Assembly (NCBI RefSeq): GCF_003991905.1
Contig: NZ_RSCL01000047.1
Location: forward strand, 1 to 48,956
Length of the DNA: 48,956 nt
Origin: Dulcicalothrix desertica PCC 7102
Lineage (GTDB): Bacteria > Cyanobacteriota > Cyanobacteriia > Cyanobacteriales > Nostocaceae
Direction: 5' to 3'
A model generated the notes under the pieces. It did no database searches. It was not told where the DNA came from and saw only the letters and a program-made list of their open reading frames with translations. Below are positions 1 through 48,956 of the stretch, piece by piece. The position numbers and the translations under genes were made by a program. The first letter of the stretch is position 1, and the number at the start of each line of letters is the position of its first letter.

Positions 1-75
1 AACTTTTGTTGCATCTGTTGAAAAAATCCTTAGAGAATTTGGAGAAAATTATGTAATTAATTTTGTCTAACTACT
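1..75 (+). mobile_element. End of an IS630-family insertion sequence (partial)
   Basis: These 75 bases are the exact reverse complement of one end of the complete IS630 element at 43097-44178. The terminal inverted repeat is followed by TA at 76-77, the usual IS630 target duplication. The rest of this copy lies outside the window. Its orientation is opposite to the complete copy, so the two face each other across about 43 kb. Confidence 0.9.
2..70 (+). CDS. IS630 transposase, C-terminal end (partial)
   Basis: The last 22 codons of an IS630 transposase, ending NYVINFV and a TAA at 68-70. The same residues occur in the complete IS at 43.1 kb, but there they lie beyond a premature stop. The visible part of this copy is therefore an intact C-terminus. 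Only the tail is visible, so nothing can be said about whether the catalytic domain is whole. Confidence 0.8.
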   Translation, partial: TFVASVEKILREFGENYVINFV

Positions 76-259
76 TACTAGGAAGTGGAATAAGGGTTGG
101 GTCAGACTTTGCTTTTAAATTTGCAGGAATACTTAAATTTTGCTCAACTTTAGAAGAATCTTGATTAAGTCCCTTATTGGATAGTTGTGTTGATGGGGAG
201 CATCTAGGCGCCACAAGCATGATTAATAACGTAGTCCCCATGATTCCCCAGCTTCGCAT
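71..259 (-). pseudogene. Small secreted or lipoprotein-like protein, cut short by IS630
   Basis: A 62-residue reading frame with a plausible ribosome site (GAAGG about 10 nt before the ATG). It has a short basic N-terminus, a hydrophobic stretch at residues 8-17 and a cysteine at 20, followed by a polar segment rich in Ser, Asn and Lys. The cysteine context (APRC) is a poor lipobox, so export is likely but lipidation is doubtful. The last lysine codon and the stop come from the IS630 end, so the original protein was longer or had a different C-terminus. No family recognised. Confidence 0.5.
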
Positions 260-492
260 ACTTTTGCTACCTTCAGTAAATACGTATAAGTAATTAAATT
301 TACAGTAATTTCCCTACTGAAACCGTAATTTCTCCCTATAAATTTATTTGGATGCATGGCTAAATAATAGAATTGCGGTTGGGGGAAAAAGAAGAATTGT
401 ACTATCCGGCGCCATAGTAACAGGAAAGTGCGCCACAGTCTTAAAATATCTTCATTATCAAATTTGAACGCCAGCATTTATGTAAACATCAA

Positions 493-948
493 ATGAACCT
501 CAATACCCAGAAAGAAGATTTTAGTTACGCTTATATATATGCTGTTAGTAGCAGCATAGGTTACTCTCTCCAAACTGCTACACGTAGATTAGATGACAGC
601 GGCATCGACGCTACAATCACCGTGCCAGGTAAAATCAACTCCAAGCGCTTACCCAGGTTTGATATACAAATCAAATCCACATCCCAAGATATCCTTAAAA
701 ATGAATCTATAAAATACCGACTCACCGCTAAAAACTACGATGAACTTCGAGAAAACGACCCCTTTATACCACAACTATTAGTAGTTGTTCTGATACCAAA
801 AAATGCTAACGACTGGTTATCCCAAACCGAAGATTCTCTATGCCTCAAACGTTGCGCTTACTGGTTATCGCTACGGGGACGACCACCACTTGAGGAACAA
901 ACAACCATCACTATAGAAATTCCGCGTCAAAATATCTGCGCGTCCTAA
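493..948 (+). CDS. DUF4365 domain protein, C-terminus frameshifted
   Basis: The 151-residue product has the DUF4365 pattern: an N-terminal helix, then DDSGIDATI at about 33-41, FDIQIKS at about 55-61, and a central LLVVVLIP strand. The family has a nuclease-like core and is often found near mobile or defence genes; its biochemical role is not established. The frame ends in ICAS and a TAA. In the +1 frame from about 935 the sequence continues as a typical family tail (NALKTIMERIAAGENL) to a TGA at 995-997. That TGA would overlap the next ATG as ATGA. A one-base insertion between about 934 and 946 therefore seems to have truncated a gene once coupled to its neighbour. Most of the conserved core is still present. 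Confidence 0.8.
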   Translation: MNLNTQKEDFSYAYIYAVSSSIGYSLQTATRRLDDSGIDATITVPGKINSKRLPRFDIQIKSTSQDILKNESIKYRLTAKNYDELRENDPFIPQLLVVVLIPKNANDWLSQTEDSLCLKRCAYWLSLRGRPPLEEQTTITIEIPRQNICAS

Positions 949-993
949 CGCACTCAAAACTATAATGGAACGCATCGCTGCTGGAGAAAACTT

Positions 994-1527
994 ATGACAG
1001 CAATCGAGCCACACATAGAAAAATTTCAACACATTGACCCCCAACAAGTAAAAACCTACTTGGTTGCACATGGCTGGCAGCAGCAACAAAAACAGGGAGA
1101 TAAAGCATCCATCTGGACTTTAGACGGTTTTGAAATTCTACTGCCCCTCAAACCAGAAATTATTGACTTCAAGCGGAGGATGGCGGAGGTTGTAGAAACT
1201 CTCGCTCTGGCAGAAAACCGTTCACAAGTGGAAATATACGGCGCCTTAATTACAGAGGCGCCTAACACCACCATTCAAGCAGTTGTTACCCACATCGCCA
1301 CTCCCAACGCCGCAGAGCTAAGTGGAGAAGTTACGCTACTTGGTGTTGTTGTTAACAAACTACGCTCCATCCATACTGAACTAGCAGACCGCGACTATAT
1401 TCTTGCCCTTAAAGCTTATCAAGAACGCCTTCCTATTTACTGCACAGGTGACTTAATCAAAGAAAACGGTACATTTATTCTTAAAAATCCCCATCAGTTA
1501 AGCTTGGATGAACCAGCAGTTTCTTAA
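994..1527 (+). CDS. Conserved cyanobacterial protein, partner of DUF4365 gene
   Basis: A 177-residue soluble protein of unknown function, clearly homologous along its length to the 178-residue protein at 44353-44889. Shared landmarks are HGW near residue 27, FEILLP, VETLA..NRSQ.EI, the LFGVVV/LLGVVV segment with KLR, YILA.KAY.ERLP, and CTGDLIKEN near the end. No signal peptide or membrane segment. The ATG overlaps the ancestral stop of the DUF4365 gene, which implies an old translational coupling. The two copies on one plasmid have different neighbours. Confidence 0.75.
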   Translation: MTAIEPHIEKFQHIDPQQVKTYLVAHGWQQQQKQGDKASIWTLDGFEILLPLKPEIIDFKRRMAEVVETLALAENRSQVEIYGALITEAPNTTIQAVVTHIATPNAAELSGEVTLLGVVVNKLRSIHTELADRDYILALKAYQERLPIYCTGDLIKENGTFILKNPHQLSLDEPAVS

Positions 1528-1562
1528 ATCAAAAAACTTATCTAATGGCGTAAGAATTGTCT

Positions 1563-1817
1563 ATGAAAAGTATTAAACTAAACAAAAAAGTTGGCGCCGA
1601 CGGTATTTTACATTTAGATATTCCAGTAGAAATAATAGATACAGAAGTAGAAATAATGGTAATATACCAACCATTACAACCACCAGCACAGCCAAACACA
1701 CTCGATGAATTTGGATACCCACCCGGTTTTTTTGAGGAAACTTATGGTAGTTGTGCGGATGACCCAATTGTAATTGATTCAGAAGGCGAATTTGAGGAAC
1801 GGGAAAAAATATTGTGA
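1563..1817 (+). CDS. VapB-type antitoxin (cyanobacterial)
   Basis: A short protein of 84 residues placed directly before a PIN-domain toxin. The N-terminal part (SIKLNKKVGADGILHLDIP) looks like an AbrB/VapB-style beta strand region. The C-terminal part carries GYPPGFFEETYGSCADDPI, a tail I associate with cyanobacterial antitoxins paired with PIN toxins. That tail would be the toxin-neutralising segment. I prefer the ATG here over an upstream TTG at 1557. Its stop overlaps the toxin start (GTGA), so the two are translationally coupled, as expected for a toxin-antitoxin operon. Confidence 0.85.
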   Translation: MKSIKLNKKVGADGILHLDIPVEIIDTEVEIMVIYQPLQPPAQPNTLDEFGYPPGFFEETYGSCADDPIVIDSEGEFEEREKIL

Positions 1818-2212
1818 GGTATTTGTTGGACACTAACGTTTGCGCTCGCTACCTCAATGGTAGGTCGCCAACAGTACGAACACGTATAAGGTCAACAAGA
1901 AGAGAAGAGATTGCTGTATGTTCTGTAGTCAAAGCAGAACTATTTTTCGGCGCCATGCGGAGTAACGATATGGAAAGAACGCTTACTCGGCAGCAACAAT
2001 TTCTGAATTTATTTGTATCGCTACCATTTGATGATGCGGCAGCAATTATTTATGGACGAATCCGTGCGGAATTAACAGAATTAGGTACACCAATAGGTCC
2101 TAATGATTTTCAGATTGCAGCAATTGCAATGGCGAATAATCTAATATTGGTTACGCACAACACAGGTGAATTTAGTCGAGTTCCAAGCTTACCGCTTGAA
2201 GACTGGGAGTAG
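1814..2212 (+). CDS. vapC: VapC-type PIN-domain ribonuclease toxin
   Basis: A PIN domain of 132 residues. The first acidic residue is in YLLDTNVC (D6), the second in VVKAELFFGA (E42), and the third cluster is in GPNDFQIAAIAMAN (D98), followed by THNTGEF near the end. All the usual metal-binding positions appear present, so it should be an active metal-dependent ribonuclease, typically acting on tRNA or rRNA. Start codon GTG, overlapping the antitoxin stop. The length is typical of the family. On a plasmid the pair probably stabilises inheritance. Confidence 0.92.
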   Translation: MRYLLDTNVCARYLNGRSPTVRTRIRSTRREEIAVCSVVKAELFFGAMRSNDMERTLTRQQQFLNLFVSLPFDDAAAIIYGRIRAELTELGTPIGPNDFQIAAIAMANNLILVTHNTGEFSRVPSLPLEDWE

Positions 2213-2603
2213 ACAGTGGTTTAGATTGGGATGTTGTTTGGCTATTCATTAAATCAGCTTTTTCCCAATTCCCAAATGTCTCAGTAATAATTTTCGAGCC
2301 ACTAGGCGCCACAAAACCTAGTAGAGCAAACAGACACATTACATCGTAACTATATAAAACATCTGCACTGATAATTAGTTAGTGTACGTGCGGGTGGATT
2401 AAAATACCTTTGAGTTTATGACCCTCTTCCAATAGATTTACGTCTAGAGTCATAGATAAAACCTAGACTAGCGTCCCATACACCTTTTATTAAATGCTGC
2501 TAATGTAATTTATAACGGTTCGCGTTCAGGTAAAGTACATGAAGGTAGATAATGATGCCCACCTTACAAGAACTTTACTCTCGACTGTTATATTGTTTTG
2601 ATT
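2213..2603. other. Intergenic region, no gene seen
   Basis: About 390 bases between the end of the toxin gene and the end of the convergent XRE regulator. One GGCGCC site lies at about 2305. No reading frame with a credible start, no RNA gene and no strong hairpin were found. Confidence 0.4.
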
Positions 2604-3017
2604 TTACTGCCTAGGTATACAAGACCTAAGAGTATCCAAAGCTTGATTAACAAGTTCCAGGTCGGAAGGTCTGTCCTTTTCAGGCAATTCCTGTACCAAC
2701 TCCCACATATCCCTTAGAACAGAATCAAATCCTTTAATAGCTTTATCGATTAAATCGGGTTTATAAGGGTTTAGTTCTCTGTTTAAACAAACTAGCTGAT
2801 AAAGTTCCAGAGGTGATTTATCCATTGCTTTCGCCAACCTCACAATGCTTGAGCGCGTTGGATTGCTTGTTTTTAAGCACATTGTTCGCAGTCCAGGGCG
2901 AGTGATATTCGCCATGTCAGCAAATTCGCGCATGGAAATATCGTTTTCTTTAATAAACTTGAATATCAATTCCCCTAACGGACTCAGGTCTTGAGGCTTT
3001 ATGGTGAGAGCAGGCAT
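2604..3017 (-). CDS. XRE-family helix-turn-helix transcriptional regulator
   Basis: A 137-residue protein with an HTH_XRE domain at about residues 14-70: ISMREFADMANITRPGLR for the helix-turn-helix pair, then TRSSIVRLAKAMDKSPLEL. The C-terminal half is helical and acidic and may mediate dimerisation. It is divergent from the rep gene, and the intervening 515 bases carry inverted repeats beginning 20 bases before its start codon. Likely roles are autoregulation and control of plasmid replication genes, but the target is inferred from position only. Confidence 0.85.
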   Translation of the reverse strand: MPALTIKPQDLSPLGELIFKFIKENDISMREFADMANITRPGLRTMCLKTSNPTRSSIVRLAKAMDKSPLELYQLVCLNRELNPYKPDLIDKAIKGFDSVLRDMWELVQELPEKDRPSDLELVNQALDTLRSCIPRQ

Positions 3018-3037
3018 ACAAGTGATTTATAAAATAT

Positions 3038-3096
3038 ATGTAGAAAAAAAGGTTGTTTCTTCTACATGTTATGAGGTATATTGTAGTCTAAGAAAC
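3038..3096. promoter_or_regulatory. Candidate operator of the XRE regulator
   Basis: Two overlapping inverted repeats lie just upstream of the XRE gene. ATGTAGAA at 3038-3045 pairs with TTCTACAT at 3060-3067. GTTTCTTCTACA at 3055-3066 pairs imperfectly with TGTAGTCTAAGAAAC at 3082-3096. The shared core TGTAG/CTACA thus occurs three times. This arrangement suits a dimeric XRE repressor controlling its own promoter and a divergent one. Confidence 0.5.
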
Positions 3097-3121
3097 TATA
3101 AATTGAAAGAGGATTTAAAGG

Positions 3122-3199
3122 ATGAGCAATAAGCACGAAAATAAAAATATTAGCCAAAATGACCACCCTTTAAACAAGAGTGGCACCTCAGCTGTATGA
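3122..3199 (+). CDS. Possible 25-residue peptide (leader ORF)
   Basis: A short polar reading frame starting MSNKHENKN and ending SGTSAV. A purine-rich GAAAGAGG lies about 8 nt before the ATG. It lies divergently from the XRE gene, just past the candidate operator and upstream of rep. It could be a real small protein, a leader, or chance. No family is recognisable. Confidence 0.3.
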   Translation: MSNKHENKNISQNDHPLNKSGTSAV

Positions 3200-3496
3200 T
3201 GCTTTTAGAGCGAGTTAGCTTACCCATAGAACTTATATCAGTTGCTTTAGCTTGGCGGCACTGTAACGGATATAGTCTAGTGGTTTAGCCTTCCGTTTGT
3301 TCAATCGTTATTGTCTTTATGTTACCAGGATTTGTACACCATGTGTAGAGTTCTGTAGATTTTTGCGCCCAAATTCACAACAACTTTAATAAGTTATTTT
3401 GGAAATTATCTACTTTACTATAAGAAAATCCTATTTTCCATGAGTAAAATAGTTTAAGCAATCAAATCGACAACGATTCGGCGGATAAGTAACTCG

Positions 3497-3524
3497 CTCC
3501 AAAGACCGTTTTAGTACTTTGGAG
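3497..3524 (+). promoter_or_regulatory. Stem-loop covering the rep ribosome-binding site
   Basis: CTCCAAAG (3497-3504) and CTTTGGAG (3517-3524) form a perfect 8-bp stem with a 12-nt loop. The GGAG in the 3' arm is the Shine-Dalgarno sequence, 8 nt before the rep ATG at 3533. If folded, the mRNA would hide the ribosome site, a common way to limit Rep synthesis and plasmid copy number. The function is inferred from the structure. Confidence 0.55.
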
Positions 3525-3532
3525 TTAATATC

Positions 3533-4774
3533 ATGTCACCATGCGCTACCATCGAGCTTGAATTAGTACAACCGTTACAAACAGTTACTGAAGAACCAAT
3601 CACCCCAAATCTTGATTGGACTGACTTACCAAAACTCCTCCATCAAATAATTGCTTACCACCGAATTTTTGCACTTGTTGGTGGAAGTGCCCAAGCAGGG
3701 ATTTTTCTCTCACAAGCCTACTACTGGACTCCTAAAGCTAACAACCCCGAAGGTTGGTTTTATAAAACCAAAGAAGAGTGGGAAAAAGAAACCGGACTGA
3801 CCCGGCGCCAGCAGGACACAGTAGTTAAGCACCTAAAAGAGCTAGGAATATTATTTGTTGAGCTTAAAGGCATACCGTGTAAACTTTACTACCGAATAAA
3901 TAAGGAAGCACTTACCGAAGCCATTGCGCGCCATCAGCCAATAGTAGAAAAAACAGGTGAAAAAAGCGCTGAAACAACGCAAAATCAACAGTTGCACAAA
4001 AACGCCGAACAAGTTGCACAAAAACGCCGAACAAGTTGCACAAAAACGCCTAACAAGTTGCACAAAAACGCCCAACTCAACCCACCTCAAACCCATACAC
4101 AGCAAACGTTTCAGCCGCCCTCAGAGATTACATCAGAAAATACAACTAAAAATACACAAATATCCGCCCCGCCTAGCGGCGCCCCGGAACCCCGCCCTGG
4201 TGTGTGTGTAAATAATATTAAACAAGAAGCTACCAAGGTTGATAACCAACCAGGATCATCAGAAGTTGAGAAACCAGTTGTTAAAACCGATAACCAAAAA
4301 AATTCTTCATCTGAACAACGACTTCCTCATGAAGACAACAATTCCGCCGCAAGTTCGATAAATCAGAACAAGCGAAATAGAGAACAATCTTCAAATAGCA
4401 GTAAAAATCAACAAATTAATCAATGGGAACCAGCCCATCACCCAGAACTAAAACAAGCCTTTCTTGAATGGAAAGCAAGAACACTCCTCGCTTCCAGTGG
4501 TGATACAGATGCATTATCCGGTTATTCCTTTGCTCGTAACTGGGCAAGAAAAAATCAACAAGATGCAAACGATGACTTTGAAAAATTTGTCGCACGTCAC
4601 GAAGCCGAACAGCAGCGAAACAAAGAACAAGAAGAATTTTTTGCCAAACATCGAGAACATTACATGGCGCAGCTTGAGAAACAGCAGCAAGAGGAAGCAG
4701 CAAGAAGAGCAGCGGCGCCTCCTAACCCCAGACTCCAAGCAATTTTACAACGGCATTTGAACATAAATACCTAA
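3533..4774 (+). CDS. Plasmid replication initiation protein (winged-helix Rep), with internal origin
   Basis: A 413-residue protein. Residues about 30-130 form a winged-helix-like domain with SAQAGIFLSQAYYW and TKEEWEKETGLTRRQQDT, then VKHLKELGIL and LYYRINKE. This pattern is seen in plasmid and phage replication initiators and helicase loaders. The middle (about 140-300) is low-complexity and rich in Gln, Asn, Lys and Ser. The C-terminus (about 300-400) is helical and strongly charged, starting WEPAHHPELKQAFLEWK. The gene sits directly before dnaB, which supports a role in origin recognition and helicase recruitment. Four iterons lie inside the coding sequence. Translation is probably limited by the stem-loop at its start. 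The domain assignment is from pattern recognition only. Confidence 0.7.
   Translation: MSPCATIELELVQPLQTVTEEPITPNLDWTDLPKLLHQIIAYHRIFALVGGSAQAGIFLSQAYYWTPKANNPEGWFYKTKEEWEKETGLTRRQQDTVVKHLKELGILFVELKGIPCKLYYRINKEALTEAIARHQPIVEKTGEKSAETTQNQQLHKNAEQVAQKRRTSCTKTPNKLHKNAQLNPPQTHTQQTFQPPSEITSENTTKNTQISAPPSGAPEPRPGVCVNNIKQEATKVDNQPGSSEVEKPVVKTDNQKNSSSEQRLPHEDNNSAASSINQNKRNREQSSNSSKNQQINQWEPAHHPELKQAFLEWKARTLLASSGDTDALSGYSFARNWARKNQQDANDDFEKFVARHEAEQQRNKEQEEFFAKHREHYMAQLEKQQQEEAARRAAAPPNPRLQAILQRHLNINT
3991..4072 (+). repeat. Four 22-bp iterons inside rep: candidate replication origin
   Basis: GTTGCACAAAAACGCC starts at 3991, 4013, 4035 and 4057, an exact 22-bp period. The first three copies are full units differing by one base in the linker; the fourth is partial. 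Because 22 is not a multiple of three, each copy is translated in a different frame, so the DNA sequence rather than the protein is being kept. This is the arrangement of the lambda origin inside gene O. The array probably is the binding site for the protein it interrupts. Confidence 0.7.
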
Positions 4775-4874
4775 CAATTTACTGCGCGTGCGGTAACAAT
4801 ATGTGAACGCACTTTGTAACGTGAATTGTTAATACAGGTTTTGCTTCATCCATTCAAATATTTGAAAAATTAAT

Positions 4875-6245
4875 ATGCAAGTCACAAACGAATTAGACTT
4901 TAGAGCAATAGATAGATTGCCCCCGCAAAATATTGAAGCGGAAGAGGTGATTTTGGGTGGTATAATGCTTGATCCAAGCGCGATAATAAGAGTCGAAGGC
5001 ATTCTTAAGCCAGAGATGTTTTATATTTCGTCGCACAAACATATTTTCTCTGCTTTAGAAGCGCTGCATCGTGACAATAAACCGACAGATTTGTTGAGTG
5101 TCACCAACTATCTGACAGATTTTGATATGTTGACGTCCATCGGCGGTCGAAGCAAATTAGCATCGCTTTTAGAATCAACTGTATCGGCAATAAATATTGA
5201 TGCTCTTGCTGACATCGTGATTGAAAAATATCGGCGCCGACAGTTAATAAAAGCTGCTTCAGAAATTTATCAACTTGCTTATGACACCGAAAGCGAAATT
5301 AATCACCTGCTGGACTGTGCCGAAACTAAACTTTTAAGTATCCGTACAGAAGCTATTAGCCAAGAAACTGAGCCAGTAATCTTAGCAGAGCCACTCATAA
5401 ATGTTTTTGACAATATAGAAAAAATATCTCAAGGTCTTATTAAACCTGGTATTTCTACAGGATTTTATGATTTAGACCTCATAATAAAAGGCTTTCAACC
5501 AGGTAAATTAATAACACTAGCAGGGCGCCCAGCAATGGGAAAATCATCCATGCTAGGTAACATGGCAATTAATGCAGCCCGTAATTCCTCGCAACCCGTA
5601 ATACTCTTTAGTACAGAAATGACAAAAGAAGAGTGGGCGATGCGATATTTGAGTCAAGAAGCCAGAGTCGAAGGAATTTATTTAGAATCTGGCAGAATTA
5701 GCAACGACCAATGGAAAGACCTAGCAGTAGCTGTTGAAAAATTAAGCCAAGACAAAATATATATAGATGACTCGCCAAAACTAACAGTTGCTTCGCTGCG
5801 TTCCAAAGTAAAGCGTATGGTAGCGAAACACGGCAAAGTTAGCATGGTTGGCATCGACTACCTACAATTAATGGCTGACATTGGAGGTGATGACGGTAGC
5901 GGTAAATCTGCTCGTCAAATTGGAGAAATCACACGACAACTGAAACTTCTAGCCAGAGAATGCAACACAACCGTCGTCCTACTCTCACAACTAAATCGTG
6001 GTGTAGAAAGTCGTAACAACAAGCGACCGCTCATGTCAGACTTGCGCGAGTCAGGAAGAATCGAAGAAGACTCCGACCTCGTAATAATGCTTTACAGAGA
6101 AGAATACTATGTCTTAGATACACCAGACCGAGGACTAGCAGAAGTCATCATTACCAAACATCGCGGTGGTCCAACAGGAATAGTAAAACTGCTATTTGAA
6201 TCACAATTTACCCAATTCAAAAACCTCAAACGCACCAGTTACTAA
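4875..6245 (+). CDS. dnaB: Replicative DNA helicase DnaB
   Basis: A 456-residue hexameric helicase of normal length. The N-terminal DnaB domain starts RLPPQNIEAEEVILGG and runs to about residue 110. The RecA-like domain has Walker A GRPAMGKSS at about 217-225, the FSTEMTKEEWAMR motif, Walker B VGIDYLQLM at about 325, LSQLNRG and the arginine-finger region SDLRESGRIEEDSD. All key residues are present. It would unwind the plasmid at the fork, loaded by the upstream Rep protein. A chromosome would encode its own DnaB, so this is a plasmid-specific helicase. A hairpin repeat follows 7 bases after the stop. Confidence 0.97.
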   Translation: MQVTNELDFRAIDRLPPQNIEAEEVILGGIMLDPSAIIRVEGILKPEMFYISSHKHIFSALEALHRDNKPTDLLSVTNYLTDFDMLTSIGGRSKLASLLESTVSAINIDALADIVIEKYRRRQLIKAASEIYQLAYDTESEINHLLDCAETKLLSIRTEAISQETEPVILAEPLINVFDNIEKISQGLIKPGISTGFYDLDLIIKGFQPGKLITLAGRPAMGKSSMLGNMAINAARNSSQPVILFSTEMTKEEWAMRYLSQEARVEGIYLESGRISNDQWKDLAVAVEKLSQDKIYIDDSPKLTVASLRSKVKRMVAKHGKVSMVGIDYLQLMADIGGDDGSGKSARQIGEITRQLKLLARECNTTVVLLSQLNRGVESRNNKRPLMSDLRESGRIEEDSDLVIMLYREEYYVLDTPDRGLAEVIITKHRGGPTGIVKLLFESQFTQFKNLKRTSY

Positions 6246-6251
6246 CATGTG

Positions 6252-6325
6252 GCACGGGCGTCTCGCCTGTGCAGTCAAGTACTTTTATTTACCACAGAGG
6301 CACAGAGAACATAGAGGAAAAACAT
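6252..6325 (+). repeat. Hairpin plus dispersed-repeat remnant between dnaB and methyltransferase
   Basis: GCACGGGCG (6252-6260) and CGCCTGTGC (6264-6272) form a 9-bp stem (one G-T pair) with a TCT loop. After it comes ACCACAGAGGCACAGAGAAC, a sequence type dispersed in Nostocales genomes as I recall. The hairpin could act as a terminator or mRNA-end stabiliser for dnaB. I place the methyltransferase start after this element, not upstream of it. Confidence 0.5.
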
Positions 6326-6330
6326 TCATT

Positions 6331-7533
6331 ATGTTGGCGCCAAACCTAGAAACCTCTCAACGAACCGCTGCATCTCAAAAAACATCCAAAACCAGCGAAA
6401 AACCCTCTGACAACTGGTATACACCCCAACACATAATTGACTTAGTAATACAAGTACTAAATCAAATAGACCTAGACCCCTGTGCAGAAACTGGCAAAAA
6501 TATACCAGCATCCACACATTACACACATACAGACAACGGATTAATTCAACCTTGGCACGGACGAATATTTCTCAACCCACCATACTCAGAACCCGGCAAA
6601 TGGATTACCAAACTAAATGAAGAAATCGCAACTGGTCGAGTAACAGAAGCCATCGCACTTGTACCAGGCGCCACCGATACTAACTGGTTATCACCTATAT
6701 TGAAAACTCAACCAGTCTGCTTCTGGAAAGGGCGAATCAAATTCCTTGACCAAAACTACGAACCAAAACTACCAGCAAGGCAATCACATGTACTTATCTA
6801 CTGGGGAGACAACAGCACACGGTTTCTAGAAATCTTCGATGCGTATGGAGTAGTACAACTACCACAAGCAATACTATCCAAATTACTGAAAACCTCTCCC
6901 AGCAACACTTATGAAATTTTCCCAGGGGATAAGCAAGACACAAATATATCCCCTAGGAAAATAGAGGCGCCCCAACCCCAATTCCCAGAACCATCCCAAA
7001 ACTGTCATTCTGAGCGCAGCGAAGAATCTACAATATCTCAAAACTTACGAGAGGCGCCCAAATTCCTAGGGGATAAGTCAGACACAAATATATCCCCTAG
7101 GAAAATAGAGGCGCCCAAATTCCTAGGGGATAACTCAGACATAAATATATCCTCTAGGAAAATAGAAGCACCACAATTCCTAGGCGACAAATCAGATACA
7201 AATTGTCATTCCACGAATAGCGAAGAATCTACAATATCTCAAGACTTACGAGACGCGCCCAAATTCCTAGGGGATAACTCAGATACAAATATATCCCCTA
7301 GGAAAAGGCGCCGACATAAGGGCGACGGGAGCGGCAGCATACATTGGCGCACTGTCACAAAAAAAGGTAAAGATTATCATGAAGCTTATTATCACTACGA
7401 ATTTTGGAGCGATGGTGAGCGCGAAGTTAAATCTACCAAGTACATTCCCAAGCGGTTGCTATCACAGGTGCAGAGCTTGGATTTGGAAAAGGCGCCTGTA
7501 AGAGAAATTTTAGAGGTTTTGGGAGTTCTGTAA
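6331..7533 (+). CDS. Phage/plasmid-type N6-adenine DNA methyltransferase with repeat-expanded C-terminus
   Basis: From the ATG chosen here the product is 400 residues; an earlier start would overlap dnaB and translate the repeat between them. Residues about 25-190 match the Dam-like phage N-6-adenine methyltransferase family: WYTPQHIIDLV, DLDPCAE, and the catalytic NPPYS at 82-86, followed by EPGKWITKL and IALVPGATDTNWL. Residues about 195-325 consist of in-frame palindromic repeat units (FLGD.SDTNISPRKIEAP) and two copies of a CHSERSEES-type unit. Residues about 330-400 (GSGSIHWRTVTKKGKDY to EVLGVL) form a small conserved domain of unknown role found at the C-terminus of other Nostocales proteins, as I recall. 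No restriction enzyme is adjacent, so it is probably an orphan methylase. Confidence 0.85.
   Translation: MLAPNLETSQRTAASQKTSKTSEKPSDNWYTPQHIIDLVIQVLNQIDLDPCAETGKNIPASTHYTHTDNGLIQPWHGRIFLNPPYSEPGKWITKLNEEIATGRVTEAIALVPGATDTNWLSPILKTQPVCFWKGRIKFLDQNYEPKLPARQSHVLIYWGDNSTRFLEIFDAYGVVQLPQAILSKLLKTSPSNTYEIFPGDKQDTNISPRKIEAPQPQFPEPSQNCHSERSEESTISQNLREAPKFLGDKSDTNISPRKIEAPKFLGDNSDINISSRKIEAPQFLGDKSDTNCHSTNSEESTISQDLRDAPKFLGDNSDTNISPRKRRRHKGDGSGSIHWRTVTKKGKDYHEAYYHYEFWSDGEREVKSTKYIPKRLLSQVQSLDLEKAPVREILEVLGVL
6921..7302 (+). repeat. In-frame palindromic repeats inside the methyltransferase gene
   Basis: Units whose ends are CCTAGGGGATA and TATCCCCTAGG fold into hairpins. They occur at about 6921-6957, 7065-7102, 7122-7158, 7179-7200 (half) and 7266-7302. 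The copies at 7065, 7122 and 7179 are spaced exactly 57 bp (19 codons). Two copies of a different repeat, TGTCATTC...GAAGAATCTACAATATCTC, are interleaved at about 7002 and 7203. None of the insertions breaks the frame. Confidence 0.85.
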
Positions 7534-7632
7534 CAACACTGAAAAAGGCACCCGACAGCACATAAATTCCTATATGATTAAAAAAAATGTAATTGTTTAA
7601 ATAATCAATGGTAGGTAATATACCAAACATGA

Positions 7633-8175
7633 ATGTACCTTGATGATCTTTCTCAATCTAAACCAGAACGACCTGGATGGTCACTGACTTTTGGTGCTAC
7701 TTGTCAAGACGCAGCAGCAGTATGCTTGGATGATCAAAATCATCCTTACCGTGTTAACCTTCAAATCAATGGTATACAAAATACTCAAGTTGAAATACAA
7801 TGGAATCCTATTAACGATACTGTGCGTCGCTTTAATGCGGATCAAGAAGTTGCAACTGAGTACGGCGCCTATGGTATTGCTGCGCTTCTCATGCCTTATT
7901 TAACAGGACTTACCGTAATTGAACGCTCTATTAAAGGTAAAAGTTTTGGCTTTGACTTTTGGTTAGGTTCAATTGATGACCCAAATACTTTATTTCAAAG
8001 AAAAGCTCGTTTGGAAGTATCTGGTATCCGTAAAGGTTCCCAAAGCATTATTGAATCTAGAGTTAAAATGAAGTTAGAACAGATTAGCCCCTCGGACACT
8101 TTGTCTCCTGGCTACGTCTGCGTAGTCGAATTTGGCACACCATATACCCGTGTAGTTGAAAAATGCAAGACGTAG
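7633..8175 (+). CDS. Conserved hypothetical protein, first of a coupled pair
   Basis: A 180-residue protein that I cannot assign. It is soluble, beta-rich by eye, with the conserved-looking stretches RPGWSLTFGATCQDAAAVCL near the N-terminus, FGFDFWLG near residue 110 and PGYVCVVEFGTPY near 155. Its last codons overlap the next gene by 13 nt, so the two are translationally coupled and probably act together. The pair lies between the replication module and the GTPase island, and could belong to either. Confidence 0.6.
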   Translation: MYLDDLSQSKPERPGWSLTFGATCQDAAAVCLDDQNHPYRVNLQINGIQNTQVEIQWNPINDTVRRFNADQEVATEYGAYGIAALLMPYLTGLTVIERSIKGKSFGFDFWLGSIDDPNTLFQRKARLEVSGIRKGSQSIIESRVKMKLEQISPSDTLSPGYVCVVEFGTPYTRVVEKCKT

Positions 8176-8510
8176 AAATTCTTCATCGAGAAGCAATGGA
8201 GCTTGTTGACCAAGCTTTTTTAGCTAGTCAAAGGGGTGATACCACCGTCGCTTTGGAGTTAACGAAAGCTGCCTTTTCTCAAGAGCGAGCTGCCGCAGAC
8301 CTAGTAGCAAACTTATTCGACCTTGAACCAACTAGATCGGTTCTTCATCGCAGTGCCGCAACGCTTGCCATAGAATGTTTAGAATTACGAGAAGCAGAAA
8401 AGTTAATTGGACGCGCGCTTGCAGGTAATCCCCCTGATGATATTGCCAACGAATTGCGGGATTTACTTCTAGAAGAAATTTATTCCCGCAGGCAAGCAAT
8501 TGGACATTAA
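8163..8510 (+). CDS. Conserved helical protein, second of a coupled pair
   Basis: A 115-residue all-helical protein resembling a degenerate TPR or adaptor: MELVDQAFLASQRGDTTVALELTKAAFSQE reads as a helix hairpin, followed by LVANLFDLEPTRSVLHRSAA and REAEKLIGRALAGNPPDDIANELRDLLLE. Overlaps the preceding gene, so made from the same mRNA. It may be a chaperone-like or scaffold partner of the upstream beta-rich protein. That is inference; no family could be named. Confidence 0.6.
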   Translation: MQDVEILHREAMELVDQAFLASQRGDTTVALELTKAAFSQERAAADLVANLFDLEPTRSVLHRSAATLAIECLELREAEKLIGRALAGNPPDDIANELRDLLLEEIYSRRQAIGH

Positions 8511-8559
8511 GCGGTTGTTATCTCAAGTGCATAGCTTAGATGCACAAAAAGGCGCCTTC
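8509..8559 (+). pseudogene. Fragment of the methyltransferase C-terminal domain
   Basis: Translates as KRLLSQVHSLDAQKGAF, nearly the same as KRLLSQVQSLDLEKAPV near the end of the methyltransferase gene. It begins exactly at the stop of the preceding gene and runs only 17 codons. It looks like a breakpoint remnant of a duplication or recombination event in this segment. The remaining bases to 8856 hold only an 8-codon frame after CGGAGGG at 8611 and are AT-rich promoter-like sequence. Confidence 0.65.
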
Positions 8560-8856
8560 CTTTATTTACCAGTTTTTACAATTATTTAACATTTGCGTGA
8601 GCAGACTAAACGGAGGGCAATGGAAAAGTTAGATATCGGTTACTGATAAATCTTGGATTCATCAAAGATGTCTTTTTTGCTATCATATCCTTAAATATAC
8701 TATAAAAAAAATTTTGTTCCTTTTACTTTGATGGAGGAAAAACTTGGAGAAGTAACTAATTTATTTTCAAGTTTGTACGTTGTGCTTGGTTAGAAGGGCT
8801 AAATAATCCTCTTCTTACTAACTATCTTGCCTTAATAATCACAAAAAGGGTATCAA

Positions 8857-9591
8857 GTGGGAGTAATTTATATTGGTGATCGCGGTACTGGTAAAACTCA
8901 CTTAGCGATGGAATTAACCAACCCTCGAAATGAATTCGTCAAAGTTTCTAGTCCTGACTACGAACAACTCAAATCATTCTTATATGATGAGGAATTAGAG
9001 GGAACTAAAGCAACAGATGCTAGTAAGGAAGTTGACAATCGCGATTTAGAAATTCAGGTTAGACTTCCTAATGGTTTCAAAAAAATTCCTGTGGATTGGA
9101 TAGATACTCCTGGGGAAGTCTGGCGAAAAGCATGGCAGGCAGATAACCCTGATAAGTGGAAAAATCTCTTGGGTACAATCCGTAAGAGTGAGGGAATTAT
9201 ACTAATACTTCCACCTTACCGAAATATTATTTCAAAACCAAATGTGGATGCCAAGGATTTTTTAACTAGACAGCAATGGTGCAACAGGTTTAATCGCTGG
9301 GTAGATTTTTTCCGCAATGATTGTTCTCAAGCTAAACGGGTGGTAATTTGTATAAACAAAGCAGATTTATTTTGCGACCTCGATAAAGAAGCTGCACAAC
9401 TGGCTGCAAAGAATTGGCAAGAACGTCATTCCTATGTTTTACATAGATACTTTAAACCAGTTCAACCTCAAATAGAACAAATTAATAAGGCTATGTCTAA
9501 AACCTCAGTTAGTTGTTTTGTTACTAGTATTTATCATCGTAAACTATTAGAATTACCTTGGCTCTACCTAGGTACTTTTTTATCTTATTAA
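8857..9591 (+). CDS. Small GTPase-like P-loop protein (first of an adjacent pair)
   Basis: A 244-residue protein with a GTPase layout: P-loop GDRGTGKT at 7-14, a G3 motif DTPGE at 83-87 in VDWIDTPGEVW, and a good G4 motif NKAD at 167-170 in VVICINKADLF. GTG start. No membrane segment. The next gene is a second, divergent GTPase 26 nt downstream. Two adjacent GTPases of this kind recall the double-GTPase components of bacterial conflict systems described by comparative genomics. The AAA receptor gene converges on this pair from the other strand. Substrate binding is well supported; the biological role is inferred. Confidence 0.8.
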   Translation: MGVIYIGDRGTGKTHLAMELTNPRNEFVKVSSPDYEQLKSFLYDEELEGTKATDASKEVDNRDLEIQVRLPNGFKKIPVDWIDTPGEVWRKAWQADNPDKWKNLLGTIRKSEGIILILPPYRNIISKPNVDAKDFLTRQQWCNRFNRWVDFFRNDCSQAKRVVICINKADLFCDLDKEAAQLAAKNWQERHSYVLHRYFKPVQPQIEQINKAMSKTSVSCFVTSIYHRKLLELPWLYLGTFLSY

Positions 9592-9617
9592 GTTATTCAA
9601 TCTACAAGGATATTAAA

Positions 9618-10424
9618 ATGGGAAACATTTGTGTAATTGGTCCACGCGACTCTGGCAAGACAACTTACCTAGCAGGGTTAGCATATTGGCCTGATAAGCA
9701 AAAGAAGATTCAAAAATCTAGTTCATTTAACGTGCAAGCTCTTGGTGATGCCAAGATATTAGAAGAAAAGGCTGAAAATATCATATGTCAAGGAGATTCT
9801 TTGCCTCCTACAGAGATTGCTTCTGGTATCGACGATGCTCCTTTATATCAATTTCAAATTAAAGTAAATACTTTATTAAAAAAAAATGAAGAAATAAATT
9901 TAGTTGTAAGAGATTATCCGGGAGAGATATTTGAAGAGTTAGAGACTGGTTTTTCTAGTTCGCTAAATGAAGAGTTTATTAACGAATCTTTGATAGACGA
10001 TGTTGAAGGTTGTTTAATCCTCTTAAGTGATTGGACGAAAGATAGCGAATACAGCAAGATGCTGAAAAAGTATATAGAGTTAATGGATAAGAAGAGTAGA
10101 CTAAATAAATTACGCCTTGCTGTAGTTATGAGCAAGTGCGAACGGGGAGAGATTTGGTCTGGTCGTTTAGAACCAGAAATGGATATTTTTGATGTTCATT
10201 TACCTAAAACAAAACAGATTTTAAGAGCAAATATCCAAGCTAAAAATTTACAGTTTTATGCTCTTTCAACTTTTGGAGTGTTAGGAAGAAATGATCCTCG
10301 ACCTAATCGGAAAGATGTGCCAGGAAAGAATGGTTCTAATGCTGTACTTAGAGAATCAACACGGTGGAAACCTTATAATATGATCGCTCCTCTATACTGG
10401 TTGAGTAAAGGTCGGAGAATATGA
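9618..10424 (+). CDS. Small GTPase-like P-loop protein (second of the pair)
   Basis: 268 residues from an ATG preceded by AAGGA at 9606. P-loop GPRDSGKT at 8-15, G3-like DYPGE at about 99-103, and a degenerate G4 (SKCE) at about 171. It is paralogous to the GTPase at 15574: both have SGKTTYxAxLA, DYxGE, KDxEYxKxL, KCExxxxW, STFGxLG/SAFGxLG, and a C-terminal APLYWLxKG/APIYWLYKG. The conserved C-terminal signature is specific to this branch and probably contacts a partner. The missing aspartate in NKxD suggests altered nucleotide specificity or weak nucleotide binding. Confidence 0.8.
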   Translation: MGNICVIGPRDSGKTTYLAGLAYWPDKQKKIQKSSSFNVQALGDAKILEEKAENIICQGDSLPPTEIASGIDDAPLYQFQIKVNTLLKKNEEINLVVRDYPGEIFEELETGFSSSLNEEFINESLIDDVEGCLILLSDWTKDSEYSKMLKKYIELMDKKSRLNKLRLAVVMSKCERGEIWSGRLEPEMDIFDVHLPKTKQILRANIQAKNLQFYALSTFGVLGRNDPRPNRKDVPGKNGSNAVLRESTRWKPYNMIAPLYWLSKGRRI

Positions 10425-10484
10425 TAAATTATAATATTAGTAAATCAAGTTATTTTGATTAAGTAAATTATTCAGGAATTTTGT

Positions 10485-13361
10485 TTACTTAAATTCTGTA
10501 AAAGTAAATTCAAAAGTTTCAGGTGCAGATTCATTTTTGTTCTTATCAACAACCACAAGATGAGCTTCCCCAATACGTTCTCCCACAGACGAAAATTTGA
10601 GTTCATCTCCTGATGTCTCATTTTCAGAAAGATCTACCCTCTTTAGATTATTAAGTACATTTTCTCGTTTTGAATCGTTGTCTTTAGTTAGAGCTTCAAT
10701 TAAAGCCTGTGTTGCATCGTAACTAGCAGCAGTACGATGACTTATTTTTCCTTGCCATGTTTTTATTGCTGTTTTACCATAGGAGCTATCTTTTATCCAG
10801 GGAACAGCTAAAGTTAAGCCTTCAACTACAAGCCCATTAATTAAGGTTTCAGAATTGTACATTATAGTACTACCAAAAAGCTGTAATCTTTTCTGTGGAG
10901 GCAATAAAGAGTTTTCATGAGCAATATTAATAGCAAGGTCATTTGTTTTTGTACTTGGTAATAGAACCGCAACACTAATTTGACTTTTTATGCTGCGATC
11001 TATTTCAGCTTTAATATCTAGTTTAGGCTGACTTAAATCAACAATAATACTATGTTCAAACTCTCCTCTTAATTTTTTAAATTCTTGCTCAAAAGCTTCT
11101 CGAAGCTTTATGCTTGTTTGTGAGTCATAGAATATAATTACTTTTTTGTTTTTTTGTTTATCATTCAAGCTTTTGATGATTTGTTTAGCCAGTTTTCGAG
11201 CAATTGCTCTGTCAGAGATAACTGTTTGGAACAAAATTTGATTTGAAGAACGTAGAGAAGATGTACAGTCACTCATGAGACACATTATAGGTAACTTAGC
11301 CTTATCGTATTCCTGTAGTGCATCACTACTTAAGCTATGAGCTATTACTCCTAAAAATTTTGGGTTGCTTACCACATCTTTTGCTATTTTGGCTGATGCA
11401 TCATAATTGTCTTGATTGATAAAAATTCTTACATTTAGTAACTTCAACTTTATACCGCTTTGCATTCTTAATTCATTAAATTTATTTTGAGCATCGGCTA
11501 TTCCTCGTAAAATTTCTTTCGCATCATTAGTATTGTCTGCTGATACTATAACTCCTAAAGTATAATGAGAACCCTGTTCTAAAACTTCGGAATTATTAAG
11601 ATATATTTTGGCTTCTGGGTCATCGGGTGCAATCTTTATGGCTTTATCAAAATATTTTTTTGCTTCTTTATAATCATCTTTTTGAAAAGCTTCTATTCCT
11701 TTTTCCATCTCAGATTGATTATTATCAAATAAACGTCGTTCTCCACTACTGCTATAATTTTGTGATTGTAAAGATGCAAATGTACTTTTTGAGAAAACTT
11801 GATTATACAGCCAATTATAAAAACTAAATAATATAGGAATAACAATAGTAATAACAGTAATATTTTTCCATTTTTTTATTTGTTTATTTCTCTCTAAGAG
11901 TTTTTTATTTAATTCTTTTTTTTCTTTTTCTAAAGAAAGTATTTGTTGTTGAAATTGTTCCTGTTTTTTTAATGATTCTTCTTGTAATCTAGCCTCTTTT
12001 TCTTTTTGATACTGTTTTGCTTTTTCAGCTTCATTTTTTTGTATTTTCAGTCTCTTTTCTTCTTCTAAATCTTGTCTTTTATCTAAATTAATGCTTGCAT
12101 ATAAAAAATCACACTCTTCCTGAAGCAAGCTTTTATTTAATGACCATATTAGAGCTTCCTTTAATTTTTTTTTATACAATAATTGAGATGAATCTCGACG
12201 ATTTGAAGTCAGCCATGCCTGCAAGCATTTTGCATAGGGACGTAGATCTGCTAGCACCTGCTCAACCCATCTCTGATTAAAAACAGAACTATAAATTTTG
12301 TTATTAATTATTAAATTTTGCTGTACTTTAATTACTAAACCTGATAGCCGTAATTCTAGCTGTTCCGGACTGTCATTAACAACTATTTCGTCTTGTAGCA
12401 GAATTTTTTTATATATTTCTAAGAGACAACTTGTGCCTTGTCCTCGCGTTAAAATTTGGTCGCGTATTGTCTGTAAATGCTCTGGATTGTCTTGCTTTTC
12501 CCAATCGTTGATTATATATTTGTGTACTAGCTTGGCAATTTCATCCTTTTCCTTACCTGCTGGAATAGGAAATGGTAAATTTTGAATAATTTGACATATT
12601 TTATTAGTGAGAAAAGGTTGCCCACCAGTCCATTCTAAAACTTCTTTAAGAGTTGTTCTGGGATTACTAACTTGATTTTGCAATCCAAGTTCTAATGGTT
12701 TTGCCTCTTGAAGACTAAAGCCATGCAATTCAATTCTTTTACCAATGTTAAAAGCGGTATTTTTTTTATCATTAATTAATTCGTGAGGTGTTGCTACACC
12801 GAAGACAGCAAAATTTAAACGCTTGTAATCTGGGTGTGTACTACGTTTATCATAACAACTTTGTATAATTTTGAAAAAATTGTCAATAGGAAAGTTTAAA
12901 GTTATAACGCTATCAATCTCGTCAAAAAGAATTACAGTGTTTTTCTTAGATAACTTTTTTAAAAATTCTTTTTCAAGAAATTCGTTAAATCTTTCTACAG
13001 GAGGTATATCATTATATTCCTGCCACCATTTCTTAACATTAATTTCGTTTGTCAAATTCAAATTCTTTATTAACCTGCTAAGTATGCTTGCATACCACTG
13101 TTCCTCAGTAGTATCCGGACTACCAAGTCCAGAAATATAAATAGCAGTACAAGTAATTCCATCTGCTTCTAAGTCATGAATTGTTTGTACCATTAAGCTA
13201 GACTTTCCTGTTTGCCTAGAATTTAGTACATAACAGAATTCCCCAGCTTTCAAACTCTCGCACAATTCTGTATCAGCTTGCCGTCGTACATAAGTAGGAG
13301 ATTCAACTGGTAAACTCCCGCCAACTTTATATTTGTAGCCAGAGTTAGATTCTATGGTCAT
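10485..13361 (-). CDS. Transmembrane AAA ATPase fused to a periplasmic-binding-protein-like sensor
   Basis: A 958-residue multidomain protein. Residues about 10-370 form the cyanobacterial AAA-like (STAND-related) domain, with Walker A SRQTGKSS at about 48-55, Walker [10 protein letters not shown] at about 142-150, [13 protein letters not shown], and a winged-helix segment ending in [14 protein letters not shown] long Lys/Glu/Gln coiled coil spans about 430-495. One membrane helix lies at about 500-522. A single TPR-like unit (about 555-590) is followed by a type I periplasmic-binding fold (about 600-945) starting [26 protein letters not shown]. The sensor should face the periplasm, and the ATPase and coiled coil the cytoplasm. 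Ligand unknown. It is 9 nt from the upstream AAA regulator gene, so probably the same operon. Confidence 0.82.
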
Positions 13362-13370
13362 GGGTTAAAT

Positions 13371-14798
13371 TTATAGATACTTTTGAAAATATTGACGATA
13401 TAGTTCGCAACGTGGTTTTGCATCATTTCCTTCTAGCTTCACAAGCCCAATACTTTCTAGCTCCAATGCTTGGGTTAACTCTAACCGTACTGAAACAGTA
13501 GAATTAACTACATTTCTCATTGCATCTTTTAAGTACGGATGCTTATCCAGAAGAAATAAATAAGCTTCCAGGTGTTCACGATAAATTCCAGTATACGTAA
13601 AAGCTGTCGTTAAAAATTTTTCAATCCTAGTGTGCCGATTACGTGAAATTTCCTTAATGGCAAGCTTTACTAAATAGGGATGTCCACCTACAATTTGCAT
13701 TATTTGCTGAACATGTTCAATATTTAAAGTAAGTTGATACAAATTTCCTAATTGTTTTATCTCCTCAAGTGTCAACTCCAATAGTTCAATATGTTCACCT
13801 ACATTAAAAGGTGATCTATAAATATCATCAATATAAATCTTCCTAGAATATGCTAGTACTAATCTTAGTTTCTTCCAAGTATTTTGCCTTTGAGCTTCCT
13901 CACACCAATTGCGTAAAAGGTCAAAAAATTCATTAGCAATTTTTCGGTTTTTGTCAAGAGAATCAATATTGTCTAAGCTGAGAAGCAATATGCTGTTTTC
14001 TGGGATTTTTTGTAATAGGTTCTCTTCAAAAAAATGTGTACAATTGTACTTGCTGCCATAAGTATTATCCCAATAATCGTTTAAATTACTAGATAAAGGT
14101 ATTTTCAATTCAGATTCATTCAAATGCTTACTAATACAAGCACAAAACCACCTTAAAAATTGATCTAGGCTAGTCTCGGTATCTTCAGGAGAAAACTTTA
14201 AAAGCACTGTTAGATAACCCTGTTTTTTTGCATGATAAATAATCTTATTTATTAGTGATGTTTTTCCCATATGCCAAGGAGCTTTTATCCTAATTACACA
14301 ACCTGGCTGTAATATTGCTTCGTAACAACGATGTTCAAAAGAAGAACGTTCTAAATAGAAATCAGTATCAGTACTATTCTTGTTAGTATCAATTAAAGTA
14401 TCATCTTTCTCATTATTTATGTGTAGAGTTGCTACTTGGCTTAAGTTTGGATAATCTTGCTCTTCATCAAGATAACAATAGTCATATTTAGTTGCTTGTA
14501 ATCCTAAGCATCTAAAAAGCTGTTCTATAGATTGTTTATCAGCTCCATCCTCCCTATTCATTATTTTGCTAATAGTATCAACGCTAAGTTTAGACTTTTC
14601 GGCTATTTCTTCATTAGTAAGCTTTTCTCCAGTTTCACTTTCTCTGAAGGCATCATTGAGTTTTTGCCATCCTTGTTCAGTCAGAATACGACCACGCCGA
14701 CGTTTTCTCCTTTGTTGTTCCTGCATTAACTCCTTTAACTCCTTTAAATTCCTTAAGTATTTAATTTTATTGCTATATATTTTTAAAACATTAAACAT
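13371..14798 (-). CDS. HTH plus AAA-like ATPase regulator
   Basis: A 475-residue cyanobacterial regulator-like protein. Residues about 30-110 carry a basic stretch (QQRRKRRRGRILTEQGWQKL) and a helix-turn-helix (LTNEEIAEKSKLSVDTISKIMNRE), the N-terminal module I associate with cyanobacterial AAA-like proteins. Residues about 145-470 are an AAA-like domain with Walker A PWHMGKTS at about 174, Walker B ILLLSLDNIDS at about 267 and GGHPYLVKLA, followed by a winged-helix tail ending in LYRQYFQKYL. It is the first gene of an operon with the transmembrane AAA sensor. The two could form one pathway, with the sensor's ATPase modulating this likely DNA-binding protein. That link is inferred. Confidence 0.8.
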   Translation of the reverse strand: MFNVLKIYSNKIKYLRNLKELKELMQEQQRRKRRRGRILTEQGWQKLNDAFRESETGEKLTNEEIAEKSKLSVDTISKIMNREDGADKQSIEQLFRCLGLQATKYDYCYLDEEQDYPNLSQVATLHINNEKDDTLIDTNKNSTDTDFYLERSSFEHRCYEAILQPGCVIRIKAPWHMGKTSLINKIIYHAKKQGYLTVLLKFSPEDTETSLDQFLRWFCACISKHLNESELKIPLSSNLNDYWDNTYGSKYNCTHFFEENLLQKIPENSILLLSLDNIDSLDKNRKIANEFFDLLRNWCEEAQRQNTWKKLRLVLAYSRKIYIDDIYRSPFNVGEHIELLELTLEEIKQLGNLYQLTLNIEHVQQIMQIVGGHPYLVKLAIKEISRNRHTRIEKFLTTAFTYTGIYREHLEAYLFLLDKHPYLKDAMRNVVNSTVSVRLELTQALELESIGLVKLEGNDAKPRCELYRQYFQKYL

Positions 14799-14920
14799 GG
14801 ATGTTAAATGACATTGCTAACAGCCTTAAATACGTTGGACATGGAGGATTAAATAACAGAATATTGTCTTTAGAAATTCACACATGGCTAACGCGATAAA
14901 TTTAAGGAGTAGATGAAATT

Positions 14921-15115
14921 ATGTACCCAAATAAATGTAAGTACCAATGCCAGCAAGGCAGTTGTCCTTTCGCACAAGACCCACATAATTCTAATAAATA
15001 TGTGTGCCGTAAATGTGGATTAAAATTGTCTGTGAATCGATTTGAATGGAGTAAATATTTACTACTCGCTGTTAAGCTCATAATTCTGGTATTTGGCTTA
15101 TTCGATGGACAATAA
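14921..15115 (+). CDS. Small zinc-ribbon membrane peptide
   Basis: 64 residues, with AAGGAG 12 nt before the ATG. The N-terminal half holds five cysteines (6, 10, 15, 29, 32), the last two in CRKCG, which suggests a small metal-binding ribbon. Residues about 46-60 (LLLAVKLIILVFGLF) are one membrane helix close to the C-terminus. The topology would put the ribbon in the cytoplasm or periplasm depending on insertion. It is divergent from the AAA operon and followed by a terminator hairpin, so it appears to be a complete single-gene unit. No family recognised. Confidence 0.6.
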   Translation: MYPNKCKYQCQQGSCPFAQDPHNSNKYVCRKCGLKLSVNRFEWSKYLLLAVKLIILVFGLFDGQ

Positions 15116-15183
15116 ATTTGAGTTATCAAGCTTCCATAAGCAATTCCCCTCAAATTGAACGTATGACCGCGAGGTTTTTCTAT

Positions 15184-15216
15184 AATCTGGTCTGGCATTG
15201 TCAACTAGACCAGATT
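15184..15216 (+). terminator. Rho-independent terminator after the zinc-ribbon gene
   Basis: AATCTGGTCT (15184-15193) and AGACCAGATT (15207-15216) form a perfect 10-bp stem with a 13-nt loop, followed by TTT. It lies 69 bases beyond the small gene's stop. The T-run is short, so termination strength is uncertain. Confidence 0.6.
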
Positions 15217-15573
15217 TTCGTTGTGAATTTGTCTCAATTCCCATGATTAACATGGTATAGAAGGTTTTCATCATCCTAACGTGATGAGTTCCAGCCGCTA
15301 CTCCGAGGGAACACGTAGCTAGTAGATGCTGGGTTATTGTATAAGAAAAGTATATCTACCTTAGATATAACTTTTTTTACCTAAATCTGCTAGTTTAGAT
15401 TTGAATAGCAAAACCGCTATGCCTGTATAGCAGGGATTTTATCTTCATATTTATTTAATAAACAGTGCTTAAGTGTATAAATACATAACATTATAATTGC
15501 GTAAGTGTAAAGGAGTATGATAATCGTTATATAACGTTATGATAGCGATAGGTTATAGCAAGGATGATATCTG
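15217..15573. promoter_or_regulatory. Upstream region of the GTPase-vWA operon
   Basis: About 360 AT-rich bases before the operon. It holds the palindromes CGTTATATAACG (15525-15536) and ATAACGTTAT (15531-15540), which overlap. They lie about 35 bases before the first start codon and are a possible operator. No coding frame was found. The AACCGCTATGCCTGTATAGCAG segment near 15413 is a short imperfect inverted repeat. Confidence 0.4.
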
Positions 15574-16488
15574 ATGCTCGACTGGTTAAAAAAAGTTAAT
15601 AAACAAGAAGAAAATAGCCCTGGAGCAACTTCAGTTAGTTTGACGATTCGGGTGATTGGCGATCGTGCTTCTGGTAAAACCACGTATATGGCATCTTTAG
15701 CTCGTTGGGCTTATGCTGACTTGTCTAGCCCAGTGCAAGCTGTTGAGGCTTTTAATGAAGATGGCAAAGTGCTGAAAAGTCAAGCGCAAAATATGTTGGA
15801 GCAAGGGTTACAGCTAGAACCAACTCCGTTGACTGAAAATACTAATGCTTTACGAGATTATGGTTTGAGCATTATTTTAAAACGTCAGTTTTCTTTGCAG
15901 AGTCCCAATCTCAATCCTGCCAGTCAACGTTTAACACTGAATATCAACTGCAAAGACTACTCAGGAGAATTTTTTACTGACCTGCTGTACCGTGAGGACG
16001 ACCCTTTACTGGAAGATTATGTAAATGATTGTTTAGAGGCGGAAGGAATTTTGTTTTTGTTGGATGGGATTGCCCGTACTAAAGATGCAGAGTACGCCAA
16101 GGGATTAGATAAGTTTTTGGATGCTTGGGGACAGGCTGATAAAAGTGGTAAAAGGCGCCGTATCGCTCTAGTGTTAACTAAATGTGAACAGCCAGACTTA
16201 TGGGTAAATCGTCACAAGCCTAAAGATTTAGCAAAAGCACGCTTTCGCCAAGTGTGTACAAAATTAGAAACTTGGCAGCAATTAGGTAAAGGTAGTGTAG
16301 AGTATTTTGCAAGTTCAGCTTTTGGAATGCTAGGAACTCGTCAACTAGAGGCGAATGTCCAGAAAATACGTCGTGACCGTGATGGCGTTGCCTCCGTTCT
16401 ACTAGACCCCAGTGTCTGGCGCCCATTCGGCTTAGTTGCTCCTATTTATTGGCTATATAAAGGTGAGCGTCACCCAGGATTAGATTAA
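15574..16488 (+). CDS. GTPase-like P-loop protein heading the vWA operon
   Basis: A 304-residue P-loop protein. Walker A GDRASGKTT at 29-37, G3-like DYSGE at 128-132, and a degenerate G4, TKCE, at about 202. C-terminal signature WRPFGLVAPIYWLYKGERH. It is a paralog of the protein at 9618 and shares its unusual KCE and terminal YWLYKG signatures. Eleven nucleotides separate it from the next gene. It probably partners with that membrane protein, as GTPases of this type do in conflict systems with a dedicated GTPase-associated protein. One GGCGCC site occurs in the middle and another near the end, unlike the 9618 paralog, which has none. Confidence 0.8.
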   Translation: MLDWLKKVNKQEENSPGATSVSLTIRVIGDRASGKTTYMASLARWAYADLSSPVQAVEAFNEDGKVLKSQAQNMLEQGLQLEPTPLTENTNALRDYGLSIILKRQFSLQSPNLNPASQRLTLNINCKDYSGEFFTDLLYREDDPLLEDYVNDCLEAEGILFLLDGIARTKDAEYAKGLDKFLDAWGQADKSGKRRRIALVLTKCEQPDLWVNRHKPKDLAKARFRQVCTKLETWQQLGKGSVEYFASSAFGMLGTRQLEANVQKIRRDRDGVASVLLDPSVWRPFGLVAPIYWLYKGERHPGLD

Positions 16489-16499
16489 GGATTAAACCC

Positions 16500-18452
16500 A
16501 TGACTTCTATTCAGATTCACGAATTTAGCACTGGTATTCGACCACAAATCAATGCAGATGGTAGCTGGGTGTCACTGGGTTTCACTGGGCAATACATGAA
16601 TGTAACTATTAATGCGATACCTCATGCCGTAGAGCGTTCAATTGCCAATAAGGAATTTGCCGTTGCAGAAGGTGCATTTGGTGACCAACCAGCCGTTATT
16701 GGTCGTGTAGTGTTAGATAGCACAACTTCTGACTGGTCAGTTGTAGCTGTCGTGAGTAGAGGGCAGGATGAAAAAGGACGCAGTGCTTCTTTTTATCGTT
16801 ACTTTCTGTGCGAAGGACGAGATAATCTATTAAATATAGTTTTATGGATGGAGGAGTATGAGCGAAAAAATCAATGCAAACCTGTTTTTAACCCCTCAGA
16901 AACTAAAGTACTAGGGCAAGCAACTCCATTTAATGCTCAAAATACCTCGTATCCTCCGAAGGAATTACTGCAAAACAGCACCTCTACACCAATCATTATT
17001 AACTCTGACAAGCGATACAGCTTACAGCAGATTAACGCTTCGGCTGCTGCTTTAGCCAATGGTCAACCTGTTGCATGGGCGTTTAATGCAGAGGCACTAG
17101 AAAAGCCTTTGAGTTTTATCGTCATTCAGGCAGCAAGCGAGCGCGCTTATCAAATATTGCAAAGGGCAGCAGCTAATACTCCTAAAGTTCAAACTCCGCT
17201 AGTTGTAGACGAACAAGCCCTTAAGTCAGCGATTAAAAGTTTAATGGGTAGTTCGACTGTGAAACCGGAGGTAGTTGGTATTATTGCAGAAGCTTTAAGT
17301 AACAAACAAGTAAATCAACAATACTGGGAAAATTTATTTGATGGGCAGGGTGCGATAAATGCTATCCGTCAGAAAATTTATAGCCCGCAAATGGTAAGAT
17401 TATTAACCCTAAGAACATTGATCATTCCACAAAAATTAGGAGAATATTTAGATTGGTTAGAGATTAAGAATAATGCAAATAAAAGAGATTTAAATTCTAA
17501 TATAACCTGTTCATTAGAATTTCAAGCTAATTTAATACCTACGCTTCCAGACTCTTCTATTGTTCAAAATAATTTAAACTATTTATTTAAACAGATAGAA
17601 GTATATAATCCTCCTGCCAATGTACTCGATAATATAGGAGATTACTGTTTAGACAAATTGCACAATAGAGAATTAGCATTACTTTATTACCGATTTGCTA
17701 TTTATTTTACTGCTCGCACAAATAAAAATAATGTAATATCAGACAAATTATTTAAAAAAGCATTTTCTAACAGTAGAGGTCAAGAAAATGTTTTTGGTAG
17801 AACGGTTTATTCAGAACAGTACAGGAGAGACCAGGGAGAATCAGACGTGCCAAAGCATATTGTAATTGTTTTTGTATTACTCAGCTTTTTTTTAGGAGGC
17901 TTGGGTGGTTTTGTTTTATCAGAAATGACTAGAGAACCACAAACTGCAACAAATAACGCAAAAACACCTCCTGATGCAGTAGGTACAGATATGTCTCAAC
18001 CCAGCAACCCTAATAATAATCTTAACATTACTGCCTCAAATAATAATCAAATAACGCCAATACCAAAAGGTAAAAAACAAAAGGACGCTTTCGATAAGTT
18101 TGAAAAAGTAACAATTCCAGTAATTAATAAAATAATAAATGATTTAGATAAACAAGAAAAATCGTTACCAGATGGTGTAACTAGACTAAATATTATTGCA
18201 GCGCTTAAGGAAACATTAGGTAATTCAAATTTAAATGAAAGTGTATTGGATAGTAGTATAGAGCCAATTCCAGAATTAAAAAATGATTGGATTAATACCA
18301 TTTATTCATACCAATTACAAAAACAACCTAATCAACCTGCAAAAGCCGAAGGATATATTCTACCGACAGGAAATGTCATTAAATCTCTTAAACAAGATGT
18401 GGAGAAAAATTTGAAAAAAACGTCTATACCTGTGGCGCCTCTAGGGAATTAA
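16500..18452 (+). CDS. Putative GTPase-associated membrane-anchored protein
   Basis: A 650-residue protein. Residues 1-145 form a compact N-terminal domain with IHEFSTGIRPQ, AVIGRVVLDSTTSDWSVVAVVSRG and RYFLCEG, which resembles the N-terminal domain of GTPase-associated proteins (GAP1-like) in conflict systems. That assignment is from memory and needs a profile search. Residues about 150-450 are helical and unassigned. One strong membrane helix is at about 451-474 (IVIVFVLLSFFLGGLGGFVL), followed by a polar Asn/Thr-rich linker and a C-terminal domain (about 520-650). The N-terminus is expected in the cytoplasm beside the GTPase. The gene lies between the GTPase and the FHA-like protein with very short gaps. 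Confidence 0.6.
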   Translation: MTSIQIHEFSTGIRPQINADGSWVSLGFTGQYMNVTINAIPHAVERSIANKEFAVAEGAFGDQPAVIGRVVLDSTTSDWSVVAVVSRGQDEKGRSASFYRYFLCEGRDNLLNIVLWMEEYERKNQCKPVFNPSETKVLGQATPFNAQNTSYPPKELLQNSTSTPIIINSDKRYSLQQINASAAALANGQPVAWAFNAEALEKPLSFIVIQAASERAYQILQRAAANTPKVQTPLVVDEQALKSAIKSLMGSSTVKPEVVGIIAEALSNKQVNQQYWENLFDGQGAINAIRQKIYSPQMVRLLTLRTLIIPQKLGEYLDWLEIKNNANKRDLNSNITCSLEFQANLIPTLPDSSIVQNNLNYLFKQIEVYNPPANVLDNIGDYCLDKLHNRELALLYYRFAIYFTARTNKNNVISDKLFKKAFSNSRGQENVFGRTVYSEQYRRDQGESDVPKHIVIVFVLLSFFLGGLGGFVLSEMTREPQTATNNAKTPPDAVGTDMSQPSNPNNNLNITASNNNQITPIPKGKKQKDAFDKFEKVTIPVINKIINDLDKQEKSLPDGVTRLNIIAALKETLGNSNLNESVLDSSIEPIPELKNDWINTIYSYQLQKQPNQPAKAEGYILPTGNVIKSLKQDVEKNLKKTSIPVAPLGN

Positions 18453-18457
18453 CATAT

Positions 18458-19540
18458 ATGAGAATATACTTATACATATTAGCTGGGGTAGCATCAGCTT
18501 TGATAGGTTGGAACCTTGGTCAAATATTCATTGCTGATTTTGGCTTATTAAAACAAGTTTCAGAAATTGTTTTATACCCCTGTATTGCCATCTCACTAGC
18601 AATTGGCATGGTAATGAATGAAATTTTCGTTAGTAGTCCGACTCGACCTAAACTCAGCTTAAAAAAGTCTCCTCTTCCTGTAATTATCGCTGTTGGCTTA
18701 GGACTTTTAACAGGGATAGTAGCTGGTATTTTATCAATAATCCTATTATTGCCTCAAATTCCTGTTCCGGCATTTCTGGTTAGGATGATTAGCTGGGTAT
18801 TAATTGGTGGTTCGGTTGGGTTCGCAGAAGGATTAACTTGGCGTTGGCATAGTTTAGAAGCAGGTAATAAAAAACGGTTTCAAAAGCGATTAAAAAATAG
18901 TTTACTTGCTGCCAGTGGGGCAAGTTTGGTTGCTGCTTTACTATTTGAATTAATCCGTATTCCTATTGGGCAAATGCCAACAGAATTTAAACGTGTTGAA
19001 GAACCTATAGGTATTTCTGTTTTGGGACTGCTGCTTGGTTTGGCGCTTAGTATTAGTACCTCACCCAGTTATCTAGCAGCACTGAGAGCAGGCGCCGGGT
19101 TTGAGTATACAGGAGAAAAATATGACTCAATTGATTCATCGATAACAAATGAGGAAGTGCCTTATCCAGCAATCAATAATTCTCTCAAATTTGTAAATAA
19201 AGGTGATAGCGATGAAATAGAAGAAGGTTTATCAATTCAATTGCCAGAAATAGCCAAAATTACAATAGGTTCGGATGAAAGTGCCAATATTCGGCTACCG
19301 GGAACACCACCAGAAGCCGCTTACTTGGAATTGCAAAAACGCGAAGCTTTTCTAGTACCCAATAAAAATTTTATACAAACTATAAGAATTAATAATCAAC
19401 CGCTTAAAAAAAATGACAAAGTGCCTCTAAAACATAACTATGTCTTGACTTTTCACACCTTAGAACAACAATATGGACAAGATGAGAAAAAAATCTATAG
19501 ATTTGTCTACTACAATCGCTTTTTGGATCCGCAGGCTTAG
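18458..19540 (+). CDS. Polytopic membrane protein with C-terminal FHA-like domain
   Basis: A 360-residue protein. About six hydrophobic segments fall in residues 3-210, for example LLTGIVAGILSIILLLP near 80 and VLGLLLGLALSIS near 188. The soluble C-terminus (about 240-350) resembles a forkhead-associated domain: LPEIAKITIGSDESANIRLPG, AYLELQKREAFLVPN, IRINNQPLKKNDKVPLKHNY. The second half fits the FHA order of strands, but the phosphothreonine-binding Ser/Arg positions are not obvious, so it may be divergent. It overlaps the vWA gene by 68 nt. The domain probably recruits phosphorylated partners to the membrane. Confidence 0.65.
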   Translation: MRIYLYILAGVASALIGWNLGQIFIADFGLLKQVSEIVLYPCIAISLAIGMVMNEIFVSSPTRPKLSLKKSPLPVIIAVGLGLLTGIVAGILSIILLLPQIPVPAFLVRMISWVLIGGSVGFAEGLTWRWHSLEAGNKKRFQKRLKNSLLAASGASLVAALLFELIRIPIGQMPTEFKRVEEPIGISVLGLLLGLALSISTSPSYLAALRAGAGFEYTGEKYDSIDSSITNEEVPYPAINNSLKFVNKGDSDEIEEGLSIQLPEIAKITIGSDESANIRLPGTPPEAAYLELQKREAFLVPNKNFIQTIRINNQPLKKNDKVPLKHNYVLTFHTLEQQYGQDEKKIYRFVYYNRFLDPQA

Positions 19541-20768
19541 TATATCAACATTAATGCTTGCTTGTTTTAGTAATCCGAGTTTGGCACAGGTAAAAAATGC
19601 TGAAATTATCGGCGCCCCTACTGTTAACGAAGACCGAGTGACAATTCGTATCAAGGTTAAAGGCAAAGAAGATAAACCAGTTATGGGCTTGTTAGATACA
19701 GATTTTCGTTTGCTAGTAGATAATAAAGAAGTTAAATTTAAGCCTAAAGATTGGAAAAATCCCGAACAATCAATACCACCTCCAGCTTGGATTATTGTAC
19801 TGTTAGATTTCAGCGGCAGTATGAGGCAGCCAGATAGCCGAGGTAAAACAAAGCTGGAAGGAGCAATTAGTGCTATACGTGAATTTTCTCAGGTTTTAGC
19901 AGAACGGGGCGGTAATACCCAGTTAGCAATTGTTCCTTTTGGCACGCCAGGAGACAAATGTGAAGGTTACGTTGTTAATAATGATACCCTTGACAAGTTT
20001 TTTCCTGCGGGTGATTTTAAGTTAGAAAACCATCTTAATTATCTTTCAGGTTTGACACCTTGTGCATCGACAAACCTCTATGAGCCACTCACCAAGGCGT
20101 TAAGGTTTTTAGGCAATACAGAAGACCGTCGTTTTTATGTACCGGAGGGTTCTCAAGAACCTCAACCACGACTCTCAGTCATATTGCTGTCGGACGGTTA
20201 CCATAATGCAGTTAACGAAGAACAGGATTTTAGAAACCTGGAACGTCTTCTGAGAATTAACGAAGGAATTATAGTACATAGCTTGGGATATGGTTTAACA
20301 CCAGAACAACTTGGTGCAAAATACAAACTTACCAGAGCCGCTACCCGCAAAGACTTGGGCAAAGGTGCAGGTAAAGTTCCAGAAGAAGAATTTGTAGACC
20401 GCGACCGTCTTAAACAAATTGCCAACTTAAGTGGTGGAATTAATGAGTTTTCAGGAAATGCTCAAGCTATTGCTTCTAACTTAAAGTTATTTCTCGACGC
20501 TTTACTCGGTGAATACGAAATTTCTTACACCGAACCAAATCCTGAACGTGGCTCTAAGCATAAGGTTTACGTAGAGCTAACATCGTCAGGGAATAATGCG
20601 GTCGTCAAATCTGAACCAAAACCTTACAGCATTTTCTGGTTTACACTTCCCCCACAAGTGAGACACATTATGCTCTTATGCGTCTTGCTTATTCTTGGGC
20701 TTGGTGGTGTACTTCCCTTTTGGTTGTGGGGAAAACGGTTAAAAGAACAAGCATTGGAGGATTATTAA
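19473..20768 (+). CDS. Membrane-anchored von Willebrand factor A domain protein
   Basis: A 431-residue exported protein. Signal peptide at about 1-38 ending SLAQ. The vWA domain starts near 105 with IIVLLDFSGSMRQ, the metal-ion-dependent adhesion motif DxSxS intact, followed by a conserved threonine region and SVILLSDGYHN. One C-terminal membrane helix (about 397-420, IMLLCVLLILGLGGVLPFWLW) with a short basic tail would leave the vWA domain outside the cytoplasm. The start lies inside the FHA-like gene; no better start is present without losing the signal peptide. The stop shares bases with the next ATG (TAATG). Confidence 0.85.
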   Translation: MDKMRKKSIDLSTTIAFWIRRLSISTLMLACFSNPSLAQVKNAEIIGAPTVNEDRVTIRIKVKGKEDKPVMGLLDTDFRLLVDNKEVKFKPKDWKNPEQSIPPPAWIIVLLDFSGSMRQPDSRGKTKLEGAISAIREFSQVLAERGGNTQLAIVPFGTPGDKCEGYVVNNDTLDKFFPAGDFKLENHLNYLSGLTPCASTNLYEPLTKALRFLGNTEDRRFYVPEGSQEPQPRLSVILLSDGYHNAVNEEQDFRNLERLLRINEGIIVHSLGYGLTPEQLGAKYKLTRAATRKDLGKGAGKVPEEEFVDRDRLKQIANLSGGINEFSGNAQAIASNLKLFLDALLGEYEISYTEPNPERGSKHKVYVELTSSGNNAVVKSEPKPYSIFWFTLPPQVRHIMLLCVLLILGLGGVLPFWLWGKRLKEQALEDY

Positions 20769-21568
20769 TGAATAAACTGTTGCTATCTCTAACACTGTTA
20801 TTAGTTATTTCTGGGTGTGGCACTTCTGGGCAAACTTCGGCTAATTCTAAGCAGTCTAATTCAAATGATTGTCCTGATAAACCGGAGACGAAGCTGGATA
20901 TTAAAAATGTTAAATCCATAGTGCTAAATAATCAAACAACAACCGAATCTGGAATTGCTAGTAAAAGTAAATCCACAGGATATGCTTTTGAGGCACAAAA
21001 AGGGCAGAAGCTGAAATATAACACAAGTGCAGACGTTTGCCTCTGGGTTTACACGCCAGATAGCGAACTTATCAGTACTAACGTTTTACTCAAGAATGGG
21101 AAATACACAATTCAAATTTCTGCACCAAAGGGTTCTACTACTTTTGAACTAGCAATGAACTTAGACGGCGCCGAATCAGCCACAACTGCTAGTAATAACA
21201 CCTCTCAAAGTTCTTCAACTCAATCATCAGAGCGACCATCTCCAGCACAGATGGTGAAAGATCATTATATTGCAATTAATAACCGTCGATATCAAGAAAC
21301 TTGGGATAATCTATCTCCCGATTTTCAACGATTATCAGGAAGCGCTAATGCTTATGGTGATTATGCCGAGTGGTGGAATAGTGTTGAGAGAATAAACATT
21401 GGTGACGTAAGAACAGTTGAACAAAGCGATAATCGGGCAATAGTAGATGCAGATTTACAATATGTTATGAAAACAGGAAGAACAGCAACCGATGAGAACA
21501 ATCGAATATATTTAATTTGGAATGACAGTTCCAAAAAATGGCTGTTTAACAGCAAGAGAAAATCGTAG
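20768..21568 (+). CDS. PPC-like lipoprotein with small C-terminal domain
   Basis: 266 residues, starting at the ATG with GGAGG at 20756. Lipoprotein signal with lipobox LVISGC at 14-19. Residues about 35-135 are a PPC-like beta domain (ESGIASKSKSTGYAFEAQKGQKL, KYTIQISAPKGSTTFELAM). This domain is shared with the next two genes. After a Ser-rich linker, residues about 160-266 fold like an NTF2-like domain (DHYIAINNRRYQETWDNLSPDF, WWNSV, IYLIWNDSSKKW). The protein should be anchored in the plasma membrane or outer membrane. PPC-like domains bind ligands or other proteins, so this looks like a sensor or adaptor. Confidence 0.75.
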   Translation: MNKLLLSLTLLLVISGCGTSGQTSANSKQSNSNDCPDKPETKLDIKNVKSIVLNNQTTTESGIASKSKSTGYAFEAQKGQKLKYNTSADVCLWVYTPDSELISTNVLLKNGKYTIQISAPKGSTTFELAMNLDGAESATTASNNTSQSSSTQSSERPSPAQMVKDHYIAINNRRYQETWDNLSPDFQRLSGSANAYGDYAEWWNSVERINIGDVRTVEQSDNRAIVDADLQYVMKTGRTATDENNRIYLIWNDSSKKWLFNSKRKS

Positions 21569-21672
21569 TACAAATGTAAAATATGCTTTCATTTAATTTT
21601 AAACTATAATTACAACAAATATTTAATAATTTTTTGTGTAAATTTAGATTAATCTTTGATTCTTTAAAAAAC

Positions 21673-22593
21673 ATGAAAAAAATATTACTCTCTTTTCTCA
21701 TCTTTACAACTTTTGGATTACAAGCTTGCCCAAATCCGCCAGAACATCCAAAACCTAAAGATACTATTCTTTCAGGTGAATGCCCCGAAAAGCCTGAAAA
21801 GTTGTCTGCAAAAAATGTGCAACAAGTCGAACTTAAATCTCAGATAACTAAAGAATCTGGAATAGTTAGCCAAACTAAATCAATAGGTTATGCATTTGAT
21901 GCTCAAAAAGGTCAAAAATTAACCTATAAAACAAATGAGAGTGTTTGCGTTTGGGTATACACTCCAGACAATGAACTTTTGAATAATGCAGTATTACCAA
22001 AAGCTGGGAAATATACTATTCAAATATCTGCACCAAAAGGGTCTACAACTGTTGAGTTAGCAATGGGTTTAGATGTTTCTGATTCTTCCAATAATACAGA
22101 TAATTCCTCAGACTCAAATTCTTCAAATTTAAACCCAAATTCAAATTCTTCGCCTTCATCGCCAATAACCCAAGATGAGGCTGTAAACGTGGTGAAAAAC
22201 TGGCAACAAACCAAGCGGAGATTATTTGCTAGTCCATTCGATAGAAATTTAGGCAGTGAAATTTTAACTGGCAAAGCTTATGGAATAAATGTGAGTAATT
22301 CAGATAGCTCAATGAATTGGCTGCAAAAATACAATGCTTACTATACTTATGGTTTACAACAAGTTGATAGCATTAAAAATTTCATTGCTAGCGGTAATCA
22401 AGCAACAATTGAAGTTGTTACTACTGAAGAACGAACTCTTTGTAAAAATAGCCGAATCGATAGAGAAAAAACTGTATCTGACACAAGTAGAGTTCTTTAC
22501 AACTTGCAATTTGAACAAGGCAAGTGGAAAATATCTGCTTACGATACTCTCGAACAAATTCAGAAGTTCCCAAACCCACGACCTTCATGTTAA
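21673..22593 (+). CDS. PPC-like lipoprotein with ARC6/IMS-like C-terminal domain
   Basis: 306 residues from the ATG at MKKILLSFL; an upstream start would add residues ahead of the signal. Lipobox LQAC near 18-20. PPC-like domain at about 35-135, closely similar to the preceding gene (KESGIVSQTKSIGYAFDAQKGQKLTY). A Ser/Asn-rich linker is followed by a domain at about 175-300 matching the IMS/DUF4101 family of ARC6-like proteins: AVNVVKNWQQTKRRLF, LGSEILTGKAY, YYTYGLQQVDSI, VLYNLQFEQGKWKISAYDTLE. This domain is an interaction module in the family and is rarely attached to a lipoprotein. A 104-base gap separates it from the upstream gene. Confidence 0.78.
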   Translation: MKKILLSFLIFTTFGLQACPNPPEHPKPKDTILSGECPEKPEKLSAKNVQQVELKSQITKESGIVSQTKSIGYAFDAQKGQKLTYKTNESVCVWVYTPDNELLNNAVLPKAGKYTIQISAPKGSTTVELAMGLDVSDSSNNTDNSSDSNSSNLNPNSNSSPSSPITQDEAVNVVKNWQQTKRRLFASPFDRNLGSEILTGKAYGINVSNSDSSMNWLQKYNAYYTYGLQQVDSIKNFIASGNQATIEVVTTEERTLCKNSRIDREKTVSDTSRVLYNLQFEQGKWKISAYDTLEQIQKFPNPRPSC

Positions 22594-22744
22594 ATAACTT
22601 TCTATAAATTGATTAGGGTGCATTAAATTTTGTAAACATATTTGACAAATCTCACGAGCATCAAAAAACGACTTGATGATTTATAGTTAGACATTTGTTT
22701 TCATGAAAAATTCAATATTTTATTGTACCTATTTCTCTAATCCT

Positions 22745-24469
22745 ATGAAAAGGTTTATATCTACTCTACTGTTATTAATAATCTATGGATGTAATAATTC
22801 TCAGACTTCAGAGAATCAAGCCAAGCAAAACTTAAGTAATTGTTCAAACAAATCTACAGTTCCACTAGAGAGCCAGGATGCAAAGCCAGTCGCATTAGGT
22901 GAACAGACTGTATTAGAAACTGGAATAGTTAATCAAAGCAAATTTGTCGGGTATACTTTTCAGGGAAAAGCGGGTGAACGTCTGAACTATCAAACAAATC
23001 AAGATATTTGCGTTTTAGTTTTCACACCAGGGCGCCAGTTACTGTATGACCCCATTTTACCCACAACTGGCAGATACACGATTCAAGTTGCTGCTGTTAA
23101 AGGTTCTACTACCTTCGAGTTGAAAATGAGTTTGGGCAATGCGAAAGCTTTTTCTTTTCAACCAACACAACAAAATGTAAAATTGGCGTACAACGTTACA
23201 ACATCACCAACCTTTCAGCATAGTCAGAAGTTACAAGGGATTATTAATGAACTACTAAATCTGGCTGCCGCAAAAGGAATGCCACAAAATGCTTTATCAA
23301 TAACCTTAATCAACGTGAACACAGGTGAATTTGCAGATTACCAACAAGAACAACTGAGGTATCCTGCAAGCGTTGCGAAACTATTTTGGATGACACTTCT
23401 CTACGGTGAGCTTCAAAAAGGTATTTTACAAGATGAACAAGCCTTTACTGGCGACCTAGAGAAAATGCTTGTCAAATCAGATAACGAAGCAGCTAGCCGT
23501 ATTATCGACCAAATTACCGAGACAACATCTGGGTCTAAGCTAGTAGGCAAAGATTTGCAGACTTGGCTTAGTAAACGCTACCAAATGAATTCTTTTTTTG
23601 AACAAGCAGGCTATGGAATGATTGATATCAGCCAAAAGACTTTTCCTATTCCCAGTGAAAAACTTTATGAACCTAAAGGTCGTGATTTACAAATGCGTGG
23701 CGACCTCCAAAAGCCCATTCGTAACAAAATTACAACTCAGCAAGTTGCCAGACTTATGTACGAAATTGTTAAAGAACAGGCAGTTTCACCGGAATACAGC
23801 AAGAAAATGGCGGGATGGCTATCTAAAGATTTGAATCTAGAAATTTGGCAAAAACTTGACCCCAATGCTGGAGAATTCAACCCTGTACGTACTTTCTTTG
23901 GTGAGTCTTTACCGAAGGATGTTTACTTCTTATCCAAGGCTGGTTGGACTAGCTCTACGCGGCAAGAAGTAGCATTTATCAAAACTAATAACGGTAAAAA
24001 TGCTTATATATTAGCTATTTTCGCCGAAGATAAAACTTATGCTAAAGATGGAAACATCTTTCCAAAAATGTCGCGGTTGGTTTTCGACCGGATGGTTAAT
24101 GGTGGGGAGATTGCTTCTGCTAAATCTGCTTCTTTCCCTGAGCAATCAAATCAATCTCTCGGTTGGATTAGAATAGGCGCCGTAGATAAAGGAGCAAGCA
24201 ATACTTTGGTTGGAGAACCTCTAGTTTCCACAGCTATACCTATAAGCATCTCATCACCAACCGTGCCCCCTGTTGGCAAGCAAGTAACACTCTCGGTGGC
24301 AGCTAATTTACGAAAAACCCCACCGCAACCACCAAAATACGAGTTGATAGACAAAATTGGTATATCTCAACCAGGACAGAAAATAGTTATACGTAAGCTA
24401 GAGGCATTTATAGACCCTAATACTAATCCTGCCTATAAAACAGTTTGGGCAGAAGTCGGTTCACCCTAA
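22745..24469 (+). CDS. PPC-like lipoprotein with class A beta-lactamase fold
   Basis: 574 residues from the ATG that gives a clean lipoprotein signal (LIIYGC); an earlier start is possible. PPC-like domain at about 30-130, shared with the two upstream genes. The serine-hydrolase domain (about 155-435) has all three penicillin-binding motifs: SVAK (S209, K212), SDN (245-247) and KAG (398-400, in place of KTG). The acidic Glu166 equivalent is not obvious, so it may act as a peptidase or peptidoglycan enzyme rather than a lactamase. Residues about 470-574 end in an SH3-like segment (VTLSVAANLRKTPP), which would bind the cell wall. Its stop is nearly adjacent to the convergent ubiquitin-like gene. 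Confidence 0.82.
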   Translation: MKRFISTLLLLIIYGCNNSQTSENQAKQNLSNCSNKSTVPLESQDAKPVALGEQTVLETGIVNQSKFVGYTFQGKAGERLNYQTNQDICVLVFTPGRQLLYDPILPTTGRYTIQVAAVKGSTTFELKMSLGNAKAFSFQPTQQNVKLAYNVTTSPTFQHSQKLQGIINELLNLAAAKGMPQNALSITLINVNTGEFADYQQEQLRYPASVAKLFWMTLLYGELQKGILQDEQAFTGDLEKMLVKSDNEAASRIIDQITETTSGSKLVGKDLQTWLSKRYQMNSFFEQAGYGMIDISQKTFPIPSEKLYEPKGRDLQMRGDLQKPIRNKITTQQVARLMYEIVKEQAVSPEYSKKMAGWLSKDLNLEIWQKLDPNAGEFNPVRTFFGESLPKDVYFLSKAGWTSSTRQEVAFIKTNNGKNAYILAIFAEDKTYAKDGNIFPKMSRLVFDRMVNGGEIASAKSASFPEQSNQSLGWIRIGAVDKGASNTLVGEPLVSTAIPISISSPTVPPVGKQVTLSVAANLRKTPPQPPKYELIDKIGISQPGQKIVIRKLEAFIDPNTNPAYKTVWAEVGSP

Positions 24470-24477
24470 CCTATATA

Positions 24478-25071
24478 TTAAATTTTTACAGCAGTGTTAC
24501 GGTATCCAAGGGAAATATCGTCACACCAATCACGTAAAATTTTGTCTATCTCAAAAGCTTTTACCTCCCTTGACGCTATTTCTTGCAGCGCATTTATAAA
24601 ACTTTGGCGTTCGCGCGCGTTGGAGTCGCTGAAAAAACGCTGCGGGTTATCTTCGTAAAACTCTGTAAGCTCGATAGGATAGTCGTAAATTTCCGTTTGC
24701 TGATTATCGCTAAGTACTGTCAGTTGGAGTTTATACGTAACTAGCGATATGGCTTTTGCTGAAGTTGCAGTTTCCAGTTGTACCTTGGAGAAAGCACCTG
24801 AATGCGAATTGCTATTCCCTGCTGACTGCACAGAAGGAATGAGTATTATTTTGTCACCTGACCTAACACCCGCTTCCCTAAAAGTTAGGTTATCCCTTAA
24901 TATTTCATTAGTTCTTTCTAAGAAAAGTCGGCAAGGTGGATTCTCTGGTAATCCCAGTAGCATCTGCACTGCTTGCCGAGATTCATTTAGTTGAGAGTCC
25001 AGCAAAATATCTTTGAGGGTTTTCTCGGCACTACCATCCTCTATTTGAAATGTAACCACAATTTCAGTCAT
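24478..25071 (-). CDS. Ubiquitin-like beta-grasp protein
   Basis: A 197-residue protein. Residues 1-80 look like a YukD/EsaB-type ubiquitin fold: a first strand IVVTFQIED, a helix, then LFLERTNEILRDNLTFREAGVRSGDKIILIP, which follows the ubiquitin pattern of a beta strand, a short turn and the closing strand. The C-terminal half (about 105-197) is a second domain with TYKLQLTVLSDNQQ and a helical end. No C-terminal Gly-Gly is present, so it probably is not conjugated. It lies 172 nt downstream of the SPFH-like gene, the last in the minus-strand operon. No E1- or E2-like genes were seen. Confidence 0.7.
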   Translation of the reverse strand: MTEIVVTFQIEDGSAEKTLKDILLDSQLNESRQAVQMLLGLPENPPCRLFLERTNEILRDNLTFREAGVRSGDKIILIPSVQSAGNSNSHSGAFSKVQLETATSAKAISLVTYKLQLTVLSDNQQTEIYDYPIELTEFYEDNPQRFFSDSNARERQSFINALQEIASREVKAFEIDKILRDWCDDISLGYRNTAVKI

Positions 25072-25243
25072 TCTCAGCCATTGTATAAATTAGTTAATTT
25101 GATGTAATTATTTTTCATTAGCTAGAGAGCTACGCGATGTGGAATTGTATGTGCTATTATACAGTGTTCTATGAAAAATTTAATCTATGCTTAGTGTTCA
25201 TCAATCTTCTTCTTGATTGCTAGCACTTACTATTACGCTTAGA

Positions 25244-28060
25244 TTAAGAATCTGAATTGCTTTGGCTAGGTGGTAGATTCATTTGTTCTTCAAATAATAA
25301 AGAATTCCGACCCTTATTTTTGTTAGGCTCTAGTAACTGAAGACTGCTTTCAGCATCCTCAAGAGAGGGGTTGAGAAGTTCTTGTTCTAAACGGTTTATT
25401 TTAGCCTCTAAATTTTGAAGTTCATCCGCTTCGGCATCAGGGTCTGCAATCAGTTTTGCTTTTCGCTCATATAATTTATCAAGTTCTACAGATTTTGCTT
25501 GATTTCTTCTTGAGGACATTTCAAGCTGCTTTTTACGTAGCTCTGTTCTTGCTTGAATCTGTGCTAAAGCCTCATCAACTTTTGCTTTTTCCAATGTTTG
25601 TTGAGCTTTGAACACATAAGTTTCTTGCTCAGTACGAGTACGAGACAAATTTCGTATACTAATTTCCAAACCGTATTGATCTATAACGCTTCCCCTTGCC
25701 CACTCGTTGATGTAGCGTTCCATAGTAGACAATAGTTGAATATCTGTATATCTAAGTAACTCACTGCCAGCATTCATCAGTTTTGAGTTAATGCTTTTTT
25801 CAATAGAGTTTTTGATTTCAGATATGCCACTAGTCTGGCTTTCTATTTTACTAATTTCCTCACTTATCTCCTCTAATTCCTCACTATTATCTTCTATATC
25901 TCCTGCTTTAATTAGCTTAGAGTATTGTTCTTTCAACGCTTTAAGTTTTTGCCGCAACTGCTGCTGCGACTGCTGCATAGATTGAAATACAGATTGAAAT
26001 CTATACCAACTACCTGTCTCAATACCTAATATTTTAAAGTCTCCTTTAAAATTAACAACTTCTCCACCACTCAACGGAGTAATACTACACTCGAATGAAC
26101 CTATCATCCCCATTAGTGTTTGTAAATAGTCAATAATTTCTGTTTGTTCTGGAATAGGGACAATACTAATAATTTCGGCACCAAAACGTTCTTTTAATGT
26201 TGCTTCAATTGTCTCTTTTAATTCTTGTTCGACAGATTTCTCTACATGTGTTTCAGCAACATAGAAACGCATATAAAAACGTTCTGGCTCAATCCTACGC
26301 AACACTTCCCTAGTTGTGCTATTTACTACCTTTCGCATTTCTTCAATAATTTGAGATACATTACCATTCAGATAATCCTCAATTTTATTGAAATTTTTAA
26401 ATTTAGCGTTAATACTAGTACTGAGTTTTACTTTGATACTGGCAGTATTAGTTGAGAACTGTTGGTTTTCATCTAAAATTTCAAAATTTTCTTTTAGTCT
26501 AAGATGTTCGATTCTTGGTAGAGAAACAATATGTTCTACTGCATAACCAATAGAAGCAGCTTCTCTTTCCATTGCTTCTCGAATCTTTTGAGAATCTTTT
26601 TGAAAATCATCTAGGATATCTATGTACTTCTTTGTTAACAACAAAGGTTTAATTATTTTTTCCAGTTTGCTCTCAACCCATGCTTGTAAATTAGGAGATT
26701 GTGCAGAAATATACCTTCTCACATCTTGAGGTAACATCTGAAGAGTGTTTTCTACACGTATTGGTCTTGAATAGTTTTGAACCTTACATTCAACTGTATG
26801 TTGTATTTCAACAAGTTCTTTTGGCGGTGGTGAGGAATTAGCTACCTTGCTATCTAGATATAAATAGCTAATTATGCGACCTTTATCAGCTAGCTTTTGA
26901 TTTAAATAATCTACTAAACCATTTCTAACTTTATCTTTTAATTCATAATAAAAATCACTGATTTTAGTATGTAATTGCAAATAATTTTTTATTTCTGTGT
27001 TCAACAGATTAGTTAGTTGTATAGTTCCCCATCTATTTGAATGTGAAATTGCTTTGATGCGGTCTAAAACTAATAATTCTGTTTGAATAGTTAGGTCTAG
27101 TGCCTCATCAGAATCAGAAACACGGACAGTAATTTCTGAAGGAGGAATTACTATAGTTTCAACCTGTTTGGTTAAAGAAATGTTTAAATCAAGTTGAATA
27201 CCAATTTCTTCTCTCGCAGTAATTTGTAAATATTGTTTTAATGCTGTAACTTTTCCTGAATATTGGTCGATAAATTCACCCTCGCGTCCACGAAGGTGAT
27301 AATTAACCCAGTATTTAATTTTTTTATCTATTTCGTCTCTTATCGGTTTACCGGTAGTAAACAGTTGTTGAGCTACTTTTTCTCTATCTATAGGATCATA
27401 GCTAGCACGGTAAGCGAGAGTAATACTTAACTGGCGACTACTAGCAACATCCTCTACTTCAATAATCAAGCCACTACGTTCAGCAATATTTGAAGCATCT
27501 TTGTTACTGAAAACTAGGTTACGGGCATCTTGTGTTTGAATAGGCGAAATTCTCAAATCAAGCCTTAGACCAGCTTCATTTCTAGCTTTTGTTTGGAGAT
27601 TATTTTGCAATTTTTTAATTTCATCAAAATAATTATCGATGAAATCAGCAACGCGGTCGCGGGTAAATTCAATCACCCATCTTCTTATTTTTTTATCGAG
27701 TTCTGCTTCTGGAGAAGTATCACTATGGAGTGCTTTAGCTACTTTTTCTTCATTATTATTCTTATCAGCTTCACAACTAGCACGATAAGTTACAGATATA
27801 CCCAACGTCCGATTATTAGAAAAATCTGTAATTTCTATTCTTAATTCTCTAGGCTCAGAAAAAATAGAAGAATCGTTAGAAACTATATAATATACTAAGT
27901 TGCCGCCAAAAGATATCGTTGGTATTTTCGCTTGGGTTTCCCCTGTTCGTTTGTCAACTACTACAACTTTTCCTGTAGAATAGTTATTTTTAGCTCTAGC
28001 AACTGCTTCGGCTCTTTCTACTTTCCGGATTACATCATAGAGAAAATTTTCTTGACTCAT
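25244..28060 (-). CDS. Protein with five to six tandem SPFH (band 7)-like modules
   Basis: A 938-residue soluble protein. By eye the same module repeats: a beta-rich half with a conserved YRAS or similar strand, then a helical half ending in GLRLDLRIS or GIQLDLNIS, the signature of stomatin/SPFH domains. Modules lie at about 48-172, 183-305, 310-405, 412-525 and 530-650. The region 655-860 looks like a sixth with a long coiled-coil insertion. The C-terminus (830-905) is a Glu/Lys/Gln coiled coil. There is no signal peptide or membrane helix. SPFH proteins form cage-like oligomers on membranes; this one has several modules in a single chain. It lies 10 nt from the upstream gene, in the protease operon. 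Confidence 0.62.
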   Translation of the reverse strand: MSQENFLYDVIRKVERAEAVARAKNNYSTGKVVVVDKRTGETQAKIPTISFGGNLVYYIVSNDSSIFSEPRELRIEITDFSNNRTLGISVTYRASCEADKNNNEEKVAKALHSDTSPEAELDKKIRRWVIEFTRDRVADFIDNYFDEIKKLQNNLQTKARNEAGLRLDLRISPIQTQDARNLVFSNKDASNIAERSGLIIEVEDVASSRQLSITLAYRASYDPIDREKVAQQLFTTGKPIRDEIDKKIKYWVNYHLRGREGEFIDQYSGKVTALKQYLQITAREEIGIQLDLNISLTKQVETIVIPPSEITVRVSDSDEALDLTIQTELLVLDRIKAISHSNRWGTIQLTNLLNTEIKNYLQLHTKISDFYYELKDKVRNGLVDYLNQKLADKGRIISYLYLDSKVANSSPPPKELVEIQHTVECKVQNYSRPIRVENTLQMLPQDVRRYISAQSPNLQAWVESKLEKIIKPLLLTKKYIDILDDFQKDSQKIREAMEREAASIGYAVEHIVSLPRIEHLRLKENFEILDENQQFSTNTASIKVKLSTSINAKFKNFNKIEDYLNGNVSQIIEEMRKVVNSTTREVLRRIEPERFYMRFYVAETHVEKSVEQELKETIEATLKERFGAEIISIVPIPEQTEIIDYLQTLMGMIGSFECSITPLSGGEVVNFKGDFKILGIETGSWYRFQSVFQSMQQSQQQLRQKLKALKEQYSKLIKAGDIEDNSEELEEISEEISKIESQTSGISEIKNSIEKSINSKLMNAGSELLRYTDIQLLSTMERYINEWARGSVIDQYGLEISIRNLSRTRTEQETYVFKAQQTLEKAKVDEALAQIQARTELRKKQLEMSSRRNQAKSVELDKLYERKAKLIADPDAEADELQNLEAKINRLEQELLNPSLEDAESSLQLLEPNKNKGRNSLLFEEQMNLPPSQSNSDS

Positions 28061-28070
28061 ATTTATCTCC

Positions 28071-30416
28071 TTAGTTGCTCTCTAAATTTTCTTGTTGTAA
28101 TGCTTTAAATCGTTTTTTCAATTCTCTCAGTAGTTTTCTCCTAATAATAAACTCTTTCTTTAACTCTTTATTGCCAGATTCTTCATACTGTACAGATTTA
28201 TCTAAATACTCCTCTGTGAGTTCTGTCCAACGCTCCGTAATCTGTCTTTGTTGTGAACGAGAGGCTATCAAAATAATACGACGAAGTAAGTTATCGAATA
28301 AATTCAAAGCTTCTTTTTCTGGTTCTTCATCTTTAAATCCCCATATAATCACGAACCATTCTGCAATAAAAAAGCCAATTGTTTCCAGAGGGTTATTTTC
28401 ATCAATTTCAAGCATTTCCAATACATATTTGACGGCCAGATCTCCGTTCTGACTCGGATATAACAACCAACTAACTAAAGTATCGAATTCTTCATTTACA
28501 TTGCTATCAGGACTACCTTTTAATGGCGCAAACAGAGGATATACATAGTATCCTTTGCCATACCATTTTAAATCTAATTTTAATGTGGTTTCTCCACAGT
28601 AAGCAAATAACAGCAACAATCCAGCTATATTTGATGGAGAGTATCGTGCTGGCGAAGTATCTTTTTCAGGCAACCATTCCTTTAGAATTTCTAGTAATTC
28701 ATAAATATATAAATGAAAGCCACTTTGCCATAACGTCTCTTCCAGTAAATTATAAATATCTGATTTAATATCACTGTATTTATTATTGATTTCGTCTTCT
28801 TCCTGTTCTAAATCTTCACTATCTAACAATTGCCTCAACCAATTTAATATATTTCTTGCCGATTGCATTCCTAGCAATCCAGTACGTAAATGTAAGTATA
28901 TTAAATATCTAATAATTGAAAAAGCCAGCTTACGATACTGTGGACTTATCAATCTATCTAAAAATTTTTGAGCTATGGTTTCAGAATGTAAATACTCAGG
29001 CTCAATTTGTAAACGATAAATTAACCTTGACAATCTTTCAAGTAAAATATCTTGTTTCTTCTCATCCTCATCGGCAATTTTAATGAGGAGTTCTATTAGC
29101 CAATCTTCTGCATAATTATTAGGAGAATAAACTGCTGTTTTGACTGCTATATTAATTGCATTATCCGCAACTTCCTGAGAAGAATCAAGTAATAAATCTA
29201 GTTCTTGTGTGCGTTGCAATTGTTGCTCAAAGTAAAAGATTTGCTCACTCTCGAAATAAGCTATAAAATTTTCTCTTAATTCAGGATGAGAGAAAGTAAT
29301 AACCTGTTTTCCATCTTGACGCTCAACTTTTAAATGGCACTTCTTTAAATATTGGTCAGGTTTATCAAAGCTCTCTTGCCAAATTTCAGTTAATTCCTTT
29401 GTTTTTGCTTCTTCAATAAAGGGAGTATGGGATTGAAACTGATAATTTGGAAATGCTCCTGCATTATTAAGTGGGACACCGATTCCAGGTTGGAAACCAA
29501 CTCCAATGTTTCCTCCTCCTCCATTCGGGTGATTATTTGCCGAATTCCCAAATCTTATATCATTATTAAAAACTGGTGTATTAACTGGAATAGATTTTTT
29601 TCTACCTTTTAGTAATAATCCAACAACTCGCTTAAAATCTTGAGCATTTAATCCTGGAAATAAAGTTGCTACATAAAAGACTGTGTTTTCAATATCCTGA
29701 TCTTCTTTGAACAAAGTCGTAGCTGATATTATCTCAATTTCTGATGAATCATTTTTATGACTTTGTTCATGATTTTTATTTTTAGTAGCATTTCTTTTAT
29801 TAAGTTCATCTTTAATTTTTTCTGTCTCTTCCTCACGCTGTTCTAGCTTTTCTTTAACCTGTTGACTTTCAGACTCAAGCTTCTCTATCTTTTTCTTGAG
29901 TGTACGTTTTTGGCTTTGAGAGTCAGTTTCGTTATAATCTTCGTCTAAACCTTCTATTTCTTCACGTAACTTATTATAGTTTTTATCTAAATGTTCTATC
30001 TCTTTTTGATATCGTTCCCGCCATGTTTCTAAAATATTATCTGGAATATCCTTATATTTATTTTTCTCTTTATCTTCTTCTGTTGGGGATTGATTAGGAA
30101 ATTCGCCTTTGCCACCTTTATGACTAGTTCCTTTTTTATTAAATGGGTTTTTAGAGCTTACATCAGCTGACGCTGCATTTATATCGTCTAAACCCTTATT
30201 AGGTATTTTGCTGCTTCTTTCCTGATGCAAGTTAGTTGGTGTCGTTGTTACACCAATCTCTTTCTCACTTGTTACTTGATTAACAGCAATCTTTCCCTGT
30301 GTGCTACTGCTTTGTAATTGATTTTTTTCTTCACTAGCAGCAGATATATCTGGAGTACTAGTAGCGTTTTCCTGTTCTGTTTCTTGATTATTGGCAGAAA
30401 AGTTTTCATCTATCAT
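28071..30416 (-). CDS. Large protein of unknown function: disordered, coiled-coil and helical parts
   Basis: A 781-residue protein that I cannot assign. Residues 1-120 are low-complexity (Ser, Asn, Gln, Glu); 128-210 are a coiled coil (WRERYQKEIEHLDKNYNKLREE). A conserved-looking element ATLFPGLNAQDFKRVVGLLL follows at about 245, then a Gly/Asn-rich linker near 295-315. The C-terminal 450 residues are helical, beginning with VITFSHPELRENFIAYFESEQIFYFEQQL. There is no P-loop. It resembles a large scaffolding or effector subunit. The gene lies 25 nt after the protease gene and 10 nt before the SPFH-like gene, so it is a likely partner of both. Confidence 0.5.
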   Translation of the reverse strand: MIDENFSANNQETEQENATSTPDISAASEEKNQLQSSSTQGKIAVNQVTSEKEIGVTTTPTNLHQERSSKIPNKGLDDINAASADVSSKNPFNKKGTSHKGGKGEFPNQSPTEEDKEKNKYKDIPDNILETWRERYQKEIEHLDKNYNKLREEIEGLDEDYNETDSQSQKRTLKKKIEKLESESQQVKEKLEQREEETEKIKDELNKRNATKNKNHEQSHKNDSSEIEIISATTLFKEDQDIENTVFYVATLFPGLNAQDFKRVVGLLLKGRKKSIPVNTPVFNNDIRFGNSANNHPNGGGGNIGVGFQPGIGVPLNNAGAFPNYQFQSHTPFIEEAKTKELTEIWQESFDKPDQYLKKCHLKVERQDGKQVITFSHPELRENFIAYFESEQIFYFEQQLQRTQELDLLLDSSQEVADNAINIAVKTAVYSPNNYAEDWLIELLIKIADEDEKKQDILLERLSRLIYRLQIEPEYLHSETIAQKFLDRLISPQYRKLAFSIIRYLIYLHLRTGLLGMQSARNILNWLRQLLDSEDLEQEEDEINNKYSDIKSDIYNLLEETLWQSGFHLYIYELLEILKEWLPEKDTSPARYSPSNIAGLLLLFAYCGETTLKLDLKWYGKGYYVYPLFAPLKGSPDSNVNEEFDTLVSWLLYPSQNGDLAVKYVLEMLEIDENNPLETIGFFIAEWFVIIWGFKDEEPEKEALNLFDNLLRRIILIASRSQQRQITERWTELTEEYLDKSVQYEESGNKELKKEFIIRRKLLRELKKRFKALQQENLESN

Positions 30417-30441
30417 TAGTACTTAATCCTCCTTTTTATAA

Positions 30442-31341
30442 TTACTCTTGAGTCAGTTCGTCAATCTCAGTTAGCAGCGTTTCTACCTTTAGTTCGTGTG
30501 GCTGAAGCTCTCGTTCGTAACGTTCTTTTTTTTGATTCAGCATACGCTGCCGTGTCAAATCGTCTCTATGCTCGTTAATCTCAACATCTATTAATTCAAT
30601 TAGTTCTTGCAATTCTTTAGACTGTTTCTCGGCAAGATTAAGCTCTCTCTTAAGTCGCTCTATTTTTCTCTGCATGGCAGGAGTCATACTACCTCCGCTC
30701 TTTATTTTTTCAGCACTAGGTTTACTAATTAAATTTTGAGGCATTCCTTTTCCTTGCCAAATCTTGCCCAAAGCCTCTATAGAAATAGCCACCCCCTTAC
30801 CTTGCCCTGTTAACTGAGCAACCACCCCCAAAACATAGCCACTGGCTTTATCAACAACAGGTGAACCGCTATAACCTGCTTTCAAGTCATGTTCACTATC
30901 ATTACTAATTTCTAAATTCCAGGCAGGAGTGCGATCACTTTCTTCCAGTATTATTTGTGTTCCACCTAACTTGCCACTAATAGAAGCTAGCTTACGGGTC
31001 TTTGTGCCGTCAGTGTAACAGCCGGATGCAATAAACTCTCTTCCCTTTTCGGCAACTACACCTAGCTTTAGTGATGGTAGTTTAGTCAATCCATCTTCAA
31101 CTGCTAAAACAGCTAAATCACAGCCTTGCCTATTACCCGAAGCAACTTCTTCCTTTGCAGGATAACCACCAACTTTTACTCTACCTACTCCTCCGACTTC
31201 TTCCACTACATGAGCGCAAGTCAACACATAAGTTATATGTTCATCCTGATGAATCACAAATCCTGTGCCAAAGTTTCCACCGTAATCAGTCGTATCAGTG
31301 CTAGTAATTAAAATAATTGAGTCTGAAAAATTTTGATTCAT
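30442..31341 (-). CDS. Trypsin-like serine protease with helical C-terminal adaptor
   Basis: 299 residues. A chymotrypsin-fold domain fills about residues 5-195, with catalytic His44 (TCAHVV), Asp75 (CDLAVL) and Ser158 (AGYSGSPV), so it should be active. No signal peptide, so it acts in the cytoplasm. The C-terminal 85 residues (from about 215) are a charged coiled-coil region (MQRKIERLKRELNLAEKQSKELQ). In conflict systems such short helical tails act as effector-associated adaptors; this tail is not one I can name. The ATG overlaps the stop of the preceding Trypco1 gene (ATGA), so they are coupled. Confidence 0.87.
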   Translation of the reverse strand: MNQNFSDSIILITSTDTTDYGGNFGTGFVIHQDEHITYVLTCAHVVEEVGGVGRVKVGGYPAKEEVASGNRQGCDLAVLAVEDGLTKLPSLKLGVVAEKGREFIASGCYTDGTKTRKLASISGKLGGTQIILEESDRTPAWNLEISNDSEHDLKAGYSGSPVVDKASGYVLGVVAQLTGQGKGVAISIEALGKIWQGKGMPQNLISKPSAEKIKSGGSMTPAMQRKIERLKRELNLAEKQSKELQELIELIDVEINEHRDDLTRQRMLNQKKERYERELQPHELKVETLLTEIDELTQE

Positions 31342-31655
31342 GGTTCATTATTAGGTTTTATTACTAATTTCACTTTCAAATTGCTACTAGCTCTAGCTTT
31401 GGTAACGTATACACTGCCTTCACCTTCAAAACCAAAGCTGATTTCAACTTCAGCTTGCTCAATCTGCATTTCTTTATCTAATTCTTTCCAAGCCGCAGCT
31501 ACCGGACGACAAGCCTTTACCAATATCGGCTTAATTTTGTCAAAAGTAGCATTAACTCTATCGGCAGTACTAGCAGCAATCTGCCTTGCTTGATCATCTG
31601 GCACTTCTACCTCTATTAAAGTGCCATCTTCTAACTTAATTAGTTTGGTAGCCAT
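31338..31655 (-). CDS. Trypsin-co-occurring domain 1 protein (Trypco1, CU044_2847 family)
   Basis: 105 residues from the ATG 6 nt after GGAG; an ATG two codons earlier abuts the ribosome site and is less likely. The family pattern is clear: LIKLEDGTLIEVEVPD, then a helix, EVEISFGFEGEGSVYVTKA and a final strand LKVKLVI. Members occur next to trypsin-like proteases in bacterial conflict loci, where they are thought to regulate or present the protease. Here the gene is first in the operon, directly before the protease and translationally coupled to it. Confidence 0.88.
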   Translation of the reverse strand: MATKLIKLEDGTLIEVEVPDDQARQIAASTADRVNATFDKIKPILVKACRPVAAAWKELDKEMQIEQAEVEISFGFEGEGSVYVTKARASSNLKVKLVIKPNNEP

Positions 31656-32442
31656 TATCATCTCCTGGTAAATATAAATGCATTTTTTTGGTAGAACCGT
31701 ATCTTCAATAGGTTTTAGATTTGACCGCCAGGATAAAGATAAGGGCTAGCTTGCGACTCATCTCTCCGTAAACTAGTGCTTTGTATTGCCCAATAAATCT
31801 TTTCAACCTTGTATTTGGATTTATTTTAAGCTTACATTACAACATAACATCGGTTTATACTGATAATGCGACAGATTTTGTAAAAAAATTCTAAAGTTTT
31901 ACCTAAAATACTTAAGTATAGTAACACATCAATAACCAATTCTTCTAAGAAACACAGGGATAGCCCCTTGTAATAAAGGTTATCGTTATTATTCTTAGTG
32001 TGCTTACTTTTATACAAATAGTATGTCTGCTAAAGATGATAACCTTGGATATCTGATATCTTGACATAGTACTAAAGGACTTCCAAATAAAAAAATCTCC
32101 AATATTTTCTTGTGGAATGGGCATCCTGCCTGTTCATTCAAAGGAGGTGTTCGCTTAGGTGCCTACCCCACAAGATGGAGAATTAAATTTTTGGAAGTCC
32201 CTAAGATTAGTTTCAAATCCTGCAATTGCAGCTAAAAACCGTTACCGCAATAGTTATCTCCCTTGAAACAGGCGCCCACTTATAGCTGCATCACCAGTTC
32301 TCTTCATTTGTAACAGGCCAGGTAAACTCTCCATAGCGCTACTCCCCTTCGCAGTTTTTAACTAGATAACAACCACGCTCGCAGGCGCCACCTATCACAA
32401 CTAGGGTATTGTAAAAAATAGCCTGCTTTTATAATTATCAAA
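31656..32442. other. Divergent intergenic region between the protease operon and parB
   Basis: About 790 bases. It contains the promoters of both operons and a 127-bp inverted-repeat element (32075-32201). The rest is AT-rich. Two GGCGCC sites near 32272 and 32385 mark the return to backbone sequence. A 61-codon minus-strand frame at 31832-32017 has no supporting evidence. Confidence 0.5.
32075..32201. mobile_element. MITE-like inverted-repeat element with TA target duplication
   Basis: The ends are inverted repeats of about 25 bp (GGACTTCCAAATAAA at the left, TTTGGAAGTCC at the right). Inside lies another inverted pair, CTTGTGG..TGGGCA and TGCCTACCCCACAAG. TA flanks it on both sides (32073-32074, 32202-32203). 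No coding capacity. TA duplication and long inverted ends suggest mobilisation by an IS630/Tc1-type transposase. Confidence 0.75.
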
Positions 32443-33507
32443 ATGACAAGCAATAAAACCAAGCAACCCCTAAATAGCAAAAAAGAAGAACCTGGGTTAA
32501 TCACAGGTAAATTAAACACCGATTCGCAAGCGTCCATCCTACTAGAACAGATTATTGTACTATCGACTCAACCGCGTCGTTACTTTGACTCAGAGGCATT
32601 AGAGCAGTTAATTGAATCCATAAAACAGCATGGTATACTGCAACCATTGTTAGTGCGCCTCATTGATGGAGGTAAATACGAATTAGTGGCAGGAGAGCGA
32701 CGTTACCGTGCTGCCTTAAGTATTGGATTAAAAGAAGTTCCCGTTGTAATCAGAGAATTAGACGACAACACAGCTTTTCAACTGGCAATAATAGAAAACT
32801 TACTTCGAGAAGACCTTAACCCTATCGAGGAAACCGAAAGCATCCTTCAACTGCTAGCATTCAAACTAGGTAAAAACATTAAGGAAATAACAACCGTACT
32901 TTATCGCCTACAACGCCAACAGAAAAAAGCATCTACAGCTACCCATCACGTTATGGGCAAAGTTGAAAGCGACTCTATAACCAATAAAGTCATAGACCAA
33001 GACGAAGGAGATAGCAACCCAGAAACCCATAACGTTATGGGCGCTCCTTTGTATAATAACCTAAACCCCAATCAGCCAGAGTCTGTAAACCCAGACCTAA
33101 CAATCGTCAAAGAAGTATTTGATAGCTTAGGGTTAATGACTTGGGAATCCTTCGTTAAAAATCGCTTGCCCCTACTAAACCTTCCAGAAGAAATCCTTGA
33201 GGCACTACGACGTGGCGCCATTGAGTACACCAAAGCCAAAATAATCGCCAAAATTCCTAATTTAGAACAACGCACAGCTTTTTTAGAACAAGCTACTGCT
33301 AACAACTGGTCATTAAGCGAAATCAAGCAACGTATTACCTCAAATCAGGCGCCAACATCTACAAATAAAAAAGATTCTAATGATTATATAGAACGCTTCG
33401 CTGCTGTAACTACCAAAATCCGAAAATCGGGTATTTGGTCAGACCCCAAAAAGCGCAAACAAATAGAAAAATTACTCTCCCAATTAGAAACATTGACAAC
33501 GGAATAG
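32443..33507 (+). CDS. parB: ParB/Spo0J-family partition protein
   Basis: A 354-residue protein. The N-terminal ParB domain (about 35-135) has QPRRYFDSEALEQLIESIKQHGILQPLLV, LVAGERRYRAA and the ENLLREDLNPIEETESI motif. A central linker (about 150-210) contains two VMG motifs encoded by palindromes. The C-terminal half (about 215-310) is helical, with KNRLPLLNLPEEILEALRRGAIEYTKAKIIAKIP, a pattern of ParB DNA-binding and dimer regions. It should bind a plasmid centromere. No ParA lies beside it; the nearest ParA-like gene is in the mobilization cluster 7 kb away. Confidence 0.9.
   Translation: MTSNKTKQPLNSKKEEPGLITGKLNTDSQASILLEQIIVLSTQPRRYFDSEALEQLIESIKQHGILQPLLVRLIDGGKYELVAGERRYRAALSIGLKEVPVVIRELDDNTAFQLAIIENLLREDLNPIEETESILQLLAFKLGKNIKEITTVLYRLQRQQKKASTATHHVMGKVESDSITNKVIDQDEGDSNPETHNVMGAPLYNNLNPNQPESVNPDLTIVKEVFDSLGLMTWESFVKNRLPLLNLPEEILEALRRGAIEYTKAKIIAKIPNLEQRTAFLEQATANNWSLSEIKQRITSNQAPTSTNKKDSNDYIERFAAVTTKIRKSGIWSDPKKRKQIEKLLSQLETLTTE
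32942..33041. repeat. Two 16-bp palindromes within parB
   Basis: CCCATCACGTTATGGG (32942-32957) and the perfect palindrome CCCATAACGTTATGGG (33026-33041), 84 bp apart and therefore in the same reading frame (both encode T-H-x-V-M-G). Length and symmetry match a parS-type ParB site. No other full copy was seen in the window. Confidence 0.5.
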
Positions 33508-33590
33508 TAAGCAAATATTGCCACTACTCCCTTGTCTTAAATTTTGTTCTAAATGCAGAAGGCGCCTTTAGAACTCAGAGATAAAAGAGG

Positions 33591-33983
33591 TTAATCTTCT
33601 TTATTGCCAAAGTAGTAACCGAAAGCTACACCAAGTAAAGTAACTTGAGTTGTAATAAGCTGTGGAACTAAATTCTTAATTAGCTCTTTGTCAGCTTTAG
33701 GACTAAATGCAGCTACTCCTGTCAAAGTAAAAGTACCTAGTAACGAGCAACCCAGTAGCTTTACCAACCACATGACTAACCTAGTTCGAGTTGTTTCCCT
33801 TTGCTTATCCGTCCAATCAGAAGTCTCTTTGACGATTTCGTTTGTTGGCGAAACATCTTGTAAGTCATCAGAAATTTGCAAGTCTCCACTCGAAGAAATA
33901 TCAGGTTCTGATTTGGTTGAGTTAAACTGACTTTCATCATGTGTGCCAGAAGTTGCAGCATTGCCACAGCTATCAATTTTCAT
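33591..33983 (-). CDS. Small membrane protein of unknown function
   Basis: 130 residues. An acidic, polar N-terminal half (about 1-65) is followed by two hydrophobic segments, LVMWLVKLLGCSLLGTFTLTGVAAF at about 69-93 and a C-terminal one ending in TTQVTLLGVAFGYYFGNKED. The GYYFG end is characteristic of small membrane proteins that I have seen next to signalling genes. It may insert as a hairpin with both ends inside. Convergent with parB; no family assigned. Confidence 0.55.
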   Translation of the reverse strand: MKIDSCGNAATSGTHDESQFNSTKSEPDISSSGDLQISDDLQDVSPTNEIVKETSDWTDKQRETTRTRLVMWLVKLLGCSLLGTFTLTGVAAFSPKADKELIKNLVPQLITTQVTLLGVAFGYYFGNKED

Positions 33984-34340
33984 AAAAAGTAAACGACTCC
34001 AATTTTTTTACAGGAGCCACCTCACCTTGCATTACCTAAAGAGTACTTCGCGAATCTCCTTATCAGGCTTCTGAAGTAAAACTTTAGTGAAGCTGCATTC
34101 TCTCCTCCAAAAGGTACACCTCCGTTGCAATAGCCCTATGGAGAGCCTCATTTTGAGAGTAATGCCTTGGTTTAAGCAAGGAACTTAAGCAGATAAGCAG
34201 TATCATCAGACAAGCTGATAAATAAGCGCTTTCCGCTGGTTGCTTTAGTGGCGGATAAGTTTTTGGCTTTAGCAGCAGAGCCTTCTTCTACATTCCGCTT
34301 CAATTTCTTTATTACGTTTAAACTAAAAGCTATACCTAAT

Positions 34341-34427
34341 GGTTAAATTAAGAGTTATATCTAAGAGTTAAATTAAGAGTTATATCTAAGAGTTAAATTA
34401 AGAGTTATATCTAAGAGTTAAATTTAG
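34341..34427. repeat. 25-bp direct repeats, candidate centromere or origin element
   Basis: Units start at 34341, 34366, 34391 and 34416, an exact 25-bp period; three are nearly identical and the fourth is partial. Each begins with AGTTAAATTAAG and ends with AGTTATATCTAAG, so the unit itself is an internal near-duplicate. The array is very AT-rich and lies about 0.8 kb from the parB stop. Confidence 0.6.
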
Positions 34428-34589
34428 TAACTAGGTTAAACGCTAGATTTGGAAGACAAGACAAATCTGCTGCTAAAAAGTATTATATACACAAACATCA
34501 AAATAGTGCAACTGATGCTCAACTGTCAATTTGGTACTTATTCTTATGTATGACAATGTTGTAACATTTAGGTTTGGAGAGAGGATATC

Positions 34590-34775
34590 CTAACTGTGAA
34601 GCTTGAAAACCTTAAACCTTTGATGGCGTAGGTAAAACTCTCGTTGCTCCAAACCATAACCGCATTCGTTGCAATTGCTGGTAAAGTACACGCTACGACG
34701 CATAGGCGCCGATGGTTGACTTTGCCATTGCTCACAGTTACTAAGCGCGATTATTAAAAGTACATTTAAATACAT
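34590..34775 (-). CDS. Doubtful small ORF
   Basis: 61 codons with a cysteine-rich centre (SNCNECGYG) preceded by APMRRSVYF. It has no clear ribosome site and lies next to the methyltransferase pseudogene. It could be a decayed fragment or chance. Confidence 0.15.
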   Translation of the reverse strand: MYLNVLLIIALSNCEQWQSQPSAPMRRSVYFTSNCNECGYGLEQREFYLRHQRFKVFKLHS

Positions 34776-34782
34776 GTACTAC

Positions 34783-35331
34783 TAGGCGCCACAGATACTA
34801 ACTGGTTATCACCCATATTAAAAACTCAACCAGTCTGTTTTTGGAAAGGGCGAATCAAATTCCTCGACACAAACTACAAACCAAAACTACCAGCAAGGCA
34901 ATCACATATCCTAATTTACTGGGGAGATAACAGCGCGCGGTTTCAATTCGTCTTCGATGCGTATGGAGTAGTGCAGCTACCACAAGCAATACTATCCAAA
35001 TTACTGAAAACCTCTCCCAGCAATAATCCTGAAATTTTCCTAGGGGATAAGCAAGACACAAATATATCCCCTAGGAAAAGCGATGAGACGCCTGAACTTT
35101 TAGAAGCATCCCTAAATTGTCATTCTGAGCGCAGCGAAGAATCTATAATATCTCGCTACTCACAAGATGCTTCCCAATTCCTAGGGGATAACTCAGATAC
35201 AACAAATATATCCACGCTTGAAAAGGCGCCGACATAAGGGTGATGGGAGCGGCAGCATACATTGGCGCACTGTCACAAAAAGGGTAAAGAGTATTATGAA
35301 GCTTATTATCACTACGAGGTTTGGAGCGATA
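34783..35331 (+). pseudogene. Decayed copy of the adenine methyltransferase C-terminal half
   Basis: From ATDTNWLSPILKTQPVCFWKGRIKFL to HYEVWSD, this repeats the methyltransferase at 6667-7413, including the palindromic repeat units and the CHSERSEES unit. The N-terminal third and the NPPY catalytic motif are absent. There are fewer repeat units (one full and one altered), a stop at the TAA at 35235, and a frameshift or small deletion near 35280. The sequence is clearly more decayed than the copy at 6.3 kb. Confidence 0.88.
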
Positions 35332-35440
35332 TAAGGGCTTCGCTCTATGCAAAACCCCTATACTTAAATGTATTCGCTAATAGATAAATTCCTCTTGCTC
35401 TACTCAAGGTAAAATCGGGCAAATGTAATTTCCTGCTACC

Positions 35441-35809
35441 ATGCCCGACTCTATCCAACAAGAAGCCCGCCAAATTCTTGACACTCTCGCTTTCACTCCT
35501 TTTGATCAATGTCATCCTCTCAGTCATGAGTTTTTAAGCATCCCCGCTACAGCAGGCTTATATGCATTCCGACATTTGACCGAAGGGTTACTTTATATTG
35601 GCAAAGCTAAAAACCTACGAGACAGGTTACGTGGGGGACACAAAGCTTTTCTGTGGGGATGGCTTGACCGCTACGACCCAGAAGATGTGCGTATTGCCTT
35701 CGTCACTCTCAACCAATGGCAAAAACCAGGGTTATTATATGAACTAGAGACTCTTATTCTCCAAGCTAGTAATCCTCCTTACAACGTTAAAATTCCTAGA
35801 GAAGTATGA
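35441..35809 (+). CDS. GIY-YIG domain nuclease-like protein
   Basis: 122 residues. The GIY-YIG signature is AGLYAFRHLTEGLLYIGKAKNLRDRLRGG, with the catalytic tyrosines and the conserved arginines (LRDRL). Then come WGWLDRY and ELETLILQASNPPYN, whose glutamate and asparagine complete the usual active site. It is a stand-alone small member of the UvrC/I-TevI nuclease superfamily. The stop overlaps the ATG of the next gene by four bases, so the two form an operon. The role could be DNA repair or plasmid maintenance, by family analogy. Confidence 0.85.
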   Translation: MPDSIQQEARQILDTLAFTPFDQCHPLSHEFLSIPATAGLYAFRHLTEGLLYIGKAKNLRDRLRGGHKAFLWGWLDRYDPEDVRIAFVTLNQWQKPGLLYELETLILQASNPPYNVKIPREV

Positions 35810-36036
35810 CTCAAACTCTTAGTACCAAACATCTTTCCTCTGAAGCGATTGATCAGCTTGTTAACAACTTGCCTGATTATATAAAAGCTGCACTTTTAAA
35901 AAAATCCGCTGAACTTGAATGCCCACTCGAAGCTACCATTGAAATGGCAATATCTAGTTTTCTGGATGAAGAAGCATTTAGCTTTGAGGATTGTTTACTT
36001 GCTCAACGTCTAAAAAATCAGGATGAACAAGGTTGA
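35806..36036 (+). CDS. Small acidic helical protein coupled to the GIY-YIG gene
   Basis: 76 residues, predicted all-helical and acidic: LSSEAIDQLVNNLPDYIKAALLKKSAELECPLEATIEMAISSFLDEEAFSFEDC. The middle resembles a ribbon-helix-helix or a short antitoxin-like fold, but I cannot name the family. The ATGA overlap with the upstream gene means the two are translated together. It may bind and regulate the GIY-YIG nuclease, in the manner of an antitoxin or immunity protein. Confidence 0.6.
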   Translation: MTQTLSTKHLSSEAIDQLVNNLPDYIKAALLKKSAELECPLEATIEMAISSFLDEEAFSFEDCLLAQRLKNQDEQG

Positions 36037-36341
36037 GAAAAGTCAATATAAAAGGGTTTAATTTCATTTGTCAGCGCTCACTGGAGACAGAGGGCAGAAG
36101 TGCCATCTGAAACTACCAAGCGCGCTGTGATATACCAGCTTTCAAGAATCTAAGTAGTAGGGAAGATTAAGCCACGTATCCTTATATGTTTATACTGAGG
36201 AGTTGTGTATATTTAGCTGCAATAGTTTCTTAAACAAGAAGGCAAGAGGAAATCTGATTTTAAATAATTGGCTCGGATGTAACAGATTATGTGAAAATTA
36301 ATAATTGTAAGTCTCGTATCTTTATCAGCCAAATATTGAGT

Positions 36342-37226
36342 ATGCTGTTAGAAGAAATTTTGTCTCAATTGGAAACCTATAATGGAACATTTCCCCGTTT
36401 AGCTTTAGAGAGCGCTATTGAACAAAAAACCGAAATTACTCCAAAATTGTTAGAGATATTGGAAGAATGTAAAAACAATCTAGAAGATTTATTAGAAGAT
36501 TCAACATACTTCTTACATCTTTACGCACTATATTTACTAGCTCAATTTAGAGAGGAAGCAGCTTACCCATTAATTCTCGACTTTTTCTCAATTCCCGGAG
36601 ATATAACCTTAGATGTAACAGGAGACCTAGTAACAGACGACTTAAACAGAATAATTGCCTCAGTATTTGACGGAAATCTTCAGCCATTAAAACAACTAAT
36701 AGAAAACCAACAAGCTAATGAATACGTTAGAAGTGCAGCGTTAAAATCATTAGTAACATTAGTTGCCGAAGAAATTATACCTAGAGAGCAGCTTATTCAA
36801 TATTTTGCAGAGCTTTTTTCCAGAGAACCCGAAACTCAACCAGACTTTATTAAAACTAAATTGGTAATCAATAGTTGTAAACTTGGCGCCGTCGAGTTAA
36901 AGCCACAAATTGACGAAGCATTCGAGTTAAACCTAATAGATGATTTATTTATAGACCAAGAGAGCGTAGATGATACATTTCAAAAAGGTACAGAAGCAGC
37001 ACTCATCAAACTTCGTCAAAATCGCCAATTTACCTTAATTACCGATATAATCACTGAGATGAAATCATGGGCTTGTTTTCGTAATGATAAATTAAAACAA
37101 AATAATAGCGTCTTCTCTAGCCCATCAGGATTTACTAATTCATTTAAGCCAGGGAAAGCTGAAGCTAATAAAAAGAAAAAAATCCAAAAAGAATCCCGTC
37201 GAAAAAATCGAAATAAGAAAAAATAG
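36342..37226 (+). CDS. DUF1186 domain protein
   Basis: 294 residues from the ATG that begins MLLEEILSQLETYNG; the earlier GTG would add residues not typical of the family. The DUF1186 pattern is clear over about 1-200: TFPRLALESAIE, LHLYALYLLAQFREEAAYPLILDFFSIPG, LDVTGDLVTDDLNRIIASVFDGNLQPLKQLIEN, YVRSAALKSLVTLVAEEIIPREQLIQYFAELF. It is a helical-repeat protein of unknown function; other members often end in an SEC-C zinc motif, which is absent here, replaced by a basic tail (KKKKIQKESRRKNRNKKK). Terminator hairpin 91 bases downstream. Confidence 0.85.
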   Translation: MLLEEILSQLETYNGTFPRLALESAIEQKTEITPKLLEILEECKNNLEDLLEDSTYFLHLYALYLLAQFREEAAYPLILDFFSIPGDITLDVTGDLVTDDLNRIIASVFDGNLQPLKQLIENQQANEYVRSAALKSLVTLVAEEIIPREQLIQYFAELFSREPETQPDFIKTKLVINSCKLGAVELKPQIDEAFELNLIDDLFIDQESVDDTFQKGTEAALIKLRQNRQFTLITDIITEMKSWACFRNDKLKQNNSVFSSPSGFTNSFKPGKAEANKKKKIQKESRRKNRNKKK

Positions 37227-37317
37227 TATAAATGTTCAAATATGCCCCTCTATCTCGCACCTCTAAGTAAAAACTACACAACAGATAATATAGAGTAACA
37301 AAAATAACATTTTTTTT

Positions 37318-37343
37318 AGTCCTCTTCAAGAGGACTTTTGCTG
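37318..37343 (+). terminator. Hairpin terminator, also a repeated element
   Basis: AGTCCTCTTCAAGAGGACT at 37318-37336 is an 8-bp stem with a three-base loop, followed by TTTTGCT. It is preceded by a T-run, so it may work in both directions. The same hairpin with its TTTTGCT tail is found in the opposite orientation at 45892-45917. Confidence 0.6.
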
Positions 37344-37455
37344 TTAGCATACGGGTTTGCAACACGCACAGCGGGTTAGAACGCAGCGAATAATTTACAA
37401 TTACTGAGTATTATTAACTTAGAGAGAATCCTGCAAAATGTCAGTTTATACAGAG

Positions 37456-38604
37456 TTAACGTTCTGATTCGATCTGTTTTTTCTGCATTCTAATAAGTTT
37501 TTGATGTTCTTGCTGTAGCTCAGATGCTGCTTTCATAACTAACTCTCTAATCTCGGTTGGTGTACGTTCAGTCAGAGTAGCGTTGATGCTTTGTTTTATT
37601 TCCTCTAATGGTCTTCCTGATTGCAGTAAGTGTTTGACTATCTTTATGTCCTGTTGGTTGGCTGCTTCAAGTTCTCTGTTTAAGGATGTTTGTTGATGCG
37701 CGCGCTTGGAGTTTGTAATATCAGTAGTGTCTGTATTAATGTTTGTGTCGATGGGCAAGTTGCTGTTTTCTTGTTTTGCTGGCGCCGCATTATGTACCAA
37801 CTGTTTATCGCTTATATCCTGGTAACTTACACCTTTGTGCTTTTGTAGTCCCGTCCATGTGTATGCTGCTCCTAGGTGAGAACCACTAAATGCTTGTCCT
37901 GATAATTTGTAGCTAATGCCTTTTGACTTGCCGTTACGAGTCAAACCGTGACGAACTTCTACGCCAAGTTCAAGTAATCGCTCTATAAATTTTGACATTG
38001 TTGGGTGGTCGGTAGTGGCGCCGTCAATTATTTTTTGGAGTTTAACTTTTATTGGCTGTTCTGGGGGTGCTTCTCTTAAACCTTTGGAGTACTCGGCTTG
38101 CTCTCGTTCTACTCGGCGGTGTTGTCCTGTGCTGGCTGTACGCTCTAGTTTCTCATGGCTGGATGGTACTGGTTCTAAGTTATACTCTTGTTCTAGCTGC
38201 CGAACTATTACTTCGCTGCGCTTGTAGTCCCATCCATCATGTACGCATTTGCCATCGTTTAGTTTGATGCGGCTTGCCACTATATGTATGTGGTCGTTGT
38301 CTTTGTCACTGTGGCGGTAAACTACGTACTGGTTGTTGTTAAAGTTCATGCCTGTTAAGTAGCGCTCGGCAATTTCGTTCCAGGTGTCGTCAGGTAAATA
38401 TTCACCCGGCGCCAGTGAAAGCGATACGTGATAAACTGCTCTCTCAACGTTTGGGTTTAGCTGTCGTGAAAATCTAAACTCGGCTGCTAGTTCTCGCGGG
38501 TTTCGACCTGACATATTTCCACCAATTAGTTCGGCTTCTTCTTTGTTCTCGACATATTCGAGTAAACCGCGAAAGCCTCGTCCTTTAATTTGCTTGGCTA
38601 TCAT
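37456..38604 (-). CDS. Mobilization relaxase (MOBP-type)
   Basis: 382 residues. The relaxase domain covers about 1-160, starting MIAKQIKGRGFRGLLEYVENKEEA, with Tyr17 a candidate for the nicking tyrosine. The metal-binding motif III is HSDKDNDHIHIVASRI, with the full set of histidines. The C-terminal part is helical with a region at about 165-250 (DGATTDHPTMSKFIERLLELGVEV) and a coiled coil. It would nick oriT and stay bound to the 5' end. Coupled with MobC upstream by a 26-nt gap. Length is somewhat short for MOBP relaxases; no primase or helicase is fused. Confidence 0.9.
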   Translation of the reverse strand: MIAKQIKGRGFRGLLEYVENKEEAELIGGNMSGRNPRELAAEFRFSRQLNPNVERAVYHVSLSLAPGEYLPDDTWNEIAERYLTGMNFNNNQYVVYRHSDKDNDHIHIVASRIKLNDGKCVHDGWDYKRSEVIVRQLEQEYNLEPVPSSHEKLERTASTGQHRRVEREQAEYSKGLREAPPEQPIKVKLQKIIDGATTDHPTMSKFIERLLELGVEVRHGLTRNGKSKGISYKLSGQAFSGSHLGAAYTWTGLQKHKGVSYQDISDKQLVHNAAPAKQENSNLPIDTNINTDTTDITNSKRAHQQTSLNRELEAANQQDIKIVKHLLQSGRPLEEIKQSINATLTERTPTEIRELVMKAASELQQEHQKLIRMQKKQIESER

Positions 38605-38630
38605 TGTTCGTTTAATGCTTCGTTGTGGTC

Positions 38631-39002
38631 CTAGTCGTCTAAGTCGTCTTCGTCTTCAAGGAGTGACTCATCACTCGATGTAATTTCTCGGCGTATTTGA
38701 TGCAGTATTTCTCGAAGTGCTTCTAACTCGTCACACGAATATGGTGGTTTTTGCCCCAGTTTTATTGCCGCGTTAGCGGATGCTGTTAGTTGATTGATGT
38801 TGTTTCCAATTCTCCCTAGTTCAATGTAAGTGTCTATGGCTATTTTAGTAACTCGCTTCGGTAATGGACGCAGTAGTGCGTTACGTCTAAATAACTCTGA
38901 ACATGAGAGTCCGGCTTGGGATGCTCTCGAATGAATCATCTCAAATTCCAAGTCGGATACGCGGATTTGCATTATTTTGGTGCGAACTATTGAGCGTGAC
39001 AT
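38631..39002 (-). CDS. mobC: Relaxosome accessory protein MobC
   Basis: 123 residues from the ATG (MSRSIVRTK); an earlier TTG at 39020 is possible. Ribbon-helix-helix-like N-terminus (IMQIRVSDLEFEMIHSRASQAGLSCSELFRRNALL) followed by the MobC signature ELGRIGNNINQLTASANAAIKLG and an acidic end. It binds near oriT and helps open the DNA for the relaxase. Gene order mobC then relaxase, reading away from the candidate oriT, is typical. Confidence 0.92.
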   Translation of the reverse strand: MSRSIVRTKIMQIRVSDLEFEMIHSRASQAGLSCSELFRRNALLRPLPKRVTKIAIDTYIELGRIGNNINQLTASANAAIKLGQKPPYSCDELEALREILHQIRREITSSDESLLEDEDDLDD

Positions 39003-39061
39003 GGGTTTTTCTTTAATCAAAGTGTGTTCATTTAAGGGTTGCTGATGGTGTGCTTGTAGAT

Positions 39062-39428
39062 GGCGCCTGTTGTGTTGTCAATTTGGGCGTAGTTAAGGCG
39101 CCTGTGGTGTTCAAGATTGGACGTAATTAAGGCGCTCGATACCGAAGCCGGGGGTTTCTTAAGGGGGTATCCCCCTTGAGCCAGTCTGCCCGTACCGAGC
39201 GTAACGCTCTGGTAAAACGTAAGTTTTAGGGCATGGCTGGCTCCCTACCGAGGCGCCGGGGGTCACGGAAAATTTGGAGCATGGGAGCTGTGGGTTAATC
39301 ACGGAGGATTTTGGAATAACCAGGCGCCTGTGATTATAAGTTAACTGTGAGACAAACGAAAGCGCGGGCGCCTGTGAATATAAGTTAACTATAGATAACT
39401 TATAAGAGAAAGTTTTAGAGGCGCCTGT
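39062..39428 (+). repeat. Five copies of GGCGCCTGT flanking oriT
   Basis: GGCGCCTGT occurs at 39062, 39097, 39323, 39367 and 39420, all in the same orientation. The third and fourth copies continue into TATAAGTTAACT about 5 nt later. The first two sit in a 35-bp tandem pair ending TTAA. These could be binding sites for MobC or the TraK-like protein. Confidence 0.6.
39140..39263. other. Candidate origin of transfer (oriT)
   Basis: Four nested or adjacent hairpins: AAGGGGGTATCCCCCTT (39161-39177), GAGCCAG/CTGGCTC (39178-39184 and 39237-39243), GAGCGTAACGCTC (39197-39209) and AAAACGTAAGTTTT (39214-39227). The outer arms also have GCCC/GGGC. The block is bracketed by direct repeats TACCGAAGCCGGGGGT (39140-39155) and TACCGAGGCGCCGGGGGT (39246-39263). 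Its location between divergent mobC and traK-like genes is where oriT is expected. The nick site is not identified. Confidence 0.65.
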
Positions 39429-39702
39429 GCGGATGAGAATGAAAGTGAATTGTTATCGAATATTCTAACTAGTTTTTTGGAACAAAATACTTTGATTGCT
39501 TGGAATTTTAGATATAAACTCACTCTAATAATTGATATACGGCATATCTACCTTTAGGTATAAAATTTGTCAAAATGTTATAATTTTGTTTGAATTAATA
39601 AAAAAAATGATAACGAAGTGTTAAAAGAGAAGTACGGTAACTGTTAATCGAGGTAAAACAAAAAAAGAGATTGAATTATCTTTACTGGGAGTCGTTATCT
39701 CC

Positions 39703-40230
39703 GTGACACAAGATAGAGTTTCTAAATCTAAAATTCCAGAGGCGTTAGATGCGCTGAGGGCTTTGGGTGCAAAGGAATTAGACGATGTATCGGCGCGCGA
39801 TGCTATTAGGAAGATGCGCCGACAGATTGAAAGGGTGCTGCGGTTAGGTTATAGCTATTCTGAGGTTTCAACTACGTTAGCTTCTTTGGATATCCATATT
39901 AGTGGAGAACGCATTAAATACCTGCTCAACGATATCCGGAAAAAAACTCGTAAAAAATCTAAGTCCTCTCTAGGGGACACTCGTGGGAGCGAGATAGATA
40001 ACAATATACGTGCGGAAGTTGAAGAAATGCCTGTCTCTTCTAACCCAACTGAGACTGCACAAACTAACGGTAAGTCATCCAGAAATGGTCAACCACAATC
40101 TAAGGTAACACAACCAAATAAAGCAAATTCAACTGATAAACGTTCCCTAGCCACAAACAACAATACTGACGCTAACAATACTAATTCCTTAGCCTTCAAA
40201 CCCCAATTAATAAACGACGAAGATTTGTAA
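39703..40230 (+). CDS. TraK/MobC-like small DNA-binding transfer protein
   Basis: 175 residues, GTG start. The first 90 residues are basic and helical, with AKELDDVSARDAIRKMRRQIERVLRLGYSYSEVSTTLASLDIHISGERIKYLLNDIRKK, a helix-turn-helix pattern resembling the oriT-binding TraK of IncP plasmids or other relaxosome proteins. The C-terminal half is low-complexity (Asn, Thr, Ser, Gln). It is adjacent to oriT and begins a three-gene operon with a ParA-like ATPase and a membrane protein, the same order as traK-traL-traM. Function inferred by synteny. Confidence 0.62.
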   Translation: MTQDRVSKSKIPEALDALRALGAKELDDVSARDAIRKMRRQIERVLRLGYSYSEVSTTLASLDIHISGERIKYLLNDIRKKTRKKSKSSLGDTRGSEIDNNIRAEVEEMPVSSNPTETAQTNGKSSRNGQPQSKVTQPNKANSTDKRSLATNNNTDANNTNSLAFKPQLINDEDL

Positions 40231-40251
40231 TTGACCGAAAAGGAGCTTTTG

Positions 40252-41019
40252 ATGGTTGCCAAAACAAAACAAACTACTGCAAAACAAACCACAGCGAAAC
40301 CAAAATGCACTGGACGGTTAGTGCTAGTAACCGGGGATAAAGGTGGAACTGGTAAAAGTGTAATGGCGAGAATTCTTTTGGATACTTACCGTCATAGAAA
40401 TATAAATTGCATCGCTTATGAGTGCGACCAGTCAAACCCACAACTATATCGGCACTACAATCAACTTCCTCCTGGAGTGCAAACGTTGAAGTTAAATCAG
40501 CGTGGTGGTGCCGATGCTTTGCAGGATGATTTAGGGCGTTTTTCTCCCAAAGTTTCGTTGGTGGACTTACCTGCTGGAGCGGCGGAATATTTTGAGGAAA
40601 TAGCAAATGATATTTGTCTGTTCGAGAATGCACAGCGTATGGGATACCGCATCACAATGGTTTCTGTGTTGGGAAGGGTAAAAGATAGCGTCGTGCAGTT
40701 AAAACGGTTAGTAGATTTTTGTGGCGCCCAGGTAGATTATGTGGTGGCTAAAAATCTTTACTGGGGTTCGGAAAATAAGTTTATTCGGTACGACAATTCC
40801 AAAGTGCGCTCAACTATCGCTGCGTATGGTGGAGTAGAGTTACTATTACCAGAGTTGTTTGATGATATTTTCGACTTTATCGACTCCAATGATTTAACTT
40901 TCCGTTTAGCATTGGAACATGATGCTTTAACTGTGAGTAATAAATCCCGGATATTTGGTTGGATTGATAAAGCAGAAACTCAGTTAGAAAAAGCAGCAGT
41001 ACAGTTGGGGTTAGATTAA
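40252..41019 (+). CDS. ParA/MinD-like ATPase of the transfer operon (TraL-like)
   Basis: 255 residues from the ATG preceded by AAAAGGAG; the TTG at 40231 is less likely. Deviant Walker A KGGTGKS at about 27-33 in LVTGDKGGTGKSVMAR, then the switch I-like YECDQSNPQ and switch II region SLVDLPAGAAEY. No plasmid ParB partner is adjacent. The location between a DNA-binding protein and a coiled-coil membrane protein matches TraL of IncP plasmids. It probably positions the relaxosome or the transfer apparatus at the membrane rather than segregating the plasmid. Confidence 0.82.
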   Translation: MVAKTKQTTAKQTTAKPKCTGRLVLVTGDKGGTGKSVMARILLDTYRHRNINCIAYECDQSNPQLYRHYNQLPPGVQTLKLNQRGGADALQDDLGRFSPKVSLVDLPAGAAEYFEEIANDICLFENAQRMGYRITMVSVLGRVKDSVVQLKRLVDFCGAQVDYVVAKNLYWGSENKFIRYDNSKVRSTIAAYGGVELLLPELFDDIFDFIDSNDLTFRLALEHDALTVSNKSRIFGWIDKAETQLEKAAVQLGLD

Positions 41020-42008
41020 TGGCTGCAACTAATAGAAACAGTAAAAGCGGTAAAAATAATAATGCCGATAAATCTCATTTAGATAAACTTTTAGAGGATA
41101 AACCTCCAGAGTTTCAAACTAAAGTGTTGCGGTTCGCGCTTGACTCCGGAATGAAACAAGATGACCCAGCGTTTCGGTTGGTGCAATATATTGGATATTT
41201 AGCACAGCTAACAGAAACAGCCCCAGAAGATTGGAAAAATTTGTTTAAAAAATTACAAGGGGAATTATCTGAGTGGGCGGAACTAACGACGGAACAATTA
41301 GCAGCGGCAGCCGACCAGAGCGAGACAATCAACAATCTGGCTCAATCTTGCAACAGGCTTGGGACAGCGTTGAACGCATTAGACTCAACCTCGCAGCAAC
41401 AGTTGGAGCAATTGACGGACTTGAGCGAAGCCTCCGAGAGTTTGAAAAGCGTCGTTGGGGAAATACCAACGTTGAAAAAACTATTGACTCAATTGAATCA
41501 AACCCTCGAAGAGAAACAGTTGTTGAAAGTGGAATTGACAACTGCTCAAATGGGGGAATTGAAAAGGGAGATTTCGATAACTCAAGCGAACAGGGAGTTG
41601 ACCGAGATAAAGGGGGAGATTTGGGATGTAGCACAGAACCAGAGGCGCCTGATGTCGAAAATAGAACAATTGACCAACCCTCAAACCCAGAAAAGCAGAC
41701 GAACGCAAATGCTAACTCGCATATGGCGCCAGTTGGAAAACGCGGTTTTGACTTGGATTTGTGAATTAAATTTATCGTTATCCTGGGTGGGGGCAATATT
41801 TTATATATTCTTTTTCTCCCTGCTTTTGGCACTTTTCACCAGGGCAACTTTTCAATTGGTACCTGTATCATTACCTGAAATTACACAACATCAGATTTAT
41901 AAAACTCAAAAACAGGTGGATTATATATATACTAAAATACAGCGAATTGAAAAGCATTTAGAGAGCGAGAAGAAAGGGAAACCAGCGCGAACCGCGTTCA
42001 ACTACTAA
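41019..42008 (+). CDS. Coiled-coil membrane protein of the transfer operon (TraM-like position)
   Basis: 329 residues. N-terminal helical segment (FQTKVLRFALDSGMKQDDPAFRLVQYIGYL) like that of plasmid transfer accessory proteins, followed by about 150 residues of coiled coil (SETINNLAQSCNRLGTALNALD onward). One membrane helix near residues 255-278 (WVGAIFYIFFFSLLLALFTRA), and a basic C-terminus. The ATG overlaps the previous stop (TAATG). Probably anchors the relaxosome ATPase to the membrane. Several long antisense and alternative frames here are shadows of its repetitive coiled-coil codons. Confidence 0.6.
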   Translation: MAATNRNSKSGKNNNADKSHLDKLLEDKPPEFQTKVLRFALDSGMKQDDPAFRLVQYIGYLAQLTETAPEDWKNLFKKLQGELSEWAELTTEQLAAAADQSETINNLAQSCNRLGTALNALDSTSQQQLEQLTDLSEASESLKSVVGEIPTLKKLLTQLNQTLEEKQLLKVELTTAQMGELKREISITQANRELTEIKGEIWDVAQNQRRLMSKIEQLTNPQTQKSRRTQMLTRIWRQLENAVLTWICELNLSLSWVGAIFYIFFFSLLLALFTRATFQLVPVSLPEITQHQIYKTQKQVDYIYTKIQRIEKHLESEKKGKPARTAFNY

Positions 42009-42011
42009 GAT

Positions 42012-42260
42012 TTATAAATCACATAGCGACACATGAATAAATGCTTCCGGGTTGACTATGGCTAAAGAATTGCTTCTATCAAAATCCAGATTGTGAATTA
42101 CTTTATCGACTTTGTAATTATACCCTTTATACCTAACAAACTCTCCCACACATGGAACTCTCGACATCTCAATTTCCTCTAGAGCTAGAGACTCTGTATG
42201 GTTATTCAGCTTACCAATTTTTTCTACGGGTATATAAACGTGAACAAATACAAGAGCCAC
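42012..42260 (-). CDS. Small conserved plasmid protein
   Basis: 82 residues from a GTG that has AAGGAG 7 nt before it. A longer frame to 42365 would overlap the next gene and lacks a ribosome site, so I prefer the GTG. The protein starts MALVFVHVYIPVEKIGK and contains VPCVGEFVRYKGYNYKVDKVIHNLDF. It looks like a small beta-barrel protein. The neighbour upstream starts similarly with short hydrophobic strands. Function unknown. Convergent with the transfer operon, 3 bases between stops. Confidence 0.55.
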   Translation of the reverse strand: MALVFVHVYIPVEKIGKLNNHTESLALEEIEMSRVPCVGEFVRYKGYNYKVDKVIHNLDFDRSNSLAIVNPEAFIHVSLCDL

Positions 42261-42327
42261 TTGGTTTCTCCTTACAGTAATTTTTCGTTTGTATATGTAA
42301 TTAATGGTGTTTGTTGGATAAAAATAC

Positions 42328-42597
42328 TCAGCGCGGGAAACGAATAATCGTTTCTTGATAGCCATTTAATTCAACAGTCCAGAATTGAAATTCTTCATCA
42401 ATGTCGTCTACTACTTTATACTGCGCTACGTTTTTCATTGTAAAATTAGTAGTCAAAGCATAATATCTACCTTCTTTATTTACATGTACCGCAATGCTTG
42501 ATTGCCTGTTTGTGAGTTTTGATGCTGCTAATTTTAAATTAGATAAATCATCTTCATTCGGTTGGCTGTCAACCAAAATAATAACTTGTACGTTCAT
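42328..42597 (-). CDS. Small conserved plasmid protein
   Basis: 89 residues, beginning MNVQVIILVDSQPNEDDLSNLKLAASKLTNRQSS. Alternating strands and helices, no membrane segment. Starts directly after the stop of the split ribbon-helix-helix gene, so the three minus-strand genes likely form one operon. No family recognised. The IS630 insertion upstream could reduce its expression. Confidence 0.5.
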   Translation of the reverse strand: MNVQVIILVDSQPNEDDLSNLKLAASKLTNRQSSIAVHVNKEGRYYALTTNFTMKNVAQYKVVDDIDEEFQFWTVELNGYQETIIRFPR

Positions 42598-43096
42598 AAA
42601 TCAAGTTGCGTTTACTTCATGATACAACCCCTCTTTCTCGTCATATCTCCAGCCACGTTTAACGTTGTCTTTGTCTCTTGTCCATGCTTCAAACTCTTTG
42701 GCACTGAGAGTATTACGTTTTTCTGTTAGCGTTGAAACTGTCGTACTAAGTCTAAAAGCCAGTTTTTTCTCATCCAAGGGGTCAATTTTAATTGGTTGAG
42801 TGTTATATGGTTGAGAATAACTTGATTTCCGAGACTTTGATGCATTTATACTACTTTGCATCACCAATAACGCACCCTCGAATTTTGCTAGTTGGTTGGT
42901 GACGGTTTCAAATTTATTTTCTAATGCTGTTAATCTGCTTTCATGCTCAGGGTTGGCGCCGACATTTGTATTTTGTTTCAGGCGCCAAAATTCTTCTTCT
43001 AATTCGTATAGACGTATTTCTACGCTCCCTTCTACACCAGGGATGTCACCCAAGACATGATTTAACCCTTGTATTACGAGGTCGGTGGCAGTAGTA

Positions 43097-44178
43097 AGTA
43101 GTTAGACAAAATTAATTACATAATTTTCTCCAAATTCTCTAAGGATTTTTTCAACAGATGCAACAAAAGTTTGCCAACTCGAATAAGCAGATATTTAAAT
43201 CCATTCATATTTGATAAATCGCCAGAGAATTTCAATCAAATTTAATTGTGGCGAATATGATGGTAATTCAAATATTGTAATCCCACGCTCCTGCCATTCT
43301 TCAATTTTATCGAATATGGCATTGCTTGTATGAATAGAAGCTTTATCAACAACAATTACTGTTGGTTTATCTACTGTAGAAAAGAAAGTATCAATACAAT
43401 GAGCAACAACATCTGAATTAATACTTTGTGATGAGACATAAGTTTCAAGATGGTTATTTCTGTTCATAATGCCCAATACATTTAGGCGCCGACTACGATT
43501 ACTTGGAATTGGTAAATATTCTCCAATATTTTGCCAACCATAAGGGACAGAAGGAATTAAGCAGAATCCAGTTTCATCTAAATAATATAAATCTATTTTA
43601 CCCTCTGAATCTAATTTTTTTAACTCTTCGAGTTGTGCCTTCTTTTCCTTATATTCTATAGGGTCTGGCTCTCCACCAACATCTCTACGCATTCGATGCC
43701 AACTCATAGATAAATTTTGAATTATTCTTTTAATTGTTTTAGTACTTACCTCAATTCCCCATTCTTCTTTAACTTTTTGTAATACCTTTTTTAACTGTCT
43801 TGGTTCTTCATCAACCCACTTTTTAATTATTTCTTCCTGTTCGTCGCTAAATATTCGCTTACTACCTCTTCCAGGCTTGTTGTACAATCCGACTATTCCC
43901 TCTAACTCCCAACGGTCAAACCAGTTATAGATTGTTTTGTAACTTACCTGAAAAATCCTTATCAACTCTTTCATTTTTTTGCCACTTGCTGCTAGTATCA
44001 AGCAATGCGCTCTCTGTCGTACCTGATGATGTCGGCTTTGACGATAAATTCTTTCTAGCAATTTAAGTGATAGGGGATTGATGTCTCTAATGAATATCAT
44101 ATAAAATCTTAATAAATGCACCTTTTTGGTCTCCAATATTCTACCACGTATTTATGTAATTAATTTTGTCCAGTTACT
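43097..44178 (-). mobile_element. IS630-family insertion sequence (1,082 bp) with TA duplication
   Basis: The inverted ends AGTAGTTAGACAAAATTAAT and AGTAACTGGACAAAATTAAT are inverted repeats with three differences. The flanking TA at 43095-43096 and 44179-44180 is the target duplication. One transposase gene lies on the minus strand. It has inserted in a ribbon-helix-helix gene. The first 75 bases of the window carry the same end in the opposite orientation. Confidence 0.95.
43195..44136 (-). CDS. IS630 transposase, truncated by a premature TAA
   Basis: The first 313 codons of an IS630 transposase: HTH domain (VRQRAHCLILAASG, VSYKTIYNWFDRW), then the DDE triad with YLDETGF, VVDKASIH and PQLNLIEILW. 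The true start is probably the later ATG at 44100 (MIFIRDINPLSLKLLERIY). The frame stops at W-I-stop, but reading through continues as ISAYSSWQTFVASVEKILRE to the natural TAA at 43102-43104, giving a full-length 344-residue protein. The left-edge copy shares the tail beyond this stop. The DDE residues are intact, so partial activity is possible. Confidence 0.9.
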   Translation of the reverse strand: METKKVHLLRFYMIFIRDINPLSLKLLERIYRQSRHHQVRQRAHCLILAASGKKMKELIRIFQVSYKTIYNWFDRWELEGIVGLYNKPGRGSKRIFSDEQEEIIKKWVDEEPRQLKKVLQKVKEEWGIEVSTKTIKRIIQNLSMSWHRMRRDVGGEPDPIEYKEKKAQLEELKKLDSEGKIDLYYLDETGFCLIPSVPYGWQNIGEYLPIPSNRSRRLNVLGIMNRNNHLETYVSSQSINSDVVAHCIDTFFSTVDKPTVIVVDKASIHTSNAIFDKIEEWQERGITIFELPSYSPQLNLIEILWRFIKYEWI

Positions 44179-44266
44179 TATTAAGTTCAGCAGCTTTAGC
44201 ACGAAGCGCGTCGGCTAAGGGTTTCGGCAACTTAAAGTTGATAGATTCACGCTCGACCTTTGCCAT

Positions 44267-44297
44267 ATCTACACCCTCGTATATACCCTGTGTAGAT
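44267..44297. promoter_or_regulatory. Inverted repeat at the divergent promoter of the RHH gene
   Basis: ATCTACAC (44267-44274) and GTGTAGAT (44290-44297), a perfect 8-bp inverted repeat with a 15-nt spacer, starts directly at the ATG of the split ribbon-helix-helix gene. It lies between that gene and the plus-strand gene at 44353. It is the likely operator for the ribbon-helix-helix protein. Confidence 0.5.
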
Positions 44298-44352
44298 TTT
44301 ACGATGAAATGGGCGCCGTTCGTGCAATGCATTTCTCCCAAGGAGGTAAAGC

Positions 44353-44889
44353 ATGAAAGTTATAGTTCGAGATGCGGAAGTTTTCAGAAATATCGAACTA
44401 GAAAAATTAAGGGACTATCTCCAATCTCATGGATGGCGCCTCGACCGTCCATTTCTAGATAATGGTACGATTTGGTTAAAGAAAGAACCGCAACGAGGCG
44501 AATTTGAAATATTGTTACCCAATAGTCAAGATTTGGGTGATTATGTTTCGCGTGTGTGTGAAGCTGTAGAAACCCTTGCGACTGTTCAAAATCGCTCACA
44601 ATTAGAAATTATTGGCGAACTTATTACCAATTATCCTAATATCACTCTTCAAGGATTAGTAACACAAATTACATCTTTTAATGGAGGCACAATAAGCGGT
44701 GATATTACATTATTTGGTGTGGTTGTTGACAAATTACGTCCAGTTAACACTACACTAACTGACCATGAATATATTCTCGCAATTAAAGCATATACCGAAC
44801 GCTTACCAGTGTTGTGTACAGGTGATTTAATCAAAGAAAACGATATATTTATTCTCACAAATCCCCAACAATTCCACCTTGACATTTAA
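44353..44889 (+). CDS. Conserved cyanobacterial protein, paralog of the DUF4365 partner
   Basis: 178 residues with a strong AAGGAGG 6 nt before the ATG. Homologous throughout to the 177-residue protein at 994. The N-terminus differs (MKVIVRDAEVFRNIELEKLRDYLQ), but the core (GEFEILLP, VETLATVQNRSQLEIIGELITNYPNITLQGLVTQI, LFGVVVDKLRPVN) and the tail (ERLPVLCTGDLIKEN) are the same. Here it is not next to a DUF4365 gene but divergent from the ribbon-helix-helix gene, with the candidate operator between them. Function unknown. Confidence 0.75.
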   Translation: MKVIVRDAEVFRNIELEKLRDYLQSHGWRLDRPFLDNGTIWLKKEPQRGEFEILLPNSQDLGDYVSRVCEAVETLATVQNRSQLEIIGELITNYPNITLQGLVTQITSFNGGTISGDITLFGVVVDKLRPVNTTLTDHEYILAIKAYTERLPVLCTGDLIKENDIFILTNPQQFHLDI

Positions 44890-44891
44890 TA

Positions 44892-45254
44892 TCATGTTAG
44901 AGATTCAAGTAAACCTGACATATCTAAAACTCTCTGTGAGTAAGTTTCCGCTTGTTTGGCTACTTCTTCTCGACGAAGTTCATCTAACAAAATATTATCT
45001 AAATTAAGTTGCCAGCGCGCGAGTTGAACTTGAATATTAACTAATTCTTCAGCTTGTTCTGGTTCAATTTCTGGTGCTATCCACTCAATAAACCATTCTG
45101 TCTCATCTATTACAACCTCTACACCTTTTTTGAACGCACTATTACAAAACGAGCGAACGCGCGCTAGGTTGGAAGCGATATGTCCTAAGCGGTGTGAAAT
45201 ATCTTCGCTAAGGAAACTTGCTTTTTTTTCATCTAAAGTCGATTTGGTATCCAC
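44892..45254 (-). CDS. Conserved helical protein of unknown function
   Basis: 120 residues, wholly helical and acidic, with SEDISHRLGHIASNLARVRSFCNS and ETEWFIEWIAPEIEPEQAEELVNIQVQLARWQLNLD. No membrane segment or known motif. It converges on the preceding gene with a two-base gap between stops. It may pair with the adjacent protein or with the Uma2 remnant upstream. I could not assign a family. Confidence 0.55.
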   Translation of the reverse strand: MDTKSTLDEKKASFLSEDISHRLGHIASNLARVRSFCNSAFKKGVEVVIDETEWFIEWIAPEIEPEQAEELVNIQVQLARWQLNLDNILLDELRREEVAKQAETYSQRVLDMSGLLESLT

Positions 45255-45340
45255 CTATTAAATCCTCAGTAATTCTTTTTAGACGTTCTTTCATTGCTGC
45301 GTCTTGAATTATCATCGAACGATTATTTTGGCTTGGACGA

Positions 45341-45562
45341 ATGTTAATAATCGATGATTATAATATCAAAACATTAGAGTACGCAGCCTTTGGTGTCGAT
45401 GAATACTGGATTGTTGACCCGTTAGAAGATAAGGTGACAGTCTGCTTGCTACAAGGAAAAGTTTACAATCAAACAGTATTTACTGGAAATCAACAAATTG
45501 TGTCGCTTACTTTCCCGCAAATTAACGCGACTGCCCAAAAAATACTGGCGCCGCAGCTTTAA
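45341..45562 (+). pseudogene. C-terminal remnant of a Uma2-family (DUF820) nuclease gene
   Basis: 73 codons beginning near LEYAAFGVDEYWIVDPLEDKVTVCLLQGKVYNQTVFTGNQQIVSLTFPQ. This is the C-terminal third of Uma2-type PD-(D/E)xK proteins, containing the EYWIVDP motif. The N-terminal two-thirds with the first catalytic acidic residues are missing, so the fragment cannot be active. No sign of how it was truncated. Confidence 0.8.
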
Positions 45563-46140
45563 TATACGAGAATGCAAGAGCTTGTGCATCACTACTTATT
45601 CAAGAATATTTAAGTATTTATACAATTTTTAAAATTAAATTATACATGCTGTACATAAAATATTATACGCCGGACTCACAAAGCATTTTTTGTAATTTAG
45701 CCCTGTATTAAGTAATTATCTTAAAATTATAGTCACTATTATTACTTGAATGCTTGTTTGTATACAGTTACGATTGTTGTCGCGCTCCAAGGCGCGATGT
45801 CTAACGCAATCGATACATTGTAATAATCAATACTCAATAGATTTGTAATCCGTCATTAAAAATTAACCCGCGTGTGGTTCAAACCACTAATAGCAAAAGT
45901 CCTCTATAAGAGGACTGACGATAAATGAGCAATTTTTACTACTTGCATTTAAACTTTTAGTGGTTTATACAGTCTTTGTGTAAGATGCTAATTAATGGAC
46001 TTGCGTTTGACTTTTGCTATGTCCGCATTTTGTATTGTGTGAATAATTAGGTGCAAAGGGCACCTTTGGAGTGTTGCTTCATTTTCACAGCATGTAGTTA
46101 AAATAACTATAATCGATATGTTACATTTCAGTATTGGCTG
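45563..46140. other. Intergenic region before the Roco gene
   Basis: About 580 bases, AT-rich. It has the second copy of the AGTCCTCT hairpin at 45899-45917. A TTGACT at 46007 with TGTATT 18 bases later is a weak promoter candidate for the downstream gene. No coding frame. Confidence 0.35.
45892..45917 (-). terminator. Hairpin, second copy of the repeated element
   Basis: Read on the minus strand, AGTCCTCTTATAGAGGACT is followed by TTTTGCTA, nearly identical to 37318-37343. The stem is 8 bp. No gene ends close by on this strand, so it may be a mobile repeat rather than a functional terminator. Confidence 0.45.
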
Positions 46141-48930
46141 ATGACCGAGGAAGAATTGCTACAGGTAATAGAACAAGCCGCAGCAGAGGGAGTGACAGAA
46201 TTAGACCTCTCTGGTAACGGGTTAACAGCTTTACCACCTGAGATTGGTAAGCTGACTCAACTCAAAAAGCTGATTCTCGGTAAGTATGAGTATGACGAAG
46301 ATGGTGAGTTTCTTGGTGCTATCGGAAATAATTTGAGTTATTTACCGAAAGAAATTGGATTGCTCAATCAACTTGAAGAACTTCAAGTTGCCCGGAATAG
46401 ACTGAGTAATATCCCAGCAGAAATAGGGCAATTATTTAACTTGCGAACCCTCGACATTACTAGAAATGAACTGAGTAATATCCCAGCAGAAATAAAGCAA
46501 TTAGTTAACTTGCAAACCCTCAACCTTGGTTGGAACCAATTGAGTAGTATACCAGCAGAAATAGGGCAAATAGTTAACTTGCAAACTCTCGACCTTAGTT
46601 GGAATCCACTGCGTAGTATACCAGTAGAAATAGGACAACTTTTTAACTTGCAAACTCTCGACCTTAGCGCAAATCCATTGGGTAGTGTACCACCAGTAAT
46701 AGAGCAACTATTTAATTTGCAATCGCTGACTTTAATGGGAAATAATCTAAGTAGTATCCCATTAGAAATGGGAAAACTTATTAACTTAAAATATCTTAAC
46801 CTTAATGTGAATAAACTGAGTGTTATCCCATTAGAAATAGGAAAACTTGTCAACTTAGAATTCCTTACTCTGGGCAGTAATCAACTGAGTAGCTTACCAG
46901 CAGAGATGGGTAGACTGATAAACTTACAATTCCTTGACATGAGCAAAAATCAACTGAGTAGTTTACCAACAGAAATAAAACAACTTAGCAAACTTAAAGA
47001 ACTTGATTTACGTGGAAACCCAGTCCCTGTTCCACCAGAGATTTTAGGAAAAAAAGATATTGTATTTGGAGAACCGGGGGATGTTAAGGAAATACTTGAT
47101 TTTTACTTTCGAGTGCAAGACCCCAAAGAAACAGAACACCTCTATGAAGCAAAGTTATTAATTATTGGTGAAGGGGGTGCAGGTAAAACCTCTTTGGCTA
47201 AGAAAATTAAAGATGAAAGCTACGAACTTCAATCAAGTGAGAAGTCAACTGAAGGTATTAATGTTATTCAGTGGAAGTTTCCGCTTGACAATGGTCATGA
47301 ATTTCGCGTTAATATTTGGGATTTTGGTGGTCAGGAAATCTACCACCAAACCCACCAATTTTTTCTTACCCAACGTTCTCTTTATGCTTTAGTCGCTGAT
47401 ACGCGTAAAGAAAATACAGATTTTTATTGGTGGTTGAAAGTTGCCGAACTTTTAAGCGATAATAGTCCTGTTTTGATTATTAAGAATGAAAAGCAAGACC
47501 GTGAAACTGAGGTAAACGAGCGTCAGTTACGCGGAGAATTTACGAATTTGAAAGAAGTTTTAGCAACTAATTTAGCAACAAATCGTAGTTTAGCTGAAAT
47601 TAAAGAAAAAATCAAATTTTATATCAGTAGTCTTCCTCATGTTGGTGATAAGTCACCTTTACCAAAACTCTGGGTGCGGGTTCGTGTAGCTTTGGAAAAT
47701 TATTCTATAACTCGCGATTATATCGAGCTTAGTGAATATTTTCAACTTTGTGAAACTAATCAATTGACTGACCGCAAGGACATGCTGCGGTTAAGTCGTT
47801 ATCTGCATGACCTTGGTGTTTGTTTGCATTTCCAAGACGATTCGACGCTGAAACATTATGTTATTCTTAGACCAGAATGGGCTACAACTGCGGTTTATAA
47901 AGTTTTAGATAATAAAACCGTTAAACAAAATCTGGGATGTTTTACTCAAGAAAATCTTGTTGATATTTGGCAAGACAGTAAATATGCTGAGATGCGAGAT
48001 GAACTACTACAATTAATGATGCGGTTTAAGCTCTGCTATCAAATTCCTAGCCGTCCTGGTAACTACATTGCACCGCAATTACTCGATATTGAGCAACCTG
48101 AGTATTATTGGGATAAATTTCATAATCTCGTTTTGCGCTACAAGTATGATTTTATGCCCAAAGGTATTCTCACGCGCTTGATTGTAGAAACACACCCTTG
48201 GATTGAAAATCAAAAACTCGTTTGGAAAAGCGGTGTTGTTCTTAATAAAGATGAAACGCGCGTTGAGGTCGTTGAAAATTACAATCAACGAGAAATTAAA
48301 GTTAGCGTATCTGGAAACCGCAAAAAAGAGTTACTCGCAGTTGTTACCCACGAACTAGAAAAAATCCATCGTTCTTTTGAACGTTTGCAATATCAAACTT
48401 TGGTTTCATGTAACTGTGAAGAATGTACAGTCAGTGAAAATCCTTATGCTTATCGGTTAGAAAATTTACGTAAGCGTTTAAAAGCTGGTAAATATCAAGT
48501 TGAATGCGAAGAAAGTTATGAATCTGTAGATGTTCGCAGATTGATTGATGATGTGAATTTGTCACGTAAGCAAGATTATCGGGAATCTCAAGTCCAAAAT
48601 ACTCCATTACAACGGGAATTGGAAACAGAGAGGCAGAAATCTTTAAATATAAATAGAGCTACTATAAACTTATCTGGTCAGCAGTATAAAAAATTACGGG
48701 ATGCTTTGGTTGATGCTTTTCCTACCAAATCTTCATTAGAGCAATTTTTATTATTTGAATTTGATAAAAAGTTAGATGTGATTGCAGGGGGTAATGATTT
48801 ACAAGAAATTGTCTTTAATGTAATAAAAACGGCAGAAGCTCAGGGATGGGTTGAAGAATTGATTTCTGGCGCCAAAGAGGGTGGCCGCCGAGATACGTGC
48901 AAAATGGGACACGATGCAAAGTTTTGTTAA
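46141..48930 (+). CDS. Leucine-rich-repeat Roco GTPase with C-terminal effector-associated domain
   Basis: A 929-residue protein. About eleven LRR units of 23 residues lie at about 15-310, with pattern LSSIPAEIGQLxNLQTLDL. The Roc GTPase domain has G1 GEGGAGKTS at 343-351, G3 DFGGQE at 394-399 and G4-like NEKQD at about 449-453. The COR region covers about 480-720. The C-terminus (about 833-912) matches the effector-associated domain EAD1: LSGQQYKKLRDALVDAFPTKSSLEQFLLFEFDKKLDVIA and VIKTAEAQGWVEELI. EAD1 pairs such proteins with effectors bearing the same domain; none is seen here. The last residues (EGGRRDTCKMGHDAKFC) do not look like the normal end of the family, suggesting truncation or frameshift just after EAD1. 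Confidence 0.88.
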   Translation: MTEEELLQVIEQAAAEGVTELDLSGNGLTALPPEIGKLTQLKKLILGKYEYDEDGEFLGAIGNNLSYLPKEIGLLNQLEELQVARNRLSNIPAEIGQLFNLRTLDITRNELSNIPAEIKQLVNLQTLNLGWNQLSSIPAEIGQIVNLQTLDLSWNPLRSIPVEIGQLFNLQTLDLSANPLGSVPPVIEQLFNLQSLTLMGNNLSSIPLEMGKLINLKYLNLNVNKLSVIPLEIGKLVNLEFLTLGSNQLSSLPAEMGRLINLQFLDMSKNQLSSLPTEIKQLSKLKELDLRGNPVPVPPEILGKKDIVFGEPGDVKEILDFYFRVQDPKETEHLYEAKLLIIGEGGAGKTSLAKKIKDESYELQSSEKSTEGINVIQWKFPLDNGHEFRVNIWDFGGQEIYHQTHQFFLTQRSLYALVADTRKENTDFYWWLKVAELLSDNSPVLIIKNEKQDRETEVNERQLRGEFTNLKEVLATNLATNRSLAEIKEKIKFYISSLPHVGDKSPLPKLWVRVRVALENYSITRDYIELSEYFQLCETNQLTDRKDMLRLSRYLHDLGVCLHFQDDSTLKHYVILRPEWATTAVYKVLDNKTVKQNLGCFTQENLVDIWQDSKYAEMRDELLQLMMRFKLCYQIPSRPGNYIAPQLLDIEQPEYYWDKFHNLVLRYKYDFMPKGILTRLIVETHPWIENQKLVWKSGVVLNKDETRVEVVENYNQREIKVSVSGNRKKELLAVVTHELEKIHRSFERLQYQTLVSCNCEECTVSENPYAYRLENLRKRLKAGKYQVECEESYESVDVRRLIDDVNLSRKQDYRESQVQNTPLQRELETERQKSLNINRATINLSGQQYKKLRDALVDAFPTKSSLEQFLLFEFDKKLDVIAGGNDLQEIVFNVIKTAEAQGWVEELISGAKEGGRRDTCKMGHDAKFC

Positions 48931-48956
48931 GATACTTGCAATAAATTAGCCTTTAT

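What the first reader, a model, noticed from the sequence alone, without database searches (positions are those of the whole stretch)
24478..31655. Trypco1-protease operon with a ubiquitin-like protein at its end
Trypco1, a trypsin-like protease with helical adaptor, a large helical protein, a tandem SPFH-like protein and a ubiquitin-like protein form one minus-strand operon. The first two are known partners in conflict loci; the last three are not, to my knowledge. No vWA-MoxR component is adjacent, although a vWA gene is in the facing operon.
Basis: partly seen in the sequence, partly recalled or inferred. Interest (0 to 1): 0.85.

Follow-up and report, generated by a model that had tools for sequence, protein, structure and literature searches.

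The report
Modular SPFH–STAND protease conflict system
In a cyanobacterium, five neighbouring genes encode parts of what looks like a previously undescribed bacterial cell-death or immunity machine: a multi-part scaffold related to membrane-organising proteins, an inactive relative of animal immune sensors, a swappable protein-cutting enzyme, and a ubiquitin-like connector that appears to plug it into the cell envelope.

The parts
31338..31661 (-). Trypco1 protein (107 aa), trypsin-co-occurring adaptor
   Evidence: PF19493 E 2.3e-11 and NCBIfam CU044_2847 7e-12; 4 bp overlap with the protease gene
30442..31341 (-). Effector: trypsin-like protease (299 aa), residues 25-173, His44/Asp75/Ser158 readable, then a C-terminal coiled-coil adaptor (about 226-297)
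   Evidence: PF13365 3.4e-14; motif positions, catalytic assignment by eye; C-terminal adaptor shared with a TIR (L008) and a caspase (L010) protein
28071..30416 (-). 'HEL' (781 aa): N-terminal coiled coil about 133-204, then STAND-like winged-helix and helical-repeat part about 225-781; no Walker A motif
   Evidence: Homologous to P0100-P0103, E 9e-43 to 1e-19; the model of a relative matches Avs4/Avs3/Apaf-1; no G....GK[ST] (motif recalled)
25244..28060 (-). Tandem-SPFH scaffold (938 aa): about six beta-beta-alpha-alpha-alpha-beta units (residues 51-812), C-terminal coiled coil
24820..25071 (-). Ubl domain (residues 1-84) of the 197-aa adaptor; no diGly at its end
   Evidence: RAD23 UbL E 6.5e-4; 42% identity to the Ubl ending ...GG of the E1-Ubl-E2-JAB cassette of the same genome
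24478..24759 (-). 'UBLC' domain (residues about 105-197) of the adaptor, with stop codon
   Evidence: Homologous to stand-alone 126-129 aa proteins in vWA/FHA/kinase/lipoprotein operons (L061-L064)
15574..16488 (+). Facing operon: DO-GTPase-like protein
   Evidence: PF19993 2.6e-8, over cut-off; relatives beside the L012 and L013 systems
16500..18452 (+). Facing operon: 650-aa protein, one predicted TM, no Pfam hit
   Evidence: relative in L012
18458..19540 (+). Facing operon: 360-aa protein with four predicted TM; C-terminus FHA-like by eye only
   Evidence: relative in L012
19473..20768 (+). Facing operon: vWA protein, exported-looking (signal judged by eye)
   Evidence: PF13519 1e-6; relatives in L005, L012, L013
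20678..21568 (+). Facing operon: lipoprotein-like protein (by eye)
   Evidence: relatives in L005, L013, L064
21634..22593 (+). Facing operon: lipoprotein-like protein with ARC6-like IMS domain
   Evidence: PF13355 3.9e-24
22703..24469 (+). Facing operon: lipoprotein-like protein with beta-lactamase2-fold serine hydrolase; convergent, 8 bp from the Ubl gene
   Evidence: PF13354 6.3e-16; relatives in L005, L013 and, catalytic part only, L011

Best explanation
This is an envelope-coupled, NLR-like protease system, most likely for cell suicide or growth arrest upon attack (phage or envelope breach). Shown by sequence or model: a tandem-SPFH scaffold and an inactive-STAND-like regulator form the invariant core; an exchangeable effector (here trypsin + Trypco1) shares a coiled-coil module with that regulator; a Ubl-UBLC adaptor follows. 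Inferred: the SPFH protein assembles a ring or cage at the membrane. The Ubl half of the adaptor docks on it, and the UBLC half docks on the DO-GTPase/vWA/lipoprotein module encoded by the facing operon, which watches the cell wall. A disturbance there changes the assembly; the STAND-like protein clusters the protease through coiled-coil pairing; induced proximity (with Trypco1) switches it on; its cuts kill or arrest the cell. In relatives the same envelope input comes from Ubl-TM-SH3/IMS proteins or a Zorya-like proton motor, and the same output from a caspase, CHAT or TIR domain. Likelihood in my judgement: architecture about 0.9; facing operon belongs to it about 0.75; immunity or cell-death role about 0.65; this order of steps about 0.35.
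For: Recurrence: STAND-like gene upstream of, or fused to, the SPFH gene in 21 of 22 loci (L041 cut). HEL+SPFH+GUN4 in a single ORF in L018. Effector upstream in 18 of 18 informative loci, four enzyme types. SPFH fused directly to caspase (P0043), TIR (P0055) or CHAT (P0048). Locus-specific similarity of effector and HEL coiled coils over 9 loci: p = 8e-5, with controls against the SPFH coiled coil (p 0.32) and the rest of HEL (p 0.44). AAA+/STAND-type fold of a HEL relative. Ubl next to SPFH in 10 of 10 cyanobacterial loci with a separate SPFH gene. UBLC form in exactly the 4 of 10 loci with DO-GTPase or vWA genes beside them. ZorA/ZorB-like genes in 6 of 8 informative non-cyanobacterial loci (in L014 both Pfam hits are under cut-off). 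Sparse distribution: 2 of 386 cyanobacterial genomes, the window's own included. Mobile setting: relaxase, ParB, DnaB-like, IS630-type transposase.
Against: No phage or toxicity data. PADLOC gives no convincing defence family: the protease matches LmuA (7e-12) and others by its fold, HEL only JetC (1e-4) and ZorA3 (0.018) through its coiled coil, SPFH and Ubl nothing. The coiled-coil signal rests on four loci (L009, L011, L012, L013; without them p 0.21). In the window the pair beats shuffles (z 5.7) but is not specific: 86 with its own HEL, 85 with L008's HEL, and the window HEL scores higher with the tails of L007 (102), L008 (100) and L010 (91). The window's HEL has lost the NTPase part that defines STAND proteins, and the relative's structure matches are modest (TM-score 0.13-0.23). 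No TM helix is predicted in the window's SPFH, HEL or Ubl protein, so membrane attachment is inferred. The UBLC correlation rests on 10 loci, two on contigs under 10 kb and one (L009) with only 1.2 kb upstream; L011, on the 'without' side, has a relative of the serine hydrolase. Zorya-type and Ubl parts can also serve housekeeping roles.
Confidence: 0.6

Rival explanations
1. Housekeeping membrane/protein quality control: a cyanobacterial counterpart of HflK/C-FtsH or prohibitin-protease complexes, in which an SPFH cage confines a protease.
For: SPFH matches to prohibitin, HflK/C and flotillin; a protease in the same operon.
Against: The trypsin is replaced by TIR (2 loci) or CHAT/caspase (5 loci); TIR replacement in particular is not what a quality-control protease predicts. 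2 of 386 genomes only; mobile setting.
Confidence: 0.15
2. Ubl-centred regulation: the Ubl protein is itself conjugated or is a substrate, and the operon protease removes or degrades Ubl-marked proteins.
For: E1-Ubl-E2-JAB cassette inside the L037 locus and E2-JAB in L041; such a cassette elsewhere in the window's own genome (L057).
Against: No diGly after the window Ubl, which continues into linker+UBLC; in 6 loci the Ubl is N-terminal to a TM-type protein; no E1/E2/JAB among the 30 window ORFs scanned.
Confidence: 0.1
3. A truncated or rearranged VMAP/iSTAND MoxR-vWA ternary system that borrows MoxR from elsewhere in the genome.
For: Trypco1-trypsin pair; three further Trypco1 genes in the genome (their neighbours were not examined); PMC7159879 describes Trypco1 in VMAP systems.
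Against: No MoxR found in the window; the SPFH/HEL core is fixed while Trypco1 is optional (4 of 9 cyanobacterial loci with upstream flank). The other neighbourhood genes of L005-L018 were not all scanned for MoxR.
Confidence: 0.07
4. A motor-less derivative of Zorya.
For: ZorA3 model 1e-12 (L015) and ZorB1 model 1.7e-15 (L017) for the genes after SPFH; 6 of 8 informative non-cyanobacterial loci have such a pair.
Against: HEL and SPFH of L016 and L017 match no Zorya component in PADLOC; no MotA/OmpA among the 30 window ORFs scanned.
Confidence: 0.05
5. Chance neighbours on a gene-rich plasmid-like contig.
For: Many conflict genes nearby.
Against: Conserved order across distant taxa.
Confidence: 0.01

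Closest known systems
iSTAND / iSTAND2 / VMAP MoxR-vWA ternary conflict systems (PMC7159879: passages and sections 16, 26, 27, 30; PMC8195603: passages)
   Same: Inactive STAND-type third component, exchangeable trypsin/caspase/TIR modules, adaptor domains shared by core and effector
   Different: No MoxR found; the fixed partner is a tandem-SPFH protein; the vWA gene sits in the facing operon and looks exported; Ubl-UBLC or Ubl-TM adaptor
Zorya (ZorAB + ZorCD / E / FG; PMC11890865 and PMC8565338, passages)
   Same: Non-cyanobacterial relatives carry MotA/ExbB + OmpA genes matching ZorA and ZorB models
   Different: Soluble parts are STAND-like + SPFH + protease; no motor genes found in the window
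Avs / NLR-type STAND immunity (Avs4, Avs3, Apaf-1 as structure matches)
   Same: HEL relative has NTPase-like, winged-helix and helical-repeat layout
   Different: No Walker A motif; effector is a separate gene; structure matches are modest
SPFH scaffolds (prohibitin, flotillin, HflK/C, vault shoulder)
   Same: SPFH fold
   Different: About six tandem copies and a coiled-coil tail; direct fusions to caspase, TIR and CHAT domains in relatives
Bacterial Ubl conjugation operons (E1-Ubl-E2-JAB)
   Same: Window Ubl is homologous to their Ubl
   Different: No diGly; fixed fusion, apparently an adaptor
DO-GTPase (GAP1) systems (PMC7159879, section 27)
   Same: DO-GTPase-like gene in the facing operon
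   Different: No GAP1 Pfam hit among the scanned ORFs; PMC7159879 calls these systems nearly completely absent in cyanobacteria

Membership tests
Trypco1-trypsin pair | Trypco1 gene next to a trypsin-like protease gene | tested here: met
   again in L009, L013 and L012
VMAP / iSTAND ternary system | MoxR AAA+ ATPase | tested here: not met
   none among the 26 window ORFs of 180 aa or more; the rest of the genome was not searched for it
VMAP / iSTAND ternary system | vWA partner | tested here: inconclusive
   vWA gene only in the facing operon and exported-looking
iSTAND-type protein (HEL) | STAND NTPase fold without Walker A | tested here: inconclusive
   supported for the relative L015; the window HEL shares only the winged-helix/helical part
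SPFH superfamily | SPFH/Band 7 fold | tested here: met
SPFH superfamily | ring/cage assembly at a membrane | not testable with these tools
   no TM predicted; assembly needs experiment
Ubiquitin-like proteins | beta-grasp Ubl domain | tested here: met
   by sequence homology only; no model was made of it
Ubl conjugation system | C-terminal diGly on the Ubl | tested here: not met
   window Ubl runs into a linker; cassette Ubls of L057 and L058 end in GG (L060 in GGA, L037 in AGEK)
Ubl conjugation system | E1/E2/JAB beside the Ubl | tested here: not met
   not found among 30 window ORFs; present in L037
Zorya | ZorA + ZorB | tested here: not met
   no MotA/OmpA Pfam hit among 30 window ORFs; present in relatives L014-L017 (L014 under Pfam cut-offs) and, by blastp to L017, in L039, L040
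Zorya | ZorC/D/E/F/G | tested here: not met
   HEL and SPFH of L016, L017 and of the window: no such PADLOC match
Effector-associated (EAD-type) adaptor | same module on core protein and effector, closest within a locus | tested here: met
   met for the set of 9 loci, p 8e-5 with two negative controls, carried by four loci; not specific for the window pair itself; EAD9 itself only 0.0034, under cut-off

The most novel reading that the evidence does not exclude
A new class of bacterial immune machine: an inactive NLR-like (STAND) protein on a tandem-SPFH cage acts as an apoptosome-like platform with two plug-in sockets. One takes a death effector (trypsin, caspase, CHAT or TIR) by coiled-coil or amyloid-like pairing. 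The other takes an envelope sensor (Ubl-TM-SH3/IMS, a Zorya-type proton motor, or a DO-GTPase/vWA/lipoprotein module). In cyanobacteria a once conjugable ubiquitin-like protein was turned into the fixed plug of the second socket.
Probability: 0.45. Interest if true: 0.92.

Novelty: new variant of a known kind. Interest (0 to 1): 0.82.

Why it matters
SPFH proteins (prohibitin, flotillin, stomatin) organise membranes across life (recalled), yet in the passages I saw a role in bacterial immunity is only hinted at (Band7 domains in vWA proteins, PMC7159879). Here SPFH scaffolds are wired to NLR-like proteins, caspases and TIR domains, with a ubiquitin-like adaptor and, in relatives, a motor-type proton channel pair. 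That would link parts of animal cell death and prohibitin biology in one small operon, and it makes clear predictions: which proteins bind, which module senses the wall, and which enzyme kills.

Tried and rejected
Plasmid collection: no match for the SPFH protein (tblastn) or for the operon DNA. Viral contigs: 38 pattern matches, none a relative. PDB sequence profiles: A2 and A4 gave only coiled-coil-type or marginal hits. NCBIfam and PADLOC: HEL matched only coiled-coil regions far under any cut-off (ASRP 5e-4, JetC 1e-4, ZorA3 0.018), the Ubl protein only NCBIfam chance hits (0.03 or weaker), SPFH nothing. Pfam IQ_SEC7_PH on the Ubl protein (4e-4, under cut-off) was taken as chance. An amyloid-like motif shared by non-cyanobacterial effectors and HEL N-termini was tested: L015, L016 and L017 z 3.5-3.9, L014 not significant; suggestive only. 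An SPFH repeat in the L012 trypsin protein (E 4e-7) was kept as a lead; L012's SPFH helped build that profile (A6), so the hit is not fully independent. Sequence self-comparison supports only SPFH units 1 and 2 as clear repeats (z 29; other pairs z under 3); the remaining units rest on the model. VIA's list does not resolve every unit, since one domain fills most rows. No second SPFH or HEL match in the own genome.

Rows dropped before counts: L019, L021-L036 and L044-L056 (search duplicates or small extracts); L020 (20,485-bp contig, same as L007); L018 (fused form at a contig end) from the effector and Ubl counts; L006, L038, L041 (contig cut) from the effector count; L038, L041, L042 (cut or broken SPFH frame) from the motor count. 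L039 was kept although its SPFH match spans one TGA. The 19 Ubl proteins have no known context and entered no locus count. Of 9 genomes with a stand-alone UBLC match, I looked at the neighbours in 4 (L061-L064). L015's MAG label (Flavobacteriaceae) may be mis-binned: 1 of 395 genomes of its order, its own, has the family, and its HEL is closest (65 and 58%) to P0100 and Parabeggiatoa's L017.

Literature (held library only; no bioRxiv, few subscription papers); lists were capped (20 of 42,389; 2 of 2; 20 of 157; 15 of 57; 10 of 290; 12 of 93; 10 of 49; 10 of 81). Among the 20 listed one held both SPFH and Zorya (PMC13239085, listing only, oak-decline phages). Absence from print is claimed only for these lists.
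Full report
1. What is there. Five minus-strand ORFs run from 31661 to 24478 with one 4-bp overlap and gaps of 25, 10 and 172 bp. Pfam recognises Trypco1 (PF19493, 2.3e-11) and a Trypsin_2 domain (3.4e-14); the other three have no family above its cut-off in Pfam or NCBIfam, and no convincing one in PADLOC (HEL has coiled-coil matches to JetC 1e-4 and ZorA3 0.018). His, Asp and Ser of the protease are readable (assignment by eye), so it is probably active.

4. Recurrence. One scan of genome contigs gave 14 loci. Profile searches of sampled genomes hit 2 of 386 cyanobacteria (own genome and that of L007), 6 of 42 in the order of Parabeggiatoa (L017's genome included), 3 of 396 in the Acidobacteria phylum (those of L014 and L016 included) and 1 of 395 in the order of L015 (its own). 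New places gave seven loci, L037-L043. Window + L005-L018 + L037-L043 make 22 distinct loci. HEL lies upstream in the same cluster or is fused in 21; L041 is cut. It is the neighbouring gene in 16 (L006 from its C-terminal part only), separated by a few genes in 4 (L037, L039, L040, L042) and fused in 1.

5. Effector socket. In all 18 loci with a separate HEL gene and upstream sequence there is an effector upstream: trypsin 11 (window, L005, L009, L012, L013, L015, L017, L037, L039, L040, and a fragment in L042), caspase 3 (L010, L011, L043), TIR 2 (L007, L008), CHAT 2 (L014, L016). Window, L007, L008, L010-L012 and L014-L017 were named by Pfam, the rest by blastp to these. Trypco1 is present in 4 of the 9 cyanobacterial loci with upstream flank (window, L009, L012, L013); L005 has trypsin without it. 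The complete five-gene set is thus in 4 of 9. Effector tails and HEL N-termini share a coiled-coil module: over 9 loci the within-locus Smith-Waterman sum is 984 against 614 (sd 75) for shuffled pairings, p 8e-5. Against the SPFH coiled coil p is 0.32, against the rest of HEL 0.44, so it is not a general coiled-coil effect. L009 (220), L011 (160), L012 (135) and L013 (115) carry it; without those four p is 0.21. The window pair scores 86 (z 5.7 against shuffles), no better than with L008's HEL (85), and the window HEL scores higher with the tails of L007, L008 and L010 (102, 100, 91). L005, L007 and L010 pairs are weak (z 2.8-3.6).

6. Envelope socket. In 10 of 10 cyanobacterial loci with a separate SPFH gene (window, L005-L013) the Ubl domain gene follows SPFH. 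In six (L006-L011) the Ubl is followed by a TM segment and then an IMS domain (L006, L010, L011), SH3_3 domains (L007), pentapeptide repeats (L009) or nothing recognised (L008, whose TM score is borderline) (the TM of L011 was not computed, its layout follows L010). VanY peptidase genes lie next door in L007 and L010. In four (window, L005, L012, L013) it is followed by UBLC. Outside cyanobacteria, 6 of 8 informative loci have a MotA/ExbB gene and an OmpA gene after SPFH: L015-L017 by Pfam; L014 by Pfam hits under cut-off plus the ZorA3 model (2.9e-10); L039 and L040 by blastp to L017. ZorA models match in L014-L017 and ZorB models in L016 and L017, the only ones scanned. L037 has two TM+SH3_3 proteins, each SH3_3 just below cut-off; L043 has TPR and caspase genes.

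7. Ubl history. L037 holds E1 (ThiF 9e-51), a Ubl (YukD 2e-5, just under cut-off), E2 (UQ_con 1.6e-6) and JAB (2e-7) between HEL and SPFH; L041 has E2 (2.7e-5, under cut-off) and JAB. The window's own genome has such a cassette on contig C71 (L057; E1 only as a C-terminal fragment at the contig's end); its 82-aa Ubl ends in GG and is 42% identical to the window Ubl (E 4e-15). The window Ubl has no GG and runs into a linker. A Ubl also ends a caspase-nSTAND1 protein in L059. So the domain looks like a conjugation Ubl recast as an adaptor; the direction of change is inferred, no tree was made.

8. The facing operon. The Ubl-UBLC profile hit 14 of 386 cyanobacterial genomes; in 9 of them the match is UBLC alone, and I looked at 4. 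There UBLC is a 126-129 aa protein (L061-L064). Recognised neighbours include vWA (L061, L062, L064), a 360-aa membrane protein relative (L062), a partial relative of the 650-aa protein (L061), lipoproteins (L063, L064) and the serine hydrolase (L064), all relatives of the window's facing operon, plus a second vWA, FHA and PP2C gene (L064, by Pfam) and a kinase (L061, by Pfam). In SPFH loci, DO-GTPase, vWA or the 360/650-aa genes occur beside 4 of 4 Ubl-UBLC loci and 0 of 6 Ubl-TM loci: p 1/210, or 1/70 if the two short contigs L006 and L008 are dropped. Caveats: L009 has little upstream sequence, and L011 (Ubl-TM side) has a relative of the serine hydrolase's catalytic part. L012 and L013 are only about 33% identical to the window in SPFH, so shared descent does not easily explain it. 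I conclude that the two facing operons probably form one system and that the Ubl protein joins them.

9. Mechanism. See Best explanation. Steps shown: parts, order, folds, shared coiled coil. Steps inferred: assembly, docking, sensing, activation by proximity, cell death.

10. Compared with the known. PMC7159879 (passages; abstract and outline; sections 26, 27, 16 and 30) describes Trypco1, EADs, iSTAND and Band7 as an effector-position domain; in what I saw it has no SPFH-STAND pair. PMC8195603 passages add iSTAND2 and TERNS3, both MoxR-vWA systems. PMC10907252 passages use Trypco1 as an adaptor in VMAP-type loci. Zorya III uses DUF3348 and DUF2894 (PMC8565338 passages); PMC11890865 and PMC12505986 were seen as passages. 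The capped lists showed no paper on this combination. The nearest kind is STAND-centred conflict systems, so I file it as a new variant; its core pair belongs to no described system I could test.

Noticed in passing
window 46141-48930: LRR-ROC-COR protein with a C-terminal EAD1 domain: another conflict-type gene on the same contig.
   Followed up: no
window 10485-13361 and 13371-14798: Two AAA_35 proteins, one with TPR and a weak periplasmic-binding-like match; an AAA_35 gene also follows the Ubl gene in L012 (13412-14680).
   Followed up: partly
window 8857-9591, 9558-10424, 15574-16488: DO-GTPase-like genes (the first under cut-off) in a cyanobacterium, although PMC7159879 calls such systems nearly completely absent there.
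   Followed up: partly
L057 (G000:C71): E1 fragment, two Ubl genes, E2 and JAB followed by a conjugative coupling-protein-like ATPase (T4SS-DNA_transf 1e-19) in the same genome; a similar 573-576 aa gene also follows JAB in L058 and L060.
   Followed up: partly
L015, L016, L017, L037, L043 effector C-termini and HEL N-termini: Short Gly/Asn-rich beta-like motifs resembling amyloid signalling sequences (resemblance recalled); weak statistical support in L015-L017, the others by eye.
   Followed up: partly
L059:5527-8334: Caspase-nSTAND1 protein of 935 aa ending in a Ubl-like domain.
   Followed up: partly
L017:861-1280, L015:2071-2448, L039:3101-3496, L040:314-700: Small protein family directly before trypsin (hydrophobic segment computed for L017 and L015 only): a possible new trypsin companion in the place of Trypco1.
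   Followed up: no
L037:10334-10696: Zinc-ribbon-like protein of 120 aa beside the E1 gene (under cut-off).
   Followed up: no
L042:4011-5277: SPFH gene of an otherwise similar locus is broken after about 200 residues; only described.
   Followed up: no
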